Below are positions 1-64,000 of a stretch of DNA of 64,000 nucleotides, in pieces (within the stretch, counting starts at the first letter, position 1; each line of letters opens with the position of its first letter). The position numbers were made by a program, and so were the translations under genes. Source of the DNA: Maribacter sp. MMG018 (lineage in GTDB: Bacteria > Bacteroidota > Bacteroidia > Flavobacteriales > Flavobacteriaceae); NCBI RefSeq assembly GCF_018100785.1, contig NZ_JAGJEC010000003.1:62001-126000 (forward strand), read 5' to 3'. The notes under the pieces are model-generated. The model worked only from the letters and a program-made list of their open reading frames with translations. It was not told the origin of the DNA and searched no databases.

Positions 1-570
1 AACCACGATAGTAGTGGGGGTATATTTGTTCATGATAAATCTGAAATTAATTGGGAAGATGTACAAGAGACATTTAAAGAGCGTTTGAAATTAAATTACT
101 ATGTAGGGTCTAGGGAATGGCAATATAAAAATATTGAACCAAGAATAATTGTAGAGAAACTGCTACAAGACAAGAATGGCAATATTCCTTTTGATTATAA
201 ACTACATTGTTTTAATGGTAAGGTACGCATGATCAGTGTGGATATGGGAAGAGGTACCGACCAACACTATAGAAATTGGTACAATACCAATTGGGAACGC
301 GAAGAATTTAAATGGTCATCTCCCAAGGGCAACGGAAAAAGTACCGACCCCAGCGAAGAAGATGCCGAAAGGCCTACAACACTCAATGAAATGATCCGTC
401 TTTCTGAAATTTTGGCGGAACCTTTTTCATACGTCAGAGTCGACTGGTACGATGTAGACGGAGTTTTATACTTTGGAGAATTGACCTTCCACCATGATGG
501 TGGTTTTAGACCTATCGAACCAAAAATATGGGATAAAAAACTAGGTAACGAATTAAAGTTACCTATATAA
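1..570 (+). CDS. TupA-like ATP-grasp protein (5' end missing)
   Basis: The frame is open from base 1 to the stop at 568-570 (189 codons visible), so the N-terminus lies left of the window; the TTG at 85 is internal and not a start. The visible part resembles the C-terminal half of TupA-like ATP-grasp proteins: an early stretch with FDYKLHCFNGKV, then VRVDWYDVDGVLYFGELTFH, where the acidic and polar residues would hold Mg-ATP, and a closing PKIWDKKLG. Family members sit in polysaccharide loci and are thought to ligate amino acids or similar groups to sugars; the substrate here is unknown. It lies 39 bases before a second ATP-grasp gene and the glycosyltransferases, so it is read as part of the exopolysaccharide locus. 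Confidence 0.75.
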   Translation, partial: NHDSSGGIFVHDKSEINWEDVQETFKERLKLNYYVGSREWQYKNIEPRIIVEKLLQDKNGNIPFDYKLHCFNGKVRMISVDMGRGTDQHYRNWYNTNWEREEFKWSSPKGNGKSTDPSEEDAERPTTLNEMIRLSEILAEPFSYVRVDWYDVDGVLYFGELTFHHDGGFRPIEPKIWDKKLGNELKLPI

Positions 571-609
571 AGTAACAACTTTACAACTTAATTTTAAATT
601 AATTAAAAG

Positions 610-1707
610 ATGGGTTTTCGAAAATTATTTTATCAATTTATATGGACCGTAAAGTATTTAAGGGTCAAATATGTCTACAATAAAAAAATCGCTCTAATCA
701 ACAAAAAAAACAAGTGCGAACAAATCTCTTCATTATATAAGAACAATATTAAAGAGACATTCGGTTTATATGGTTTCAAAAAAATACCCACAGAATGGCA
801 TAGGTTTTATACGAATACCATAAAAAAAGAAGATGTTCAGTTTATTCCTGAAATACTATTTTATTCCCGTGTAGAACCATCTTTAAACAATTCAACGATG
901 TATCCTGCTTTGGAGGACAAAAATTTACTGGACAAATTTTTTGATGATTCTTATTTACCAAAATCAATTATAAAAAATATTAATGGTTTTTTTTATGTGA
1001 ACAATCTTCAAGTTTCAAAGGAAACTGCAATTGAAACATGTGCTAAACATAAATCTATGGTTATAAAACCCTCTATTGGAACAGTAGGAGGAAAAGGTGT
1101 CAAGAAGATTGAATTATCAAATAATAGCAGTCAAGAACTAGATACTTTGTTTAACAAATATAAAACTAATTATATAGTACAGGAAATTGTGGAGCAACAC
1201 CCTCAATTGGCTTTATTGAATAATACCTCATTAAATACCATTAGAATCATTACCTATATGAGACAAGAAGAAGTGATTCCACTATCTGCGGTTATTAGAA
1301 TTGGCAGAGCGGGTTCCTTTACTGATAATTTAACTTCCGGAGGTTATGCTTGCGGTATTAACGAAAATGGAGAGTTGCGTGTACGCGCATTTGACACTTA
1401 TGGCAAGGGATATTCTAAAACTGATAATGGTACCATTCTTGAAAATTTTCAAATTCCGTGTTTTGATTCGATAATTTCTAGTGTTAAAGAGCAACATCAA
1501 AACATGCCCCATTTTAAGTTAATTTCTTGGGACATTGCTATAAATAACAAATCAGAAGTTATTATTGTCGAATTTAATGCTATGGGACAAGATATAAATC
1601 TGCATCAAATGTGTAATGGTCCTCTATTTGGAAAATATTTTGATGAAATTCTCAACATCACCAAAAATTATGACCCATTAAAGCATCTTATTGAATACGG
1701 CGGTTAA
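610..1707 (+). CDS. sugar-transfer-associated ATP-grasp protein
   Basis: This 365-residue protein fits the sugar-transfer-associated ATP-grasp family found in capsule and exopolysaccharide loci. Visible ATP-grasp signs are MVIKPSIGTVGGKGVKKIE (lysine and glycine-rich loop, roughly residues 153-172), YIVQEIVEQHP (hinge with a conserved glutamate) and, near the C-terminus, ISWDIAI...VIIVEFNAMGQD, which supplies the metal-binding acidic and asparagine residues. Such enzymes activate a carboxylate with ATP and couple it to an amine, so amidation of a uronic acid or attachment of an amino acid to the glycan is plausible but inferred. The ATG at 610 is the only reasonable start. Two different ATP-grasp genes in tandem suggest a glycan decorated with amide-linked groups. 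Confidence 0.75.
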   Translation: MGFRKLFYQFIWTVKYLRVKYVYNKKIALINKKNKCEQISSLYKNNIKETFGLYGFKKIPTEWHRFYTNTIKKEDVQFIPEILFYSRVEPSLNNSTMYPALEDKNLLDKFFDDSYLPKSIIKNINGFFYVNNLQVSKETAIETCAKHKSMVIKPSIGTVGGKGVKKIELSNNSSQELDTLFNKYKTNYIVQEIVEQHPQLALLNNTSLNTIRIITYMRQEEVIPLSAVIRIGRAGSFTDNLTSGGYACGINENGELRVRAFDTYGKGYSKTDNGTILENFQIPCFDSIISSVKEQHQNMPHFKLISWDIAINNKSEVIIVEFNAMGQDINLHQMCNGPLFGKYFDEILNITKNYDPLKHLIEYGG

Positions 1708-1765
1708 CAAAATTGACAACTACTTAATTTAAAGATAATTATAGTATTTTATTTTTAACATTTAC

Positions 1766-2845
1766 ATGAATAAACCTATAAAAATAACATTTGTTTTGCC
1801 TACTCTACAGGCTGGTGGAGCCGAACGTGTAGTCTCATATATAGCTCAAAATATCAACAAAAAACTTTTTGAAGTAACATTAGTAGTTACCGGAAGTAAA
1901 GATGACACCTCCTATGAATTAGAATCTCTTAAAATCGTTTATTTAAACAAGAAAAAGGTACGTTTTGCAGTACTTTCCCTAATTTTTCAATTTATTAGAA
2001 ACCCTTCGGACATTATCTTTAGTTCATTATCCCATTTAAATACCATAATTTCATTTATATCGATTTTATTCCCAAAGAAAATATTTATTGCTAGAGAAAC
2101 CTACATACGTTCAAACACCCCTGGCTATAAACCATTCGAAAAAGGTAAAATTGATAAATTTATTGAATCAAGAAGTTTTAAACTTTTTGATTACGTCATT
2201 TGCCAATCGCAAGATATGCTGAACGACACTAAAAGTGAGTTCAACATAAATGATGAAAAATTAAAAATTATACAAAACCCTATTACTGATGGATTTTGTT
2301 TAAAAGATAATATGAGCGATAATAATGCTATATCTTACAAATTCATAACGGTTGGAAGACTGGCCGCAATCAAGGGTCATTTAAGATTACTAAAAGTCCT
2401 CTCAAAATTTAAAAAGCCTTTTAAATATACTCTTATAGGGGACGGTCCTTTAAAAACAGAAATATTAGAAAGGGCAAAAGAACTAGGTATTTTAGAAAAG
2501 ATAGATTTTATACCCTTTTCTAAAAATGTTAGAGATTATTTAAGTAAATCAGATTACTTTTTACAAGGATCTTACACAGAAGGATTTCCAAATGCTTTAT
2601 TAGAAAGTTGTGCCGTTGGAACACCCGTAATAGCTTTTAGTGCTAGGGGAGGCACAAAAGAAATTATAGAAAATGGGGTAAATGGTTATTTGGTAAATAC
2701 CGAAGAGGAGTTTTTAGATCGTTTAAACAACCTTCCAGAGCTAGACCCCAAAGAAGTATCACAATCGGTCTATAACAAATTTGATAAAGCCATAATTCTG
2801 AAAAAATATGAAGATTTTTTCATGGAAGCCGTAAAAAACAAATAA
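1766..2845 (+). CDS. glycosyltransferase family 4
   Basis: The 359-residue protein is a GT-B fold, retaining glycosyltransferase of family GT4. The N-terminal domain opens with FVLPTLQAGGAERVVSYIA, the usual acceptor-side start of this family. The C-terminal nucleotide-sugar half has ITVGRLAAIKGH followed by EGFPNALLESCAVGTPVIA, the E-x7-E motif that binds the donor sugar nucleotide. It should add one hexose to the growing lipid-linked repeat unit at the cytoplasmic face of the inner membrane; donor and acceptor cannot be told from sequence. The gene begins 58 bases after the ATP-grasp gene and ends one base before the next glycosyltransferase start, so the two glycosyltransferases are surely co-transcribed. 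Confidence 0.88.
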   Translation: MNKPIKITFVLPTLQAGGAERVVSYIAQNINKKLFEVTLVVTGSKDDTSYELESLKIVYLNKKKVRFAVLSLIFQFIRNPSDIIFSSLSHLNTIISFISILFPKKIFIARETYIRSNTPGYKPFEKGKIDKFIESRSFKLFDYVICQSQDMLNDTKSEFNINDEKLKIIQNPITDGFCLKDNMSDNNAISYKFITVGRLAAIKGHLRLLKVLSKFKKPFKYTLIGDGPLKTEILERAKELGILEKIDFIPFSKNVRDYLSKSDYFLQGSYTEGFPNALLESCAVGTPVIAFSARGGTKEIIENGVNGYLVNTEEEFLDRLNNLPELDPKEVSQSVYNKFDKAIILKKYEDFFMEAVKNK

Positions 2846-2846
2846 G

Positions 2847-3995
2847 ATGGAGAAACATCAAAAAATTTCCATATTCATTTATTCGATGGATGGCGGAGGC
2901 GCAGAACGTGTTATGTCCTATTTACTCCCCTATTTAAAAAACAAAGGCCATGATGTAGTCTTGGTGCTTATGAACGATACAATGGCCTATTCGATACCAG
3001 AGGATGTGCCTATTTACTATCTTGAAAAATCGAAAGGAGACGAACCCGGCATCTTCAAATTTCTAAAGCTTCCGTGGTTGGCGTGGAAATATGCCCGTTT
3101 GTTAAAACGCCTACAAATTACCCATTCCTTTAGTCTTTTAACAAGACCTTGTTACATTAATATTATGGCCCGTTGGTTTACAAACCATCCCTATAAACTA
3201 ATGGTCAGTGAACGTAATTACCCAAGTTTACAGTACGGTTATGGCGATGCTCAAAGTAAAATCAACACATTTTTGGTAAAAAAACTATATCCGAAGGCAG
3301 ATATGGTGATCAGCAATGCAAAAGCCAGTGCTGAAGACCTGGTACAAAATTTTAACGTTGCCCCCGAAAAAACAAGGGTCATCTATAACCCTATTGACCT
3401 TGAAAAAATTAACGCCATCACACCCGTTACAAATTTCTTTGATGCTAGTTATACCAACCTTGTTAGTGTAGGTAGATTACAAATAGTGAAAAATCAAAAA
3501 ATTTTAATAGAAGCCGTAGCGCCGTTCGAAAAAGTACGCCTCTATATTTTTGGTGAAGGGGAATTAAGACCGGAACTGGAACAACAAATAGCCGACCTTG
3601 GTTTAGAAAACCGTGTATTCTTAATGGGGTTTGAGTCTAATCCATTTCAATACCTAAAAAGTGCCGATTTTTTTATTTTTGGCTCTATACACGAAGGTTT
3701 CCCTAATGTTTTATTAGAAGCTATGTGCTGCGGTCTTCCCATTCTAACCACCAACTGTAAGTCGGGACCGGACGAAATTATGGAACTGGAACACCCAAAA
3801 ACAGACGATATAATGATTACCGATTACGGGATACTGACCCCGGTGGGCAATGTGGATCTATTAAAAAAAGGACTGGCCTATTGTTTGGAGCATCCTGCTT
3901 TTTTAGATAATTGTCGCGTACGTGTGAAAGAACGCATTCAAAATTTTGAAAGGGAACCTATTTTAGAATCTTATACCCATCATATTCTATCATAA
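2847..3995 (+). CDS. glycosyltransferase family 4
   Basis: A second GT4 enzyme (382 residues). Its N-terminus, SIFIYSMDGGGAERVMSYL, and its donor-site motif EGFPNVLLEAMCCGLPIL mirror those of the preceding gene, so the two are distant paralogues acting on successive sugars. The segment VSVGRLQIVKNQKILIEA marks the start of the C-terminal Rossmann half. The ATG sits one base after the upstream stop codon and the stop is 7 bases before the next gene, indicating tight translational coupling within the polysaccharide operon. This sequence class is often annotated as an N-acetylgalactosamine-type transferase, but nothing visible here proves the sugar. Confidence 0.88.
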   Translation: MEKHQKISIFIYSMDGGGAERVMSYLLPYLKNKGHDVVLVLMNDTMAYSIPEDVPIYYLEKSKGDEPGIFKFLKLPWLAWKYARLLKRLQITHSFSLLTRPCYINIMARWFTNHPYKLMVSERNYPSLQYGYGDAQSKINTFLVKKLYPKADMVISNAKASAEDLVQNFNVAPEKTRVIYNPIDLEKINAITPVTNFFDASYTNLVSVGRLQIVKNQKILIEAVAPFEKVRLYIFGEGELRPELEQQIADLGLENRVFLMGFESNPFQYLKSADFFIFGSIHEGFPNVLLEAMCCGLPILTTNCKSGPDEIMELEHPKTDDIMITDYGILTPVGNVDLLKKGLAYCLEHPAFLDNCRVRVKERIQNFEREPILESYTHHILS

Positions 3996-4002
3996 CCATT
4001 CT

Positions 4003-5184
4003 ATGAAAGATCAAAAACACCCCCATAAAAAGAAAAAAGTAATTCGCACAGCTGCCCTATCGGGTTCTCTGTACATACTTCTTGAGGGCCAATTACGTTT
4101 CTTGAACCAATACTATGATATATTGGCCATTGGTTCAGATGATGAAGACCGGTATTTGGAGAAAATGGAGCAGCGCGAGGGCATTAGAACCAAAGAAGTT
4201 ACCATAGAAAGAAAAATAAATATTGTACAAGATTTGGTTTCGTTGTACCGTCTGTATTGGGTCTTTAGAAAAGAAAAACCCTTTATGGTACATAGTATTA
4301 CACCCAAGGCCGGACTATTGACCATGATGGCGGCGTACTTGGCCCGTGTACCTAAAAGAGCCCATACCTTTACAGGGTTAATTTTCCCTACCCAAACCGG
4401 GGCAATGAAAAAACTGTTGCTCTTCTTTGATAAACTTATCTGTAGGTTCGCCACCCATGTTTACCCAGAGGGCAATGGTGTTAAAAATGACCTATTGGCA
4501 TATAAAGTAACCAAAAAGCCCCTAAAAATAATTGCCAACGGAAATGTAAACGGAATCGATCTTGATAAATTCGACCCTACACTTTTTTCAGAGGAAGAGA
4601 ACATACAATTGCGCAAAAGCATTGGCATAAACGAAAGCGATATATTGTTTATCTACATTGGTAGATTGGTAAACGATAAAGGCGTAAACGAACTGGCCTA
4701 TGCCTTTGGCGAGCTTTGTAACAAACACTCCAATGTCAAATTAATGTTGGTAGGTTCGTATGAGGGCGAAACCGACCTTTTACCCAGTAGCACCTGGGAA
4801 AAAATAAAAGCGAACAAGGCTATTCATTATGTAGGCCACCAAGACGATGTACGCCCTTATTTGGCCATTTCGGATGCATTGGTATTTCCTAGTTACCGAG
4901 AAGGTTTCCCTAACGTTGTATTAGAAGCCGGAGCCATGGGTTTACCGGCCTTGGTTACCGATATAAATGGCAGCAATGAAATTGTTATAGAAGGAAAAAA
5001 TGGATTGATCATTCCCTCAAAAGATGAAAAATCACTCCTAAATGCCATGGAAAATCTATTGACCAATGATGAACTAAGAACGCAATTGGCTCAAAATGCC
5101 CGTCACATGATTTCATCAAGATTTAATAAAGATGATGTTTGGGCCGCTATACTTAAAGAATACCAAACTATTGAAAACGAGTAA
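4003..5184 (+). CDS. glycosyltransferase family 4 (PglA/CapM-like)
   Basis: The 393-residue product is a GT4 glycosyltransferase of the PglA/CapM type. It has a basic N-terminal tail (PHKKKKVIR), then the acceptor domain with VHSITPKAGLLTMMAAY and RAHTFTGLIFPT, a pattern typical of enzymes adding the second sugar to an undecaprenyl-diphosphate-linked monosaccharide. The donor half has FIYIGRLVNDKGVNELA and YREGFPNVVLEAGAMGLPAL (E-x7-E). The association with a WcaJ-type initiating transferase at 6512 supports a role early in repeat-unit assembly. It starts 7 bases after the previous stop; 131 non-coding AT-rich bases follow before the next gene. Confidence 0.87.
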   Translation: MKDQKHPHKKKKVIRTAALSGSLYILLEGQLRFLNQYYDILAIGSDDEDRYLEKMEQREGIRTKEVTIERKINIVQDLVSLYRLYWVFRKEKPFMVHSITPKAGLLTMMAAYLARVPKRAHTFTGLIFPTQTGAMKKLLLFFDKLICRFATHVYPEGNGVKNDLLAYKVTKKPLKIIANGNVNGIDLDKFDPTLFSEEENIQLRKSIGINESDILFIYIGRLVNDKGVNELAYAFGELCNKHSNVKLMLVGSYEGETDLLPSSTWEKIKANKAIHYVGHQDDVRPYLAISDALVFPSYREGFPNVVLEAGAMGLPALVTDINGSNEIVIEGKNGLIIPSKDEKSLLNAMENLLTNDELRTQLAQNARHMISSRFNKDDVWAAILKEYQTIENE

Positions 5185-5315
5185 AATACACTATAACCCA
5201 AGCAAAAAACAGTACTTTTAGCATAAAAACATCTAAAACGACTCCTTTTAACCATAATATCAGAACTTCTTCGAATTCTGAATTTACTTTCACCTGTTTT
5301 TGGTTTCTTTGAATT

Positions 5316-6425
5316 ATGCAAAAAAGTATCATAGGTTATGGCTCTATCTTCCATAAAGAAGATCCTATCCAGTTTACTAAAGAATCGGATAGCTCGTTCT
5401 TAGGAGAACACCAACTTTTCTATGCCGGGCGTTATGCCATAAAACATATTATTCATGGCATTGCGAGACATAAGAAGATAGCAACTATTTGGTTGCCGAA
5501 TTATTACTGTCCCTTTGTAAAAAAATGGCTAGAACAAGAATTCAACAGCATAAAATATTATGATGTAGACCCTTTTGATGCGGATGTAGAAATTGCTTGG
5601 TCTTCCTTTTCTTCTTCAGATGTTGTTTTGGCAAACAATTATTGGGGAATTAAACAATTTACCATACCCGAAGGAAAAAGACCAACGATCATAGAAGATC
5701 ACTCACACGGTTGGTTGTCTAAAGGGTGTATAGAAAGTAAGGCCGATTTTTGCATTGCATCGCTACGAAAAACAATTCCCGTGCCATTAGGTGGTATTGC
5801 CTGGAAGCCCAAAACCAGTTCCTGTTCCATTCCTATGCCCTTAATGGAGAATAAAGAACTTAACGCAGAGAACCCCATGGTAATGGCGTGGAATTATATA
5901 GATAAGGCCATGACCAAAAAAGCGGTTTGCGAACACCAAAACCAAAAAGAGGAATTTTTGTCGGCCTATGGTGAAGGAGAAATGCTACTGCGAAACACGC
6001 AGGCCATATATCCACTTAAAAAACAACACGAGGCAATAATTCGTAACTTCCTTTTTAAAGATTATAACGCCTATAAAAAGAGACATTTGGCACTTATTGA
6101 AACGAAACTAACGCCTTCTAATATGTTCAAGGTGGTTTCTTCTAAAAACAATGTTCCGTTCGGGTTATTAGTAGCTTTTAAGGATAGGGAAATGTTGAAC
6201 GATTTTAAACAACACCTAATTTCAAACGACATATACCCGGCAGAACTTTGGCCCCAAAACCAAATAGCCCAAGAATACAAGTATCTATTGAATGTGCATA
6301 TAGATTATCGTTATAACGAACAAGACCTGTCATATTTCGCAGAAATAATCAATAAATGGCAGCCACAAACACTCTTTATGGACTCGCAGGACGACTCGGG
6401 AACAAAATCGGTACTGTCTAAATAA
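5316..6425 (+). CDS. PLP-dependent aminotransferase-like protein in polysaccharide locus
   Basis: This 369-residue protein has no obvious name but carries the layout of a fold-type I PLP enzyme related to DegT/DnrJ/EryC1. YAGRYAIKHIIHGIA looks like the N-terminal cofactor-phosphate helix, WLPNYYCPFVKKWL matches the conserved PxYxC stretch, D128 in IIEDHSHGW fits the aspartate that pairs with the pyridine nitrogen, and K152 in CIASLRKTIPVPLGG is in the position of the Schiff-base lysine. These assignments are by eye. If active, it would transaminate a keto-sugar or small keto acid for incorporation in the glycan. It is separated by 131 bases from the upstream glycosyltransferase and by 86 bases from the initiating transferase. 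It could instead be a degenerate non-catalytic relative. Confidence 0.6.
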   Translation: MQKSIIGYGSIFHKEDPIQFTKESDSSFLGEHQLFYAGRYAIKHIIHGIARHKKIATIWLPNYYCPFVKKWLEQEFNSIKYYDVDPFDADVEIAWSSFSSSDVVLANNYWGIKQFTIPEGKRPTIIEDHSHGWLSKGCIESKADFCIASLRKTIPVPLGGIAWKPKTSSCSIPMPLMENKELNAENPMVMAWNYIDKAMTKKAVCEHQNQKEEFLSAYGEGEMLLRNTQAIYPLKKQHEAIIRNFLFKDYNAYKKRHLALIETKLTPSNMFKVVSSKNNVPFGLLVAFKDREMLNDFKQHLISNDIYPAELWPQNQIAQEYKYLLNVHIDYRYNEQDLSYFAEIINKWQPQTLFMDSQDDSGTKSVLSK

Positions 6426-6511
6426 CGGAGTCCCTATCCTTAAGTTTTCATACTAACAAAATAATCGATTAACTTAGCCGTTCACCAGTATAGCGAATAA
6501 CACATACCTTA

Positions 6512-7162
6512 ATGATCTATAAGAATTATTTTAAGAGACCATTGGATTTTATGATGGCTCTTGGAGGACTCATTGTTCTCTCCCCCATACTATTGATTGC
6601 TATTATAGTTTTAGCCATAAGCTTTCGTGGAAATCCGTTTTTTACACAAAGACGCCCAGGTAAAAATGAAAAAATATTTTCAGTTCTAAAACTGAAGACC
6701 ATGACCAATAAAAAGGATGCCTCGGGAAACTTGCTACCCGATTCTGAACGCTTGACCCCCATGGGGATTTTTATACGTAAGACATCTATCGATGAATTAC
6801 CTCAGTTGATAAACGTGCTTAAGGGCGATATGAGCTTAATTGGCCCTAGACCACTGTTAATCAGATATTTACCGTACCATACCGAAGAAGAAAGAAGACG
6901 TTTTTCTATACGCCCGGGAATTACGGGACTGGCACAAATTTCAGGTAGAAATTTCATCACATGGGAAGATAGGTTTGCCAAAGATGTAGAGTACGTAGAC
7001 AACCTAACATTTGCCATGGACGCCAAAATTTTTTGGGAGACACTAAAGAAAGTGATTTCCTCGGATGATATCGAGGTCGATCCTCAATCTAATCCTCAAA
7101 TGGAGTTTTTAGATGTTGAACGTAGTTCTTGGGAACAGTTTAAACACGTTAAAAAACAATAG
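6512..7162 (+). CDS. initiating sugar transferase (WcaJ/PglC family)
   Basis: The 216-residue protein is a monotopic phosphoglycosyl transferase of the bacterial sugar transferase family. One hydrophobic membrane re-entrant helix lies at about residues 12-36 (ALGGLIVLSPILLIAIIV). The catalytic core follows: FTQRRPGKNEKIFSVLKLKT, then the DELPQLINVLKGDMSLIGPR block with the Asp-Glu pair, and RPGITGLAQISGRN. It transfers a sugar-phosphate from a UDP-sugar to undecaprenyl phosphate and so starts each repeat unit of the exopolysaccharide. The length matches the short PglC-type catalytic unit rather than the long WcaJ form with extra membrane helices. The next gene begins 2 bases after the stop, showing a shared operon. 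Confidence 0.92.
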   Translation: MIYKNYFKRPLDFMMALGGLIVLSPILLIAIIVLAISFRGNPFFTQRRPGKNEKIFSVLKLKTMTNKKDASGNLLPDSERLTPMGIFIRKTSIDELPQLINVLKGDMSLIGPRPLLIRYLPYHTEEERRRFSIRPGITGLAQISGRNFITWEDRFAKDVEYVDNLTFAMDAKIFWETLKKVISSDDIEVDPQSNPQMEFLDVERSSWEQFKHVKKQ

Positions 7163-7164
7163 CC

Positions 7165-8298
7165 ATGAAAATTGTATTTATTGTAATGCGATTTGGCAAA
7201 GATGGCCTAGCTACCAACATTTTGGACCTTACACGAGGTTTGGTGCACAAAGGGCATGAATTACATATTATCACCAGTGGTTTTAAAAGCATTGCTTCTG
7301 ACGACTACACCTTTTTTGAAAAACTAAAAACCGAGTTCAATACCCTTGGTGTTCAACTCCATTATTTTAAAGAACCTTCTGGCAACGCCTTAAAAAAAGG
7401 ATTTGGTTCTATTGCAAGCCTTGTTAAAATAAGTTCTTTACTGGTACAATTGAAGGCCGATGTTATTCATTGCCATTCTCCGAACCTGACTTTTATTCCG
7501 TGGCTCTTACGTAAAAAATATGTGTCTACGGTACATGCAGATACCATACGGCCCAATGCCCGATACAAACACCCTAATTTATTGATCGCCGTAAGTAAAG
7601 GGTCTCAAGAATTTACGGAAACTGTAATGGGGTCGCCATCAGAAAGTATTAGAATGGTCTATCATGGTATCTCCGACAGATTTGCAAATGAAATACCCCA
7701 AGAGGACCTAAAAGCCCTAAAAATAAAAAACGGGATTCCTACCAATAAATTAATAATAGGGTTTGTTGGAAGAATTTCAGAAATGAAGGGCACCGATATT
7801 CTAATGGAAGCCATAGGCAAATACCTGCCCGGTCCATTAAAAGAAAAGATTCATATTGTACTGGTAGGCGATTACCTTAACAAGGACAAAGAGCAATGGT
7901 TAGAAAATATGTTGCAAGAAAATCAATTGCAAGATATGGTTACCGTCTTATCCTTTCAAGACCCAAAGCCCTTTTATCAGTTATTTGATGTTTTTGTGTT
8001 GCCATCACGTTCAGATACTTTTGGTTTGGTAGCGGTAGAAGCCATGATGAGCGGTTGTTGTACCATACGTGCCAATTCTAACGGTGCTTATGATCAAATA
8101 GACGATGGGGTCAACGGAATGATCTTCCCTATGGAAGATGCCCAACAATTGGGACAAAAACTGGCACAAGTACTTTCTGACGAAAATTTACGGGAAACCT
8201 TGGCAAAAAAAGGAAAAGAAAAAGCTTTGGCCAATTTTACACACAAACAAATGATCGATAATACCTTAAAGGTATACGAAGAACTTGTGAGCATGTAG
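7165..8298 (+). CDS. glycosyltransferase family 4
   Basis: A fourth GT4 enzyme (377 residues) and the last gene of the plus-strand polysaccharide operon. It opens with IVFIVMRFGKDGLATNILD, has the inter-domain turn IGFVGRISEMKGTDILMEA and a donor motif SDTFGLVAVEAMMSGCCTI in which the usual EGFG/EGFP is replaced by DTFG, still retaining the second glutamate. It should add a sugar to the lipid-linked repeat unit; the substrate is unknown. The start ATG is 2 bases after the initiating transferase. The gene converges with the minus-strand FemAB-like gene across a 38-base gap in which no clear terminator is visible. Confidence 0.87.
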   Translation: MKIVFIVMRFGKDGLATNILDLTRGLVHKGHELHIITSGFKSIASDDYTFFEKLKTEFNTLGVQLHYFKEPSGNALKKGFGSIASLVKISSLLVQLKADVIHCHSPNLTFIPWLLRKKYVSTVHADTIRPNARYKHPNLLIAVSKGSQEFTETVMGSPSESIRMVYHGISDRFANEIPQEDLKALKIKNGIPTNKLIIGFVGRISEMKGTDILMEAIGKYLPGPLKEKIHIVLVGDYLNKDKEQWLENMLQENQLQDMVTVLSFQDPKPFYQLFDVFVLPSRSDTFGLVAVEAMMSGCCTIRANSNGAYDQIDDGVNGMIFPMEDAQQLGQKLAQVLSDENLRETLAKKGKEKALANFTHKQMIDNTLKVYEELVSM

Positions 8299-8336
8299 CC
8301 AAGGCCATATATTTTTTAACAACCTGTAAACTAAAA

Positions 8337-9443
8337 CTACCTGTTGTTTTCCCTATACTTGGGAAAAAAGCCCTCTCTTACATTTTCTATGGCCGCACGG
8401 TCATCGTCCACGGTTACCCCAGACAGTTTTAAGCATTCCAAATATTGTTCCGGCATCACAATTTTTCTACCGGTATAAAAATCGATATCATCATCAAAAG
8501 GGAAGTATTTCTTCTTGTACAGATATAGCTTGTCTTCCTTGCCATTAGACAGCCCACCGCCGATCAGATAATATTTGAGTCCTTCTTCATTGGCCCATTT
8601 AACGGCACTGATCTTTAAAAATTCATTAGGCCTCAATTTAAAATAATCGGAATCGGTTCCTCCCAAAAAGGAATACATAGTAGCTTCCGAAATCAAGAAA
8701 AGTTCTGTAGAGATCGGAGTGCCGTCTTTATAGACCAATCCGATAGCGCATTTTTCTTGATTATGCTTCCAAAATTCAACAAAATACTCCAATGGATGAT
8801 AAAAAGAGTCAATAGCATCCCTCCTATCCATAGTACCTATATATACCTGATAAAAGTCCTTTATCTCTTTCTCGGTAATATCTTTATAAAAAAGCTTAAA
8901 TTCTAAACCGGTCTTCTCGGCTTTACGAAATTGGTTTCTGGTATTGGATTTTAGATTGGACCAAAAAAGCTCCCAATCTGTAATATCTCCTTTCACATTT
9001 AATAAAGAATGTACCGCCTCCCCAGAATAATACTTATAATTATCAAAGAAATTAAACCGTAAGAATTCCGACACTACGTTGTTTTCCTTATACCACTCGT
9101 CTACAAACTTCCAAAACTCAACAATCAGATCCTCTGAAATACCCTCTTTAAAAAAAGGTCCGTTATAACCCCATGGGCTACTGACATCTTTAAAACCCGT
9201 ATCCTTATCCTCAAAGATTATTTTTCTAAGAAAAAATGGCATTACGGCAATAACTTGATCATTTGAAGACCTAAAAACAAAAAAGTTCAAACGTTGTTGT
9301 TCGTTTTGCCCACTATTCAATAGTTCATAACAGTAGTATGCACTTTCACAACCTACTTCATTCAAAGCCTTTTTATAAAGTGCCGTATGCTGGTTGTTAT
9401 CGAACGAATAATTATTTAGTGTAAAAGTCTGTGTAGACTGCAT
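8337..9443 (-). CDS. FemAB-like / GNAT-fold acyltransferase
   Basis: The 368-residue protein matches the FemAB-related GNAT-fold family (BioF2-like acetyltransferase domain). Recognisable parts are the basic helix NLKSNTRNQFRKAEKTGLEF, FYQVYIGTMDRRDA, and the core GLVYKDGTPISTELFLISE followed by YSFLGGTDSDYFKLRPNEFL, where the substrate chain passes between two GNAT lobes. Relatives use aminoacyl-tRNA or acyl-CoA to acylate cell-wall or polysaccharide amines, and they commonly sit beside exopolysaccharide genes, as here. The donor and acceptor are unknown. A CAAAAATA at 9549-9556 is a possible minus-strand -7 element about 100 bases upstream of the start, without a matching -33 box. Confidence 0.7.
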   Translation of the reverse strand: MQSTQTFTLNNYSFDNNQHTALYKKALNEVGCESAYYCYELLNSGQNEQQRLNFFVFRSSNDQVIAVMPFFLRKIIFEDKDTGFKDVSSPWGYNGPFFKEGISEDLIVEFWKFVDEWYKENNVVSEFLRFNFFDNYKYYSGEAVHSLLNVKGDITDWELFWSNLKSNTRNQFRKAEKTGLEFKLFYKDITEKEIKDFYQVYIGTMDRRDAIDSFYHPLEYFVEFWKHNQEKCAIGLVYKDGTPISTELFLISEATMYSFLGGTDSDYFKLRPNEFLKISAVKWANEEGLKYYLIGGGLSNGKEDKLYLYKKKYFPFDDDIDFYTGRKIVMPEQYLECLKLSGVTVDDDRAAIENVREGFFPKYRENNR

Positions 9444-9855
9444 GTTTATATGTTTTGTGAAATAGAACGCATATTAGTTCAAAGAATTGTTTTTTTTGTC
9501 TACAAAAATTATTCTTGAATTAAACTTTGTTCCTCGTTTTAAAGTCAACAAAAATACGCTAAAGACGCCAGATTCAGAATCCTGTTCACTCATATTTTTC
9601 ACTTCAAATGACAATAAAAAGTTGAAACAAAAAAACTTAGCTCAAAACAATGATACGACCTAACATTCTTTCCATAAGAATTAGGCAGTCCATTTGTAAC
9701 TAAAAAACTACACAGATATAAGAATACGTTTACTTTTTTCCAAAATCGGACAAAAGACTAATTTTCAATGACATAATGATATAATTATTATTGTATTTAA
9801 CTTTTTTTTATCATAATTTCATACCGTTCCCCTTTTAATCTCAAAATACACTAAA
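9444..9855. other. 412-base AT-rich intergenic region between divergent genes
   Basis: No open frame, RNA gene or strong hairpin is visible. The region separates the polysaccharide locus from the secreted dehydrogenase gene and must hold promoters for both divergent genes. The last 80 bases before 9856 are almost pure A/T. No good TTTG-N17-23-TANNTTTG pair was found for the plus-strand gene. Confidence 0.6.
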
Positions 9856-12800
9856 ATGAGAAAAACCTCTTGGGGAATTATTTTCTTACTTTCATGCGTT
9901 TACCTTTATTTTGGTTTTGGTCCGCTCGTAGTTGAGCCAGGTCTAACAAACCCTGAACCCGTAGGCGCATTTTTGAACGGAAAATTTCCTGATGCCTCCG
10001 CATCGGATTTGCAATATCAACCTGCCTTTCCAAATATTTCTTTTGATTCTCCATTGACCTTTACAAGTCTTCCTAGTTCAAACAAGTTGGTCGTAGGCCA
10101 AAGGAACGGTGAAATATATTGGTTCGAAAATGATAACAATGTTTCTCAGAAAAACCTTTTGCGGAATTTGTCGGATGAAGTGGGCGTAGTTTGGGACGGA
10201 GGTTTCTTGGGTCTGGCAGTTCATCCGGAATTTGGACAGGCCGACAAAAACTATTTCTATATATATTACACGACCAAAGATAACCAAGGGCGTGATTACC
10301 CAGATGCATTCATCTCTGGTTTTGGTTGCGAGCGAGAAGATTATTGGGGTAATTTTTTAATACTAAAAAGAATTACCGTTGATCCCAACACATTTATATC
10401 GGACTCCAACGATGACTTGGTAATGATTAAAATGAGAATGTTCAGTTCTACCCACAGAGGGGGTGGCTTGGTTTTCGGAAACGACGGCTTTCTGTACTTG
10501 GCCACGGGAGACCAATCTGCCTATGCAAAACCACAAAATATTACGACCAATTTAGATGGCGGAGTATTGAGAATCGATGTTGACCAAGATCCATCAAAAA
10601 GCCATGCTCCTACCAGAACATTTACAGAAGACGGGCGTTTTTCAGACGAGATATCCGGCATCGGTTATGGAATTCCGAATGACAATCCCTTCTTGAGTCC
10701 GGATGGAAGTAATTTTGAGGAATATTACACGATCGGACATAGAAATCCCCATAGAATGACCAAAGATAGGGTTACAGGAGATTTTTATATCGGTGAAATA
10801 GGAGAAAGTAGACACGAGGAAATAAATAAATTGGAAGTCGGCAAAAATTATGGCTGGCCGGTTTACGAAGGAAATTACTTTAGGGGAACACAATGTGTAG
10901 ATTTATTAGATAATATGCCACATAAAGCCCCTTTATTGGCTTTTTCAAGATCAGAAGCCAACGCCCTCATCGGTGGTTATGTCTATAGGGGCGATAACAT
11001 GCCAGACTATTACGGTAAATATATCTGTGCCGATTATGGTGTCGGAGAAGAAATATGGGCAGTGGACACAAATACTGGCGACTATGAAATAATAACGCAA
11101 TTTTCACCCACCAATATCATGTCGTTCGGTGAAGATAATAATGGAGAATTATACCTTTTAAGTCAAGGAGACAATGTTACCTTATATAAATTGGGGCAAG
11201 AAAGCTCCCTTTCGGGATCCATGCCTCCATCATTGTCCAGCACCGAGGCATTTGAAGACCTTGAAAATATGGAGCCAAGTACAGGACTGGTTCCTTACGA
11301 GCTTATAGAATCTTTTTGGTCGGACGGAGCACAAAAAAAACGATGGATGGCCATACCTAATAACGGTACTCACAATACGGCGGCAGAAAAAATTTCGTTT
11401 TCAGAAAATGGAGATTGGAATTTTCCCGTAGGTACCGTATTGATTAAGCACTTTGAGCTTCCCATTGATGAGACCGACCCAAACAAGACAAAAAAACTAG
11501 AAACCAGGTTCTCGATCAAGGCGAGTAATGGTTCGTTCTATTTTGCTACCTATAAATGGAACGAGCAAGAAACGGACGCCTATCTTCTAGAAACCGGTTT
11601 GGAAGAGGATATTCCTATAAAAAAAGCAAATGGAAGTACTGCATTTCAAAAATGGACCTACCCATCCAACCAAGATTGTATTGCCTGTCACAGCCCTGCA
11701 ACCGGGGGCACTTTAGGACCTAGAACCCGATATTTAAATTCAGATTACACCTATGAAAAATCGGGGGTAACCTCTAATCAATTAGTAACCTTGAGCCATC
11801 TTGGAATCTTGGATGAAATAATTGACGATAACAAAACACAACAATACCAGACCTACAAGGCCCTTAATGACAACAATGCCAGTTTAGATGAAAAGGCAAG
11901 GTCTTATCTAGATCTAAACTGTGCTTACTGTCACAGACCGGGAAGCACCGGCGACAGAGCTCAATTTGACCTTAGATTGTTTAATGACCTGCAACAAACA
12001 AATTTATTAACGGCCGGGGTCAACACCCCCCTCGGTATTAGTGGTGAAAAAATTCTATATGCCGGAGATGCCGACAAATCTATTCTATATCATAGAATAA
12101 ATAGCGCCGATCCAACAATTATGATGCCGCCAATTGCCAAAAACAAAGTGCATGGCGAAGCGGTACAATTAATAGAGGATTGGATCAATCAAATGGGATC
12201 ACCTTCCACTCCCCCGAATACCGGTGACTATAGAATCGTAAACCACACAACGGGAAATACCCTTCAAGTATCGAATGCAGGACAAAATGATCGTGCCAAC
12301 ATTGCCGCAGGTGCTTATAACGAACTCGACAACGAACACTTTGCCCTCGAAGATGCAGGGGACGGTTTCTATCAATTTAGAGCACTTCATAGTGGTAGAT
12401 ATATAGATGTTGAAATGGGCAACACTGCCCCCGACACCAATGTTTGGCAATATGTAGGTAACAGTACGGACGCACAACTCTGGCAAATATTGCATGCAGG
12501 TAACGATTCTTTTTATATCGTCAGCAAACTTTCTGGGTATTACCTAGGGGAAAACCCCGATGGAAATGTTGCCGTACTACAAAACAATGATGGCAATGCC
12601 ATACGTTGGAAATTTCTTCCTATGGGCGCAGTGCCAGATACGGGCATAGCATTACAAACCACGGCTATATCTACTTCGGAAGATGGCAGCGCTGACAATG
12701 TTGACATTAATTTAACTGCTGCTCCCGTAGAGGATGTTGTTTTACTGGTTGCTGGTAGTAACAATACCGATGAATACACAATTTCCCCATCGGAAATTAC

Positions 12801-14532
12801 TTTCTCTTCTTCTAATTGGGATGTTCCCCAGACAATTACCATAACCGGTGCAGACGACTCTGAAGCAGATGGAAACCAGCCGTATACCATAGATATTTCC
12901 GTTGATGACTCTAGAAGTGATAGTAGTTACCATGGACTGTCCGTTGCCATAAATGGAACCAATATAGACGATGACGGTACCTGCAACGGCACCTTGGTGG
13001 ACGTGACCGATCCCGTAGGAAGCGGCGACATCACCTCAAGGGACGACTTCATACCCAAGGAGGACAGGTTCAAGGCATTCGACAACAGGAAGGAAAGGGG
13101 CGATTTCAGCAAATGGCTCGATGCCGGGGGAATACCCGGACCGGCCGACCCCAGTTGGATACAGATCGTAATGGAACAGCCAAAAAGGGTCGAGGCCATC
13201 GTGATCACCAGTGCCAACGACGAGATAGGAAGGGACCCCGAGGACTTCAGGCTCATGGGATCCAACGGAGGCGCGTTCACCGAACTGGGCAGCTGGAGCG
13301 CACAGCAGTTCGACCAGAGGTACCAATCAAGGACATTCGAGGTCGCCAACCCAGGAACATACGCACAGTACAGGCTCGAGATAACAAAGAACCGGGGCGA
13401 CCTGGAGATGACACAGCTCGCGGAGATCGAACTATTGGGGTGCGAGCCCTCCTCCAACGTGGAGATAGCGGTGACCGGTGTCGCCCTGTCCCCTACCGAA
13501 ATGGAAATGGAAATCGGCGATACCGTTCAGCTGACCGCCACCCTGTCGCCCGATAATGCCACAAATACCGAAATAACCTGGGAAAGCCAGGACAACGCCA
13601 TAGCGGAAGTGGACACCAACGGAAACGTTACCGCTCAGGCCACCGGTACCACCAACATTACCGTGACCACCGATGACGGGAACTTTACAGATACCGCAAC
13701 GGTCACCGTACGGGAACCCGTCGTGGACGACGGTACCTGCAACGGCACCTTGGTGGACGTGACCGACCCCGTGGGAAGCGGCGACATCACCTCAAGGGAC
13801 GACTTCATACCCAAGGAGGACAGGTTCAAGGCATTCGACAACAGGAAGGAAAGGAGCGATTTCAGCAAATGGCTCGATGCCGGGGGAATACCCGGACCGG
13901 CCGACCCCAGTTGGATACAGATCGTAATGGAACAGCCAAAAAGGGTCGAGGCCATCGTGATCACCAGTGCCAACGACGAGATAGGAAGGGACCCCGAGGA
14001 CTTCAGGCTCATGGGATCCAACGGAGGCGCGTTCACCGAACTGGGCAGCTGGAGCGCACAGCAGTTCGACCAGAGATACCAGTCAAGGACATTCGAGGTC
14101 GCCAACCCAGGAACATACGCACAGTACAGGCTCGAGATAACAAAAAACCGGGGCGACCTGGAGATGACACAGCTCGCGGAAATCGAACTATTGGGGTGCG
14201 ACCAAAATGAACCAAGTGCCGTTGGTCTATACTCTAAATTAGAATTCGACAATGTTTACCCTGAGAACGATAGCTTTATAATTGCACCGAACCCTGTAGG
14301 TGAAGCTAGAAATATCTCGCTTCAATTAACAAGTTCATTAACAAACAAAGAAGTGGCCGTTACGGTGTATAGTATGGAAGGAAAATTGGTTCATTCCTCT
14401 AAATTCATGAATAATGAAGGAATATCTGAACATTACATTCAACTGGATCGTAGCCTACCCCCGGGAATTTACATAATGGAGCTAAGAAACAATACGAATG
14501 AGAGGTATAGAAAAAAAATCATATTAAAATAG
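9856..14532 (+). CDS. secreted PQQ sugar dehydrogenase-diheme cytochrome c-lectin-discoidin T9SS fusion
   Basis: The 1558-residue protein starts with a hydrophobic export segment (residues 5-25). A GSDH/sorbosone-dehydrogenase beta-propeller covers about 45-450 (HRGGGLVFGNDGFLYLATGD). A diheme cytochrome c module of the SO2930 type covers about 480-785, with CIACH at 608-612, CAYCH at 689-693 and a possible Met ligand in IMMPPIAKN. A ricin-type beta-trefoil (about 787-925) and a Calx-beta-like domain (about 930-1035) follow. Next come two almost identical discoidin-like domains (1040-1197 and 1292-1449) around a Big2 Ig-like domain, then a T9SS type A tail (about 1475-1558, ending YRKKIILK). 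It should oxidise a sugar or alcohol outside the cell and pass electrons to its own hemes. Codon use changes abruptly to GC-rich in 12973-14205. A paralogue lies at 28610-34558. Confidence 0.85.
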   Translation: MRKTSWGIIFLLSCVYLYFGFGPLVVEPGLTNPEPVGAFLNGKFPDASASDLQYQPAFPNISFDSPLTFTSLPSSNKLVVGQRNGEIYWFENDNNVSQKNLLRNLSDEVGVVWDGGFLGLAVHPEFGQADKNYFYIYYTTKDNQGRDYPDAFISGFGCEREDYWGNFLILKRITVDPNTFISDSNDDLVMIKMRMFSSTHRGGGLVFGNDGFLYLATGDQSAYAKPQNITTNLDGGVLRIDVDQDPSKSHAPTRTFTEDGRFSDEISGIGYGIPNDNPFLSPDGSNFEEYYTIGHRNPHRMTKDRVTGDFYIGEIGESRHEEINKLEVGKNYGWPVYEGNYFRGTQCVDLLDNMPHKAPLLAFSRSEANALIGGYVYRGDNMPDYYGKYICADYGVGEEIWAVDTNTGDYEIITQFSPTNIMSFGEDNNGELYLLSQGDNVTLYKLGQESSLSGSMPPSLSSTEAFEDLENMEPSTGLVPYELIESFWSDGAQKKRWMAIPNNGTHNTAAEKISFSENGDWNFPVGTVLIKHFELPIDETDPNKTKKLETRFSIKASNGSFYFATYKWNEQETDAYLLETGLEEDIPIKKANGSTAFQKWTYPSNQDCIACHSPATGGTLGPRTRYLNSDYTYEKSGVTSNQLVTLSHLGILDEIIDDNKTQQYQTYKALNDNNASLDEKARSYLDLNCAYCHRPGSTGDRAQFDLRLFNDLQQTNLLTAGVNTPLGISGEKILYAGDADKSILYHRINSADPTIMMPPIAKNKVHGEAVQLIEDWINQMGSPSTPPNTGDYRIVNHTTGNTLQVSNAGQNDRANIAAGAYNELDNEHFALEDAGDGFYQFRALHSGRYIDVEMGNTAPDTNVWQYVGNSTDAQLWQILHAGNDSFYIVSKLSGYYLGENPDGNVAVLQNNDGNAIRWKFLPMGAVPDTGIALQTTAISTSEDGSADNVDINLTAAPVEDVVLLVAGSNNTDEYTISPSEITFSSSNWDVPQTITITGADDSEADGNQPYTIDISVDDSRSDSSYHGLSVAINGTNIDDDGTCNGTLVDVTDPVGSGDITSRDDFIPKEDRFKAFDNRKERGDFSKWLDAGGIPGPADPSWIQIVMEQPKRVEAIVITSANDEIGRDPEDFRLMGSNGGAFTELGSWSAQQFDQRYQSRTFEVANPGTYAQYRLEITKNRGDLEMTQLAEIELLGCEPSSNVEIAVTGVALSPTEMEMEIGDTVQLTATLSPDNATNTEITWESQDNAIAEVDTNGNVTAQATGTTNITVTTDDGNFTDTATVTVREPVVDDGTCNGTLVDVTDPVGSGDITSRDDFIPKEDRFKAFDNRKERSDFSKWLDAGGIPGPADPSWIQIVMEQPKRVEAIVITSANDEIGRDPEDFRLMGSNGGAFTELGSWSAQQFDQRYQSRTFEVANPGTYAQYRLEITKNRGDLEMTQLAEIELLGCDQNEPSAVGLYSKLEFDNVYPENDSFIIAPNPVGEARNISLQLTSSLTNKEVAVTVYSMEGKLVHSSKFMNNEGISEHYIQLDRSLPPGIYIMELRNNTNERYRKKIILK
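12973..13445 (+). repeat. 473-bp intragenic direct repeat, copy 1
   Basis: First copy of a discoidin-like domain cassette inside the secreted dehydrogenase gene. It begins GACGGTACCTGCAACGGCAC and ends at TTGGGGTGCGA. Compared base by base with the second copy 756 bases downstream it has about 7 mismatches in 473, only one of which changes an amino acid (Gly in place of Ser). It is in frame with copy 2. GC content is far above that of the surrounding genes. Confidence 0.95.
13729..14201 (+). repeat. 473-bp intragenic direct repeat, copy 2
   Basis: Second copy of the discoidin-like cassette, offset exactly 756 bases (252 codons) from the first. The 283 bases between the copies encode a Big2-type Ig-like domain and are also GC-rich. 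The synonymous differences (GAT/GAC, GTA/GTG, AGG/AGA, CAA/CAG, AAG/AAA, GAG/GAA) plus one Gly/Ser replacement indicate recent duplication or continuing gene conversion. Confidence 0.95.
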
Positions 14533-14726
14533 GCCCAATAACATACAAACTCTTTTAATAGCTTTTATACGGACTTTTAAATTTTAACGAGAAATTTTAA
14601 ATGAATATAGCCTATAGAACACTAAAGTAAATTCATTAAAATGAACTTTACATAAAACCTTAAAAGTTCGCCCCTTAAAACAGAGATAATAGTTACTCAT
14701 ATGTTTTAATTGTACAACCATAGATT

Positions 14727-15584
14727 ATGAAGCGTAAATTAAGAGACCTTATTGTTTACATATTAACACGTACACTAGGCAGGTGGCTTGTATATCTAAA
14801 CCCTAAAAAAGCAACAGAATTAATAGAAAAAGGAATTACAAACCTAAGAAATACAAGTCGCTTAAATTGGAAAGAAAAATTAATGAGAAGGGCTATTCTA
14901 TATACGGCCAAGAAGAAAGAAGATGTAGAATCCTTAGAAAAATTTCATCGTAATTATTGGGCAAACCATGGACATGATTTTTTTGCTTCGACAGAGAATC
15001 GAATGAAAAATGATTATTTACCCAAATACAAAGCAACATTTGACATTCTTGAGAAAGAACTTTTAAAAGACCCTAAAAAGTACACCGCCATCGTAGAAAT
15101 TGGAACTGGAGATGGTAGTATTTTAAACTTTTTAAGTGAAAAGTTTCCTCAAATAAATAGAATGGTCGGTATTGATTTAAGTGAAATTCAAATTGAGAAG
15201 AACAAAATGAAATTTAAAGAAAACCCCAAATTGAAATTTGTTGCTACGGACGGTTTTGAGTGGGTGAAAGAAAACGGTTCAACAAATATGATTTTTGTAA
15301 CATTCAGAGGTGTATTGGAATATTTCACGCAACAACGATTACAAGATTTTTTTCACAAACTGAACAGTCTGGGAAAAACGACTTTTTTTGCCGTGGAGCC
15401 TAACGGACTTGACCATGACTTTAGTATAAACCCAAATTCTCAAATCTATGGTAATGAATGCGCTTTCTCCCATAATTATGTCAAACTTTTCCAAAATGCA
15501 GGATTTAGCATATGGCATCAATCAAAAAAAATTGAAGGCGAACACCCGGATATTACAAGTATTATCGGGGCGAAAAATTTTTAA
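14727..15584 (+). CDS. class I SAM-dependent methyltransferase
   Basis: The 285-residue protein has a class I methyltransferase core in its C-terminal two thirds: motif I IVEIGTGDGSILNFL, the acidic end of strand 2 in MVGIDLSEIQIEKNK, motif II region KFVATDGFEWV, and FRGVLEYFTQQRLQDFF after strand 4. The N-terminal 90 residues are basic and helical and may bind a membrane or partner. No substrate can be read from the sequence. It stands alone, with 194 and 271 non-coding bases on either side, directly upstream of and in the same direction as the NRPS-PKS genes, so it could be a tailoring enzyme. The gaps make operon membership uncertain. Confidence 0.8.
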   Translation: MKRKLRDLIVYILTRTLGRWLVYLNPKKATELIEKGITNLRNTSRLNWKEKLMRRAILYTAKKKEDVESLEKFHRNYWANHGHDFFASTENRMKNDYLPKYKATFDILEKELLKDPKKYTAIVEIGTGDGSILNFLSEKFPQINRMVGIDLSEIQIEKNKMKFKENPKLKFVATDGFEWVKENGSTNMIFVTFRGVLEYFTQQRLQDFFHKLNSLGKTTFFAVEPNGLDHDFSINPNSQIYGNECAFSHNYVKLFQNAGFSIWHQSKKIEGEHPDITSIIGAKNF

Positions 15585-15855
15585 CAAACCCTTTCTACTG
15601 TTAACACGTTAAATATCAACAATATAACACGCCACACTACCTTACCTTATTATTGAAATTGATAATGCTATGACCAATGAACAAAAAACAACAACTTAAA
15701 TGGGCCAATATCTTCATATTAACGAATATTTAAGGATTATATAGGAAATTACTAAACTTATATTGCCACTCGTATTAACTTCAACAATTATAATGGTTTT
15801 GATCTATTTGTGAAATAGCTTTATAAACCGAAGAAATTCTCAATAACAGTAATAA

Positions 15856-18800
15856 ATGGACGCATCCCAAAAAAAATTATTAGAGCAATATAAAACTCTT
15901 AACGATACTTTTGTTTCCTACCCAGAGGCTCCTTTACACCACCTTGTGAGCAAGCAGGCCTTAATGAACCCTGAGCGTACGGCGATAGAGTTTCATGGAA
16001 AAAAAATAACTTTTCTGGAGTTTGACCAAAAATCCAATCAATTAGCAAACTATTTATTGTCGTTAGGAACAAAACCCGGTGACTTAATAGGAGTTTGTCT
16101 ACCACGTTCTGGAGACGTCTTGATTACCTTTATCGCAATAATGAAATGTGGTGCTACCTATGTGCCTTTAGATCCGGCGCATCCTTCCCATAGATTAGAG
16201 TTTATGTTATCTGATTCGGATGCCAAGTTTTTGATAACCACGACAGAATTATCTGAAATATTTTCTTCGGACCATAAAAAAATACTTAAAGATCAATCTA
16301 TTGAAAAAATAGAAGAATTCTCTAAGGATAATCCAAAAATAGAGGTTCCTATGGATACGTTGGTATATATGATATATACTTCCGGTTCTACAGGCCAACC
16401 CAAAGGGGTTCCTATTTCCCATAAAAATTTAGTTAATGTACTGTGCAGTATGATAGATGAGCCGGGCATTGCAGAAGAAGATAGGATACTAGCCATAAAT
16501 ATTTTCTCGTTTGACATGTGCGGTGTTGAAATATATGCTCCTTTGGTAAAAGGTGCCTGTATTGTCATGGCAGACAATGACATGGTATTGGACAATCATG
16601 TTCTGTTGAACATTATCATAAATGAAGAAATAACATTTATGCAAGCCACCCCTACAAGATGGCAGTTGATTCTAAATGCCGGATGGGAACAACGTGTAAA
16701 CTTAAAAGCACTTACTGGGGGTGAACCGATTTCAAAAAAACTAGCGAACGAACTATTGGATAGATGTGCTTCTGTATGGAATATGTACGGCCCAACGGAA
16801 ACCACCATATGGTCTTCATTAAAAAGAATAGAAAGGGACGATGAGATAATTACCGTAGGTAAATCAATAGCGAATACAGCGATATACATTCTTGGAAAAA
16901 ACGGGGAACTAGTACCATCCGGAACTATTGGTGAAATTGCCATTGCAGGTACAGGAACAGCTATAGGCTATTGGAAAAGACCCGATCTTACCCAAGAAAA
17001 GTTTGTTGAAAACACTTTTGAGCCGCAAAAAGGTAAAGTATTGTACAAAACCGGAGATCTAGGTAAAATTTTACCAAATGGAGAAATACAATGCTTAGGT
17101 CGAATAGACCAACAAGTAAAAGTTAGGGGGCACAGAATAGAACTGGGAGAAATAGAAGCTTTTATAGATAAGCTTCCGCATATTCAAAAATCTATTGTAG
17201 TCGTCAATACTTCCATGACAGGAGAACCCCAATTGGTCTCTTATATTAAGTCGGACAAGAAACTAAAGGACATGCCCGATTTTCACAAAAAAATCAGGGA
17301 AATGCTGCCAGATTACATGGTTCCTTCCTTTTATGTTCAGGTAGATGAATTCTCGAAAACCGCAAGTGGAAAAATTGATAGAAACGCCTTACCAGAACCA
17401 AAATATGAACGTCCGGATTATTTGGCTCCTTTCGTCAAACCTTCGACAAAATATCAAAAATTAATAGCCGAGGTATGGTTAGAAGTATTGAGAATACCTT
17501 CTATTGGTATAGATGACAACTTTTTTGAAATCGGAGGAACATCAATACTGGGACAAAAAGCGATAGTTATTTTACAGAAGAAGTTAAACACCTCTATTCC
17601 GATAACCAAGCTTTATCAATTTCCTACTATTCGAAAGCTCGCTGCCCATTTAGAAATTCCTAAGAAAAAGAATTCAACTAAAAAATCACAAAAAGGAAAA
17701 ACCGAAAAGAATCTTCAGAACCATAAAGATATTGCGGTTATTGGAATGGCAGGAAGGTTTCCTGGTGCCCAATCTGTTCAAGAACTGTGGGATGTACTTT
17801 TAGAAGGAAGAGAAACAACTTCATTTTTTACGGCCGAAGAAATAGACAAAAATATACCAGAGGCCATACGCAAAGACCCTTTATATGTTCCTGCCCGTGG
17901 AGTTGTGCCTTCTGCCAAAGAGTTTGATTCTAAATTTTTTGGCCTTAATCCTAGGCTGGCCCTTGCCATGGATCCACAACAACGTTTGTTTATGGAAATA
18001 TCTTGGGAGGTTTTAGAACAGACAGGTTACCTACCCAGACATTATGACGGAAGTGTGGGCGTATATGCCGGTTGCGGTTACAATACGTATTACATAAACA
18101 ATGTTATACCGAACAATGACCTATTAGATCAAGTAGGTGAGTTTGTAGCCACTACCGTAAACGACAAAGATTACATAGCTACTAGAACCGCATATCACTT
18201 AAATTTAAAGGGTCCTGCCATTAGTGTCCATTCAGCTTGCTCCACTTCGTTACTTGCGATAGCAGAGGCTACAGAAGCTTTAAGAACAGGACAATGTGAT
18301 GTTGCCCTGGCCGGTGCCGCCAGTGTAACGTCTCCAATGAACAGTGGACATTTATACCAAGAAGGAGCTATAAAAACACCGACAGGCCATTGCTGTCCAT
18401 TTGACGAAAACGGTAAAGGAACGGTTTTTAGCGACGGTGCCGGAGTGGTATTATTAAAAACCTTGGAAGATGCCGAAAGGGACGGTGATACCATTTACGG
18501 AGTTATAAAAGGAATAGGACTAAGCAACGATGGCGGAGAAAAAGGAAGCTTTACCGCACCAAGTGCAGAAGGACAATCACAGGCCATTATCAATGCTTTG
18601 GACGATGCTCAAATATCTCCTTCGGAAATAAGCTATGTAGAGGCACACGGAACCGCTACTCCGGTTGGAGACCCTATTGAAATAGAAGGTCTTGAAATGG
18701 CTTTTGGTGAACAAGAAAAGAAAAATTTCTGTGCTGTGGGTTCTATAAAAAGTAATATGGGACACCTTACCTCAGCGGCTGGGGTTGCCGGTTTTATAAA

Positions 18801-21800
18801 GACAATATTGGCAATGTACCACAAACAAATTCCTGCTTCTTTGGGGTACTCAAAACCAAACCCACTGATAGATTTTGAAAATAATCCATTTTTTGTAAAT
18901 AATGTTTTAAGAAATTGGGATGTTGAAGGAAAAAGGAAGGCAGGCATCAGTTCTTTCGGTGTCGGGGGCACAAATGTACATGTGGTTGTTGAAGAATATG
19001 AAAATAAAACAAAAACTAGCGACGAAGGAAGACCGGTACAACTGCTTACATGGTCGGCCAAGTCACAAAAAAGCTTAGATGGTTATCAAAAAGCACTGGG
19101 CGACCATATAGACAAAGCAGCTACTCCCCTAGCCGATATAGCCTATTCGCTCAATGTTACAAGAGACATCTTTAACAATAGAAGCTTTGTAGTAGCTGGT
19201 CAATTAACCGAGGCCAGCGAAAAACTATTATCTGAAAATAGTAAGGACGTAAAGAGTAACTCTTTAAGGACGATTCCAAGCGAACTAGGATTTCTATTTC
19301 CCGGCCAAGGATCACAATACCTGCAAATGGGAAAAGAACTCTATGAAAATGAGTCAGTATTTAAAGAGGCTGTAGATACATGTGCCGACATTTTACTGAA
19401 CGAGTTTCAACTAGATATAAGAAACGTAATTTTTCCGGAAACAAATAACACAGAATCCGAAGAAAGATTAGAAGAAAGATTAAAAGATACGAAGTACACA
19501 CAGCCGGCATTGTTCGTTATCGAATATGCCCTATCACAACTTTGGTTAAGCTGGTCTATTAAACCTACCTTTTTATGCGGACACAGTATAGGTGAATTTG
19601 TTGCCGCCCACGTAGCGGGAGTATTTACCTTGACCGATGCATTACGTTTAATAACGGTAAGGGGCAAATTGGTAAGCGAGCTTCCCGGTGGAAGCATGCT
19701 TTCCGCTAGAACCTCTGTAGACAATTTATCGAAGATTATACCGGAGACACTTTCAATTGCCGCGGTAAATTCAGATCAATTATGCGTAATATCGGGTCCG
19801 GACAAGGAAATTGAAAATTTTGCACAACAACTAAAGGCAGATGGCATTGCCAATATGCTTTTAGCTACGAGCCATGCTTTTCATTCTACCATGATGGAAC
19901 CTATTTTGGATGTCTTTGAAAAAGAAGTCAGAAAAGTTTCTTTAAAAGCTCCGAATATACCTATGATCTCAACGGTAACAGGTACATGGTTAAGTGATAC
20001 GGATGCTACAAACCCAAAATATTGGACAGACCATCTACGCGATACCGTGCGTTTTTCAGACGCAATGGATACTATTTTAAACATGGAGGATGATGCCCTA
20101 CTTTTGGAAATAGGTCCAGGTCGTGCCCTTACGACATTGGCTCATCAGAAAAAAGGAGAGAAAACCGTAACTGCCATTTCCAGTTTGCCTTTACCCAAAA
20201 AGGGTGAAAACTCCTACCATGCGCTATTAACGGCATTGGGCCAATTGTGGTTAAAGGGTATAGAGCCGGATTGGAAAGAATTTTATAAAGACCAATCTAG
20301 ACAAAAAGTACTGTTACCATCTTACGTATATGACCGTAAGCCTTGTTGGATAGACCCTCCAGCTTCAGTGCCTCAATTTATCGACAATTCAACCATAGAA
20401 GAAAACATTATTCAACAAGAAAGTCCTGTAGAGACTAAGATCAATCAAAGTATTACGAATATGAGAAAAGAGAATATCCTTCAAAAAATTTCAGAAATAA
20501 TTTTAAAGACTTCCGGTATAGAACTTGAAGCAGGGGATACCACTTATAACTTTTTAGAACTTGGCCTAGATTCTTTAGTGCTAACCCAAATGGCCACTAC
20601 TTGCAAGAGAGAGTTTGATACGGCCATTACTTTTAGGCAACTTAGTGATGAGTTGAATACACCAGAGCTCTTGGCAAATTATCTTGATGAAGTTTTACCT
20701 GAGGAAAGTTTTGCCCCTGAACCTGCACAACCAATAAGCATCCCGGTGCAGCAAGCAGTAAACAATACTTCTCCGACACCTGTTCCCCAGTCCATTCCGC
20801 AATCTACGGTGACAACAGGGAACCATTATATCAACAATACAGATAATACTGCAGTAAGCCTTATTGCCCAACAACTTCAATTATTAGGAAAGCAATTAGA
20901 TTTACTTCAAGGGAACGGAACAATGCAAAATAGCCCTGTTCAAAATCAACCAGTTGCCCCTGTTACTCCCAATACAGTTCAAAATAATGGAAGTTTTAAA
21001 GCTCCTTTGACTTCTAGTACAACAACGTCAAATGATTCTTTGTCCGAAGAAGAGAAAAAAGAATTAAAAAAACCTTTTGGAGCTTCTCCGAAGATTGAAA
21101 AACAGCCCACCGAGATTACTCCCGAACACCAAGCATTTTTAGAAAAACTTATAAAACGTTATAACAAAAAAACAGCTTCGAGTAAGGCCTATTCGCAAAA
21201 ACATCGCTCTTATATGGCCGACCCTAGGGTAGTTTCCGGATTTAAACCGGCAACCAAAGAATTGGTTTACCCTATTGTTATCGAAAGATCATCGGGCAAT
21301 CGTTTGTGGGATTTGGACGGCAATGAGTACATTGACGCCCTTAATGGTTTTGGTGCCGGTCTATTTGGTCACCAACCAGATTTCATAAAAGAAGTTTTGC
21401 ACAAACAAGTAGACCTTGGTTTCGAAGTAGGCCCACAACACCCACTTGCAGGTGAAGTATGTAAATTGTTATGTGAATTTACCGGCCATGATCGTGCAGC
21501 CCTTTGTAATACAGGTTCTGAAGCTGTACTGGGTGCAGTGCGTATTGCAAGAACAGTTACCGGACGTTCACTAATTGTCTCTTTCGCAGGTTCTTACCAT
21601 GGTATCAATGACGAAGCCTTGGTACGAGGTTCCAAAAAATTAAAAACTTTTCCTGCTGCAGCAGGAATTTTGTCAGATTCCGTACAAAATGTATTGGTAT
21701 TGGAGTATGGAACAGAGGAAAGTTTAAGAATCATTAAAGAAAGGGCAAATGAAATAGCTGCGGTCTTAGTAGAGCCCGTACAAAGTAGAAGACCGGAATT

Positions 21801-22623
21801 TCAACCAATAGAATTTCTTAAAAAAGTGAGAGAGGTTACCACGGAATCGGAAACCGTTCTAATTTTTGATGAAATAATTACAGGCTTTAGAACACATCCA
21901 GGAGGAGCACAGGCACTTTTTGGCATCAAAGCGGATATTGCAACCTATGGTAAAGTTATTGGTGGAGGTATCTCTATCGGGGCAATTTTAGGAAAAAGAC
22001 AATATATGGATGCCCTTGATGGCGGGTTCTGGCAATATGGAGACGATTCTTTCCCAGAAGTAGGTGTTACCTATTTTGCTGGAACATTTGTACGTCACCC
22101 CTTAGCACTGGCCACTACCAAAGCTTCTTTAAATTTCATGAAAGAAAAAGGTCCGGAGCTTCAAAAAGGACTTTCTGAAATGACCGAAGGATTGGCCATT
22201 GAATTGAACAAGGAGTTTACTAAACGAAAACTACCTATTCAAGTCAATTATTACGCTTCTTTATGGAGACTTAAAATAATGGAGGATATTCCTTATTCCG
22301 AATTGCTATTCGTATTATTACGAGAAAAAGGAATTCATATTATGGATGGTTTCCCATGTTATATGACCATAGCGTATACACAAGAAGATATAAGAAAAAT
22401 TATTGATACCATCTTAGAGAGTATCGATGAACTTATTGAAGTAGGCATCTTTAAATTGGAAACGAACGGTAGCGCTACCTCCAGTGGAAATAAGTCTTCT
22501 ATAAAATCATTGAACACACCGCCTGTAGAAGGCGCAAGACTTGGTATGGACGAGTCTGGAAATCCTGCATGGTTTGTTGAAGATCAAAAGAAAAATGGAT
22601 CGTACGTTAAATTTGACATTTAA
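15856..22623 (+). CDS. hybrid NRPS-PKS: A-PCP-KS-AT-ACP-aminotransferase
   Basis: The 2255-residue megasynthase starts without a condensation domain, so it is a loading-plus-extension protein. Order: adenylation (about 20-515; YTSGSTGQPKGVP near 174, MYGPTETT near 310, GKIDR near 506); PCP (GGTS, Ser563); ketosynthase (about 626-1050; SACSTS Cys795, His931, His970); malonyl-type acyltransferase (about 1140-1440; GHSIGE Ser1244); ACP (LGLDSL, Ser1573); a Pro/Gln-rich linker; and a class III PLP aminotransferase (about 1755-2195; YGKVIGGG Lys2033) of the kind in MycA/ItuA and McyE. There is no ketoreductase, dehydratase or methyltransferase. Expected chemistry: an aminoacyl starter is extended with malonate, and the beta-ketone is transaminated to a beta-amine on the carrier. 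The C-terminal tail (PPVEGARLGMDESGNPAWF) precedes the hand-over to the next protein. Confidence 0.93.
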   Translation: MDASQKKLLEQYKTLNDTFVSYPEAPLHHLVSKQALMNPERTAIEFHGKKITFLEFDQKSNQLANYLLSLGTKPGDLIGVCLPRSGDVLITFIAIMKCGATYVPLDPAHPSHRLEFMLSDSDAKFLITTTELSEIFSSDHKKILKDQSIEKIEEFSKDNPKIEVPMDTLVYMIYTSGSTGQPKGVPISHKNLVNVLCSMIDEPGIAEEDRILAINIFSFDMCGVEIYAPLVKGACIVMADNDMVLDNHVLLNIIINEEITFMQATPTRWQLILNAGWEQRVNLKALTGGEPISKKLANELLDRCASVWNMYGPTETTIWSSLKRIERDDEIITVGKSIANTAIYILGKNGELVPSGTIGEIAIAGTGTAIGYWKRPDLTQEKFVENTFEPQKGKVLYKTGDLGKILPNGEIQCLGRIDQQVKVRGHRIELGEIEAFIDKLPHIQKSIVVVNTSMTGEPQLVSYIKSDKKLKDMPDFHKKIREMLPDYMVPSFYVQVDEFSKTASGKIDRNALPEPKYERPDYLAPFVKPSTKYQKLIAEVWLEVLRIPSIGIDDNFFEIGGTSILGQKAIVILQKKLNTSIPITKLYQFPTIRKLAAHLEIPKKKNSTKKSQKGKTEKNLQNHKDIAVIGMAGRFPGAQSVQELWDVLLEGRETTSFFTAEEIDKNIPEAIRKDPLYVPARGVVPSAKEFDSKFFGLNPRLALAMDPQQRLFMEISWEVLEQTGYLPRHYDGSVGVYAGCGYNTYYINNVIPNNDLLDQVGEFVATTVNDKDYIATRTAYHLNLKGPAISVHSACSTSLLAIAEATEALRTGQCDVALAGAASVTSPMNSGHLYQEGAIKTPTGHCCPFDENGKGTVFSDGAGVVLLKTLEDAERDGDTIYGVIKGIGLSNDGGEKGSFTAPSAEGQSQAIINALDDAQISPSEISYVEAHGTATPVGDPIEIEGLEMAFGEQEKKNFCAVGSIKSNMGHLTSAAGVAGFIKTILAMYHKQIPASLGYSKPNPLIDFENNPFFVNNVLRNWDVEGKRKAGISSFGVGGTNVHVVVEEYENKTKTSDEGRPVQLLTWSAKSQKSLDGYQKALGDHIDKAATPLADIAYSLNVTRDIFNNRSFVVAGQLTEASEKLLSENSKDVKSNSLRTIPSELGFLFPGQGSQYLQMGKELYENESVFKEAVDTCADILLNEFQLDIRNVIFPETNNTESEERLEERLKDTKYTQPALFVIEYALSQLWLSWSIKPTFLCGHSIGEFVAAHVAGVFTLTDALRLITVRGKLVSELPGGSMLSARTSVDNLSKIIPETLSIAAVNSDQLCVISGPDKEIENFAQQLKADGIANMLLATSHAFHSTMMEPILDVFEKEVRKVSLKAPNIPMISTVTGTWLSDTDATNPKYWTDHLRDTVRFSDAMDTILNMEDDALLLEIGPGRALTTLAHQKKGEKTVTAISSLPLPKKGENSYHALLTALGQLWLKGIEPDWKEFYKDQSRQKVLLPSYVYDRKPCWIDPPASVPQFIDNSTIEENIIQQESPVETKINQSITNMRKENILQKISEIILKTSGIELEAGDTTYNFLELGLDSLVLTQMATTCKREFDTAITFRQLSDELNTPELLANYLDEVLPEESFAPEPAQPISIPVQQAVNNTSPTPVPQSIPQSTVTTGNHYINNTDNTAVSLIAQQLQLLGKQLDLLQGNGTMQNSPVQNQPVAPVTPNTVQNNGSFKAPLTSSTTTSNDSLSEEEKKELKKPFGASPKIEKQPTEITPEHQAFLEKLIKRYNKKTASSKAYSQKHRSYMADPRVVSGFKPATKELVYPIVIERSSGNRLWDLDGNEYIDALNGFGAGLFGHQPDFIKEVLHKQVDLGFEVGPQHPLAGEVCKLLCEFTGHDRAALCNTGSEAVLGAVRIARTVTGRSLIVSFAGSYHGINDEALVRGSKKLKTFPAAAGILSDSVQNVLVLEYGTEESLRIIKERANEIAAVLVEPVQSRRPEFQPIEFLKKVREVTTESETVLIFDEIITGFRTHPGGAQALFGIKADIATYGKVIGGGISIGAILGKRQYMDALDGGFWQYGDDSFPEVGVTYFAGTFVRHPLALATTKASLNFMKEKGPELQKGLSEMTEGLAIELNKEFTKRKLPIQVNYYASLWRLKIMEDIPYSELLFVLLREKGIHIMDGFPCYMTIAYTQEDIRKIIDTILESIDELIEVGIFKLETNGSATSSGNKSSIKSLNTPPVEGARLGMDESGNPAWFVEDQKKNGSYVKFDI

Positions 22624-22696
22624 AAGGTAACCCTAATCAAATAACCGAATTACTTTGATAGCATAAATCTAACGAAGTAAAACAATAAACAATATA

Positions 22697-25600
22697 ATGC
22701 AAGACATAGTTGCCTTTAATCCGTTTGTCGGACCTGCAATCGAAAAAATAATTCCAATAGTACAAGCGCAAGCTGAAGTATGGATTGCCTGTAAGTTGGG
22801 GGGAGAAGATGCAAACCGAGCTTATAATGAATCTGTTTCCCTTATCTTAAAGGGCCATTTGAATAAAGCTGGACTAGAGGATGCCATACAGAAGTTAGTT
22901 CAACGTCATGAAGCATTAAGATCTACCTTTAGTAGGGACGGGCGTTTTATGACCGTTTTTGAGGAGCTACCCATTACACCTGTGTACAAAGATTTCTCGC
23001 AACTTGACGAAGCGGAAAAAAATAGGTCCGTAAAAGGTTATTTGTCTGAAGATGCCCATTATATTTTCGATTTGGTAGAAGGGCCATTATTTAAGATAGG
23101 TTTATTGAAATTATCGGAACTGGAACACCAATTAGTGCTCACGGCCCATCATATTATATGTGATGGTTGGTCTACAGGTATTATGCTCGAAGAAATAGGA
23201 AGTTTCTATTCAGCCTATACATCAGGAAAAACACCAGATGTTCCAGAACCCGAAATGTATAGCTCCTATGCCGAAGAAGAACAAGAGTTTATTCAAAGTA
23301 AAGACTATATTGTTACAGAACAATATTGGTTAAAACAATATGAAAAATCGGTTCCGACCGTAACACTTCCTACCGATTTTCCAAGGCCTCAATTAAGAAC
23401 TTTTAAAAGTAATCGCTTAGATTTTGAAATTGACAGTGATTTAGTTGCCGACCTAAAAAAAGTTGGAATAAAATCAGGAGCCAGTTTTGTAGTTACCTTG
23501 ATGGCCGCTTTTGAAGTGTTTCTTTACAGACAAACAGGACAAGATGACCTAGTTTTGGGGCTACCGGCCGCAGGCCAATCCCTGAGCGGAAAAACCCAAT
23601 TGATAGGACACTGTGTAAATCTGTTACCATTACGAACTAAAATTGCCGCAAATATTCCTTTCAACGAATATTTAAAAACCAGAAAAATTGCATTGTTCGA
23701 TGCCTATGAACACCAGCAATTTAGTTTTGGCCAATTACTTCAAAAACTTGCCATTGCAAGAGACCCTTCTCGGGTGCCATTGGTACCGATCATGTTTAAT
23801 ATAGACATGGGTATGGCCAATGCGGTTTCATTTGATGGATTGGACTATAAGCTAAAGAGCAACCCTAGGGCATATGAAGCTTTTGAGCTTTTTCTAAACG
23901 CGACCGGAACAGAAGATGAACTCATTCTAGAATGGGCCTATAACTCTGCTTTGTTCTCCTCTTCTACCATAGAGCAAATGATGGTTTCTTTTAAAGAAGT
24001 ACTACACGGTATTGTTGCCAACCCAAGTATCGAAATAGGAAATATCGTAAAGATAGATACTAAACCTTATACGGACCTGAACAACACTGTGGTTTCTTAT
24101 CCACAACTGGCATTACATGAACTTTTAGCCGAACAAGCTCAAAATACACCTCTAAAACAAGCTATAAAATTTGGCGATTCTAACATTTCTTACGAAAATT
24201 TAGAAAAGCAAGGTCACCAATTGGCACATTATTTTATAGAACAAGGGGTGGCGCCTGGCGATTATGTTGCCGTCTCATTACCGCGTTCAATTGAACTTGT
24301 GGTTACGCTTATCGCCATAATGGAATGTGGTGCCGCCTACCTACCTTTAGACCCTAACTACCCTAGCAAACGATTAGAGTTTATGTTAGAGGATTCTGAA
24401 GCCAAATATTTGATAACGACCAAAAACCTATCCTCTTCCTTAAAGTCCAATTCCAAGACTTTACTTTTAGAAGACATCTTTAAAGGCCTATCAAAATATC
24501 CCAATACATCTCCTAATATAAAAGTTGACAATAGTGAAGTAGTTTATTTGCTGTACACTTCCGGCTCTACCGGAAAACCAAAGGGAGTTCCTGTAACGCA
24601 CAAGAATTTGGTCAATTTTCTGTATAGCATGTTACAAGAGCCCGGTATCAAAGAAACCGACAAACTACTCTCCATTACAACGATATCCTTTGATATTGCA
24701 GGTTTAGAACTTTTTGTTCCCTTATTAAAAGGTGCTTCATTGGTATTGACGGATGAAGAAACCGCCAGGGACAGCCGTCTTTTGTTAGAGGTCATGGAAA
24801 ATGAGTCTATAACAATGATGCAGGCCACTCCAACAACTTGGCAAATGCTTTTAGATGCTGGCTGGAAAAAACCCTTGCCCATAAAAGCCTTGTGTGGAGG
24901 TGAAGCATTACCAATAGTATTGGCGAAAAATATATTGGAAAGAGTAGATGAGTTATGGAACATGTACGGCCCTACCGAAACCACAGTTTGGTCCGCCGTT
25001 AAGCAAATTTCAAAATCAGACGACCTGATAACCGTTGGAAAACCTATTGCCAATACTCAAATTTATATTGTAAATGAGCACAATCAGCTGGTAGAACCCG
25101 GTAAAACGGGTGAGCTGTGCATTGCCGGAGATGGTGTCGCCAAAGGATATTGGAAAAGACAAGACCTAACAGCTGAAAAATTCACAAAAAATCCTTTTGA
25201 ATCAGATTTAGGCCCTATTCTTTATCATACGGGTGATTTGGCCAAATTACTTCCCTCCGGAGAAGTTCAATGTTTGGGTCGTATAGATCAACAAATAAAA
25301 ATCAGGGGTCATCGTATTGAGCTCGGTGAAATTGAACAAGCCCTAGATTCTTTAGATGGCGTGCAATCATCCGTAGTATTGTTGAATGGAGATAATTTGG
25401 TCGCAAACCTAATTCCTGCACATATAGGAGATACAAGCACCGAACAAATAAACAGTTGGAAAGAAACTTTAAGAGAACAACTGCCCCCTCATATGGTCCC
25501 CCAGCAGTTTAATTTGGTAAAAGAATTTCCAACAACATTAAATGGCAAGATTGACAGAAAAGAATTACTTAATCTTTTATCTAAAAAAAATACTGCTACA

Positions 25601-26674
25601 AGTTTTGTCGACCCTAGCACAAAATCAGAAAAAATTATCGCCTCCATATGGCAAGAATGTCTTGGTATAGATAAAATAAATGTTAATAGTGACTTTTTTG
25701 AACTCGGAGGACATTCATTGATAGCCGTGAGGGTAATGACACAACTAGAAAAAGAAACAGGCAATAGATTGCCGTTAGTTGCCTTGTTGAAAAACCCAAC
25801 GGTTAAAAAATTGGCAGCATATATGGATAGTGAATTCATTACCTGGGATTCATTGGTACCATTAAAACCAGAAGGAAACAAACCTCCTTTATATATAGTA
25901 CACGGAGCTCATCACAATGTTTTTATATTTAATGACCTGGCCAAGCAATTAGACGATGACCAACCCGTCTACGCACTTCAACCAAAAGGTCTTAACGGCG
26001 TTTCGGAACCACATGACTCTATTGATGAAATGGCGGCACATTATGTCTCTGAGATTATAGCATCAAACCCTGAAGGACCTTATGCCCTCGCCGGATTTTC
26101 GTTAGGGGGAATCGTAGCTTTTGAAATGGCCAGACAATTAAGGGAACAAGGCAAAGAAGTAAAAATATTAGCTCTCTTTGATAGCTACGTCTTTCCGTAC
26201 TATTACTATAAAAACCCTTTCAAGAAAAAAGTTGTATCGTTCCTATATCTTTTAGGAAGGGTAACTTTTATCTTCTTGAATATGTTCAGTAGTGCGAAAA
26301 ATTTTAAAAGAAGGATCCAACTGATAAAGCTCCATGTTTCCGGATTATTCCTACGAATGAAAATCGGTAAGGAAAAACAACATGAAATGCAACATAACCG
26401 TTCATTGAAAATGGATACGATGCATAACCAAGCCACTGATCGTTACACGATTGTTCCACAAGATATGGTAGTGGACCTCTTTAGGGCCAAACAGGATATT
26501 TATTTCGCGCATGATTATAATTTATTGGGGTGGAAAAATATAGCTAAAAAAGGCATACGTAAACATATGGTACCTGGTAACCATATTGATATGTTCTCGT
26601 CGCCTAACGTAGAAGTATTTGCAAATAGCCTACAAGACGTTTTGGACAATTATGATACAGAAAACAAAGAGTAG
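22697..26674 (+). CDS. NRPS terminal module: C-A-PCP-TE
   Basis: The 1325-residue protein is a complete terminal module. The condensation domain (about 1-450) has an intact HHIICDG (His151-His152, Asp156). The adenylation domain (about 475-965) has YTSGSTGKPKGVP near 620, MYGPTETT near 756 and GKIDR. The PCP carries GGHSL with Ser1007. The type I thioesterase (about 1055-1325) shows a GFSLGG nucleophile elbow (Ser1135) and GNHIDMF (His1296), with a long hydrophobic/basic lid between. It accepts the diamino-acyl chain from the upstream ACP, adds one amino acid, and releases the product. By-eye specificity residues D-I-L-Q-L-G-M-V-W-K are close to the glycine code D-I-L-Q-L-G-L-I-W-K. It begins 73 bases after the upstream gene and overlaps the PPTase gene. 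Confidence 0.93.
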   Translation: MQDIVAFNPFVGPAIEKIIPIVQAQAEVWIACKLGGEDANRAYNESVSLILKGHLNKAGLEDAIQKLVQRHEALRSTFSRDGRFMTVFEELPITPVYKDFSQLDEAEKNRSVKGYLSEDAHYIFDLVEGPLFKIGLLKLSELEHQLVLTAHHIICDGWSTGIMLEEIGSFYSAYTSGKTPDVPEPEMYSSYAEEEQEFIQSKDYIVTEQYWLKQYEKSVPTVTLPTDFPRPQLRTFKSNRLDFEIDSDLVADLKKVGIKSGASFVVTLMAAFEVFLYRQTGQDDLVLGLPAAGQSLSGKTQLIGHCVNLLPLRTKIAANIPFNEYLKTRKIALFDAYEHQQFSFGQLLQKLAIARDPSRVPLVPIMFNIDMGMANAVSFDGLDYKLKSNPRAYEAFELFLNATGTEDELILEWAYNSALFSSSTIEQMMVSFKEVLHGIVANPSIEIGNIVKIDTKPYTDLNNTVVSYPQLALHELLAEQAQNTPLKQAIKFGDSNISYENLEKQGHQLAHYFIEQGVAPGDYVAVSLPRSIELVVTLIAIMECGAAYLPLDPNYPSKRLEFMLEDSEAKYLITTKNLSSSLKSNSKTLLLEDIFKGLSKYPNTSPNIKVDNSEVVYLLYTSGSTGKPKGVPVTHKNLVNFLYSMLQEPGIKETDKLLSITTISFDIAGLELFVPLLKGASLVLTDEETARDSRLLLEVMENESITMMQATPTTWQMLLDAGWKKPLPIKALCGGEALPIVLAKNILERVDELWNMYGPTETTVWSAVKQISKSDDLITVGKPIANTQIYIVNEHNQLVEPGKTGELCIAGDGVAKGYWKRQDLTAEKFTKNPFESDLGPILYHTGDLAKLLPSGEVQCLGRIDQQIKIRGHRIELGEIEQALDSLDGVQSSVVLLNGDNLVANLIPAHIGDTSTEQINSWKETLREQLPPHMVPQQFNLVKEFPTTLNGKIDRKELLNLLSKKNTATSFVDPSTKSEKIIASIWQECLGIDKINVNSDFFELGGHSLIAVRVMTQLEKETGNRLPLVALLKNPTVKKLAAYMDSEFITWDSLVPLKPEGNKPPLYIVHGAHHNVFIFNDLAKQLDDDQPVYALQPKGLNGVSEPHDSIDEMAAHYVSEIIASNPEGPYALAGFSLGGIVAFEMARQLREQGKEVKILALFDSYVFPYYYYKNPFKKKVVSFLYLLGRVTFIFLNMFSSAKNFKRRIQLIKLHVSGLFLRMKIGKEKQHEMQHNRSLKMDTMHNQATDRYTIVPQDMVVDLFRAKQDIYFAHDYNLLGWKNIAKKGIRKHMVPGNHIDMFSSPNVEVFANSLQDVLDNYDTENKE

Positions 26675-27416
26675 GTTATTTTGTGGTACAGTAGAGACTC
26701 CTATTGATATTACTGCAACTATTTCTGAAAACAAATCTGAAATAAAGCTATTCAAAATAAAACTATCCGACTTTTACGATCGGAGCCCTGACCTGGAAAT
26801 CTACCTAGATAATGTAGAATTACAGCGTTCACAAAAGTACCATTTTAAAAAGGACAGGAATAGGTTTATTATATGCCGGTCATTCCTTAAACTCTTGTTG
26901 GCGGAATATACCAAATTAGACGTTTCACAGATACATATCGACATACACCAAAACAAAAAACCCTATCTCCGCTCCCATCCATCCGTGTTTTTCAATGTTT
27001 CCCATACCAATGATTATGGCTTAATTGCAATAGGAAAAAATGCTGTAGGAATAGACGTAGAAAAAATAGATAGGGAAAACGATTTTTCCGAAACTATACC
27101 TTATATATTTAATAAAAATGAAGTTCTGGCACTAGAAAGTGCCACGGACAAGCAGAAGTTGTTCTATAAATTTTGGACCCGCAAAGAAGCTATTGTAAAG
27201 GCAACCGGAAAAGGTATAGAGGACGATTTTAGACAAATTCCATCTTCCGAAGGGCACCACTTGGTTACATCTCAATTATTGGCGGATATTACCGATCTAA
27301 CGGTTTTAAGTTTTGATATTAACGAAGAATATATTGGAGCTGTAGCATACGAAGGAAATCATGAAGATATCGTTTCCCTGCAGTACTCACCACTTCCATC
27401 CATATCATCGTTTTAA
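26652..27416 (+). CDS. Sfp-type 4'-phosphopantetheinyl transferase
   Basis: The 254-residue enzyme transfers phosphopantetheine from CoA to the conserved serine of carrier proteins, here the two PCPs and one ACP of the neighbouring synthetases. The Sfp signature is clear: VGIDVEKID (Asp135 and the following Glu, metal-binding) and KFWTRKEAIVKATGKGI (Trp175, Lys178, Glu179). The ATG at 26652 is preferred over the in-frame TTG at 26619: it gives a 23-base overlap with the thioesterase end and the residues before it add nothing to the domain. The overlap implies translational coupling, so this PPTase is dedicated to the cluster. Confidence 0.92.
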   Translation: MIQKTKSRLFCGTVETPIDITATISENKSEIKLFKIKLSDFYDRSPDLEIYLDNVELQRSQKYHFKKDRNRFIICRSFLKLLLAEYTKLDVSQIHIDIHQNKKPYLRSHPSVFFNVSHTNDYGLIAIGKNAVGIDVEKIDRENDFSETIPYIFNKNEVLALESATDKQKLFYKFWTRKEAIVKATGKGIEDDFRQIPSSEGHHLVTSQLLADITDLTVLSFDINEEYIGAVAYEGNHEDIVSLQYSPLPSISSF

Positions 27417-27494
27417 TTAAATGCGATTGTCATACTTAACCAGTACATAGTACGCTACTGGCTACTATACAACTTTGGAGTTTCTTAAAAAATA

Positions 27495-28283
27495 TTATTT
27501 GGAATCAAATTGCATCTCTATTCTTTTAAAGAATTGGAGCGTGTTTTTAACCCAATATATCTTTAACATCCTATTAACCATCTTTACCCCTAGAATAAGT
27601 TTTATTCTCCTTCTTAACTTAGAAAAATAAGGTAACCAAGAACTATTAAAATGGTGAATAGCATAGGTATTCTTTGTAGTATGTATTTTTCCGGTTTCAA
27701 CATCTTTAGGACTAAAGTACTCACATGGAAACAAATAAAACTTGCTCTCATCATTAATTAACCGATCCACCATACATACCTCCTCTTTTGTCATTGGCAC
27801 AACCTGTCTTATCTTCTGTAGTTGCAACTTCATAATAGTAGGCATTATCACTATATCCATACTACCATCCTCTTTAACAAAGGATCTGTTGTCATAATAC
27901 TTTAGACAATGTGCCAACCATTCGGAATTTTTCTCGGCCCCAAATACGGCCGCCTCGATGATATTGGCATACTCCAGTCCGACAAAATAGGGCAAGTGTA
28001 ACAGGTTATCAAATTTCTTAAGAATTTGGACATCCGTATCTAGATAAATTCCACCATATTTATGCACTGCATACAACCTAACTATATCGCATGCGAAGGC
28101 ATATTTTTTCTTTTCGAAAGCTTCTTTTGCAAATGGCCATTCTTCCAAATTAAAACGTTCCGTATCCCAAAGCATGAATTCATAATCAGGCAAAAGCGAT
28201 TTCCAAGATGCTATATTTCTTTTTATGTCTAGTGGAAATTCCTCACCACTAAGCCAACAATAATGAATGATTTTAGGTATCAT
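27495..28283 (-). CDS. GT32-like glycosyltransferase (OCH1/capsular type)
   Basis: The 262-residue protein belongs to the glycosyltransferases containing a DXD sugar-binding motif (GT32, OCH1-like). It starts PKIIHYCWLSGEEFP, has the acceptor-side stretch SWKSLLPDYEFMLWD, and the diagnostic FACDIVRLYAVHKYGGIYL followed by DTD, whose acidic residues hold Mn and the nucleotide-sugar. Relatives transfer hexoses onto lipids, proteins or capsule. It is convergent with the PPTase gene across 78 bases and could in principle glycosylate the NRPS-PKS product or belong to the surface glycan machinery. The sequence does not decide. Confidence 0.8.
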   Translation of the reverse strand: MIPKIIHYCWLSGEEFPLDIKRNIASWKSLLPDYEFMLWDTERFNLEEWPFAKEAFEKKKYAFACDIVRLYAVHKYGGIYLDTDVQILKKFDNLLHLPYFVGLEYANIIEAAVFGAEKNSEWLAHCLKYYDNRSFVKEDGSMDIVIMPTIMKLQLQKIRQVVPMTKEEVCMVDRLINDESKFYLFPCEYFSPKDVETGKIHTTKNTYAIHHFNSSWLPYFSKLRRRIKLILGVKMVNRMLKIYWVKNTLQFFKRIEMQFDSK

Positions 28284-28609
28284 ACATAAATTTTTTTATT
28301 GCACTATCGTTAAACTCGGGGGGGACTATGAAATTACCGTTTATAAAGCCATTTATTTAAAATAAACGTTCAACCAATGCTTTTATAAGATGAACTATAG
28401 ATTCTTTATTCAACACAGTAAAACACACTAACATTTTAAAAATAAACATATTAAAATACTGTATTTCAGCTAATTATATTTCCTACAAAAGAGAAAGAAA
28501 AAACACGTACCATAATCCCTTTCTAACTTGAAATAGGACACTTTGCAACAAAAAAAGGCCGTTCAATATACTTGAACGGCCTTTTGAAGAAATTATAATT
28601 TATATGAAC
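28284..28609. other. 326-base intergenic region with terminator at its right end
   Basis: AT-rich, with no open frame of note. It holds upstream sequence for the GT32-like gene on its left and, at 28553-28585, the terminator of the gene to its right. Nothing else recognisable is seen. Confidence 0.6.
28547..28585 (-). terminator. Rho-independent terminator of the 28610-34558 gene
   Basis: A perfect 14-bp stem (AAAAGGCCGTTCAA at 28553-28566 with TTGAACGGCCTTTT at 28572-28585) around a 5-base loop. On the minus strand it is followed by a run of U residues and lies about 25 bases past the stop codon. Confidence 0.9.
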
Positions 28610-31600
28610 CTATTGAATAATTAAACGTTTTGAATCTGGCTCGTTGTTTTTGTACAATAACGTTACAACATATACTTCTTTCCTATAAAGACCTGTTGGT
28701 ATTCGCAATCTATCTCCTTGTAGAACCTCATCGACCATAAATTGTCTAATCAGCCTACCAGCGCTATCATGAATCATAACACCTACTATTTCATCCATAT
28801 CAAAATTATCTTTCATGATAACCTCTACATATTCGGTAGAAGGATTAGGTGCCAATATAAATTCAAAAGAGGGCTGTTCTAAAGTAACATTTTCTTCTGT
28901 TACTGTTATAGCTACGCTTGCTGTCGATTGTAACCCTGCATCATCCGTAACGGTTAAAATCACATCATAAGTGCCAATTACATCGAAGGTGTGTTCTGGA
29001 TTGGCATCAGAAGACGTTACACCGTCTCCAAAATCCCAATTATATGAAACAATGCCTACATCGTCTGTAGATTGATCACCGGTAAAGGTCACCAACAACG
29101 GTGCCTCACCTTCGGTGACATCTGCACTAACTATGGCTATAGGTGCTTCGTTATCTACAACAGTTATTGTAATAGAGTCACTATCCATTAACCCTGCACT
29201 ATCGGTAACGGTAAGTACTACCTCATAGACACCTGGCTGTGTATACGTATGTGCAGGACTATCTCCTGAATCACTTGTACCATCTCCAAAATCCCATGAA
29301 TAGGTAACTATACCAACATCATCCGTAGATTGGTCTCCATTGAAAATAATTTCTACCGGTGCCACCCCATTCTGAATATTTGCATCCGCTACCGCCACAG
29401 GCGCTTCATTAACATCCACTACCGTAATTGTAGTAGTTGCGGTATCTTCTAAACCTCCTTCATCTGTAACGGTAAGTACCACTTCATAGACACCTGGTGT
29501 TGTAAAAGTATGGGTAGGGCTTTGTTCTGTTGAACTGGCTCCATCGCCAAAATCCCACAAATACGATACAATACCCACATCGTCTGTAGACGAACTACCA
29601 TCAAAATTGACCTCTACCGGAGCTTCTCCTCCCGTATTGTCCGCTATTATACTAGCATAAGGTGCACCATTCACCGTAATGGTCAATGTAGAAGTATCCG
29701 ACAGTCCACCTGCATCGGTAACCGTTAATTCAACCTCATATTCTCCTGGATTGTTAAAGGTGTGTGAAGGGTTGATTTCCGAAGAAGTATTACCATCTCC
29801 AAAATTCCACAAATAACCTATGATACCGTTATCATCCGATGATTGATCTCCTGTAAAATTCACTGATAAAGGTGCATTTCCACTAGTAATATCTGAACTG
29901 GCTACAGATTCCGGTGTACCGTTCACTGTAATCAATATAGCATCACTAGTATCGGTATAACCGTCACCATCGGTAACCGTTAATGTAACCGCATATGGTC
30001 CACCTGTAGTAAAGTCATACTGAGGGTTCACCTCTGTTGAGGAATCTCCATTACCAAAATCCCAGAGGTAACCTACAATATCATTTTTATCATCAGTAGA
30101 GGCACTACCCGTAAATTGCACGGTCAATGGCTCATTTCCACTAATAATATCTGCACTGGCCACAGCTTCCGGTTCAAACCCTGTTGGTAAGAATTGCCAT
30201 TTATATAGATCACTGCCATCATCTGCATCTACAATTACATTGCCATCTGGTTCTACCGTTAAATAATAGCCGCCAGGGAAGACACTAATGATATAATAGC
30301 TACCATCGCCTGCCTCTACCACGTCCCATAACTGGGCGTCATTAAAATTACCGGTATACATCCAAACATTGGCTCCCGCATTTTGGTTTCCTCCTTGTAT
30401 ATCCAATACTAAATTGTCATGGATAGCCTTAATACTATAGAATCCATTTCCATCGGGTACCAGTTCAAAATGTTGATAGCTAGATGCATTATACACGTCT
30501 GTCACAAAGTTGGTATCTCTTGTAAGTCCACCATTCTCTGGCATAATACTTAGGGTGTTGCCAACATTTCGTAATCTATAGATTCCTGGTGGCGGTGCCC
30601 CATTGTCACCTCCATCATTATCATAATTGGTTCCTTTTATGTCGTCTCCCAATCCTATACCGTAATTAGTATCGGTGACAGGTGCTATAACCGAAACTTC
30701 TATGACTACCTCTTGGGCTCCATCCATATCTGCATCATCAACACCTGTAACCGTAACGGTCTGAGGTACATCCCAATTTGTTTGGTCAAAACTCAATTGC
30801 GTTGGTGATAAGGTCACCTCATCTGCACCTGATATAGCAGACACCTCAACTGTTACCGCAGCCGTAGGAGCTTCTGTAAGTACTACCGTAAAAGTATCGG
30901 TATCACCATCTTCGTCTGTATAAACACCATCCTTATTTATAACTAACCCGTAGTTTGACGAAGGATCTACTTCTTCAAACCTCCATTTAAAAATATCATC
31001 GCCATTCTCTACATCAACAATAATATTTCCGTTTGGCTCAATCGCTAAATAATGTCCTCCCATTTCACTAACAATAAAGTAAGTGCCATCTCCTGCATCT
31101 TCTAGACTCCATAATTGAGCCGGAGTTCCGTTAGCCGTATATTGCCATATGTTCGTACCTGGGTCTGAACTTCCCAACTCTACATCCATGGCTCTTCCAC
31201 TGTGCACGGCAATAAGGGAGTACAGCCCATTATCTTCATATACCAATTCAAATTGTTCATGTGCTTGGCCTTGGTACAACCCTTGTTCTATATTTGCCAT
31301 ATTATCGGTATCGGCATTAGCAACTTCTATAGACAAGCCACTGCTCTCATTAATAATTCTGTAAATACCCGGCGCAGGTGGCGCTCCTTCTCCGCCATCG
31401 TTATCTTCATTATAACCACCAAATACCTCTACAAAACCGGCATAGGCACTATCACTACGAGGCCCATCAACGGCAATCTCAATATCATAATATTGAACTC
31501 CGTCCACATCTGCATCATCTACTCCCGTGACCGTAACTGTTTGTGGAACATTCCAATTCGCGGGCGTAAAGGTCAGTTCTGTATCGGAAAGTGTAAATTC

Positions 31601-34558
31601 ATCGGTAGCTCCCGTGCCGGTCAGTACCAAGACCACGTCTTCTGATGGCGCCGATTTTAAAGCAACATCAAATTCATCGGCAGTACCATCTTCAGAGGTT
31701 ATAAGTATGTCATCCAATATATCTATACCTATGGTAAAAGGTGCGCTCGTTGGCATAAATTCCCATCGTATACTATCGTCCAATGGATTTTCTACCACCA
31801 ATACGTTTCCTGTATCGTCTTGTCCCAAATAATAACCCGACAATGTACTTATAATATTAAATGTACCATCTTCTGCATCCACTATTTCCCAAGTCTGTGC
31901 AGGTGAACCGTTTCCTGCATACTGCCATACATTAGTGTTTGGATCCAGTTCTCCGTACTGTACATCAAGATACCTGTTTGTACTATTCAATGCTCTTAGG
32001 TAATAATATCCTTCAGGTGTTTCTTGTAGCTCAAAATGTTGTTCTGGCAACCCTTCGTAGCTTCCACTAACAACGTTTGCCCCCTGTGAAACACTTCCCT
32101 CAAAAATTTGTAGTGTCTCGTTACTACCTCTATTTACAATTCTATAATTTCCGGCAGCAGGTGGTTCGGCCAGCGGTTGCAATTGATTTATCCAATCCAT
32201 TATCAATTGTGCACCTTCCGTATCTACTTGCCCTTTGGCCAATGGTGGCATCATTACACCTGGGGTAGTACTCTGTACTCTATGGTATAACTGTGATTTT
32301 GATGCGTCTCCAGGATATACAATTCGCTCATCCGGGCCTAATCCGACGGACTCGTTCATGCCTGCAGTTAAAAGACCCGTTTGTGCCAAGGTATTGAACA
32401 ATCTAAGATCAAAATCCCCACGATTTCCAGTAGCAGGCTGGTGACAATAGGCACAGTTATTATCTAAATAAGTACGAGCCTTTTCATCTATGGTTCCATT
32501 TACATCGCTCATGGCGACATGTGTCAAGTAATTTGGGGTATCGGTATCTGTAATGTTCTCGTTTAAAATACCCAAAGCACTTAATGTCACCAATTGATTT
32601 GCTTCCGTACCACTAGGGTCATGGGTAGAATAATCAAAATTTCTATTTAAAGAACGGGTTCGAGGCCCTAATGTTCCTCCTAAAGCCGGATTATGACACG
32701 TAACACAATCTGAATTGGAAGGATACAACCACTCTACATTACGTGTACCACCACCTGCAGCTGCAACCTCAATATTATCTGTTTCGCCTAATGACATGTC
32801 CACTAAATCAGCGTCGCTTTGGTCATCTCGCCATTTATAGGTTAGAAAATAGAAGTTGCCATCAGCTCCCTTAATTGAAAATCGGGTCTCTATTTTCTTT
32901 GTAATCGTGGGATCATTATCATCGACCGGGTAATCAAAATGTTTTACAAGAATAGACCCTACAGGAAATTCCCAATCGCCGTTTTCTGAAAACTGAATTT
33001 GTTCCTCAGGTGTATTGTGCGTACCATCATTGGGTATGGCCATCCATCGTGTTTTGTATGCTCCATCGGACCAGAATGGGTCTACCATCGTATAAGGGAT
33101 AAAACCTTCTCTTACTGTAAGGTTGTTCATGTCCGTAAAGACCCCTGTATCCGAAAGTTTCTCTGGGGCAGCCTCCAAACTTATAGGGTCTTCTAAACGA
33201 TACAGCTTAACACCGTTTCCTTGACTTAAAATATAAAGTTCTCCTTGATAATCTTGGCCAAAAGATACAGGCGCATAGGGTGTGAAATTACCCAATACCT
33301 GTTTTTCCCCTGTCGCAGTATTCACTTGCCAAATCGTCTTTTTAGCATAATCGGCACAAATATATTTACCTTGCAAACTAGGCATATCCGATCCATTATA
33401 TACATAACCACCAATAATGGAGCTGGCTTCCGTTCTCTGAAATTCCACCAAGGGTTCCTCATGTGGCATATTGTTGTACAACTGTGCAACACAACTTGTT
33501 TTCGGACCTAAAGTTGCCTCATACAAGGGCCAGCCATAATTTTTACCTTTAGACAGTACATTAATCTCTTCGTGGGTATTCTCCCCTACTTCACCAATAT
33601 AAAAAGTACCTGTAGCCCTATCTTTAGTCATTCTATGCGGGTTACGGTGCCCCAAAGAGTAATACTCTTCAAAGTTATCTCCGGTAAGGCTCGGAAAAGG
33701 ATTGTCGTTAGGAATCCAATAATACTGACCCGAAAACTCATCGGCTTCACCTGCCCCAGGAGAAGAGAGCGTTCTTATCGGCGCATGACTCTTCGCTGGA
33801 TCCATATCCACATCGATCCTCAACACTCCACCATCTAAATTCTCTGCAATATCCTGGGCATTTATATAAGCAGCTTGATCACCGGTAGATAGGTATAAAA
33901 ACCCATCATCGCCAAATTCCATACCACCACCACGGTGTGTGGTATTGTACATTCTTCTCTTTATCATGGTAACCTTTGACCCAGGTACATAATTCAATGT
34001 AGTTGGATCCACCTCAAAACGTTCTAAATAAAGATAATTACCCTGAAAGTTTTCAACTCCACAAGAAAATCCTAAAGGACCATCCAATTCGTTATTTCCT
34101 GAATCACTTGTATAGTATACAAAAAAGTAATTTTTACCTGTCGTTCCAAAATCAGGATGTATGGCCAGTCCCAAGAAACCACCATCCCACACAACACCGA
34201 CTTCCGCAGAAAGGTCCACCAATAAATTTTTATCTGCAGTGTTATCAACGTTGGGGAACCAATACACCTTACCGTCCCTTTGCCCGACTACAATTCTATT
34301 TTGCCCCGGTACAATATTAAAGTTCAAGGGAGTATCGAAATCCAAATTCGGAAATGCCACTTCATAAGGATCGGTAGCCGTTCCTGCAGGTGAAAAAGCA
34401 GTATCCGTAAAAGGATCAAAAGGCTCAGCTTCCGTTAACCCAGGACCAAAAAACATTGGTCCAAAACCCATGATCAAGGCTGCAGAACCAATAATACCTG
34501 AGGTAAGCAATAGATTCTTAAACGATTTTGCCTTAGTTGCGTAATTTTTCTTCATCAT
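28610..34558 (-). CDS. giant secreted PQQ sugar dehydrogenase-diheme cytochrome c-ricin-PKD T9SS fusion
   Basis: The 1982-residue protein begins with a basic tail and a hydrophobic export helix (about 15-35). Then come a GSDH beta-propeller (about 65-465; THRGGGMEFGDDGFLYLSTG) and a diheme cytochrome c module (about 480-805) with CVTCH at 618-622, CAYCH at 702-706 and a Met-rich VMMPPL. Three ricin-type trefoils alternate with two Calx-beta-like domains (about 810-1500), followed by five PKD domains (WDFGDG repeats, about 1510-1890) and a T9SS type A tail (APNPSTEY to the end). It is a paralogue of 9856-14532 (shared GHRNPHRMTKDR and EVGVVWDGGFLGLA) but has PKD repeats in place of the discoidin/Big2 block. 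The role inferred is an outer-surface, carbohydrate-bound quinoprotein dehydrogenase with built-in electron acceptor; the substrate is unknown. Confidence 0.85.
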   Translation of the reverse strand: MMKKNYATKAKSFKNLLLTSGIIGSAALIMGFGPMFFGPGLTEAEPFDPFTDTAFSPAGTATDPYEVAFPNLDFDTPLNFNIVPGQNRIVVGQRDGKVYWFPNVDNTADKNLLVDLSAEVGVVWDGGFLGLAIHPDFGTTGKNYFFVYYTSDSGNNELDGPLGFSCGVENFQGNYLYLERFEVDPTTLNYVPGSKVTMIKRRMYNTTHRGGGMEFGDDGFLYLSTGDQAAYINAQDIAENLDGGVLRIDVDMDPAKSHAPIRTLSSPGAGEADEFSGQYYWIPNDNPFPSLTGDNFEEYYSLGHRNPHRMTKDRATGTFYIGEVGENTHEEINVLSKGKNYGWPLYEATLGPKTSCVAQLYNNMPHEEPLVEFQRTEASSIIGGYVYNGSDMPSLQGKYICADYAKKTIWQVNTATGEKQVLGNFTPYAPVSFGQDYQGELYILSQGNGVKLYRLEDPISLEAAPEKLSDTGVFTDMNNLTVREGFIPYTMVDPFWSDGAYKTRWMAIPNDGTHNTPEEQIQFSENGDWEFPVGSILVKHFDYPVDDNDPTITKKIETRFSIKGADGNFYFLTYKWRDDQSDADLVDMSLGETDNIEVAAAGGGTRNVEWLYPSNSDCVTCHNPALGGTLGPRTRSLNRNFDYSTHDPSGTEANQLVTLSALGILNENITDTDTPNYLTHVAMSDVNGTIDEKARTYLDNNCAYCHQPATGNRGDFDLRLFNTLAQTGLLTAGMNESVGLGPDERIVYPGDASKSQLYHRVQSTTPGVMMPPLAKGQVDTEGAQLIMDWINQLQPLAEPPAAGNYRIVNRGSNETLQIFEGSVSQGANVVSGSYEGLPEQHFELQETPEGYYYLRALNSTNRYLDVQYGELDPNTNVWQYAGNGSPAQTWEIVDAEDGTFNIISTLSGYYLGQDDTGNVLVVENPLDDSIRWEFMPTSAPFTIGIDILDDILITSEDGTADEFDVALKSAPSEDVVLVLTGTGATDEFTLSDTELTFTPANWNVPQTVTVTGVDDADVDGVQYYDIEIAVDGPRSDSAYAGFVEVFGGYNEDNDGGEGAPPAPGIYRIINESSGLSIEVANADTDNMANIEQGLYQGQAHEQFELVYEDNGLYSLIAVHSGRAMDVELGSSDPGTNIWQYTANGTPAQLWSLEDAGDGTYFIVSEMGGHYLAIEPNGNIIVDVENGDDIFKWRFEEVDPSSNYGLVINKDGVYTDEDGDTDTFTVVLTEAPTAAVTVEVSAISGADEVTLSPTQLSFDQTNWDVPQTVTVTGVDDADMDGAQEVVIEVSVIAPVTDTNYGIGLGDDIKGTNYDNDGGDNGAPPPGIYRLRNVGNTLSIMPENGGLTRDTNFVTDVYNASSYQHFELVPDGNGFYSIKAIHDNLVLDIQGGNQNAGANVWMYTGNFNDAQLWDVVEAGDGSYYIISVFPGGYYLTVEPDGNVIVDADDGSDLYKWQFLPTGFEPEAVASADIISGNEPLTVQFTGSASTDDKNDIVGYLWDFGNGDSSTEVNPQYDFTTGGPYAVTLTVTDGDGYTDTSDAILITVNGTPESVASSDITSGNAPLSVNFTGDQSSDDNGIIGYLWNFGDGNTSSEINPSHTFNNPGEYEVELTVTDAGGLSDTSTLTITVNGAPYASIIADNTGGEAPVEVNFDGSSSTDDVGIVSYLWDFGDGASSTEQSPTHTFTTPGVYEVVLTVTDEGGLEDTATTTITVVDVNEAPVAVADANIQNGVAPVEIIFNGDQSTDDVGIVTYSWDFGDGTSDSGDSPAHTYTQPGVYEVVLTVTDSAGLMDSDSITITVVDNEAPIAIVSADVTEGEAPLLVTFTGDQSTDDVGIVSYNWDFGDGVTSSDANPEHTFDVIGTYDVILTVTDDAGLQSTASVAITVTEENVTLEQPSFEFILAPNPSTEYVEVIMKDNFDMDEIVGVMIHDSAGRLIRQFMVDEVLQGDRLRIPTGLYRKEVYVVTLLYKNNEPDSKRLIIQ

Positions 34559-34670
34559 AATATTTTATAACGTGCGGTGTGCAATTTGTACTACAAAAAA
34601 AAAGCTTTATCACTAAGTGACAGATTAATATCGTTCAAAAGCCATATAAACACGTTTATTTTACGGGCTC

Positions 34671-34696
34671 CAAATTTACTTTATCCATGAAGTAAA
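34671..34696 (-). promoter_or_regulatory. candidate -7 element with overlapping inverted repeat
   Basis: CAAATTTA at 34671-34678 reads TAAATTTG on the minus strand, fitting the Bacteroidota TANNTTTG box about 113 bases upstream of the gene starting at 34558. It overlaps an inverted repeat TTTACTT/AAGTAAA (34675-34681 and 34690-34696), which could be an operator. No -33 TTG lies at the right spacing, so this is weak. Confidence 0.25.
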
Positions 34697-34771
34697 GAGA
34701 AACCCTATTAGATTAAAAAAAACTACTTATCAACAATATTATCAAATAGGATGCGTTTTGAAATTGGAAAT

Positions 34772-34861
34772 GGAGGAATGGCAGAGTGGTCTAATGCAAA
34801 TAACAATGTATTTTGTTATTGAGGTTAACGCCTCCGAGGGTTCGAATCCCTTCTTCCTCCG
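34772..34861 (+). tRNA. class II (serine-type) tRNA-like gene with abnormal anticodon arm
   Basis: Acceptor strands GGAGGAA (34772-34778) and TTCCTCC (34854-34860) pair perfectly. The D arm (GCAGAGTGGTCTAATGC), a long variable arm (GAGG/CCTC at 34821-34824 and 34831-34834) and a T arm with TTCGAAT (34841-34847) look like a bacterial tRNA-Ser. The anticodon arm does not: the best fold is a 7-bp stem, ATAACAA/TTGTTAT (34800-34806/34813-34819), with a 6-base loop TGTATT, so no anticodon can be assigned. One extra C (34853) separates the T stem from the acceptor stem. A strong terminator follows immediately, which argues that it is transcribed. It may be a tRNA pseudogene, a non-decoding tRNA-like RNA or an unusual tRNA. 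Confidence 0.5.
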
Positions 34862-34864
34862 CTA

Positions 34865-34894
34865 AAAAAGGCCTGTTTTTATACAGGCCTTTTT
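34865..34894 (+). terminator. Rho-independent terminator after the tRNA-like gene
   Basis: 12-bp stem AAAAAGGCCTGT (34865-34876) with ACAGGCCTTTTT (34883-34894), 6-base loop. The U-rich 3' arm lies 4 bases past the last tRNA-like base. Confidence 0.88.
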
Positions 34895-35032
34895 ACTTTG
34901 TTTTAATTCCCCCAAAAAACCTTCTTACAAGTAGATAATCGATAATTATATCGACTTGGACAAATATTAGGCACTAGCCATTGAACTTCAATTATAATTA
35001 AAGAACTTTATACCAAATTTATTTTAAGAAAA

Positions 35033-36571
35033 ATGTCTGAAAAAATTGCATTTGTAGGCGCCGGAATAGCAACTAGCTATACTTTGATTCCTTTTTTAGA
35101 GAGTTTGTCCACTAAAAAAACGGATAAAAAAATTGAACTTTTCATCATTGATAAGAGTCAAGATTTTTTTAAGGGAATGCCTTATGGCAATCGTTCGGGA
35201 AAATCGGTTCTTTTAATACAGGATCTTAAAAACTTTATTACCGAGCCACATAGAACACACTTTAAGAATTGGCTGAACGCCAATATAGATGCTCTTTCAG
35301 AAGAGTTTATGAAAAATGGTGGCCAGTATGCCACACAGTGGGTAGAAAAAAATAGTCCCTTATACAAAAAAGACCAATGGGACGATTTATACATTCCACG
35401 GTTTTTTTTCGGTAAGTATATAGATGAAGAGGTCCGCAAACGTTTGGATACATTAGTTGCTTCGAACAAAGTAAGCATTACATATGTTCAAAAAGAAACA
35501 GTAGCCATTAAAAAAAATGATGATAAATTTCACATAGCTTTTGATGACGCCACTGCAATCGAGACAGACAAAGTAATATTATCCATAGGTTCCCTTCCTT
35601 ATAAAAAACTGTATAGCGACACTATTAAAAACAATAATACGGCACTATACATCAAAGAACCGTACGGCGTGGGCATGGAAGAAAACATGAACCAAATCGC
35701 CAACTTCATAAAAAATAGAAAAAAACAGGGGCTAAAAACCAAGATTGCCGTTCTTGGAGCCAATGCAAGTGGCTTGGAAATGATTTATAAAATCTGTGAC
35801 AAACTACCAATTAACGAGTATGATACAACTTTTAAAACCCTATCGTCGCATGGCGTAATGCCCGACGGAACTTTTGATGCGGAAAAAGCCAAGCACTTTA
35901 AGGCCAAACACCTACAATCTTTGGCCGAAGCCGATAATTTAAGTGCCAGTGCAATTGCAGAGGCCGCCCATAAAGATATTGACGAAGCAGAAAAAATAGG
36001 ACTGGGTGCAGCAACAACTGTGGGTATAATTTCTAAAGGTTTTGGAGCTTTATTACCAAAATTAAGTAAAGAAGAACTATTGAACTTTGCCTGTTTTCAT
36101 GGCAACCAAATAGGTAGAAGACAGCGTTGTGCAGGTAATCATTACCTATCGGTAGTAGAAGAATTGACCAATCTTAAAAGATTTGAACATTTAAAAGGAC
36201 GCTTTGTTGGATTAACGGAAAACCAAGATGGCCTGTCCATGAAGTATAAAACCGGCGAATCGTCCGATTCCAAAGAAAGTACCGAAAATTTCAATATTGT
36301 GATTAATTGTCTTGGAAGCGTTAACTTAACTGCTGACGACCTATCGCCCTTTCTTAAAAGCCTTGTTAACGAGGGGCTTTGTAGACCCAACCCTTCCAAA
36401 ATAGGGTTTCATGTAGACGAAAATATGCAAGCTTCAAAAAACTTGTTTATTGCCGGCCCTTTATTGGCAGGTAACCAAATAGAAGACAAAATTTTCTGGC
36501 ACTTAGAGCATTGCGCTAGAATAATTTGGTCCAGTTCGGTATTGTCAAAAAAACTGATGACATCTATTTAA
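35033..36571 (+). CDS. FAD/NAD(P)-binding protein of unknown substrate
   Basis: The 512-residue protein carries an N-terminal dinucleotide fold (AFVGAGIATSYTLIPFL, residues 6-22) typical of the FAD-NAD(P)-binding family with an extended insertion (PYGNRSGKSVLL). A second glycine motif, IAVLGANASGLEMIY, lies near residue 240. INCLGS followed by FIAGPLLAGNQ near the C-terminus resembles the flavin-closing segment of monooxygenase or reductase-like flavoproteins. Relatives include lysine or ornithine N-hydroxylase-like proteins, but there is not enough here for a reaction. The gene stands alone in its direction, after the tRNA-like gene and about 100 bases before a secreted dehydrogenase gene. 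No signal peptide is seen, so it should be cytoplasmic. Confidence 0.7.
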   Translation: MSEKIAFVGAGIATSYTLIPFLESLSTKKTDKKIELFIIDKSQDFFKGMPYGNRSGKSVLLIQDLKNFITEPHRTHFKNWLNANIDALSEEFMKNGGQYATQWVEKNSPLYKKDQWDDLYIPRFFFGKYIDEEVRKRLDTLVASNKVSITYVQKETVAIKKNDDKFHIAFDDATAIETDKVILSIGSLPYKKLYSDTIKNNNTALYIKEPYGVGMEENMNQIANFIKNRKKQGLKTKIAVLGANASGLEMIYKICDKLPINEYDTTFKTLSSHGVMPDGTFDAEKAKHFKAKHLQSLAEADNLSASAIAEAAHKDIDEAEKIGLGAATTVGIISKGFGALLPKLSKEELLNFACFHGNQIGRRQRCAGNHYLSVVEELTNLKRFEHLKGRFVGLTENQDGLSMKYKTGESSDSKESTENFNIVINCLGSVNLTADDLSPFLKSLVNEGLCRPNPSKIGFHVDENMQASKNLFIAGPLLAGNQIEDKIFWHLEHCARIIWSSSVLSKKLMTSI

Positions 36572-36642
36572 TTTATTGACATACTTCCTTTTATCGGTTA
36601 ATTTTTAGGTGTTTTAAATCAAATAGGTTCAAGAATGAACTG

Positions 36643-36650
36643 TATATTTG
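36643..36650 (+). promoter_or_regulatory. candidate -7 promoter element
   Basis: TATATTTG matches TANNTTTG and lies 21 bases before the ATG at 36672. No TTG is found 17-23 bases upstream, so this is only a partial match. Its position also argues against the in-frame TTG at 36648 being the start of the gene. Confidence 0.3.
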
Positions 36651-36671
36651 GGACCGATAAAAAACGATTGC

Positions 36672-39600
36672 ATGTCCCCGAATAAGAGTATTTTAAATTT
36701 AATAGTTTTATTTGTATTTTTTTCAATCAACTTGGCAACCAGTCAAGTGTCTTACGAAAACGCTTTTCCTAACCTAAGTTTCAATCTTCCGGTAGAAATA
36801 CAAGCATCGATAGACGGCACAAACCGCCTATTTGTGGTAGAGCAACCTGGAGTTATCAAAGTATTTCCTAATTCACCTACCGCTAAAAACGATGATGTAG
36901 CGACGTTTTTAGACCTATCGGAAAAAGTAGCCTACAGCTCTGGACAAGAAATAGGTCTTTTAGGTATGGCTTTCCATCCAGAATACACAAAAAATGGTTA
37001 TGTGTTTATCTATTATATCGACAGACCTTCCAACTATAGAATCAATATCGTCAGATACACCATCTCTAGCAGTAACCCCAATATGCTGGACCCCAACAGT
37101 GAATTCATTATCGCCAGGTTTACAAAAAATCAATCCGACTCTAATCATAACGGTGGTAAAATCTCATTTGGTCCCGATGGTTACCTTTACGCCTCTATAG
37201 GTGACGGCGGAGGCGGAGGCGACCCTCAAAGAAACGGACAAAACCTAGAGACCGTCTTTGGGAGCATATTGCGTATAGACGTAGATATTAACGGGGACAA
37301 CCCAATTGAAACAAACCCTGAAGAACCGGATGGCAATTACGAAATACCTAGCGACAACCCTAGAGTTGGTTTATCCGGATTGGATGAGATATACGCATGG
37401 GGCATTAGAAATACATGGAAATTTTCATTTGACGAACAGGGTAGGTTATGGGGAGCTGACGTGGGACAAAACGTTTATGAAGAAATAAATTTGATTGCCA
37501 AAGGTGGTAATTATGGATGGAACAAATATGAAGCCAATAGCCAACCCAGTTATGGATCTAGCACCTCTTTGATAACAACACCAGAAATAGCACCTATCTT
37601 TTTCTATGACCATAGCGCAGGTGATGTTTCTATTACAGGAGGATATGTATATAGAGGTTCCCTGTCCGCTTCCGATTTACAAAACAAATACATATATGCC
37701 GACTATGTGTCCGGAAGGGTCTGGGCACTGGAATATGATGAAGCAAACGGAACTACTGACAACCAATTGTTATTTAGAACCAATGGTGAACTTATTTCCT
37801 CGTTTGGAGAAGATGAATATGGAGAATTGTATTTCTCCGGATATGGTTCGTCTGCTAAAATATATAAATTGACAGCAGAAAGTAGTGGTCCGGGAGTAAC
37901 TCCGGTAAACGGTATCGGTAACTGGAAAAAAATATCATCGGGAATAAACGGTACCATAGAAACCATGGTAGAGTCAGAAGATGGAAGTATATATGTTGGT
38001 GGATCATTTACAAATGCCGGAGGTGTAGATGTTTCCAATCTTGCCATTATTAATGCAGATGGTAATTGGGAATCTTTTGCAGAAGGAAGTAATGGAACAA
38101 TATACTCACTGGCTATTGCCGACAATGGAGATATTTTTGCAGCTGGGGATTTTACACAGATAGGAGGCACAAATGCAAACAATATCGCCTATTGGAACGG
38201 TTCTGACTGGTATACCTTGGGAGACGGAACCAATGGACCTGTAGCCAAAATAGCCTTTGATGCCACAGGAACACTGATTGTTGGTGGGGTCTTTACAACA
38301 GCTGACGGCATTACCGTAAACAATATTGCCCAATACAAAGATGGCTTGTGGAGTGCCTTGACCGATTCTTCAACGGGTATTATAGGCACAAATAACGAGA
38401 TCAGGGCCATCGCTTTTGACGAGAACAATACGTTATATGTTGGAGGAAACTTTGATACGGCCGGGGGAAATGAAGCTGCTCGAATTGCACAATGGAACGG
38501 ATCAAACTGGTCTGGTTTAGGAGCCGGCACCAGTGGATTTGTACAAGCCATAGTAGTACATGAGAACTATATTTATGCAGGAGGAAATTTTGCCTTATCC
38601 GGTTCACAAACCGTAAATAGAATTGCGAGGTACAATAGAACTACACAAGTCTGGGAACCCTTAGGAAACGGTTTAAGCGGAAATGTTAATGATATGACAT
38701 CGGATGACAACTATATATACGTCGGAGGTAGTTTTGAAACCGCTAGTGATGACATAAACAATAATAAAATAATGATGAACACAGCCCGATGGAGTGTTGC
38801 CAATGGGTGGGAAGCCTTAGGCCCCAAAACAAATGTCGGGGTAGACAATAGGGTGAACTCTATACTATTTACCAAAAACAACACACAGCTTATAGTAGGT
38901 GGTAATTTTACGGCGGCCGGCGGTAATCCAACAAACAATATAGCCGTTTGGTCTGAAACTTTTTGTACGGAAGACAGCATAATAACCGAATATCGAATAA
39001 ACGGGGAATCCAATAGTGGCAGTAATAATATTATAGTAAAAGAAGGAAGTGAGGTAGTTTTAAGTTTATTGCCCAACAACATTTCGTTTGACCTTACGCT
39101 ACCTGACGGAACTATCGTTAACGGAGAATACACAATTGACACTATATCGCCAGAACAATCAGGAACGTATATCTATACTACGGAAATAGGATGCACCAAA
39201 AGCTTGGTAATTACAGTAGGTAACGACCAAGACAATGACGGAATCATAGATGCAAACGACATTTGTCCAAATACTCTAGAAGGGGAAACAGTTAATGAAA
39301 ATGGTTGTTCGGCAAATGATTTTTCCGTCGATCAATTTCAGATTACATCCACAGGAACATCTTGCATCGGCTCAAACAACGGTTCTGTATATATAGAAGC
39401 AAAAACAGCTAATGATTACATCGCCAATCTAAGTGGCCCAGAAGGTGAAGCTTCCTTTCCTTTTTCTAAATCTTTGGAAATTTCAGATCTACAAAAAGGA
39501 ACATACGATCTATGCATAACACTAGGTCCTACTTCTAACTATCAAAGTTGTTCTAAAATTATTATTACCGAACCCGACCCACTTGAAGTACAACTAGATT

Positions 39601-40037
39601 TTAATTCATCTACCAACAGTGTCACTTTAAAAATGAAAGGTGGCACGGAATACACCATTGATATAAATGGAAAGAGCACACATTACACCGATAAAGAAGA
39701 ATTAAACCTTTTGCTACACGAAAATGTCAATAACATTACTGTTTTTTCAGACCAACCTTGTCTAGGAAAATTTGAAGAAACCGTAATTTTAGAAAATTCC
39801 TTTTTGGCATATCCCAACCCAGTAGAAAACAATCTTACCATAGATTTAAAACCACTAACCTCTACATGGGTCGAAATAACTATTTTTACGGAAACAGGTG
39901 TATTATTGAGCTCTAAAAAATACGAAGTAGACCAAACGCCGGTAACATTGGATACTAGCTCATTTGCTTCGGGTATATATATATTAAGATTAAAGAACGA
40001 AAAAATGAATGAATCTTTCAAACTGGTCAAACTATGA
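36672..40037 (+). CDS. secreted GSDH-family protein with seven-repeat propeller and T9SS tail
   Basis: The 1121-residue protein starts at the ATG 36672, giving a clean signal peptide (KSILNLIVLFVFFSINLATS) that the in-frame TTG at 36648 would spoil. Residues about 27-395 are a PQQ-type glucose/sorbosone dehydrogenase propeller (NHNGGKISFGPDGYLYASIG, followed by a glycine-rich loop). About 420-770 hold seven repeats of roughly 50 residues, each with a VGG/AGG-x-F strand and W-x-x-LG, which probably form a second seven-bladed propeller. A thrombospondin type 3-like calcium stretch (DQDNDGIIDANDICP), a Cys-containing Ig-like region and a T9SS type A tail (AYPNPVENN to the end) follow. Unlike the other two dehydrogenases it has no heme motif. 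Its stop overlaps the start of the following lipoprotein gene. Confidence 0.85.
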   Translation: MSPNKSILNLIVLFVFFSINLATSQVSYENAFPNLSFNLPVEIQASIDGTNRLFVVEQPGVIKVFPNSPTAKNDDVATFLDLSEKVAYSSGQEIGLLGMAFHPEYTKNGYVFIYYIDRPSNYRINIVRYTISSSNPNMLDPNSEFIIARFTKNQSDSNHNGGKISFGPDGYLYASIGDGGGGGDPQRNGQNLETVFGSILRIDVDINGDNPIETNPEEPDGNYEIPSDNPRVGLSGLDEIYAWGIRNTWKFSFDEQGRLWGADVGQNVYEEINLIAKGGNYGWNKYEANSQPSYGSSTSLITTPEIAPIFFYDHSAGDVSITGGYVYRGSLSASDLQNKYIYADYVSGRVWALEYDEANGTTDNQLLFRTNGELISSFGEDEYGELYFSGYGSSAKIYKLTAESSGPGVTPVNGIGNWKKISSGINGTIETMVESEDGSIYVGGSFTNAGGVDVSNLAIINADGNWESFAEGSNGTIYSLAIADNGDIFAAGDFTQIGGTNANNIAYWNGSDWYTLGDGTNGPVAKIAFDATGTLIVGGVFTTADGITVNNIAQYKDGLWSALTDSSTGIIGTNNEIRAIAFDENNTLYVGGNFDTAGGNEAARIAQWNGSNWSGLGAGTSGFVQAIVVHENYIYAGGNFALSGSQTVNRIARYNRTTQVWEPLGNGLSGNVNDMTSDDNYIYVGGSFETASDDINNNKIMMNTARWSVANGWEALGPKTNVGVDNRVNSILFTKNNTQLIVGGNFTAAGGNPTNNIAVWSETFCTEDSIITEYRINGESNSGSNNIIVKEGSEVVLSLLPNNISFDLTLPDGTIVNGEYTIDTISPEQSGTYIYTTEIGCTKSLVITVGNDQDNDGIIDANDICPNTLEGETVNENGCSANDFSVDQFQITSTGTSCIGSNNGSVYIEAKTANDYIANLSGPEGEASFPFSKSLEISDLQKGTYDLCITLGPTSNYQSCSKIIITEPDPLEVQLDFNSSTNSVTLKMKGGTEYTIDINGKSTHYTDKEELNLLLHENVNNITVFSDQPCLGKFEETVILENSFLAYPNPVENNLTIDLKPLTSTWVEITIFTETGVLLSSKKYEVDQTPVTLDTSSFASGIYILRLKNEKMNESFKLVKL

Positions 40038-40711
40038 AAAAAGGTTTCGTGTTCATTTTATCCGGATTTATATTTAGTTCATGCAGTCCCGATTTGGATG
40101 TATTGGAATATACCAAGGCCAATATTAGCATAAATCTTGTTTTTCCTGAAAAGGATTCAGAATGTACCGAAGGTTCCCCTGTCTCCGACACACAAAGTGA
40201 AGTAGTTTTTGAATGGACCGATGAAAGGTCATCTGAGCCATATACAGTACATCTTACAAATATTTCCAATTCTGAAACAGTATTGATAGAGAGTGAAAGT
40301 ACAGAAATACCTATAGTATTAGAAAAAGGCACACCCTATTCTTGGTATGTTACCGGAAAATATAATACCAGTAGCGATGTTTGGACCTTCTATAACGAAG
40401 GTAACGGCATTGCGTCTTTTATTCCTTTTCCCGCCTCTGCCCTATCCCCTATTTCCGGCGCTTCTATTTCTAGAACAAGTACCACCGTAAACCTAAGATG
40501 GAACGCAGAAGATTTGGATAATGATATTGTTGGCTACGACCTTTATTTTGGGGAAAGCACCGACCCCGAGTTACTAATTTCAGATATAGAAACCTCTAGC
40601 TATAGTGGAATACCGGTTACATCAGGAAAAACATATTATTGGAAGATAGTTACTAGGGACAGTATAGGAAACGAATCCACTTCTGCCATTTTTTCTTTTT
40701 CAGTAGGATAA
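40034..40711 (+). CDS. lipoprotein with fibronectin III-like domains
   Basis: The 225-residue protein has a lipoprotein signal (MKKGFVFILSGFIFSSC, lipid-anchored Cys at residue 17). Two beta-rich segments follow: SEVVFEWTDERSSEPYTVHL and, more clearly, TVNLRWNAEDLDNDIVGYDL ending YYWKIVTRDSIGNES, the signature of a fibronectin type III-like fold. Its ATG overlaps the TGA of the upstream secreted dehydrogenase gene (ATGA, 40034-40037), so the two are translationally coupled and it may anchor or assist that protein at the outer membrane. No catalytic residues are visible. A bidirectional terminator lies 36 bases downstream. Confidence 0.75.
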   Translation: MKKGFVFILSGFIFSSCSPDLDVLEYTKANISINLVFPEKDSECTEGSPVSDTQSEVVFEWTDERSSEPYTVHLTNISNSETVLIESESTEIPIVLEKGTPYSWYVTGKYNTSSDVWTFYNEGNGIASFIPFPASALSPISGASISRTSTTVNLRWNAEDLDNDIVGYDLYFGESTDPELLISDIETSSYSGIPVTSGKTYYWKIVTRDSIGNESTSAIFSFSVG

Positions 40712-40743
40712 GGGCCACCAATATTACTTACCAAAACATAATA

Positions 40744-40778
40744 AAAAAAATCCCGCTCAATTAAGAGCGGGATTTTTT
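40744..40778. terminator. bidirectional Rho-independent terminator
   Basis: 12-bp stem AAAATCCCGCTC (40747-40758) with GAGCGGGATTTT (40765-40776), loop AATTAA, with A and T runs on both sides. It sits between the converging genes that end at 40711 (+) and 40808 (-) and can stop both. Confidence 0.9.
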
Positions 40779-40807
40779 GTCACTTATACTTTGGTTCATA
40801 AAACCTA

Positions 40808-41989
40808 CTAAAACTCCAGAACTATAAATTCTGATCTCCTATTTACTTTGTGCTTTTCTTCTGGACAATATGTATTGTCATCACACTCATTCAATAACTG
40901 ACTTTCACCATAAGCCTCGGTCGCCAATCTACTAGCTTCTACACCGGCTTTGACCAAATAATCTTTGGTGTTATCGACCCTTCTTTGTGATAGCCAATCA
41001 TTATATTTAGAGGTACCTCGAGAATCTGTATGCGAAGTAATTTTAATTTTCAACTCCGGATTTTCATCAAGTATTGTTTTAATTTGATCTAAAACACCTT
41101 TAGATTCCCTAGTTATAGCAGAGGAATTTAGGTTAAAATAAACCAAGCCACTGTTTTTTATTTGATCTTCGATAGATTTTCTTCTAGCATTTTCAGCATC
41201 TTGTTTTGCTTTTTCAGCAGCGGCCAAAGCAGCGGCTTCCTTCTCCTTTTTCAATCTTTCCGCTAATAAAGCTTCTTCTTTCAATCTATTTACTTCAGCT
41301 ATCGAATCTTGCTGACGTTGTCTTTCTGCCTCGATAGCGGCCATCAGTTCTTTCTTCTCCTCCCCTTTTTTCGAGAGCCCTTTTTCTATACCAAATTGGT
41401 ATACGACCCCAGCTGCATGTTGAATGTGATTAGTAGCACCATCACCTTTACTCATGGCCCATTTACCGGAAGAATTGAAGTCCAATCCCCATCGATCAGA
41501 AATCCAAGTTCTGAAACCGACCACGGCATTGTAGGTACCACGCCCAAGATTGTTCGCGTCCGTGTAACCGGCACCAATTCCTACATAAGGATCAAACCAA
41601 CCGGTCTCTCCTATAATCTTATTTAAGTCATAAGTAACTCTAGCGTCTATTGCATAATAATCGCTATCTTCTAAATTAACTACCCCATCTATTATCTTGC
41701 CTTCCTTGTACTTGTTTATAGTACCTATGGCCTCAAGCCCTAGACCATTTTTAAAATATCTGCCAATACTGATTCTTGACGGGTAAGGCAACATATTCCA
41801 TTCATCACTGACGTTGAAAAGTCCGTCGAATACATTCCCCGAATCATCAACGGCATTAAATCCTATACCAAACATCCATGAGCTTTGAACAATACTGTCC
41901 TTAGCCGTAATCTCCAATTCTTCTTGGGCAAAAGTGGTATTGACCAACACACATACCAAAAAGAAACTCAATAAAATCTTAATTTTCAT
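40808..41989 (-). CDS. OmpA-family outer membrane protein
   Basis: The 393-residue protein has a signal peptide (KIKILLSFFLVCVLVNTTFA), an N-terminal eight-strand-type barrel (about 35-200, with alternating aromatic strands and YVGIGAGYTDANN), and a charged Ala/Glu/Lys coiled coil (about 205-275). The C-terminal OmpA peptidoglycan-binding domain (about 280-393) shows VYFNLNSSAITRESKGVL and TSHTDSRGTSKYNDWLSQRR, with the Asp and Arg that grip diaminopimelate. It should tie the outer membrane to the cell wall. A CDDNTYCPEEKH insertion near the end, with two Cys, is common in flavobacterial members. It stands as a single gene with its own upstream region and a shared terminator. Confidence 0.9.
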   Translation of the reverse strand: MKIKILLSFFLVCVLVNTTFAQEELEITAKDSIVQSSWMFGIGFNAVDDSGNVFDGLFNVSDEWNMLPYPSRISIGRYFKNGLGLEAIGTINKYKEGKIIDGVVNLEDSDYYAIDARVTYDLNKIIGETGWFDPYVGIGAGYTDANNLGRGTYNAVVGFRTWISDRWGLDFNSSGKWAMSKGDGATNHIQHAAGVVYQFGIEKGLSKKGEEKKELMAAIEAERQRQQDSIAEVNRLKEEALLAERLKKEKEAAALAAAEKAKQDAENARRKSIEDQIKNSGLVYFNLNSSAITRESKGVLDQIKTILDENPELKIKITSHTDSRGTSKYNDWLSQRRVDNTKDYLVKAGVEASRLATEAYGESQLLNECDDNTYCPEEKHKVNRRSEFIVLEF

Positions 41990-42110
41990 ATATTATAATT
42001 TGGGTATTGAAATGTAAAATTACTACAATGGTTTTAGATTATAAAAAAAGTACTTTGTAAGGTAAGTATTATCGATTGATAGATGTATTCGTATAATTTA
42101 CCGACGAAAC

Positions 42111-42551
42111 TTACTGGAATTTAACAACCTTTTGGGTCTTAGGAAGTTTGTACATGACAAAAGGAGTGATTACCGCCCCTTTTAAATTAGACAAAGTCAT
42201 TCTTTCCTTCTTTAAAAAGATACTTTGATCTGTGGTATTTTTAACGGACAACCTAAGTTTTGAAGAATCTTTATTTCCACCGCACCACACTATTACCATC
42301 TCTTTTTTGAAATCGACTTCAGGAATAGGCAAACCTGGCTTTCTTGTTCTATTTACTTTTCCAAAAAACTTTTCTAACTCATTTTGGTCATTTATGGTAA
42401 GAAATTCCTCTTCATCTTGCCCACTATAGTTGTCCTCTATAAGCAATGTTAGCTGCATTGTATCGGTATTGGCACTTTTAATCTGATCCTGACTTTTACA
42501 AGAAACTATTGAAATAACAAATAAAGAACACGCAAGTATACTCTTAAGCAT
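42111..42551 (-). CDS. small lipoprotein, possibly PrcB-like
   Basis: With the start at 42551 the protein has 146 residues and begins with a clear lipoprotein signal (MLKSILACSLFVISIVSC). The longer in-frame version starting at 42593 would bury the signal under 14 extra residues. The ATG overlaps the bshA stop by 8 bases. The mature part contains DFKKEMVIVWCGGNKDSSKL and ends ITPFVMYKLPKTQKVVKF, a pattern reminiscent of the PrcB C-terminal (protease-complex accessory) domain; this is a weak resemblance. The function is otherwise unknown. Confidence 0.6.
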   Translation of the reverse strand: MLKSILACSLFVISIVSCKSQDQIKSANTDTMQLTLLIEDNYSGQDEEEFLTINDQNELEKFFGKVNRTRKPGLPIPEVDFKKEMVIVWCGGNKDSSKLRLSVKNTTDQSIFLKKERMTLSNLKGAVITPFVMYKLPKTQKVVKFQ

Positions 42552-43683
42552 TTTTAAACCTTCTTTTGTAAGCCCTTTCATAAACCTCTTCATACAAAGG
42601 CAATACTTTAAGTATATCGAACTTCTCCGCTTCTTTTACAGCATTTTTCTTAAACTTCTCAAGCGTAGCGTCATCCTGTAAGATAGAAATGGCCTTAGAG
42701 GCCATATCCTCAATATCACCAATATTGCTCAAATACCCCGTAACACCTTGTATATTAACCTCTGGTATTCCACCGGTATTACTAGAAATAACAGGAACCT
42801 TGTTTATCATAGCTTCCAAAGCCGCCAAACCAAAACTCTCTGTTTGCGAGGGAAGCAAGAACAAATCGGAGAAACACAGAATCTTATCTATCTCATTACT
42901 GTTGCCTAAAAAGATAACCCTATTGGAAATCCCTAAATCTTCACATAGTCTTTCCGCTCCTTCTTTCTCGGGTCCTTCACCGACCATAATCAGCTTCGCC
43001 GGAACTTTCTTCTGAATCTCATTAAAAACCTTAATGACATCAGGAATTCTTTTTACTTTTCTAAAATTACTGATATGGGTAACGATACGTTCATCTTCTT
43101 TGGCCATATTCGAACGCTGGCAATCTGTAAAAGAAGTATTGTATTTTTTCTTATCTATAAAATTAGGAATTACCTCAATCTCTTTTTTTATATCAAAAGT
43201 TTCTAAAGTACCCTGTTTTAAACTCTCTGACACAGAGGTTACCACATCGGATTGATTAATGCTAAAAGTAACCGCCGGCTTATAAAAAGGATGTTTTCCT
43301 ACCAAGGTTATATCGGTACCATGAAGTGTGGTGACCATAGGTACATACATACCTTCTTCCTCTAACATTTTTTTTGCCATATAACCTGCATATGCATGTG
43401 GAATGGCATAATGCACATGTAATAGATCTATATTATAAAGCTTAATGGTATCTACCAATTTACTGGAAAGCGCAAGCTCATATGGTTGGTAGTGAAATAA
43501 TGGATACTCGGGAACGTGAACCTCATGAAAATAAATATTATTGTTCAGAAGTTCTAATCTTACCGGCTGCCTATAAGTGACAAAATGAACCTCGTGCCCC
43601 CTATTTGCTAGGGCAATACCCAATTCTGTGGCCACTACCCCACTTCCGCCAAAGGTAGGATAACATACTATTGCAATTTTCAT
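42544..43683 (-). CDS. bshA: N-acetyl-alpha-D-glucosaminyl L-malate synthase
   Basis: The 379-residue GT4 enzyme catalyses the first step of bacillithiol synthesis, joining GlcNAc from UDP-GlcNAc to L-malate. BshA-specific features are the start CYPTFGGSGVVATELGIALA, then VHVPEYPLFHYQPYELALSS and HVHYAIPHAYAGYMAK; generic GT4 chemistry is shown by SQTESFGLAALEAMINKVP (E-x7-E). This strain therefore probably uses bacillithiol as its low-molecular-weight thiol, as known for many flavobacteria; bshB and bshC are not in the window. Its end overlaps the start of the small lipoprotein gene by 8 bases, and it starts 17 bases after the GH3/beta-lactamase gene, forming a three-gene minus-strand operon. 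Confidence 0.92.
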   Translation of the reverse strand: MKIAIVCYPTFGGSGVVATELGIALANRGHEVHFVTYRQPVRLELLNNNIYFHEVHVPEYPLFHYQPYELALSSKLVDTIKLYNIDLLHVHYAIPHAYAGYMAKKMLEEEGMYVPMVTTLHGTDITLVGKHPFYKPAVTFSINQSDVVTSVSESLKQGTLETFDIKKEIEVIPNFIDKKKYNTSFTDCQRSNMAKEDERIVTHISNFRKVKRIPDVIKVFNEIQKKVPAKLIMVGEGPEKEGAERLCEDLGISNRVIFLGNSNEIDKILCFSDLFLLPSQTESFGLAALEAMINKVPVISSNTGGIPEVNIQGVTGYLSNIGDIEDMASKAISILQDDATLEKFKKNAVKEAEKFDILKVLPLYEEVYERAYKRRFKNA

Positions 43684-43700
43684 AGTTACAAAACTACTCT

Positions 43701-46610
43701 TTAATTTACAATGGAGTCGTAAATAGCTTGTTGAATCCTAGTTCTTAACCCAGATTTAACTAAAAGTGTATTGGATGCGGTAGGGTATGTTCTGTTCGAC
43801 AAAAAGACGTATACGATCTCTTCTTCTGGGTCTGCCCACGTATATGTACCCGTAAAACCGCTATGTCCAAAGCTTTTCCTAGAAACACATCCGCAAGTAG
43901 GACCGCTATGTTCTAGTTGCGGTTTATCAAAGCCAACGCCCCTTCGTACATTTTTATCGCAAAAATAGCAGGTATTGAATTTTTTTACCGTTCTGGACTC
44001 AAAAAACCTTGTTCCTCCATAATATCCATTTTGCAAATACATCTGCATAATTTTCGCAATATCGTTGGCATTGCTAAACAACCCCGCATGGCCACCTATT
44101 CCTCCTTGCATGGCAGCTCCCATATCATGAACGTACCCTTGCACCGTCTGGTACCTATAGTAATCATCTTCTTCGGAAGGAACTATTTTGTTCTTCGGAA
44201 ACTTCTCCAACGGATTATAGGTCGTGTAGTTTGCACCAATTCTTTTGTACAGAAAATCATCGGCCAATACATTCAGTTTTTTACCGTAGGTATCTTCGAT
44301 GTACTTCTTCATTACATAATAAGGAACATCGCTGTAACGATATCTGTTCGACTTTAAATCTTGACGACCAATGCGATTATATATCGAATCGTTGTAAGCA
44401 TCCATTAAATACAGATGATCCGCCACTTTAACCGAAAATCCGGGTGTCGGCTCACTTCTGTAAAATTCTTTCGACGGTTTTCTTTCCTTATCGAGCGTTC
44501 GTACATAAAAAGGAATCCACGCTGGTAATCTACCATAATGAGAAAGAGCCTTTAATACCGTTACATTTTTTATTTCCGTATTGGAATAATCGGGAATAAG
44601 TTCTTCAAATGTATCGTTCAAAGCTATTTTTCCTTCCTCTTCCATTTTCATGACCATAGGTAAGGTCGCCAATATTTTTGTCAAGGATGCCAAATCGTAA
44701 ATATTATCGTTGGTGATTTTTGTATTGGCATCATACGTAGGTTTTCCGAAGCTCTTGTTATATACCACTTTCCCCTTTCTTGCCACTAAAACTTGGGCCC
44801 CCGGAAACATAAGGCTATCAAGACCTTGCTGTACCAATCTATCAACTTCTTTTAAGCCCTTGGTACTCAGCCCTACCCGCTCAGGAATACTATACCCTAA
44901 TCTTTTCAACGGTTTTATCTGAACCCCACTACCAACCTTAAAATCGGCATTTGCGGTTACAGGCAACTTACCTATGGCCGGAATGGCACCAAAAAGCAAT
45001 TCTGCCGTTTTTGCTTGGGCTATTTTACTGTTCTGATACGATACCACTACGGCATCAATATTCTGAAAGGTAGAAATAGCGGATAGCGCATAAGGTTTAG
45101 CAAATACACATAAAATAAGGTTTGATGTTCTAAGGTTAGAAATTTCCTGTAACCATGATAGCTCCCTATCGGAAAACTTATACGATTTCCATGGGCTATC
45201 ATTACTTTTATGATGTCCTATAATCACCAAATTATAATTCGATAACTGGTTCTTTATCTCGGTAATATTATTACCGTTTATTTGCGTTACCTCGGCATAC
45301 TTGTTCAACTCGTTAAAAAAGGTATCGTTGGGTGCATCGCCAAACTTCACATAAGCAATTTTCTTGTTCTGCAAATTTTTGATTCCTATCAGATCAAATT
45401 TGTTCTTTACGACGGTAATCGCATTTTCTATAGCCTCTTCATATATGAGGTCATCTTCCAGAGAATTCAAATCCTCATAAAGATTTTTAATTTTAATAGG
45501 ATGATAATCATGGAGCCCTACCTTGTATTTGGACATCAAGATTTTCTTTACGGACAATGACAATCTCTCTTCACTAATTTTACCGTCATTGTACGCTTTT
45601 ATCAACTTGTTTTTTGCCTCCGACACATTCTCCGGCATCAAAAGAATATCGTTTCCGGCCATAAAAGCGGCCAACTCCACATCGCCATCAGTACCAAATT
45701 TAGAAGCGCCTTTCATGTTTAATGCATCTGTAAACACCAAGCCTTCAAAACCCAATTCTTCTTTTAAGATCCCCGATATAATTTGTTCCGACAATGACGA
45801 CGGCAAACCTTCTTTTATCTCTAAGGCGGGCACTTCTAAATGCGCTACCATTACACTACTAAGTCCTTGATCTATTAACTTTTTAAACGGATAAAGCTCT
45901 AAGCTATCCAATCGCTCTCTGGAAAATGGTATCAAAGGCAAATCTTTATGGGAGTCCACAGCGGTATCACCATGACCCGGAAAATGTTTACCGCTAGATA
46001 ATACCCCGGCCTTTTCCATACCCTTCATAAACGCAATGCCTTTATTGGTTACGACCTCTCTGGTTTCCCCGAACGATCTATTTCCGATTATCGGATTTTT
46101 AGGGTTTGTATTGATATCTATATCTGGAGCAAAATTAATGTGAACACCCAAGCGTTTTGCATGTTGCCCTATCCTATACCCTACTTTTTCTACGATATTA
46201 TCATCTTGTATGGCCCCTAAAGTCATGTTCCATGGAAAAGCATAGGTAGAATCTAAGCGCATTGCCAATCCCCATTCCGCATCCATACCGACCAATAATG
46301 GTATTTTAGAAACCGCCTGAAATTCGTTGCTTAATCTAGCCTGCCTTACAGGTCCTCCCTTCGAAAAAATAACACCACCGATCTGATGTGTCTTAATAAG
46401 TTCTTTTATTTTGTTGGCGTTCGATGTCTTTTGGTCAGAGGTTACACTAACCATAAACAGCTGTCCTATTCTTTCTTCTAAAGACATTCTTTGGTACTGC
46501 TCATTTACCCATGTTGCCTGGGCAAGGCTGTCTTCACTAACCAAAGGATTTTGTCCAAAAAGATTAAAAAAACCAAAAAATGTTATGATGCAAATTATAT
46601 AAGGGCGCAT
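43701..46610 (-). CDS. GH3 beta-N-acetylglucosaminidase fused to a class C beta-lactamase-type hydrolase
   Basis: The 969-residue exported protein (signal peptide about 1-19) has an N-terminal NagZ-like GH3 catalytic domain (about 35-375) with the diagnostic KHFPGHGDTAVDSHKDLP loop, whose Asp-His acts as acid/base, and FTDALNMKGA with the nucleophile Asp. A middle alpha/beta domain (about 400-570) follows. The C-terminal serine hydrolase of the beta-lactamase/penicillin-binding type (about 590-960) shows SLTK (Ser642, Lys645) and YSD in the place of Y-x-N. The combination suggests cell-wall turnover or recycling in the periplasm: removal of GlcNAc and hydrolysis of an ester or peptide bond. 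The fusion is known in Bacteroidota. It heads the operon with bshA. Confidence 0.88.
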   Translation of the reverse strand: MRPYIICIITFFGFFNLFGQNPLVSEDSLAQATWVNEQYQRMSLEERIGQLFMVSVTSDQKTSNANKIKELIKTHQIGGVIFSKGGPVRQARLSNEFQAVSKIPLLVGMDAEWGLAMRLDSTYAFPWNMTLGAIQDDNIVEKVGYRIGQHAKRLGVHINFAPDIDINTNPKNPIIGNRSFGETREVVTNKGIAFMKGMEKAGVLSSGKHFPGHGDTAVDSHKDLPLIPFSRERLDSLELYPFKKLIDQGLSSVMVAHLEVPALEIKEGLPSSLSEQIISGILKEELGFEGLVFTDALNMKGASKFGTDGDVELAAFMAGNDILLMPENVSEAKNKLIKAYNDGKISEERLSLSVKKILMSKYKVGLHDYHPIKIKNLYEDLNSLEDDLIYEEAIENAITVVKNKFDLIGIKNLQNKKIAYVKFGDAPNDTFFNELNKYAEVTQINGNNITEIKNQLSNYNLVIIGHHKSNDSPWKSYKFSDRELSWLQEISNLRTSNLILCVFAKPYALSAISTFQNIDAVVVSYQNSKIAQAKTAELLFGAIPAIGKLPVTANADFKVGSGVQIKPLKRLGYSIPERVGLSTKGLKEVDRLVQQGLDSLMFPGAQVLVARKGKVVYNKSFGKPTYDANTKITNDNIYDLASLTKILATLPMVMKMEEEGKIALNDTFEELIPDYSNTEIKNVTVLKALSHYGRLPAWIPFYVRTLDKERKPSKEFYRSEPTPGFSVKVADHLYLMDAYNDSIYNRIGRQDLKSNRYRYSDVPYYVMKKYIEDTYGKKLNVLADDFLYKRIGANYTTYNPLEKFPKNKIVPSEEDDYYRYQTVQGYVHDMGAAMQGGIGGHAGLFSNANDIAKIMQMYLQNGYYGGTRFFESRTVKKFNTCYFCDKNVRRGVGFDKPQLEHSGPTCGCVSRKSFGHSGFTGTYTWADPEEEIVYVFLSNRTYPTASNTLLVKSGLRTRIQQAIYDSIVN

Positions 46611-46705
46611 GTAATTTGAATGTATGGAAATAACTTAAAAGCCCGAAAATTATTGCATTTCACCGATAAAACCTAATAAAAGTGGTGTTTAACAAAACAT
46701 TGGCA

Positions 46706-47188
46706 CTACAAAAAACGAGCGTGCCAACTTTCGGATGCAGGCACCTCCCAATGCTCTTTATACTCTCCTTTTGTAGCTACAAGGTTATTAAAAACAATCG
46801 TATTCTTCGAAATTGCTTTTTGTTTCGCCATTGCCTTAAAGTCCAACAATGTCTTGTAGGCCACATATTCACCTTGCTTATAAGACACGTTCATCTTATC
46901 CAACAGTTCTACGTTGTATTTCTTTTCAAGGGCCTGTATAAAATGAACCGAGGCATCAATGGAACAACCGGTGGCCGCTTGGTTTCTTTGATCTAGGGCA
47001 ATGACCAAAAATCTATTATATCTTATCTCATAACCTGCCTCCAAATCTTTACCATGAGCGGTCCAATTTTCGATAAATGCATTCAACTCTTCTTTTATCT
47101 GAACCAATTCTTCTGGGGTAAAACTTCTATTCGCCTGGTAAATCCATACTCTTGAACTATCCGACAATGTATCAAAATCCACTAACAT
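46706..47188 (-). CDS. conserved hypothetical protein of flavobacteria (sometimes mis-called ABC ATPase)
   Basis: The 160-residue cytoplasmic protein (VWIYQANRSFTPEELVQI near the start, RYNRFLVIALDQRNQAATGC and IDASVHFI in the middle) is of a type conserved in flavobacteria, and I recall it being labelled an ABC transporter ATPase. There is no Walker A, Walker B or signature motif, so that label is not supported. The C-S-I-D segment looks like a possible active or binding site, but this is speculation. It lies 59 bases downstream of the Fe-S protein gene in the same direction. An AGGAGGA at 47192-47198 sits just before its start. Confidence 0.7.
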   Translation of the reverse strand: MLVDFDTLSDSSRVWIYQANRSFTPEELVQIKEELNAFIENWTAHGKDLEAGYEIRYNRFLVIALDQRNQAATGCSIDASVHFIQALEKKYNVELLDKMNVSYKQGEYVAYKTLLDFKAMAKQKAISKNTIVFNNLVATKGEYKEHWEVPASESWHARFL

Positions 47189-47191
47189 TAT

Positions 47192-47198
47192 TCCTCCT
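47192..47198 (-). promoter_or_regulatory. strong Shine-Dalgarno-like site
   Basis: On the minus strand AGGAGG lies 4 bases before the ATG of the 160-residue gene. Most genes in this window lack any such site, as is usual for Bacteroidota, so it is unusual here. Confidence 0.4.
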
Positions 47199-47247
47199 AT
47201 ATTTTAATATTTGTAATATCCCTTTTTTTTTCAATTCAAGAAAGAAC

Positions 47248-48039
47248 CTATAAATCCTGAGCATTGGCAATTAACTCGGCTATATCCAAAACTGCTATCG
47301 ATGCTTCTTTTTCTTTGCTCTTTACACCATCGGTCATCATCGTATTACAAAACGGACAACCAGCGGCTATAATCTCGGGTTTGGTTTCCAATGCCTGCTC
47401 CGTTCTTTCTACGTTTACATCCTTATCTCCTTTTTCCGGCTCTTTGAACATTTGAGCACCTCCGGCACCACAGCAAAGCCCTCTTTGCTTACAGCTTTTC
47501 ATTTCTACAAGCTCGGCATCCAGTTTTCTTATAAGGTCTCTAGGTGCTTCATACACATTGTTGGCCCTACCTAAATAACAAGGATCATGATAGGTAATAC
47601 GTTTACCTTTATAACTACCACCTTCCATTGTAATACGGCCTTCTTCCAACAACTGTTTAAGAAACTGGGTATGGTGTACCACTTCATAATTACCGCCAAG
47701 CCCCGGATATTCATTTTTAAGCGTGTTAAAGCAGTGCGGGCAGGCAGTAACTACCTTTTTTACCTCATAAGCGTTCATCACCTCTATATTGGTAACCGCC
47801 TGCATTTGGAACAAAAATTCGTTACCGGCCCGTTTTGCCGGGTCACCGGTACAACTTTCCTCTGTTCCCAAAACTGCAAATGACACATTTGCCTTGTTCA
47901 GTATTTTAACAAAGGCCTTGGTTATCTTTTTGGCCCTATCGTCAAAACTTCCTGCACACCCCACCCAAAAAAGCACTTCTGGCTTTTGGCCCGAAGCGAA
48001 CATTTCTGCCATTGTAGGCACATTCAATTCACTTGCCAT
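47248..48039 (-). CDS. (Fe-S)-binding protein with CCG (heterodisulfide reductase B/D-type) domains
   Basis: The 263-residue protein has two cysteine-rich CCG-type domains: CAGSFDD, CTGDPAKRAGNE, CPHCFNTLKNEYP, then YHDPCYLGRANNVYEAPRD, CKQRGLCCGAGGAQMF and AGCPFCNTMMTDG. These bind a non-cubane or ordinary 4Fe-4S cluster in heterodisulfide reductase and in glycolate/lactate oxidase Fe-S subunits. It starts 13 bases after the membrane Fe-S protein gene, so the two form the electron-transfer and catalytic halves of one oxidoreductase. The electron donor and acceptor are unknown. There is no signal peptide, so the Fe-S domains face the cytoplasm. Confidence 0.85.
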   Translation of the reverse strand: MASELNVPTMAEMFASGQKPEVLFWVGCAGSFDDRAKKITKAFVKILNKANVSFAVLGTEESCTGDPAKRAGNEFLFQMQAVTNIEVMNAYEVKKVVTACPHCFNTLKNEYPGLGGNYEVVHHTQFLKQLLEEGRITMEGGSYKGKRITYHDPCYLGRANNVYEAPRDLIRKLDAELVEMKSCKQRGLCCGAGGAQMFKEPEKGDKDVNVERTEQALETKPEIIAAGCPFCNTMMTDGVKSKEKEASIAVLDIAELIANAQDL

Positions 48040-48052
48040 TTCATTGTTTTTT

Positions 48053-49378
48053 TTAAGATTCTTTGCTCCAGTTTAGACGATCCAACTGATTAAAAGGCCA
48101 GGGAGCTCCATTATTCTCTATATTGCCCATCATATTATTTAGGTCAGAAGGGGCAGCAGACTGCTCCATAACAAGGTATTGCCTCATATCCATTATAATG
48201 GATAACGGATCTATACTTACAGGGCAAGCTTCTACACATGCATTGCACGAAGTACATGCCCATAACTCCTCTCGGGTTATATAATCGTCTAAAAGTTGTT
48301 TTCCGTCCTCTTTAAACTCACCCTTGTTCTTATCCATGATTTTACCCACTTCTTCCAACCTATCACGGGTATCCATCATTATCTTTCTAGGCGACAATTT
48401 CTTTCCGGTCAAATTAGCGGGACATTCACTTGTACACCGACCACATTCGGTACAAGAATAAGCATTTAAAAGCTGTACCCAATTTAGGTCCGTAACATCA
48501 GACGCACCAAATTTTTCAGGTTCGGCAGCATCTTCGGCAGGCGCCGCGAAGGGATCCGCAGATGGGTCCATCATCAACTTAACCTCATTGGTAACCGATT
48601 CTAAATTCTTAAACTGGCCTTTAGGCGTTAATTTACCATAAAACGTATTCGGAAAGGCCAAAAGAATATGTAGATGTTTTGAATAATATAGGTAGTTAAG
48701 AAAGAACAATATCCCAACAATATGCATCCACCATGTAATCCTTTCCAATAAAATTAAACCAGAAATGGACATGTCTCCGAACAATTGAGAAATGTATTGA
48801 CTTACCGGAAACGAACCGGCCTGTACATAATGGTCTGCACCCAACTGCTGCAATTGAAAATCTGCAGCGTTCATAGTAAGGAACAAGAGCATTAAGACAA
48901 ATTCTATATACAAGATCAGATTTCCATCCATCTTGGGCCATCCTTTCATTTCGGGCTTAAAAAAACGCTTTAACCGAATAATATTTCTACGGATCCAAAA
49001 AATGGTAACGGAAACGATTACCAGCAAGGCTAAAATTTCGAATGAAGCGATCAAAAAATCATATACACCACCCAAGCCTGCAAAAACCCTATGAGTACCA
49101 AAAATACCATCAATGATTATTTCCAACACTTCTAGGTTGATAATGATAAAACCTAGATACACTATAATATGTAATATGCCCGGAACAGGGCGAACGACCA
49201 TTTTTGTTTGCCCCAAGGCAATTCGGGCCATATTAGCCCATCTCTGAGACCGGTTATCACTGACATCGACATCCTTACCTAAAAGAATGTTTCTTCTTAA
49301 ACGAAAAATATTTCGAGTAAAGAACCCTATTCCTATCGCAAGAACGACAACAAAAAGAAAATTAGGTAAATATTGCAT
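48053..49378 (-). CDS. membrane-bound 4Fe-4S oxidoreductase (HdrE/HdrD- or DsrM/K-like)
   Basis: The 441-residue protein joins an N-terminal membrane domain with about five to six helices (residues 1-260; PNFLFVVVLAIGIGFF at the start and WWMHIVGILFFLNYLYY near 220) to a ferredoxin-like domain. The latter has two clusters: CTECGRCTSECP beginning at Cys309 and CTSCNACVEACP beginning at Cys375. Histidines in the helices could hold heme b as in NarI/DsrM, but this is inferred. With the downstream CCG protein it should pass electrons between the quinone pool and a cytoplasmic thiol or organic substrate. It lies 5 bases after the MCE gene in the same direction. Confidence 0.83.
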   Translation of the reverse strand: MQYLPNFLFVVVLAIGIGFFTRNIFRLRRNILLGKDVDVSDNRSQRWANMARIALGQTKMVVRPVPGILHIIVYLGFIIINLEVLEIIIDGIFGTHRVFAGLGGVYDFLIASFEILALLVIVSVTIFWIRRNIIRLKRFFKPEMKGWPKMDGNLILYIEFVLMLLFLTMNAADFQLQQLGADHYVQAGSFPVSQYISQLFGDMSISGLILLERITWWMHIVGILFFLNYLYYSKHLHILLAFPNTFYGKLTPKGQFKNLESVTNEVKLMMDPSADPFAAPAEDAAEPEKFGASDVTDLNWVQLLNAYSCTECGRCTSECPANLTGKKLSPRKIMMDTRDRLEEVGKIMDKNKGEFKEDGKQLLDDYITREELWACTSCNACVEACPVSIDPLSIIMDMRQYLVMEQSAAPSDLNNMMGNIENNGAPWPFNQLDRLNWSKES

Positions 49379-49383
49379 AACAA

Positions 49384-50346
49384 CTATTCTATTTTATCTG
49401 CTGGATCTTCTTCGGGAACCTTATAATCTTTCTGTTTTTTACCAAAGACAGATACATTAACATAACGTTTTGGGTTTAACCTAAAATCTTGCAACAACAA
49501 ATCCAACTCCCTTGAAGCATTATTTAAACTTACGTACAGCTCTTCATCTTTCATCAACTTGCCCAGAGTACCATCGCCTTCGTCAATTTTTGACATAATA
49601 CCATTTAAACTGGCCATTGTAGATTCTAAGCTAGATAGTGTTCTACCTAGACCGGCATTGTTCAGCGTGTCGGAAAGTTCTGCAAAATTATGGGTCAATC
49701 GTTCAAAATTATTTAAAGAACTATCTAGTTTGCTCTCATTGTTTTTTAAAATATCATTCAATACCCTTGCACTTCCGTTAAGACTTACCATTAGCTCGCT
49801 CAGCCCATTAATGGCCTTTCGTAAATCTTGCTTTGTATTACCGCTTAAGACATCGTTTACATTTATAAGAACAGAATCTGCATCGCCTACGGCAGATTCG
49901 AACTTTTTAAACAAGGGGGTAAGTTTTTGTTGTGCGAGTTCTGTTAGGCCAGGCCTGGTCTGTGTGTTTAGGGTATCTCCAGACTCAATGGTGCGGGCAC
50001 CATCAAAAACAGGTGTTATCTGTAGTCCTTTACCTCCGATAATACCGGTATCGTACAACTCTACGGTACTGTTCTTAGAAAATTCAAAATCACTGCTCAC
50101 CGTAAAGGTGACCATAAGGTTTCCCTTTGCATCAAGAAACTTTATATCATTTACCTTTCCTACCCCAAAGCCGTTTATAGAAACCACGGTTCCTACTTGC
50201 AAGCCCCCAACATCGGGGTATATGGCATACAATGTCTTACTGTTGTCAAAAAGTGGAGTGGACTTTAAATAACTAAACCCCAATATGAATAAAAGTATTC
50301 CTCCAATTACTATAATTCCGGTTTTAATTTCTCTGGATAGTTTCAA
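49384..50346 (-). CDS. MlaD/MCE-family lipid transport protein
   Basis: The 320-residue protein has one N-terminal membrane anchor (ITGIIVIGG-type helix, about residues 8-27), a single MCE domain (about 37-115; LQVGTVVSINGFGVGKVNDI and VELYDTGIIGGKGLQI), and a long helical C-terminal part rich in Leu/Asn/Ser. MCE proteins form hexameric rings that bind lipids and carry them between the inner and outer membranes with an ABC transporter. The other Mla components are not next to it. It is 56 bases downstream of the amidase gene and immediately before the Fe-S oxidoreductase genes, an arrangement that looks like an operon of envelope and redox functions. Confidence 0.87.
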   Translation of the reverse strand: MKLSREIKTGIIVIGGILLFILGFSYLKSTPLFDNSKTLYAIYPDVGGLQVGTVVSINGFGVGKVNDIKFLDAKGNLMVTFTVSSDFEFSKNSTVELYDTGIIGGKGLQITPVFDGARTIESGDTLNTQTRPGLTELAQQKLTPLFKKFESAVGDADSVLINVNDVLSGNTKQDLRKAINGLSELMVSLNGSARVLNDILKNNESKLDSSLNNFERLTHNFAELSDTLNNAGLGRTLSSLESTMASLNGIMSKIDEGDGTLGKLMKDEELYVSLNNASRELDLLLQDFRLNPKRYVNVSVFGKKQKDYKVPEEDPADKIE

Positions 50347-50402
50347 GTAATCAGTTTTACGGTTAACAACAAAATTAGAAATAAATATTATATCAGGGAG
50401 AT

Positions 50403-51683
50403 TTATTGCAAATCGTCTTGCAGCTCTTTTGGAACAGCTACCCTTTCTCCGTTCTCATATGCTACAATATAGGCGGAAGGATACCCTGTTCTGGCCGCTT
50501 TAGCTTGCATCATCTTAGCTTCCCTATAAGAACGTGTTTCTCCATACATGTATCTATAAAGATTCTTATAAGGCTCTTTTGAAAGTTGTGATAGGCCTTT
50601 AAAATTTTCTGGCTCCAAGGACAAATTTTTACCACTTGCCATTAACTGGACTTTAAAAATCACTTTCTGATTATTGGAACTCTCCGATGCATCGACCTTC
50701 TTTTCCTTTTCTATCACTACAACCTCCTTCACCTCTTCCTTTTTGGGAAGCTTTTTCTTTATATCATCGTCTATGGCCGGTTTTGGCTTACTTTCCTGCA
50801 CTACCACTGCCACAATCTCTTCCGCTTTTTTCTTTTCTTCGGGTGTTTTCTGAGGCTCTTCTATTTCCGGAGCCGAAATTTCAGAACCAACAAGAGAACT
50901 ATTACTTGTTGTTTCGTCTTTATATTTAAGAATGGCATCCGCTATCGCAGCTCCCATTTCCGATTGTCCTTTTTTCGAATTTAGATAAGCCCCTTCTTCT
51001 TTATTGGTCAAAAAACCGGTCTCTACCAACACACTGGGCATAAAGGTTTGGTGCAATACAATAAAACCGGCCTGTTTCACCTTGCGGTCATTACGCTTTA
51101 ACCTACCGGACATATTTTCTTGTATTTTTTTTGCCAACGCAATACTTTGGTCTAAGAATTCTTCTTGCATTATGGTAAGTCCGATAACCGATTCTGGAGA
51201 GTTGATGTCGTAATCGGCATAACGGGTTTCATAATTATCCTCCAAATAGATTACCGAGTTTTCCTTTTTGGCGATTTCAAAGTTTTGTTTGTTAGCATGA
51301 AGCCCCAGCACAAAAGTACCTGCACCATGTGCATCTGAAGTATGCGAGTCGCAATGCACCGAAACAAAAAGATCGGCATTTGCCTTGTTCGCTATTTCCC
51401 CCCTTACATAAAGATCTATAAAGGTATCGTCCTTTCTAGTATAGATTACTTTAATGTCCTTATTCTTAGATAGTATCTCACCTACTTTCAATACAATATT
51501 AAGGGCTATATTTTTTTCTAAATATCCATTTCCCAAGTTTCCAGGGTCATGACCACCATGCCCGGCATCCAGTACAACTACAAAGGGGTCGGTGGTGTCC
51601 TCGACCGAATCATAATCGGTAAAAGAGGTAAGCAACAAGGGGCACACCAACAACAAGAATGCAAATAATGGTTTAATTTTCAT
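50403..51683 (-). CDS. N-acetylmuramoyl-L-alanine amidase with C-terminal SPOR-like domain
   Basis: The 426-residue enzyme cleaves the bond between muramic acid and the peptide stem of peptidoglycan. The ATG at 51683 gives a typical signal peptide (MKIKPLFAFLLLVCPLLLTS); the in-frame GTG at 51701 adds six residues and is less likely. The Amidase_3 zinc site is visible: VVLDAGHGGHDPG (first His), the following EKNIALN (Glu), SVHCDSH (second His) and VETGFLTN (catalytic Glu). A Lys/Glu/Pro-rich linker (about 260-335) leads to a SPOR-like domain (KVQLMASG to IVAYENGERVAVP) that would target it to denuded septal glycan. It should act in daughter-cell separation in the periplasm, and is divergent from lptD. 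Confidence 0.9.
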   Translation of the reverse strand: MKIKPLFAFLLLVCPLLLTSFTDYDSVEDTTDPFVVVLDAGHGGHDPGNLGNGYLEKNIALNIVLKVGEILSKNKDIKVIYTRKDDTFIDLYVRGEIANKANADLFVSVHCDSHTSDAHGAGTFVLGLHANKQNFEIAKKENSVIYLEDNYETRYADYDINSPESVIGLTIMQEEFLDQSIALAKKIQENMSGRLKRNDRKVKQAGFIVLHQTFMPSVLVETGFLTNKEEGAYLNSKKGQSEMGAAIADAILKYKDETTSNSSLVGSEISAPEIEEPQKTPEEKKKAEEIVAVVVQESKPKPAIDDDIKKKLPKKEEVKEVVVIEKEKKVDASESSNNQKVIFKVQLMASGKNLSLEPENFKGLSQLSKEPYKNLYRYMYGETRSYREAKMMQAKAARTGYPSAYIVAYENGERVAVPKELQDDLQ

Positions 51684-51759
51684 ATTCAATTGGGTTTTCA
51701 CAGCCCTTTACATGGTTAAAATTATTGTAATACTCTATAAAGGGAATAAAAAATATATG

Positions 51760-51767
51760 TAAGTTTG
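51760..51767 (+). promoter_or_regulatory. candidate -7 promoter element of lptD
   Basis: TAAGTTTG fits TANNTTTG and lies about 60 bases before the lptD start. No TTG is present 17-23 bases upstream, so the match is partial. The 143-base gap between lptD and the divergent amidase gene must hold both promoters. Confidence 0.35.
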
Positions 51768-51826
51768 ACATCTGAATCTAATGGCCCACAGATTGCCAAA
51801 CCTTTACAAAAATAGGATATATAGCC

Positions 51827-54547
51827 TTGCAATCAAATAAACAGAACGTACTTTTCCTATTCCTACTTTTTGTTGGTATATTTTCTCTGGTAGCCCAAGA
51901 GAACAAGGTTATACCCATTGAAGTAAAAGCGGAAAAAGACTCTATTGTAGCCCCTCTTTTCCCGAAACCTGTCGAAAACGACAGTGTTATGAGAGATTCT
52001 TTGGCTCAAGATTCCCTTAACCAAAAGCCTCCAATATTATTGGATAACATTAAGTACAAAGCCAAGGATTACGTTAAACTAAGCCAAAAAGAAAATAAAA
52101 TATACCTGTACAACGAAGCAGAGATCTATTATCAAGATACCGAACTGAAGGCCGGTATCATTACAATGGACTACATTAAAAATGAGGTGTACGCCGGCCG
52201 TATAAAAGATTCTTTGGGCAATTACACCCAATTACCATATTTTAAACAGGGTTCCAATGTCGTAATTCCTGATTCTATCCGGTTTAATTTTGATACACAA
52301 AAGGCCATCATCTGGAATTCTAGAACTGAACAACAGGCGGCTGCAGGGCAGCTGGGAAGTGACGCCATGAAAGTTTATGCCGAAATCACAAAAAAAGAGA
52401 ACGACTCGGTATACTTTTTAAGCGAGGCAAAGCTTACCACTTCAAAAGACACCATTAACCCCGATTATTACATCAGGGTAAGAAAAGCAAAATTTGTTCC
52501 CAAGAAAAAGGTAATTGCAGGTTTCAGTAATCTATACATTGCCGATGTTCCTACACCTATAATTATGCCTTTTGCCTATTTTCCATTATCCGTAGGTCGT
52601 GCAGCAGGTATTTTGATGCCCTCTTTCGGTAACGACCCCGATACAGGTTACTTTTTACAGGATATGGGCTATTACCTGCCTTTGGGAGATTATGCGGATG
52701 TAACATTTACAGGTGATTTTTACACTAACGGCAGTTGGGGGTTTAGAGCCACCTCGGTGTACACCAAACGATACAAGTACCGGGGAAACTTTAATATCAG
52801 GTACGAGAATCTAGTAAATAGCCAAAAGGGATTTAGCGATTACAGTCTTTCAAAAAACTATAACATTCAATTTTCACATTCCCAGGACACAAAGGCAAGT
52901 CCAAACTCAAGATTTTCCGCATCTGTTAACTTAGGAAGTAGCGAATATTACAGAAACTCTTTACAGCAACGAAATTTGCCCAGTACGCAGAACAACACTC
53001 TTTCTTCTTCTATATCATATTCAAAAACGTTTCCCGAATATCCGTCGGTAAACATGAGTTTGACCGCGACACACTCACAGCTAACGTCGCCTACGGTTCT
53101 TGAGTCCGATACGGACAACATTACTATGACCCTTCCTACCTTGCAGGCAAGTATGGAACGTATTTATCCTTTTGCCAAAAGGGATGGGATAAAGAAAGGA
53201 ATTATTCAAAATATCAATTTTCAGTACGACTTAAACGCTCAAAATAGATTAACGACCAATGATGATGACTTTTTAACGGGCAAAATGTTCGACAACGCCA
53301 AAGTTGGCGCGGTACACACCATCCCTATAAACACCAACTTTAAAGTAGCAAAATTCTTTAGTGTTAGCATGGGCGGTAGTTATAAGGATGTGTGGACATT
53401 AGAGACCTTCAATAAACGTTATGATAGTGAATCGGACGCTGTCGTAAGAGATACCATAAGTGGCTTTGACAGATACAACCAATACAACCTTAGCGCTAGT
53501 ATAGGTACCACCCTGTACGGAACTTTCAACTTTGGTGAGGACAAAAAGATACAGGCCATAAGACACGTAATGCGTCCCTCTTTAAGTTATGGATACGCAC
53601 CCTCTTTTGATCAATTTTACGATGAATATATAGACGAAGATGGTGATGTGGTACAATACAGTCGTTTTGAAGGCACCCTTAACGGAGCCCCTAGTCTAGG
53701 AAAATCCAACAGTGTGAGTTTTTCATTGGCAAATACCCTCGAAGCAAAGGTCAGAGATAAGGATTCTACAAAAATAGAACCTAAGAAGATACCTATTCTA
53801 AGCAATCTTAACATCTCTACCTCATACAACCTAGAATCTGATTCTTTAAGGCTGAGCCCCCTAAGCATAAACGGAGGTACCACGATATTGGACAATAAAA
53901 TGTCTATCAACTTTTCTGCGGGACTAGACCCTTATGCGATAGATAACAACGGTACACGTATAGACACATGGAATATTGATAACGGAGGTAGCCTTTTTAG
54001 ATTAACAAGGGCTAACGCCAACATTTCCTATTCCATCAGTAGCGACATGTTCGGAAAAGATAAGGATGACAAAAAAGGTGAAGAGGAAGAAGACCCCTTC
54101 GACTATGTTGCCCAGAGTGGTGGTCGAACCGATGATTTATTTGGACGTGCCGATAGTTTTTCTGACAACCCTGTAAGACCGCAAGACAAGGACGAAGATG
54201 TTCAAAACCCCGTATATGGCACCAAAATACCATGGAACTTTAGGCTGGCCTATTCCGCAAGTTATTTAAACAGTGCACGGCAAAACGAGTTCAGCAGCCA
54301 CTCTTTAATGTTTTCTGGAGATATAGAACTATCCCCGAGATGGAAAGTGGGCGGTTCTTCGGGGTATGATTTTAAAAACAAAGGTTTTACCTTGACCCAA
54401 TTAAGATTTCAAAGAGATTTAAAGAGTTTTTCCATGCGTTTTAACTGGACACCTTTTGGCACATATAAAAGATGGTATTTCTTTATAGGTATAGACGCCT
54501 CTATATTGAGTGATCTAAAATGGGAAAACCGAAGTAAATCTTACTAA
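51827..54547 (+). CDS. lptD: LPS assembly outer membrane protein LptD (Bacteroidota type)
   Basis: The 906-residue outer membrane protein inserts lipopolysaccharide into the outer leaflet. The first codon is TTG: the next upstream in-frame stop is at 51779-51781, no ATG or GTG lies between, and only the TTG gives the signal peptide (KQNVLFLFLLFVGIFSLVAQ). An OstA-like periplasmic domain (about 65-230; YKAKDYVKLSQKENKIYLYN, ELKAGIITMDYIKNEVYAGR) is followed by a long beta-barrel starting at IIMPFAYFPLSVGRAAGILM, with many Gly/aromatic strands to the C-terminus. A Lys/Asp/Glu-rich loop lies near 745-760. It is followed after 18 bases by ridA. Confidence 0.88.
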   Translation: MQSNKQNVLFLFLLFVGIFSLVAQENKVIPIEVKAEKDSIVAPLFPKPVENDSVMRDSLAQDSLNQKPPILLDNIKYKAKDYVKLSQKENKIYLYNEAEIYYQDTELKAGIITMDYIKNEVYAGRIKDSLGNYTQLPYFKQGSNVVIPDSIRFNFDTQKAIIWNSRTEQQAAAGQLGSDAMKVYAEITKKENDSVYFLSEAKLTTSKDTINPDYYIRVRKAKFVPKKKVIAGFSNLYIADVPTPIIMPFAYFPLSVGRAAGILMPSFGNDPDTGYFLQDMGYYLPLGDYADVTFTGDFYTNGSWGFRATSVYTKRYKYRGNFNIRYENLVNSQKGFSDYSLSKNYNIQFSHSQDTKASPNSRFSASVNLGSSEYYRNSLQQRNLPSTQNNTLSSSISYSKTFPEYPSVNMSLTATHSQLTSPTVLESDTDNITMTLPTLQASMERIYPFAKRDGIKKGIIQNINFQYDLNAQNRLTTNDDDFLTGKMFDNAKVGAVHTIPINTNFKVAKFFSVSMGGSYKDVWTLETFNKRYDSESDAVVRDTISGFDRYNQYNLSASIGTTLYGTFNFGEDKKIQAIRHVMRPSLSYGYAPSFDQFYDEYIDEDGDVVQYSRFEGTLNGAPSLGKSNSVSFSLANTLEAKVRDKDSTKIEPKKIPILSNLNISTSYNLESDSLRLSPLSINGGTTILDNKMSINFSAGLDPYAIDNNGTRIDTWNIDNGGSLFRLTRANANISYSISSDMFGKDKDDKKGEEEEDPFDYVAQSGGRTDDLFGRADSFSDNPVRPQDKDEDVQNPVYGTKIPWNFRLAYSASYLNSARQNEFSSHSLMFSGDIELSPRWKVGGSSGYDFKNKGFTLTQLRFQRDLKSFSMRFNWTPFGTYKRWYFFIGIDASILSDLKWENRSKSY

Positions 54548-54565
54548 CAACAAAACAACCACAAT

Positions 54566-54946
54566 ATGAAAAAGGTCATAAACACTGTAAATGCACCAGC
54601 ACCGATAGGTCCATACAACCAAGCCATCTTGAGCGGAAACACCCTTTATATTTCTGGACAGATACCTATAGACCCAAAGAGCGGTGAACTTATTTCCGGT
54701 GACATTAAAAAAGAAACTCGCCAGTCCATGGAAAACCTAAAGGCTATTCTAGAAGAGGCCGATATGACATTTGAAAACGTGGTAAAGTCATCTATATTCT
54801 TGAGCGACATGAACCAATTTTCTCAAGTAAACGAAGTCTACAGCTCTTATTTTAACGAAGAAACCGCTCCTGCAAGAGAAACGGTCGAAGTTGCCAACTT
54901 ACCTAAATTCGTAAATGTGGAGATTTCTATGATCGCTGTAAAATAA
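54566..54946 (+). CDS. ridA: RidA family reactive enamine/imine deaminase
   Basis: The 126-residue protein is a full-length RidA (YjgF/YER057c/UK114). It hydrolyses reactive enamines and imines released by PLP enzymes such as threonine dehydratase, forming a cytoplasmic trimer. Family marks are APAPIGPYNQAILSGNTLYI near the start, GQIPIDPKSGELI, and ending PARETVEVANLP followed by VNVEISMIAVK, which includes the conserved Arg of the active cleft. It probably shares a transcript with lptD, 18 bases upstream. Its stop is one base from the end of the convergent kinase gene, leaving no room for a terminator between them. Confidence 0.93.
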   Translation: MKKVINTVNAPAPIGPYNQAILSGNTLYISGQIPIDPKSGELISGDIKKETRQSMENLKAILEEADMTFENVVKSSIFLSDMNQFSQVNEVYSSYFNEETAPARETVEVANLPKFVNVEISMIAVK

Positions 54947-54947
54947 G

Positions 54948-55799
54948 CTACATATTCTCTCTATGAAATTCAACTAAGCCCTCTATAGGTCTTTGTCGAA
55001 TAACACCTACGATCAAATCGTTTCTTTTTAATACGGTAGTAAGCTCATCCCTTAAATAATGGGCAATACTGCCTACAAAATTAATGGGCACCTTGGTAGC
55101 CAGTTCAAACTGCATAACGTAGTTGTTTATAAACTGCTGAAAACCTTTATCTATTACCCCTTTAGAATATGGGTGATCTTTGTTTTCTATCAAAAACCTT
55201 GCAAATGTAGCTAGGTACGTATTGGGGTTAGGTTGTTTATACAAATTCTCTTTTATGGTGTCGGCCTCCAAATCATATTGTTGGGCAAATTTAATACCAA
55301 GATCACCGGGCATTTTATTAAAGTAATAATCCCGTATCAATTTTCGGCCAAAGTAATTTCCACTACCGTCATCCATAGGAATGTAACCCAAAGAAGTTAC
55401 CTTTTGAAACAATTGGTTGCCATCATAATAGCTACAATTAGACCCTGTACCAAGAATACATACGATACCCTGATGTCCTATTTTTGTTGTGGCATAAATA
55501 GCGGCATAGGTATCTTCCCTAACATCCGCTTTGGCATTCGGAAAAAAGTCTTTAAAAATATCCTTTAAAAACTTTTTCATTCTATCGGTACCGCATCCTG
55601 CGCCATAAAAAAACAGCTTTGTAACCTTGTCCCTATTTTTAGACAGCTCAAAATTATTGGCCAATCTATCCTCTATAACATCTTTGGTCAAAACTTCAGG
55701 ACTCAAACCTAGCGTTTGGGTCAAAAAAAGCTCATTTCCCTTCTCATCCAAGGCTATCCAATCTGATTTGGTAGCACCGCTATCCACTATTAAAATCAT
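54948..55799 (-). CDS. BadF/BadG-type ATPase, N-acetylglucosamine kinase-like
   Basis: The 283-residue protein belongs to the ASKHA (actin/hexokinase) superfamily, in the BadF/BadG/BcrA branch that contains N-acetylglucosamine kinases. It shows the phosphate 1 motif ILIVDSGATKSDWIAL at residues 2-17, the adenosine-side GTGSNCSYYDG, the stretch GYIPMDDGSGNYFGRKLI, and VGSIAHYLRDEL near the C-terminus. Phosphorylation of GlcNAc or a related amino sugar from wall recycling is the most likely reaction; this would fit the GH3 enzyme elsewhere in the window, but is inferred. It is preceded by the terminator of the gap gene, so it has its own promoter. Confidence 0.8.
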   Translation of the reverse strand: MILIVDSGATKSDWIALDEKGNELFLTQTLGLSPEVLTKDVIEDRLANNFELSKNRDKVTKLFFYGAGCGTDRMKKFLKDIFKDFFPNAKADVREDTYAAIYATTKIGHQGIVCILGTGSNCSYYDGNQLFQKVTSLGYIPMDDGSGNYFGRKLIRDYYFNKMPGDLGIKFAQQYDLEADTIKENLYKQPNPNTYLATFARFLIENKDHPYSKGVIDKGFQQFINNYVMQFELATKVPINFVGSIAHYLRDELTTVLKRNDLIVGVIRQRPIEGLVEFHRENM

Positions 55800-55811
55800 A
55801 CGCTTTCATTT

Positions 55812-55859
55812 AAAAAATAATCCTGAAAATAAGGAAAAATCGCCTTATAATCAGGATTA
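55812..55859 (-). terminator. long hairpin terminator after gap
   Basis: Outer 9-bp stem TAATCCTGA/TCAGGATTA (55818-55826 and 55851-55859), a symmetric AA/AA internal loop, inner 6-bp stem ATAAGG/CCTTAT (55829-55834 and 55843-55848) and an 8-base loop. On the minus strand it ends in a U run (from 55817 down). It lies 24 bases after the gap stop and before the kinase gene. Confidence 0.75.
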
Positions 55860-55882
55860 ATATTATAAAACTAAATTGTTCC

Positions 55883-56887
<1,005 letters not shown>

Positions 56888-56912
56888 CTATTGTTTTTAA
56901 TCGATTAAAAAA

Positions 56913-57899
56913 TTATGTAGTCATTATTTCAGAAACCCTTATCAGCTCCTTATCTATTTTTGTATGGCCCTTTATTGCCTTGTTTATAGGCGTTAAGGTT
57001 ATTTTATTGTCCTGAACACCTACCATTAGATTGGTTTTGCCCTCTAATAGGGACTCTACCGCTTTAACACCCATTCTACTGGCAAGTACACGATCATAGC
57101 ACGACGGAGCCCCGCCCCTTTGCATATGCCCCAATACAGAGACACGAACATCATAAATAGGCAAGTGTTCTTCTACGTATTCTTTTAATTCAAATACGTT
57201 TTTACCTGATTTATCACCTTCAGCGACTATAACGATACTAGAGGATTTTCCAGATTCCTTACTTCTTTTCAAAGATTCTAAAAGGCGGTCCAGACCTAAG
57301 TTTTCCTCTGGTATCAGAATCTCTTCTGCTCCTGCACCTACCCCGGCGTTCAAGGCAATATGCCCAACATCCCTACCCATAACCTCTACAAAGAAAAGTC
57401 TGTTATGGGAGCTGGCCGTATCCCTGATCTTATCTATACAATCTACTACCGTATTAAGTGCCGTATCAAAACCAAGCGTAAAACTGGTACCGAAAATATC
57501 ATTATCGATAGTACCGGGTATTCCTATAATAGGGAAGCTATATTCTTGATTAAAAATCATAGCGCCCGTGAAACTACCGTCACCCCCAATAACCACAAAG
57601 GCATCTATACCTGCCGACACCAATTGATCATAAGCCTTTTTTCTGCCTTCGGGAGTTCTAAATTCGGTACACCTTGCCGATTTAAGAATCGTACCACCTT
57701 TATTGATGATATTATTCACGCTCCTAGCATCCATAGGTTTAAAGTCTCCTTCTATCATTCCTTGATATCCCCTATAGATACCCACACACTCAACTTTCAT
57801 GTAGGCACATGTTCTCACGACCGATCTTATGGCCGCATTCATACCTGGAGAATCGCCCCCAGATGTGAGTACTGCTATTTTTTTAATATTTGATGACAT
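56913..57899 (-). CDS. pfkA: 6-phosphofructokinase
   Basis: The 328-residue ATP-dependent enzyme phosphorylates fructose 6-phosphate to the 1,6-bisphosphate, the committed step of glycolysis. Visible motifs are TSGGDSPGMNAAIRSVVR (ATP/phosphate loop), VIGGDGSFTGA, GIPGTIDNDIFGTSFTLGFD (catalytic Asp in TIDND), VEVMGRDVGHIAL and GHMQRGGAPSCYDR. The Gly in GGDGS (rather than Asp in GGDDT) favours ATP over pyrophosphate as donor. The length is typical of the bacterial PfkA class. It is the first gene of the pfkA-gap operon; 171 AT-rich bases separate it from tamB. Confidence 0.96.
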   Translation of the reverse strand: MSSNIKKIAVLTSGGDSPGMNAAIRSVVRTCAYMKVECVGIYRGYQGMIEGDFKPMDARSVNNIINKGGTILKSARCTEFRTPEGRKKAYDQLVSAGIDAFVVIGGDGSFTGAMIFNQEYSFPIIGIPGTIDNDIFGTSFTLGFDTALNTVVDCIDKIRDTASSHNRLFFVEVMGRDVGHIALNAGVGAGAEEILIPEENLGLDRLLESLKRSKESGKSSSIVIVAEGDKSGKNVFELKEYVEEHLPIYDVRVSVLGHMQRGGAPSCYDRVLASRMGVKAVESLLEGKTNLMVGVQDNKITLTPINKAIKGHTKIDKELIRVSEIMTT

Positions 57900-58070
57900 G
57901 CGAAAATTTAAGCCAACGAAATTACTAAAACTTATGGCAATAAAGAAATGGCTCGACCATGCATTTTACTATAATCCCTTAAAAAAAAGACACTACTGTT
58001 ACATATTAACCAAAAAATAATGTAAACCTGTAATTTATTAACATTTTAAGACATTCGAACACTTAAAATT

Positions 58071-61000
58071 CTAGAAAGATTTTGGCTTGGAATAAAAATT
58101 TAACAAGCTGTCTTTTCCCATTACGGTATCAGGATCGGGTGTTATTTGAGGCGTAGGGTTGTTTGCCGGACGTGCTCTTACAGAATTTTTCTTTAAAATT
58201 TTTCTGAACAACTCCCTAAAACTATCAAAATCTACCTCATAAGATAAGCCGGCGCCTTGGGTAGACCCTTGCTGGTCGGGAAGAATGGCCTCTATTTCAC
58301 TTTGCCTACTAAAGAATTTCGCACTAAGACTACCTTCTTCGTTTAAAAGCAACTGTATCTCAAAGTCCCCCGCGATCAATGTTTCACTCGTTCCGCCGAC
58401 GGGAACCCCTACTTGACCATTAAACAATACCCTATCCGATATTTGAGTGGATACGGTTACCCCTATACGATCATCCGTCTCCAAATCTGTACTTTGTATA
58501 CCCTGTTCATACGATAGTCCAAAATTTAACTTATCGTTGCCCCCTCCCAAAATAGAGTTCAATATTCCTGAAGCGCTCTGCACCAAATTACCTGTAATCG
58601 CCTGCTGGTTTATACCACTTTGATCACTTACAAAAGAACCTTGGGCCAATAAGAAAATAGCATTTTTCTCCGCAACCGTAGGGTCTTGAAGCCTATACTC
58701 CAACTCAGATTTTACAATGGAGTTGGTTCCTGGAAAATCGATTCCAAATTCTATATCAGGATTTTCCAATTCGCCCGTTAACTTAATTATAACATCTGTT
58801 GCTATTCTACTGGTATAACTATCATCATCTAACAATGGGGCCGGATTGGCCGTTAACGAATACACGGCTTCCATATTCAACTGGGCCTGTAATGGCTTTT
58901 GATCCCAGTTTATAGTACCCCCGGGTTCCACTTTAAAAGTTTTATCTATTAACCCCCCGAATTTATAATGAAATTGACCTGTTACCACAACAAAGTCTCC
59001 GTACATCTCAAACTTGCCATTGGTATTTATCTGGATCAAAAGAATACCTTCCCCGGTTCCCTTTAAAGAACTGCCCGTTTTGGTATCGGTAACTATTTCC
59101 ACTTCGGCATCTGGGGTTACATCTAGGTTAAATTCCAACTCCAGCCCCTGATAATCTTTTAATTCCCGTTGCTCATCAACGACTCCCTGATCATTCTTTT
59201 CTATAAAGTTTATAAAGGAATAATCTCCTACGGTCGCAACATCGCTTAATGGTATTTTTAAAGAAGTTCCTTTTGCCGTCTCTCCATCGACGGTAATATT
59301 CAATGCCGTTGTCGGTCCATAGATACGTCCCGTTCCATTTAAATAACCGGTTCCATAATACAGATCTCCTTCTTTAAATTCTGTATTCAATATCAAAAAT
59401 CGATCATTATTGGTATTAACGTCTAAATTAAGGACCCAGTTATCAAAATAACTATGTGTAATGGTACCATCTAGGTTTGCCTTGGTCTTCTTGGCTACAT
59501 CGGTTAAACCGATATTTTCAAAATCGAACGTCTGTTTATTTAGACGTACCCTAGATCTGGGCGCAAAGGCATAATCGACATTCAGATAAGGTATGGCAAT
59601 GCCTGCATTGTCTAACGTAATTAGCCCGTCAAAATTAGGGTTGTTCACATCTCCGGTAATACTTACGCGACCATCCATATCGCCTCTAATATTATCAATG
59701 ACCCCATCGCCCAAAGGACTAAAAGGTTCTAGATTAAAATTATTGAAATTGGCCACCAGATTCGCCGTAGGCACATCAGCTTTATTGTTTATTTTACCTA
59801 CCACCCCAAATTTTTCCGTTCCGTTTTCACTTAGTTGCGAATTGACCTGAAACTCTGTTAGATCTCTATTTCCAACAATACTGATCGCCAAGTCGCCCAA
59901 GGGTATATCATTTATTCCAAACTGTTCTATATTCAAATTCGATGACGGTAGATAAATACCATCTTTCTGAAGAATATTCAAACTACCGTTCACTTCGCCC
60001 TGAAGCTTAAGACTATCTATTACCGGTGTAATCTTATTAAGGGAAACTATTTTAAATTGAAGTTGCAGGTCTTTATACGTAGAATCCGCCAACTGGCCCT
60101 TTAAACGAATTTGCTCCCGCTCATCGTTATTCATTACGATCTCTTGAATCGTAATACTATCCAAAGACCTATTTAATATGACTTTATTTTTAGAGTCCCC
60201 TTCTTTGTTAAGTATCCATTTATTGCCCTTAAAACTTACATCAGAGGTTTTTAGACCTATTACAGATTTGTTTTCTTTATTAAATGTATGATAAAAGTTT
60301 AGGTTATAACTGTCGTTGAACTCACTCCCCCCCTTAAATTCGGACCTAAAGAACAAGGTATCTTTCAATGTGGTGTTGATCAGGCTAAAATCTTTTACAT
60401 CATAATACCTGGTCTTTAAATCACTAACGGACACATAGGTATTAAAAAGCGGGTTCTTGTTGTCTATCTTCAACTCTATATTATCGGCTTCATTGCCGTA
60501 CGCCTCGATACTCGGAGATTTGAAATTCAGTTTAAAATCACCTTCGTCGGAAACAATTTTTCCCCTTATAAACGTATTGGGATCAAATTTCACCTCTGGA
60601 AAAAAGACATCTACTATCTTATTGTATATCTTGAAATTAAAATCGATGTTCTGCCCTTCCGATATTTCATACGGGCGGTAATTGGTATAAATACTACCTA
60701 CGGAATTCTGCACCAATTTACCGAGTTCTTTCACCCTAAAGTTACCCCTCATATAACCTGTGATAATATCTGGGGAATTTATATTTATGGTTCTTACCGA
60801 ATCGTTCTCAAAAGAGGACGTTACCTTAAAATCATCAAAGTAGTAGGTGTCGTTTGCATTCTGGAAATTTGTTTTTGAAAAACTTACATCCCCTACTATA
60901 TTGTCTAAGGTCGTACCATTAATATTCATACTTACGTCACCCTTGAAGATAGAGACGCTATCGTTTATAAAATTTAATTTTCTAAGATCGGCAAATGCGA

Positions 61001-62507
61001 CGGAAGCCTTAAAGTTAAAGTTGTTGCTTTCTGCGCCGAAATCTGCCAGCCCCTTAAAGTTAAATTTGATATTTTCATCGTTACTGGTAAGAGATCCATC
61101 GAACAGCTGTTCTTTTAAAATTCCGGAAACACTTAGGTCTTGATATTTATAATTATTAAACTCTATTGAGTAGATCTTACCAATGACCTCTGTATTTAGG
61201 TGCTCGGTAACAAATCCTCTTCCTTCCACATTAAAATCCAACGTAGTTTTACCCAGACTTTTACTGTTGACAAAATCTCCCAGGTCAAAATCTATCAACG
61301 AGACAAATCCTTTATACGTGGCAGCATCTATATTGTTAAAATCGGTTATGACGACATCTGAATAACTACTACCTACCGCGGTGTTCAAGTTTACCTTTGC
61401 ATCTATTGAAGAATCTGTTACCAAGGCATTTCCCCTTATGGTAAATTGCCCCAATTTACTAAAGGTAGAAGGCAGGGAATTTCCTATCAAATTAGGCAAC
61501 AAGGCATTAAGCTGGTAATAACTACTGGTTACGTTCTTCATCTTGGCATCCAAAATGAACGATTTCTGTTTATTGAAAAGATTTTTAAAATTAAAATCGC
61601 CCCTAACCCCAGTGTTATCCGAAATCAAGAACAAATTATCGACATTCAGATCATTTAGAACACCATTAAAATTGGCGGTTATCATTGCCTGTTTCCCTTT
61701 TCCGAATTCATCATAGACCATATTGACATCATCGAAGGAAACCGTTGATTCCTGAAAATCCGCAACCACGTTCACCTTATCGACAAAATCTTTAAAATCT
61801 TCTCTATTATAATTAAAAACAAGGTTGCCGTCCAGATTGGACTTGGCGGTTTTTATCTGGAGCGAATCAAACCGCATTTGTTGTTTGGTATACTTAAAAT
61901 CGGTCCTCATGTCCTGAACCTGAATACCCCTTTTGCTCAAAAAGGACATTTCACCAATATCGGCAGTAACCTCGGGCCCCAAAATCTGAAAATCATCGGC
62001 TTCGATATTAAGCCCTTTAAAGTCCAACACCTTTTCATTTTCCAGGTTCTCGTCTATATATTGAAACCTGCTGTTGTTAATATCAACGAAGGATGATGAA
62101 AAGAAAAACGGAGGTGTACCGGGATCTCTTGGTTTGCCATCATCCAACTTATCAACGAATACATTGATGTTCGTGGTCCGCTCCCCGTAATAATTTTTCA
62201 ACTTAAAATGAAGAGAATCAATATCGATATCCCCGAACTCTAAACGCCCCTGCACTAAATTACCTACGCTCAGAATAGACGTCTTTAGCTCGTTTATGTA
62301 GAAAAGCGTGTCTTTTTTATAATCCTCGATATACACCCCCCTCAAAGAAGTATCCCACGAAATCAAAGACACCCTTAGCCTATCTACATTTATATTGGTT
62401 CCATATTCCTTATTAATAGAATCTGTTGCATATTTGGCCAAAGTGGTCTGCACTATAGGCAATGAAAGCACAATAGTTCCCAAAACACAAGTCAACAATA
62501 GAACCAA
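58071..62507 (-). CDS. tamB: TamB-family translocation and assembly module protein
   Basis: The 1478-residue protein has an N-terminal membrane anchor (LLLTCVLGTIVLSLPIVQ) and a very long beta-taco body. It ends in the DUF490/TamB domain (about 1000-1440; GTGRIYGPTTALNITVDG, GTGEGILLIQINTNGKFEM, VTGQFHYKFGGLIDKTF, and the FLLAQGSFVSDQ strand). It should bridge inner and outer membranes, helping outer membrane protein insertion and perhaps lipid transport. The given start is TTG. The frame stays open 21 codons further upstream, to 62570, and encodes a very basic segment (KHKRPIKKLRKILVRTL) that looks like the real N-terminus, yet no ATG/GTG/TTG occurs there. The true start is therefore uncertain and may overlap the tsaD promoter. 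Confidence 0.87.
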   Translation of the reverse strand: MVLLLTCVLGTIVLSLPIVQTTLAKYATDSINKEYGTNINVDRLRVSLISWDTSLRGVYIEDYKKDTLFYINELKTSILSVGNLVQGRLEFGDIDIDSLHFKLKNYYGERTTNINVFVDKLDDGKPRDPGTPPFFFSSSFVDINNSRFQYIDENLENEKVLDFKGLNIEADDFQILGPEVTADIGEMSFLSKRGIQVQDMRTDFKYTKQQMRFDSLQIKTAKSNLDGNLVFNYNREDFKDFVDKVNVVADFQESTVSFDDVNMVYDEFGKGKQAMITANFNGVLNDLNVDNLFLISDNTGVRGDFNFKNLFNKQKSFILDAKMKNVTSSYYQLNALLPNLIGNSLPSTFSKLGQFTIRGNALVTDSSIDAKVNLNTAVGSSYSDVVITDFNNIDAATYKGFVSLIDFDLGDFVNSKSLGKTTLDFNVEGRGFVTEHLNTEVIGKIYSIEFNNYKYQDLSVSGILKEQLFDGSLTSNDENIKFNFKGLADFGAESNNFNFKASVAFADLRKLNFINDSVSIFKGDVSMNINGTTLDNIVGDVSFSKTNFQNANDTYYFDDFKVTSSFENDSVRTININSPDIITGYMRGNFRVKELGKLVQNSVGSIYTNYRPYEISEGQNIDFNFKIYNKIVDVFFPEVKFDPNTFIRGKIVSDEGDFKLNFKSPSIEAYGNEADNIELKIDNKNPLFNTYVSVSDLKTRYYDVKDFSLINTTLKDTLFFRSEFKGGSEFNDSYNLNFYHTFNKENKSVIGLKTSDVSFKGNKWILNKEGDSKNKVILNRSLDSITIQEIVMNNDEREQIRLKGQLADSTYKDLQLQFKIVSLNKITPVIDSLKLQGEVNGSLNILQKDGIYLPSSNLNIEQFGINDIPLGDLAISIVGNRDLTEFQVNSQLSENGTEKFGVVGKINNKADVPTANLVANFNNFNLEPFSPLGDGVIDNIRGDMDGRVSITGDVNNPNFDGLITLDNAGIAIPYLNVDYAFAPRSRVRLNKQTFDFENIGLTDVAKKTKANLDGTITHSYFDNWVLNLDVNTNNDRFLILNTEFKEGDLYYGTGYLNGTGRIYGPTTALNITVDGETAKGTSLKIPLSDVATVGDYSFINFIEKNDQGVVDEQRELKDYQGLELEFNLDVTPDAEVEIVTDTKTGSSLKGTGEGILLIQINTNGKFEMYGDFVVVTGQFHYKFGGLIDKTFKVEPGGTINWDQKPLQAQLNMEAVYSLTANPAPLLDDDSYTSRIATDVIIKLTGELENPDIEFGIDFPGTNSIVKSELEYRLQDPTVAEKNAIFLLAQGSFVSDQSGINQQAITGNLVQSASGILNSILGGGNDKLNFGLSYEQGIQSTDLETDDRIGVTVSTQISDRVLFNGQVGVPVGGTSETLIAGDFEIQLLLNEEGSLSAKFFSRQSEIEAILPDQQGSTQGAGLSYEVDFDSFRELFRKILKKNSVRARPANNPTPQITPDPDTVMGKDSLLNFYSKPKSF

Positions 62508-62537
62508 TAAAGTTCTAACCAGTATTTTCCTTAGTTT

Positions 62538-62566
62538 TTTGATAGGCCTTTTATGTTTTACCTTTG
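62538..62566 (+). promoter_or_regulatory. tsaD promoter (Bacteroidota consensus)
   Basis: TTTG at 62538-62541 and TACCTTTG at 62559-62566 are separated by 17 bases, matching the Bacteroidota TTTG-N17-23-TANNTTTG consensus. Transcription should begin near 62573, about 16 bases before the ATG at 62589; this rules out the in-frame ATG at 62553 as the translation start. Confidence 0.7.
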
Positions 62567-62588
62567 TGATTCAATTTTTGTTCCAAAC

Positions 62589-63620
62589 ATGACGGATAAC
62601 GAAATTATTTATATTCTTGCCATAGAATCCTCTTGCGACGACACTTCGGTGGCCGTTCTGCAAAATGATACTATGCTGAGCAATGTGGTCGCATCCCAAA
62701 AAATTCACGAAGAATATGGCGGGGTCGTACCCGAGCTTGCCTCGCGCGCGCATCAACAAAACATTGTCCCCGTGACGAACCAAGCTTTAGCTAGGGCAAA
62801 TATCGATAAAAAACAATTATCAGCCATAGCATTTACACGAGGACCTGGACTCATGGGATCTTTATTGGTAGGCACCTCTTTTGCCAAGTCTTTATCACTG
62901 GCCCTGAACATACCTTTAATCGAGGTAAACCACATGCAGGCGCATATTTTGGCCCACTTTATAAAAGATGAAAGCATGACCTCGCCCACCTTTCCTTTTT
63001 TAGCATTGACGATCAGCGGAGGTCATACTCAAATAGTACAGGTGAACGACTATTTTGACATGAAAATAATTGGCCAGACCTTGGACGATGCTGTAGGGGA
63101 AGCCTTTGATAAAAGTGCCAAAATTTTAGGGCTACCCTACCCAGGTGGACCATTGATAGACAAACATGCACTGAACGGAGATTCTTCGCGGTTCGAATTT
63201 CCAAAGCCAAAAGTAAAAGACCTTGATTTTAGCTTTAGCGGGTTAAAAACAAGTATCCTATATTTTATTCAAAAACAAACGGCACAGAACCCAGATTTTA
63301 TAAGCGAAAACCTGGAAGATATATGCGCCTCTATACAAGGCACCATTATAAACATATTAATGGACAAACTAAAAAAGGCGGTCAAACAAACAGGTATAAA
63401 GAATATAGCTATTGGTGGAGGTGTATCTGCCAATTCTGGTATAAGGTCCGCACTTAAAGAAGCCGAAAACAAATATGGCTGGACGACCTACATACCCAAA
63501 TTCGAGTTTTGTACAGATAATGCCGGCATGATCGGCATAGTGGGATACCACAAGTATAAAAGCGGACAGTTTACCGACCAAGGCATTTCTGCAAAAGCTA
63601 GATACAGTTTGACTTCTTAA
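62589..63620 (+). CDS. tsaD: tRNA N6-adenosine threonylcarbamoyltransferase
   Basis: The 343-residue enzyme transfers the threonylcarbamoyl group to A37 of tRNAs that read ANN codons, working with TsaB, TsaE and TsaC. The N-terminus ILAIESSCDDTSVAVLQN, the iron site NHMQAH (His115, His119), the segment LTISGGHTQIV and the nucleotide-binding IAIGGGVSANSGIRSAL are diagnostic. The start at 62589 is chosen because the longer version from 62553 begins inside the promoter and adds residues foreign to the family. It is divergent from tamB and followed after 10 bases by rsmE. Confidence 0.96.
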   Translation: MTDNEIIYILAIESSCDDTSVAVLQNDTMLSNVVASQKIHEEYGGVVPELASRAHQQNIVPVTNQALARANIDKKQLSAIAFTRGPGLMGSLLVGTSFAKSLSLALNIPLIEVNHMQAHILAHFIKDESMTSPTFPFLALTISGGHTQIVQVNDYFDMKIIGQTLDDAVGEAFDKSAKILGLPYPGGPLIDKHALNGDSSRFEFPKPKVKDLDFSFSGLKTSILYFIQKQTAQNPDFISENLEDICASIQGTIINILMDKLKKAVKQTGIKNIAIGGGVSANSGIRSALKEAENKYGWTTYIPKFEFCTDNAGMIGIVGYHKYKSGQFTDQGISAKARYSLTS

Positions 63621-63630
63621 CACCTTAATT

Positions 63631-64000
63631 ATGCAACTATTCTATAACGCCGATCTTAACGAGAACACTTCTCTATTTTCATTTGATTCTGCCGAGAGCA
63701 AGCATATCATCAAGGTGCTTAGAAGAAAAATAAATGATGAATTATTGATTACCAACGGCAAAGGTTTAATGCTCAGTGCCAAAATCATCGATGACAACCC
63801 TAAAAAATGTTCTGTAGAGGTTACCGGAATTAAAAAGGTACATCCACAAAAACATTGGTTGCACATGGTCGTCGCACCTACCAAAATGAACGATCGTTTT
63901 GAGTGGTTCTTGGAAAAAGCTACCGAAATAGGGGTAAATGAAATAACCCCCGTTATATGCCAGCGATCAGAACGAAAAACCATTAAATTGGAGCGGTACA
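63631..64000 (+). CDS. rsmE: 16S rRNA m3U1498 methyltransferase (3' end missing)
   Basis: An open frame of 123 codons runs from the ATG at 63631 off the right edge. The translation begins MQLFYNADLNENTSLFSFD and contains ESKHIIKVLRRKINDELLI, the PUA-like RNA-binding N-domain, and then HWLHMVVAPTKMNDRFEWFL with EKATEIGVNEITPVICQRS, the hallmark start of the RsmE SPOUT methyltransferase domain. The SAM-binding knot is outside the window. It methylates U1498 of 16S rRNA in the decoding region. It starts 10 bases after the tsaD stop and is probably co-transcribed. Confidence 0.92.
   Translation, partial: MQLFYNADLNENTSLFSFDSAESKHIIKVLRRKINDELLITNGKGLMLSAKIIDDNPKKCSVEVTGIKKVHPQKHWLHMVVAPTKMNDRFEWFLEKATEIGVNEITPVICQRSERKTIKLERY

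Follow-up and report, generated by a model that had tools for sequence, protein, structure and literature searches.

In the mycosubtilin and iturin pathways the MycA/ItuA module performs a malonate extension, followed by amination by a fused class III aminotransferase domain (AMT); an acyl-AMP ligase domain supplies its fatty-acid starter. McyE and NdaF, which serve the Adda unit of microcystin and nodularin, carry a PKS-fused GSA-type AMT and start from an aryl polyketide. A vicinal diamine is also known from guadinomine, where it arises from an aminomalonyl extender. Here we describe an NRPS-PKS line of Maribacter sp. MMG018, lying in a window of 64,000 nucleotides (the whole stretch of DNA that was analysed), which probably builds a small molecule, bearing two adjacent amino groups, from an amino acid, an acetate-like unit and glycine. 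The line and its adjoining genes are as follows.

14727..15584, plus strand: class I SAM methyltransferase, 285 aa, probable tailoring enzyme (Pfam Methyltransf_25)
15856..22623, plus strand: NRPS-PKS A-PCP-KS-AT-ACP-AMT, 2255 aa (intact ORF, Pfam, catalytic residues)
15952..17391, plus strand: loading A domain (A1), aa 33-512, code DMVQLGMIWK, glycine-like (domain match, pocket code)
17461..17652, plus strand: loading PCP, aa 536-599, Ser563 (domain match, residue check)
17725..19035, plus strand: KS, aa 624-1060, C795/H931/H970 (domain match, residue check)
19282..20295, plus strand: malonyl-type AT, aa 1143-1480, S1244, HAFH at 1340-1343 (domain match, residue check)
20491..20730, plus strand: ACP, aa 1546-1625, Ser1573 (second PP-binding stretch of the PKS protein, residue check)
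21133..22440, plus strand: PLP aminotransferase domain (AMT), aa 1760-2195, K2033; clade residues N1830, H1862, W2137, T2171 (domain match, residue comparison)
22697..26674, plus strand: NRPS C-A-PCP-TE, 1325 aa (intact ORF, Pfam, catalytic residues)
22742..24055, plus strand: C domain, aa 16-453, HHIICDG at 151-157 (domain match, residue check)
24128..25549, plus strand: second A domain (A2), aa 478-951, code DILQLGMVWK, glycine-like (domain match, pocket code)
25637..25822, plus strand: NRPS PCP, aa 981-1042, Ser1007 (domain match, residue check)
25886..26611, plus strand: type I thioesterase (TE), aa 1064-1305, S1135, presumed D1162, H1296 (domain match, residue check)
26619..27416, plus strand: Sfp-type phosphopantetheinyl transferase (PPTase), 265 aa, its start overlapping the NRPS end (Pfam ACPS, PF01648)
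27495..28283, minus strand: DXD glycosyltransferase, convergent to the line, possible member of the set (Pfam; adjoins the line in some Maribacter loci)

The PKS protein matches the Pfam families AMP-binding, PP-binding (two stretches), ketoacyl-synt N and C, Acyl_transf_1 and Aminotran_3, the last fused behind the KS-AT-ACP module, and the NRPS protein matches Condensation, AMP-binding, PP-binding and Thioesterase. The sequence-only reading had proposed an intact line of A-PCP-KS-AT-ACP-AMT, C-A-PCP-TE and a Sfp-type PPTase, which is borne out by the ORFs and by Pfam, and the catalytic residues it cited for KS, AT, AMT, C and TE were all found at their positions. The absence of KR was upheld, as neither a ketoreductase nor any further beta-processing domain was detected in the PKS, NRPS and PPTase proteins (Pfam, E up to 0.001). 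The proposed malonate extension agrees with the HAFH motif, which marks a malonyl-type AT. The best PDB match of KS-AT is entry 8xju, for which no paper was found in the open-access literature.

While the three line genes had been recognised correctly, the conserved methyltransferase and the glycosyltransferase had been overlooked. The methyltransferase is a member of the line's gene set. Its family is present in 28 of the 80 named loci and, counting that of the window, in 12 of 15 Maribacter lines able to show it; none was seen in Maribacter lines L030, L032 and L037, and L038 and L039, whose sequence begins inside the PKS, stand outside this count. Its PDB matches are generic methyltransferases only (best E 1.5e-05). 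Only in loci of Maribacter classes I and II does the glycosyltransferase adjoin the line, and an ORF from the similarity cluster of the PPTase occurs in 58 of 80 loci.

The 80 best named relatives all come from Bacteroidota; 77 of them show the full six-domain order (in one, L118, fused to its NRPS), and the remaining three loci are interrupted by contig ends. An NRPS ORF of the similarity cluster of the C-A-PCP-TE partner is present in 75 of the 80 loci, and further relatives sit on Variovorax and rhizobial plasmids. The impression of an unusual flavobacterial one-off found no support, because the same order and the same partner recur across Bacteroidota and the layout has been in print since 2013 (PMC3870968). 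That publication tabulates the layout without a product (PMC3870968), and no described product for such a line was found in the open-access literature. The line belongs to a scattered, uncharacterised bacterial gene cluster family, in which the starting amino acid would vary by species. When PKS proteins outside 2000-2600 aa and NRPS proteins outside 1250-1450 aa were left out, the cited KS, AT and AMT residues were conserved in 77 of 77 PKS proteins (the window and 76 loci), as was HAFH, and the cited C and TE residues in 57 of 57 NRPS proteins, except for the TE Ser (56/57). Because 25 of the 48 genomes with a line showed just one condensation domain (in 23 of those within the NRPS adjoining the PKS gene), one product class may have a shared function in numerous Bacteroidota belonging to different families.

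An amino-acid starter had been predicted, and the loading A domain is indeed of the amino-acid type (TIGR01733, 397.5 bits against a cut-off of 317.4), with the amino-binding Asp and a PCP after it; the loader is an amino-acid adenylation domain and not one for the fatty or aryl acyl starters of MycA and McyE. Both A1 and A2 of the window look glycine-like. The A1 pocket segment is nearest in the PDB to 5u89 and 4zxh (pocket letters DILQLGLIW and DILQLGVVW, aligned and read by eye), both of which activate glycine. According to PMC12283262, DILQLGMIWK is a code of glycine-activating domains. The A1 code differs from it at two pocket positions, and therefore alanine or another small residue may be activated instead. 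Elsewhere the A1 code was seen only in the M. thermophilus assembly, whose line is 99% identical to that of strain MMG018.

Across 77 loci the loading A domain shows 24 pocket codes, the commonest being DVQFMAQVV (27/77), which is proline-like. Between the window and the other species compared, A1 is 28-45%, KS 59-79% and AMT 66-79% identical; for pairs of loci with unlike loading codes the mean A identity is 36-37% at a KS identity of 60-75%. Because the starter code changes across the family over a constant KS-AT-ACP-AMT core, the line resembles a diamine-building chassis that stays fixed and takes interchangeable loading domains, and such variation offers a ready natural experiment in adenylation-domain exchange. 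The identity profile along the PKS falls across the entire A1 domain; a recombination breakpoint inside A1 is not claimed, since uneven A-domain conservation could yield the same profile. The second A domain is glycine-like in 49 of 68 loci having a downstream NRPS and not clearly so in 19. Maribacter class III, in which the NRPS lies upstream, stands outside this count; its second A code is DAMWLGIVCK in all 10 loci read, not clearly glycine-like. In M. orientalis, the other class I Maribacter, the corresponding code is DIFEFTLIWK. In Rhizobium sp. SL42 the A domain after KS-AT-ACP-AMT is also glycine-like.

Among PDB entries the AMT is nearest to the MycA aminotransferase, which scores 388.6 bits where the best GSA aminomutase reaches 166.3. 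The direct, MycA-like transamination proposed earlier gains support from this match and from the missing KR, though the chemistry itself is something we infer. H1862, W2137 and T2171 are present in 78 of 78 family members and N1830 in 76 of 78, whereas M, S, F and S predominate at positions 1830, 1862, 2137 and 2171 in 10 other PKS-AMTs; since the family differs at these four residues, the regiochemistry need not equal that of MycA. H1862 was used as a clade marker only: as a marker of aminoacyl starters it was rejected, because L142 and L139 carry no His there even though an A domain precedes their modules too, and the Rhizobium sp. SL42 AMT has Thr at this position.

HemL, a distant relative of the AMT, passes through 4,5-diaminovalerate. 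The AMT might by analogy be an aminomutase acting on the 4-amino-3-oxoacyl intermediate, whose amino group would pass from C4 to C3 via an enzyme-bound vicinal diamine; the outcome would be a C4 aldehyde or ketone and not a diamine. The glycine-derived intermediate shares its H2N-CH2-CO-CH2 head with 5-aminolevulinate, the AMT does match GSA aminomutases (166.3 bits in the PDB; below cut-offs in NCBIfam), and its clade has residues of its own where other PKS-AMTs differ. However, MycA is by far the nearest solved relative, and in 27 of 77 loci this AMT clade works behind a proline-like starter; on chemical reasoning a proline-derived gamma amine is secondary and allows no PLP aldimine exchange, so that mutation would be impossible there and transamination is favoured. 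We consider an aminomutase unlikely. Alternatively, the AMT might be bypassed and the 4-amino-3-oxo intermediate might cyclise to a pyrrolidine-2,4-dione, five-membered ring closure of such thioesters being plausible chemistry on general grounds. The conserved C-A-PCP-TE partner speaks against this, and the PLP-site residues K2033, D2005, Y1914 and S1888, intact in 77 of 77 PKS proteins, argue that the domain is used; a bypass is highly improbable.

A transaminating assembly line is the reading we judge likely, with 3,4-diaminobutanoyl-glycine as the candidate product, either as such or after cyclisation or methylation. The PPTase would arm the carrier domains, and PCP1 would receive a small amino acid, most likely glycine, from A1. 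KS would condense the glycyl starter with AT-loaded malonyl to 4-amino-3-oxobutanoyl-ACP, whose C3 ketone would be transaminated by the fused PLP domain and an external amino donor, giving the vicinal diamine of 3,4-diaminobutanoyl-ACP. The C domain would couple this unit to glycine from A2, and the TE would release 3,4-diaminobutanoyl-glycine (C6H13N3O3, computed [M+H]+ 176.103) or a cyclised form (158.092); the methyltransferase may methylate the product (computed 190.119). For a relative of the proline type, such as Robiginitalea aurantiaca (L064), the predicted value is 216.134. The product type first suggested, in which a 3,4-diamino acid is linked to a further amino acid, remains the natural expectation, but the individual chemical steps, the product and the manner of its release are predictions. 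Such an amino-acid-fed beta-aminating PKS module would give a compact natural supply of 3,4-diamino acids, which are uncommon and have the potential to bind metals.

The neighbourhood of the line raises the possibility that the pseudopeptide is not secreted as such and decorates the exopolysaccharide or lipopolysaccharide of neighbouring genes. At least 21 of 48 genomes have Wza or Bac_transf no more than 50 kb away from the line (at most 7.6 expected), and other NRPS loci of the same genomes, assigned by hand, lie near such genes in 2 of 23. Maribacter class III lines continue into Wza-Wzc-Wzy-Wzx, the Rhizobium sp. SL42 homologue is flanked on both sides by polysaccharide genes, and in the window positions 610-8298 carry a sugar-transfer ATP-grasp gene, four GT1 genes and Bac_transf; a transporter was not recognised among the window genes adjoining the line. 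On the other hand, 27 of 48 genomes lack a listed site at this range, and in four two-line genomes only the nearer line was counted, so that the count per line is 21 of 52. The 48 genomes are not independent, their contigs are short, and the distances are mostly 10-50 kb and not operonic. Polysaccharide loci are variable islands and usual landing sites of acquired clusters, and the TE suggests free release. Decoration is therefore judged improbable. It is very unlikely that this scattered Bacteroidota line, in many genomes the sole NRPS found, puts diamino pseudopeptides into surface polysaccharide and does not release them, loader swaps altering the surface chemistry between strains.

With a vicinal diamine, an amide nitrogen and a carboxylate in one small molecule, the product might instead be a ligand of copper or another metal. 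Homologues on Variovorax WDL1 and RA8 plasmids adjoin copper oxidase, cupredoxin and TolC genes, and one on a Spirosoma linguale plasmid adjoins multicopper oxidase and copper ATPase genes. However, just one of 48 genomes (G190) has a Cu-oxidase_3 gene no more than 50 kb from the line, and in 20 of the 48 no such gene was found at all (E up to 1e-10). A metal ligand has little probability, and the copper metallophore as a family-wide role, prompted by the plasmid neighbours, was dropped because no more than one genome has such a gene nearby.

Compared with the described systems, the window AMT matches the solved MycA AMT (388.6 bits), whereas the starter is loaded by an amino-acid A domain in place of the fatty-acid loader, which would make the product a 3,4-diamino acid; the module may be an amino-acid-starter variant working like the MycA module. 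McyE/NdaF share the PKS-fused GSA-type AMT and differ in their aryl starter. Guadinomine and the predicted product have a vicinal diamine in common, the window's being predicted from a fused AMT acting on an aminoacyl starter; according to PMC6963908, that of guadinomine is important for activity. Cephabacin is not claimed as a precedent for an amino-acid starter with amination, the available published passages giving no side-chain logic. Salinisphaera F7QBN5 (predicted string Gly-Mal-Nrp) and Thiorhodococcus G2E5C9 also have the order A-CP-KS-AT-CP-PLP1 (PMC3870968 Table 2), but inside larger, non-Bacteroidota proteins fused to additional C-containing modules, and they are listed without a product. 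A further entry is Pedobacter heparinus C6XWU5, A-CP-KS-AT-CP-PLP1 with the predicted string Nrp-Mal-Gly-Pk (PMC3870968 Table 2, section 7, 2013): likened by its table entry, it has the domain order of the window PKS and a GSA-type Aminotran_3, and is tabulated among PLP domains without a product. The six-domain layout was thus already tabulated in 2013 (PMC3870968), and the present analysis refines the sequence-only reading in that both A domains appear glycine-like, a methyltransferase forms part of the set and it is the loading domain that varies.

The NRPS-PKS line lies in a Maribacter genome of 4.13 Mb, together with the following genes.

Genes of the line and its surroundings in the window
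610-9443: polysaccharide genes (sugar-transfer ATP-grasp, four GT1, Bac_transf, FemAB/GNAT-like protein)
9856-14532: large GSDH-domain protein
14727-15584: methyltransferase, preceding the three line genes
15856-22623, plus strand: NRPS-PKS gene, A-PCP-KS-AT-ACP-AMT
22697-26674, plus strand: NRPS gene, C-A-PCP-TE
26619-27416, plus strand: Sfp-type PPTase, third gene of the line
27495-28283: glycosyltransferase
28610-34558, minus strand: large GSDH-domain protein
36648-40037: large GSDH-domain protein
43701-46610, minus strand: GH3 glycosidase fused to a beta-lactamase-family domain

When the residues were checked in the sequence, each catalytic residue named in the sequence-only reading was found at its position. 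The methyltransferase was counted into the set because its relatives (43-91% identity) occur next to or within the same lines of other Maribacter species. The glycosyltransferase stands beside the line in Maribacter classes I (the window form) and II only. Among the GSDH proteins that flank the line on either side, those at 9856-14532 and 28610-34558 contain ricin-type lectin and cytochrome c-like domains, and those at 9856-14532 and 36648-40037 end in a C-terminal Por secretion tail.

A full-length homologue of the 2255-aa PKS was present in 15 of 36 same-genus genomes (own included), and the PKS of Maribacter thermophilus HT7-2 is 99% identical to it. In two further genomes a contig end truncates or splits the homologue, and in one (G010:C1:1340621-1347281, assembly 81% complete) it is broken by several stop codons, as a pseudogene or an assembly error. 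The Maribacter lines take three forms, that of the window being one. In the second, the NRPS has an additional C-A-PCP; in the third (class III), the NRPS gene lies upstream, polysaccharide export genes lie downstream and the PKS starts with about 280 extra aa. In both cases scanned, locus L028 and genome G156, this stretch is a condensation domain reduced to its C-terminal half (Pfam positions 195-456 and 191-455, respectively), and the extra stretch of the remaining class III proteins is similar in length. The half domain at the PKS start suggests that the loading module was derived from an ordinary C-A-PCP module.

Across species, an AMT-alignment scan of 84,980 species, one genome each, gave at least 522 relatives, of which the best 80 were kept. 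All 80 of these loci bear Bacteroidota names. A search for the six-domain order elsewhere, proposed by the sequence-only reading, found it complete in 77 of them, the other three being cut by contig ends; a partner-cluster NRPS ORF occurs in 75, the PPTase in 58 and the methyltransferase in 28. Among 395 evenly drawn Bacteroidota genomes, 18 matched the AMT (E up to 1e-100); the family is thus scattered rather than general. Thirteen of the 18, own included, exceeded 780 bits; among the other 12 the layout was read for one, L146, and it is fused to C-A-PCP-TE there. A single condensation domain (E up to 1e-10) was found in 25 of 48 line-bearing genomes, within the adjacent NRPS in 23 and in an NRPS about 14 kb (G173) or 30 kb (G186) away in two. 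Plasmid relatives, among 20 listed of 634, occur in Spirosoma linguale (48% identity), Variovorax (41-44%) and rhizobia (40-42%). In Rhizobium sp. SL42 the same logic is divided among A-PCP, KS-AT-ACP-AMT-C-A-PCP and C-PCP-TE, in that order, and the A domain after KS-AT-ACP-AMT has a glycine-type code. Copper-handling genes adjoin the homologous lines of Variovorax plasmids (L121, L124) and of S. linguale pSLIN02 (L122).

In 21 of 48 genomes the line has a Wza or Bac_transf gene no more than 50 kb away, against at most 7.6 expected from site counts with neighbours unmerged; distances and locus lists were compiled by hand among the matches listed, the genomes are not independent, many contigs are short, and four two-line genomes were scored by the nearer copy (21/52 by line). 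For further NRPS loci in these genomes, such a gene was near in 2 of 23 cases (Fisher p 0.003), or 2 of 16 in a rougher set (p 0.03). The association with polysaccharide genes is above chance, and it may just mark variable islands. Cupin/JmjC hydroxylase-like ORFs adjoin 14 and CAAX-protease-like ORFs 17 of the 80 loci, as counted from similarity clusters, of which one member each was scanned.

Pocket codes were taken from 197 aligned A domains. The loading domains (n = 77) showed 24 distinct nine-letter codes, some near variants; the commonest, DVQFMAQVV (27/77), we take to resemble a proline code, and others presumably resemble threonine, asparagine and aspartate codes. A glycine-like code (DI or DM first, Gln fourth, Gly sixth) was read for the second A domain in 49 of the 68 loci whose NRPS lies downstream; in class III this domain is not glycine-like (DAMWLGIVCK in 10/10 loci read). 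In L091, L098, L107 and other Larkinella/Pedobacter loci the second A domain is interrupted by about 400 inserted aa, which may be a built-in methyltransferase. In locus pairs with 60-75% KS identity, loading A domains average 36-37% identity where codes differ and 51-62% where they agree; above 75% the values converge (44 vs 69%, then 74 vs 81%). The window A1 is 49% identical to its own A2 and at most 45% to the A1 of other species compared. This pattern is consistent with loading domains having been swapped on a conserved chassis.

The HAFH motif, which we take to be the malonyl motif, is present in the AT of 77/77 PKS proteins. The pocket segment of A1 (DMVQLGMIWK) is nearest to PDB 5u89 and 4zxh, with aligned pocket letters of the same type; both presumably take glycine. 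The A2 code is DILQLGMVWK; for glycine-activating domains, DILQLGMIWK has been reported (PMC12283262). The nearest solved relative of the AMT is that of mycosubtilin synthase. Without a reductive domain, the ketone beside the aminoacyl carbon would reach the AMT, net transamination would give a 3,4-diaminobutanoyl chain, condensation would add glycine and the TE would release the product. A HemL-like AMT, moving the amino group rather than adding one, would be chemically close to this, but could not operate on the proline-type starters that this AMT clade also serves; it is very improbable here, and net transamination is preferred. The residues N1830, H1862, W2137 and T2171 are the clade's own and may reflect the gamma amine; as a mechanism they were rejected, since they are absent from other AMTs that have an upstream A domain, and they are regarded as a marker.

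According to surveys of Bacteroidetes and Flavobacteriaceae, few cluster families match a known cluster (PMC9248904, PMC10734526); in one of these surveys, genera such as Winogradskyella are said to have PKS/NRPS hybrid groups found in no other genus (PMC10734526). The open-access literature searched yielded no described product. The line is not unique to this genome, and its layout is not new; it was listed in 2013 for Pedobacter heparinus, with longer variants in Salinisphaera and Thiorhodococcus, all without products (PMC3870968). The line is thus intact, conserved and uncharacterised. Compared with the MycA-type aminating module, it is a variant with an amino-acid starter.
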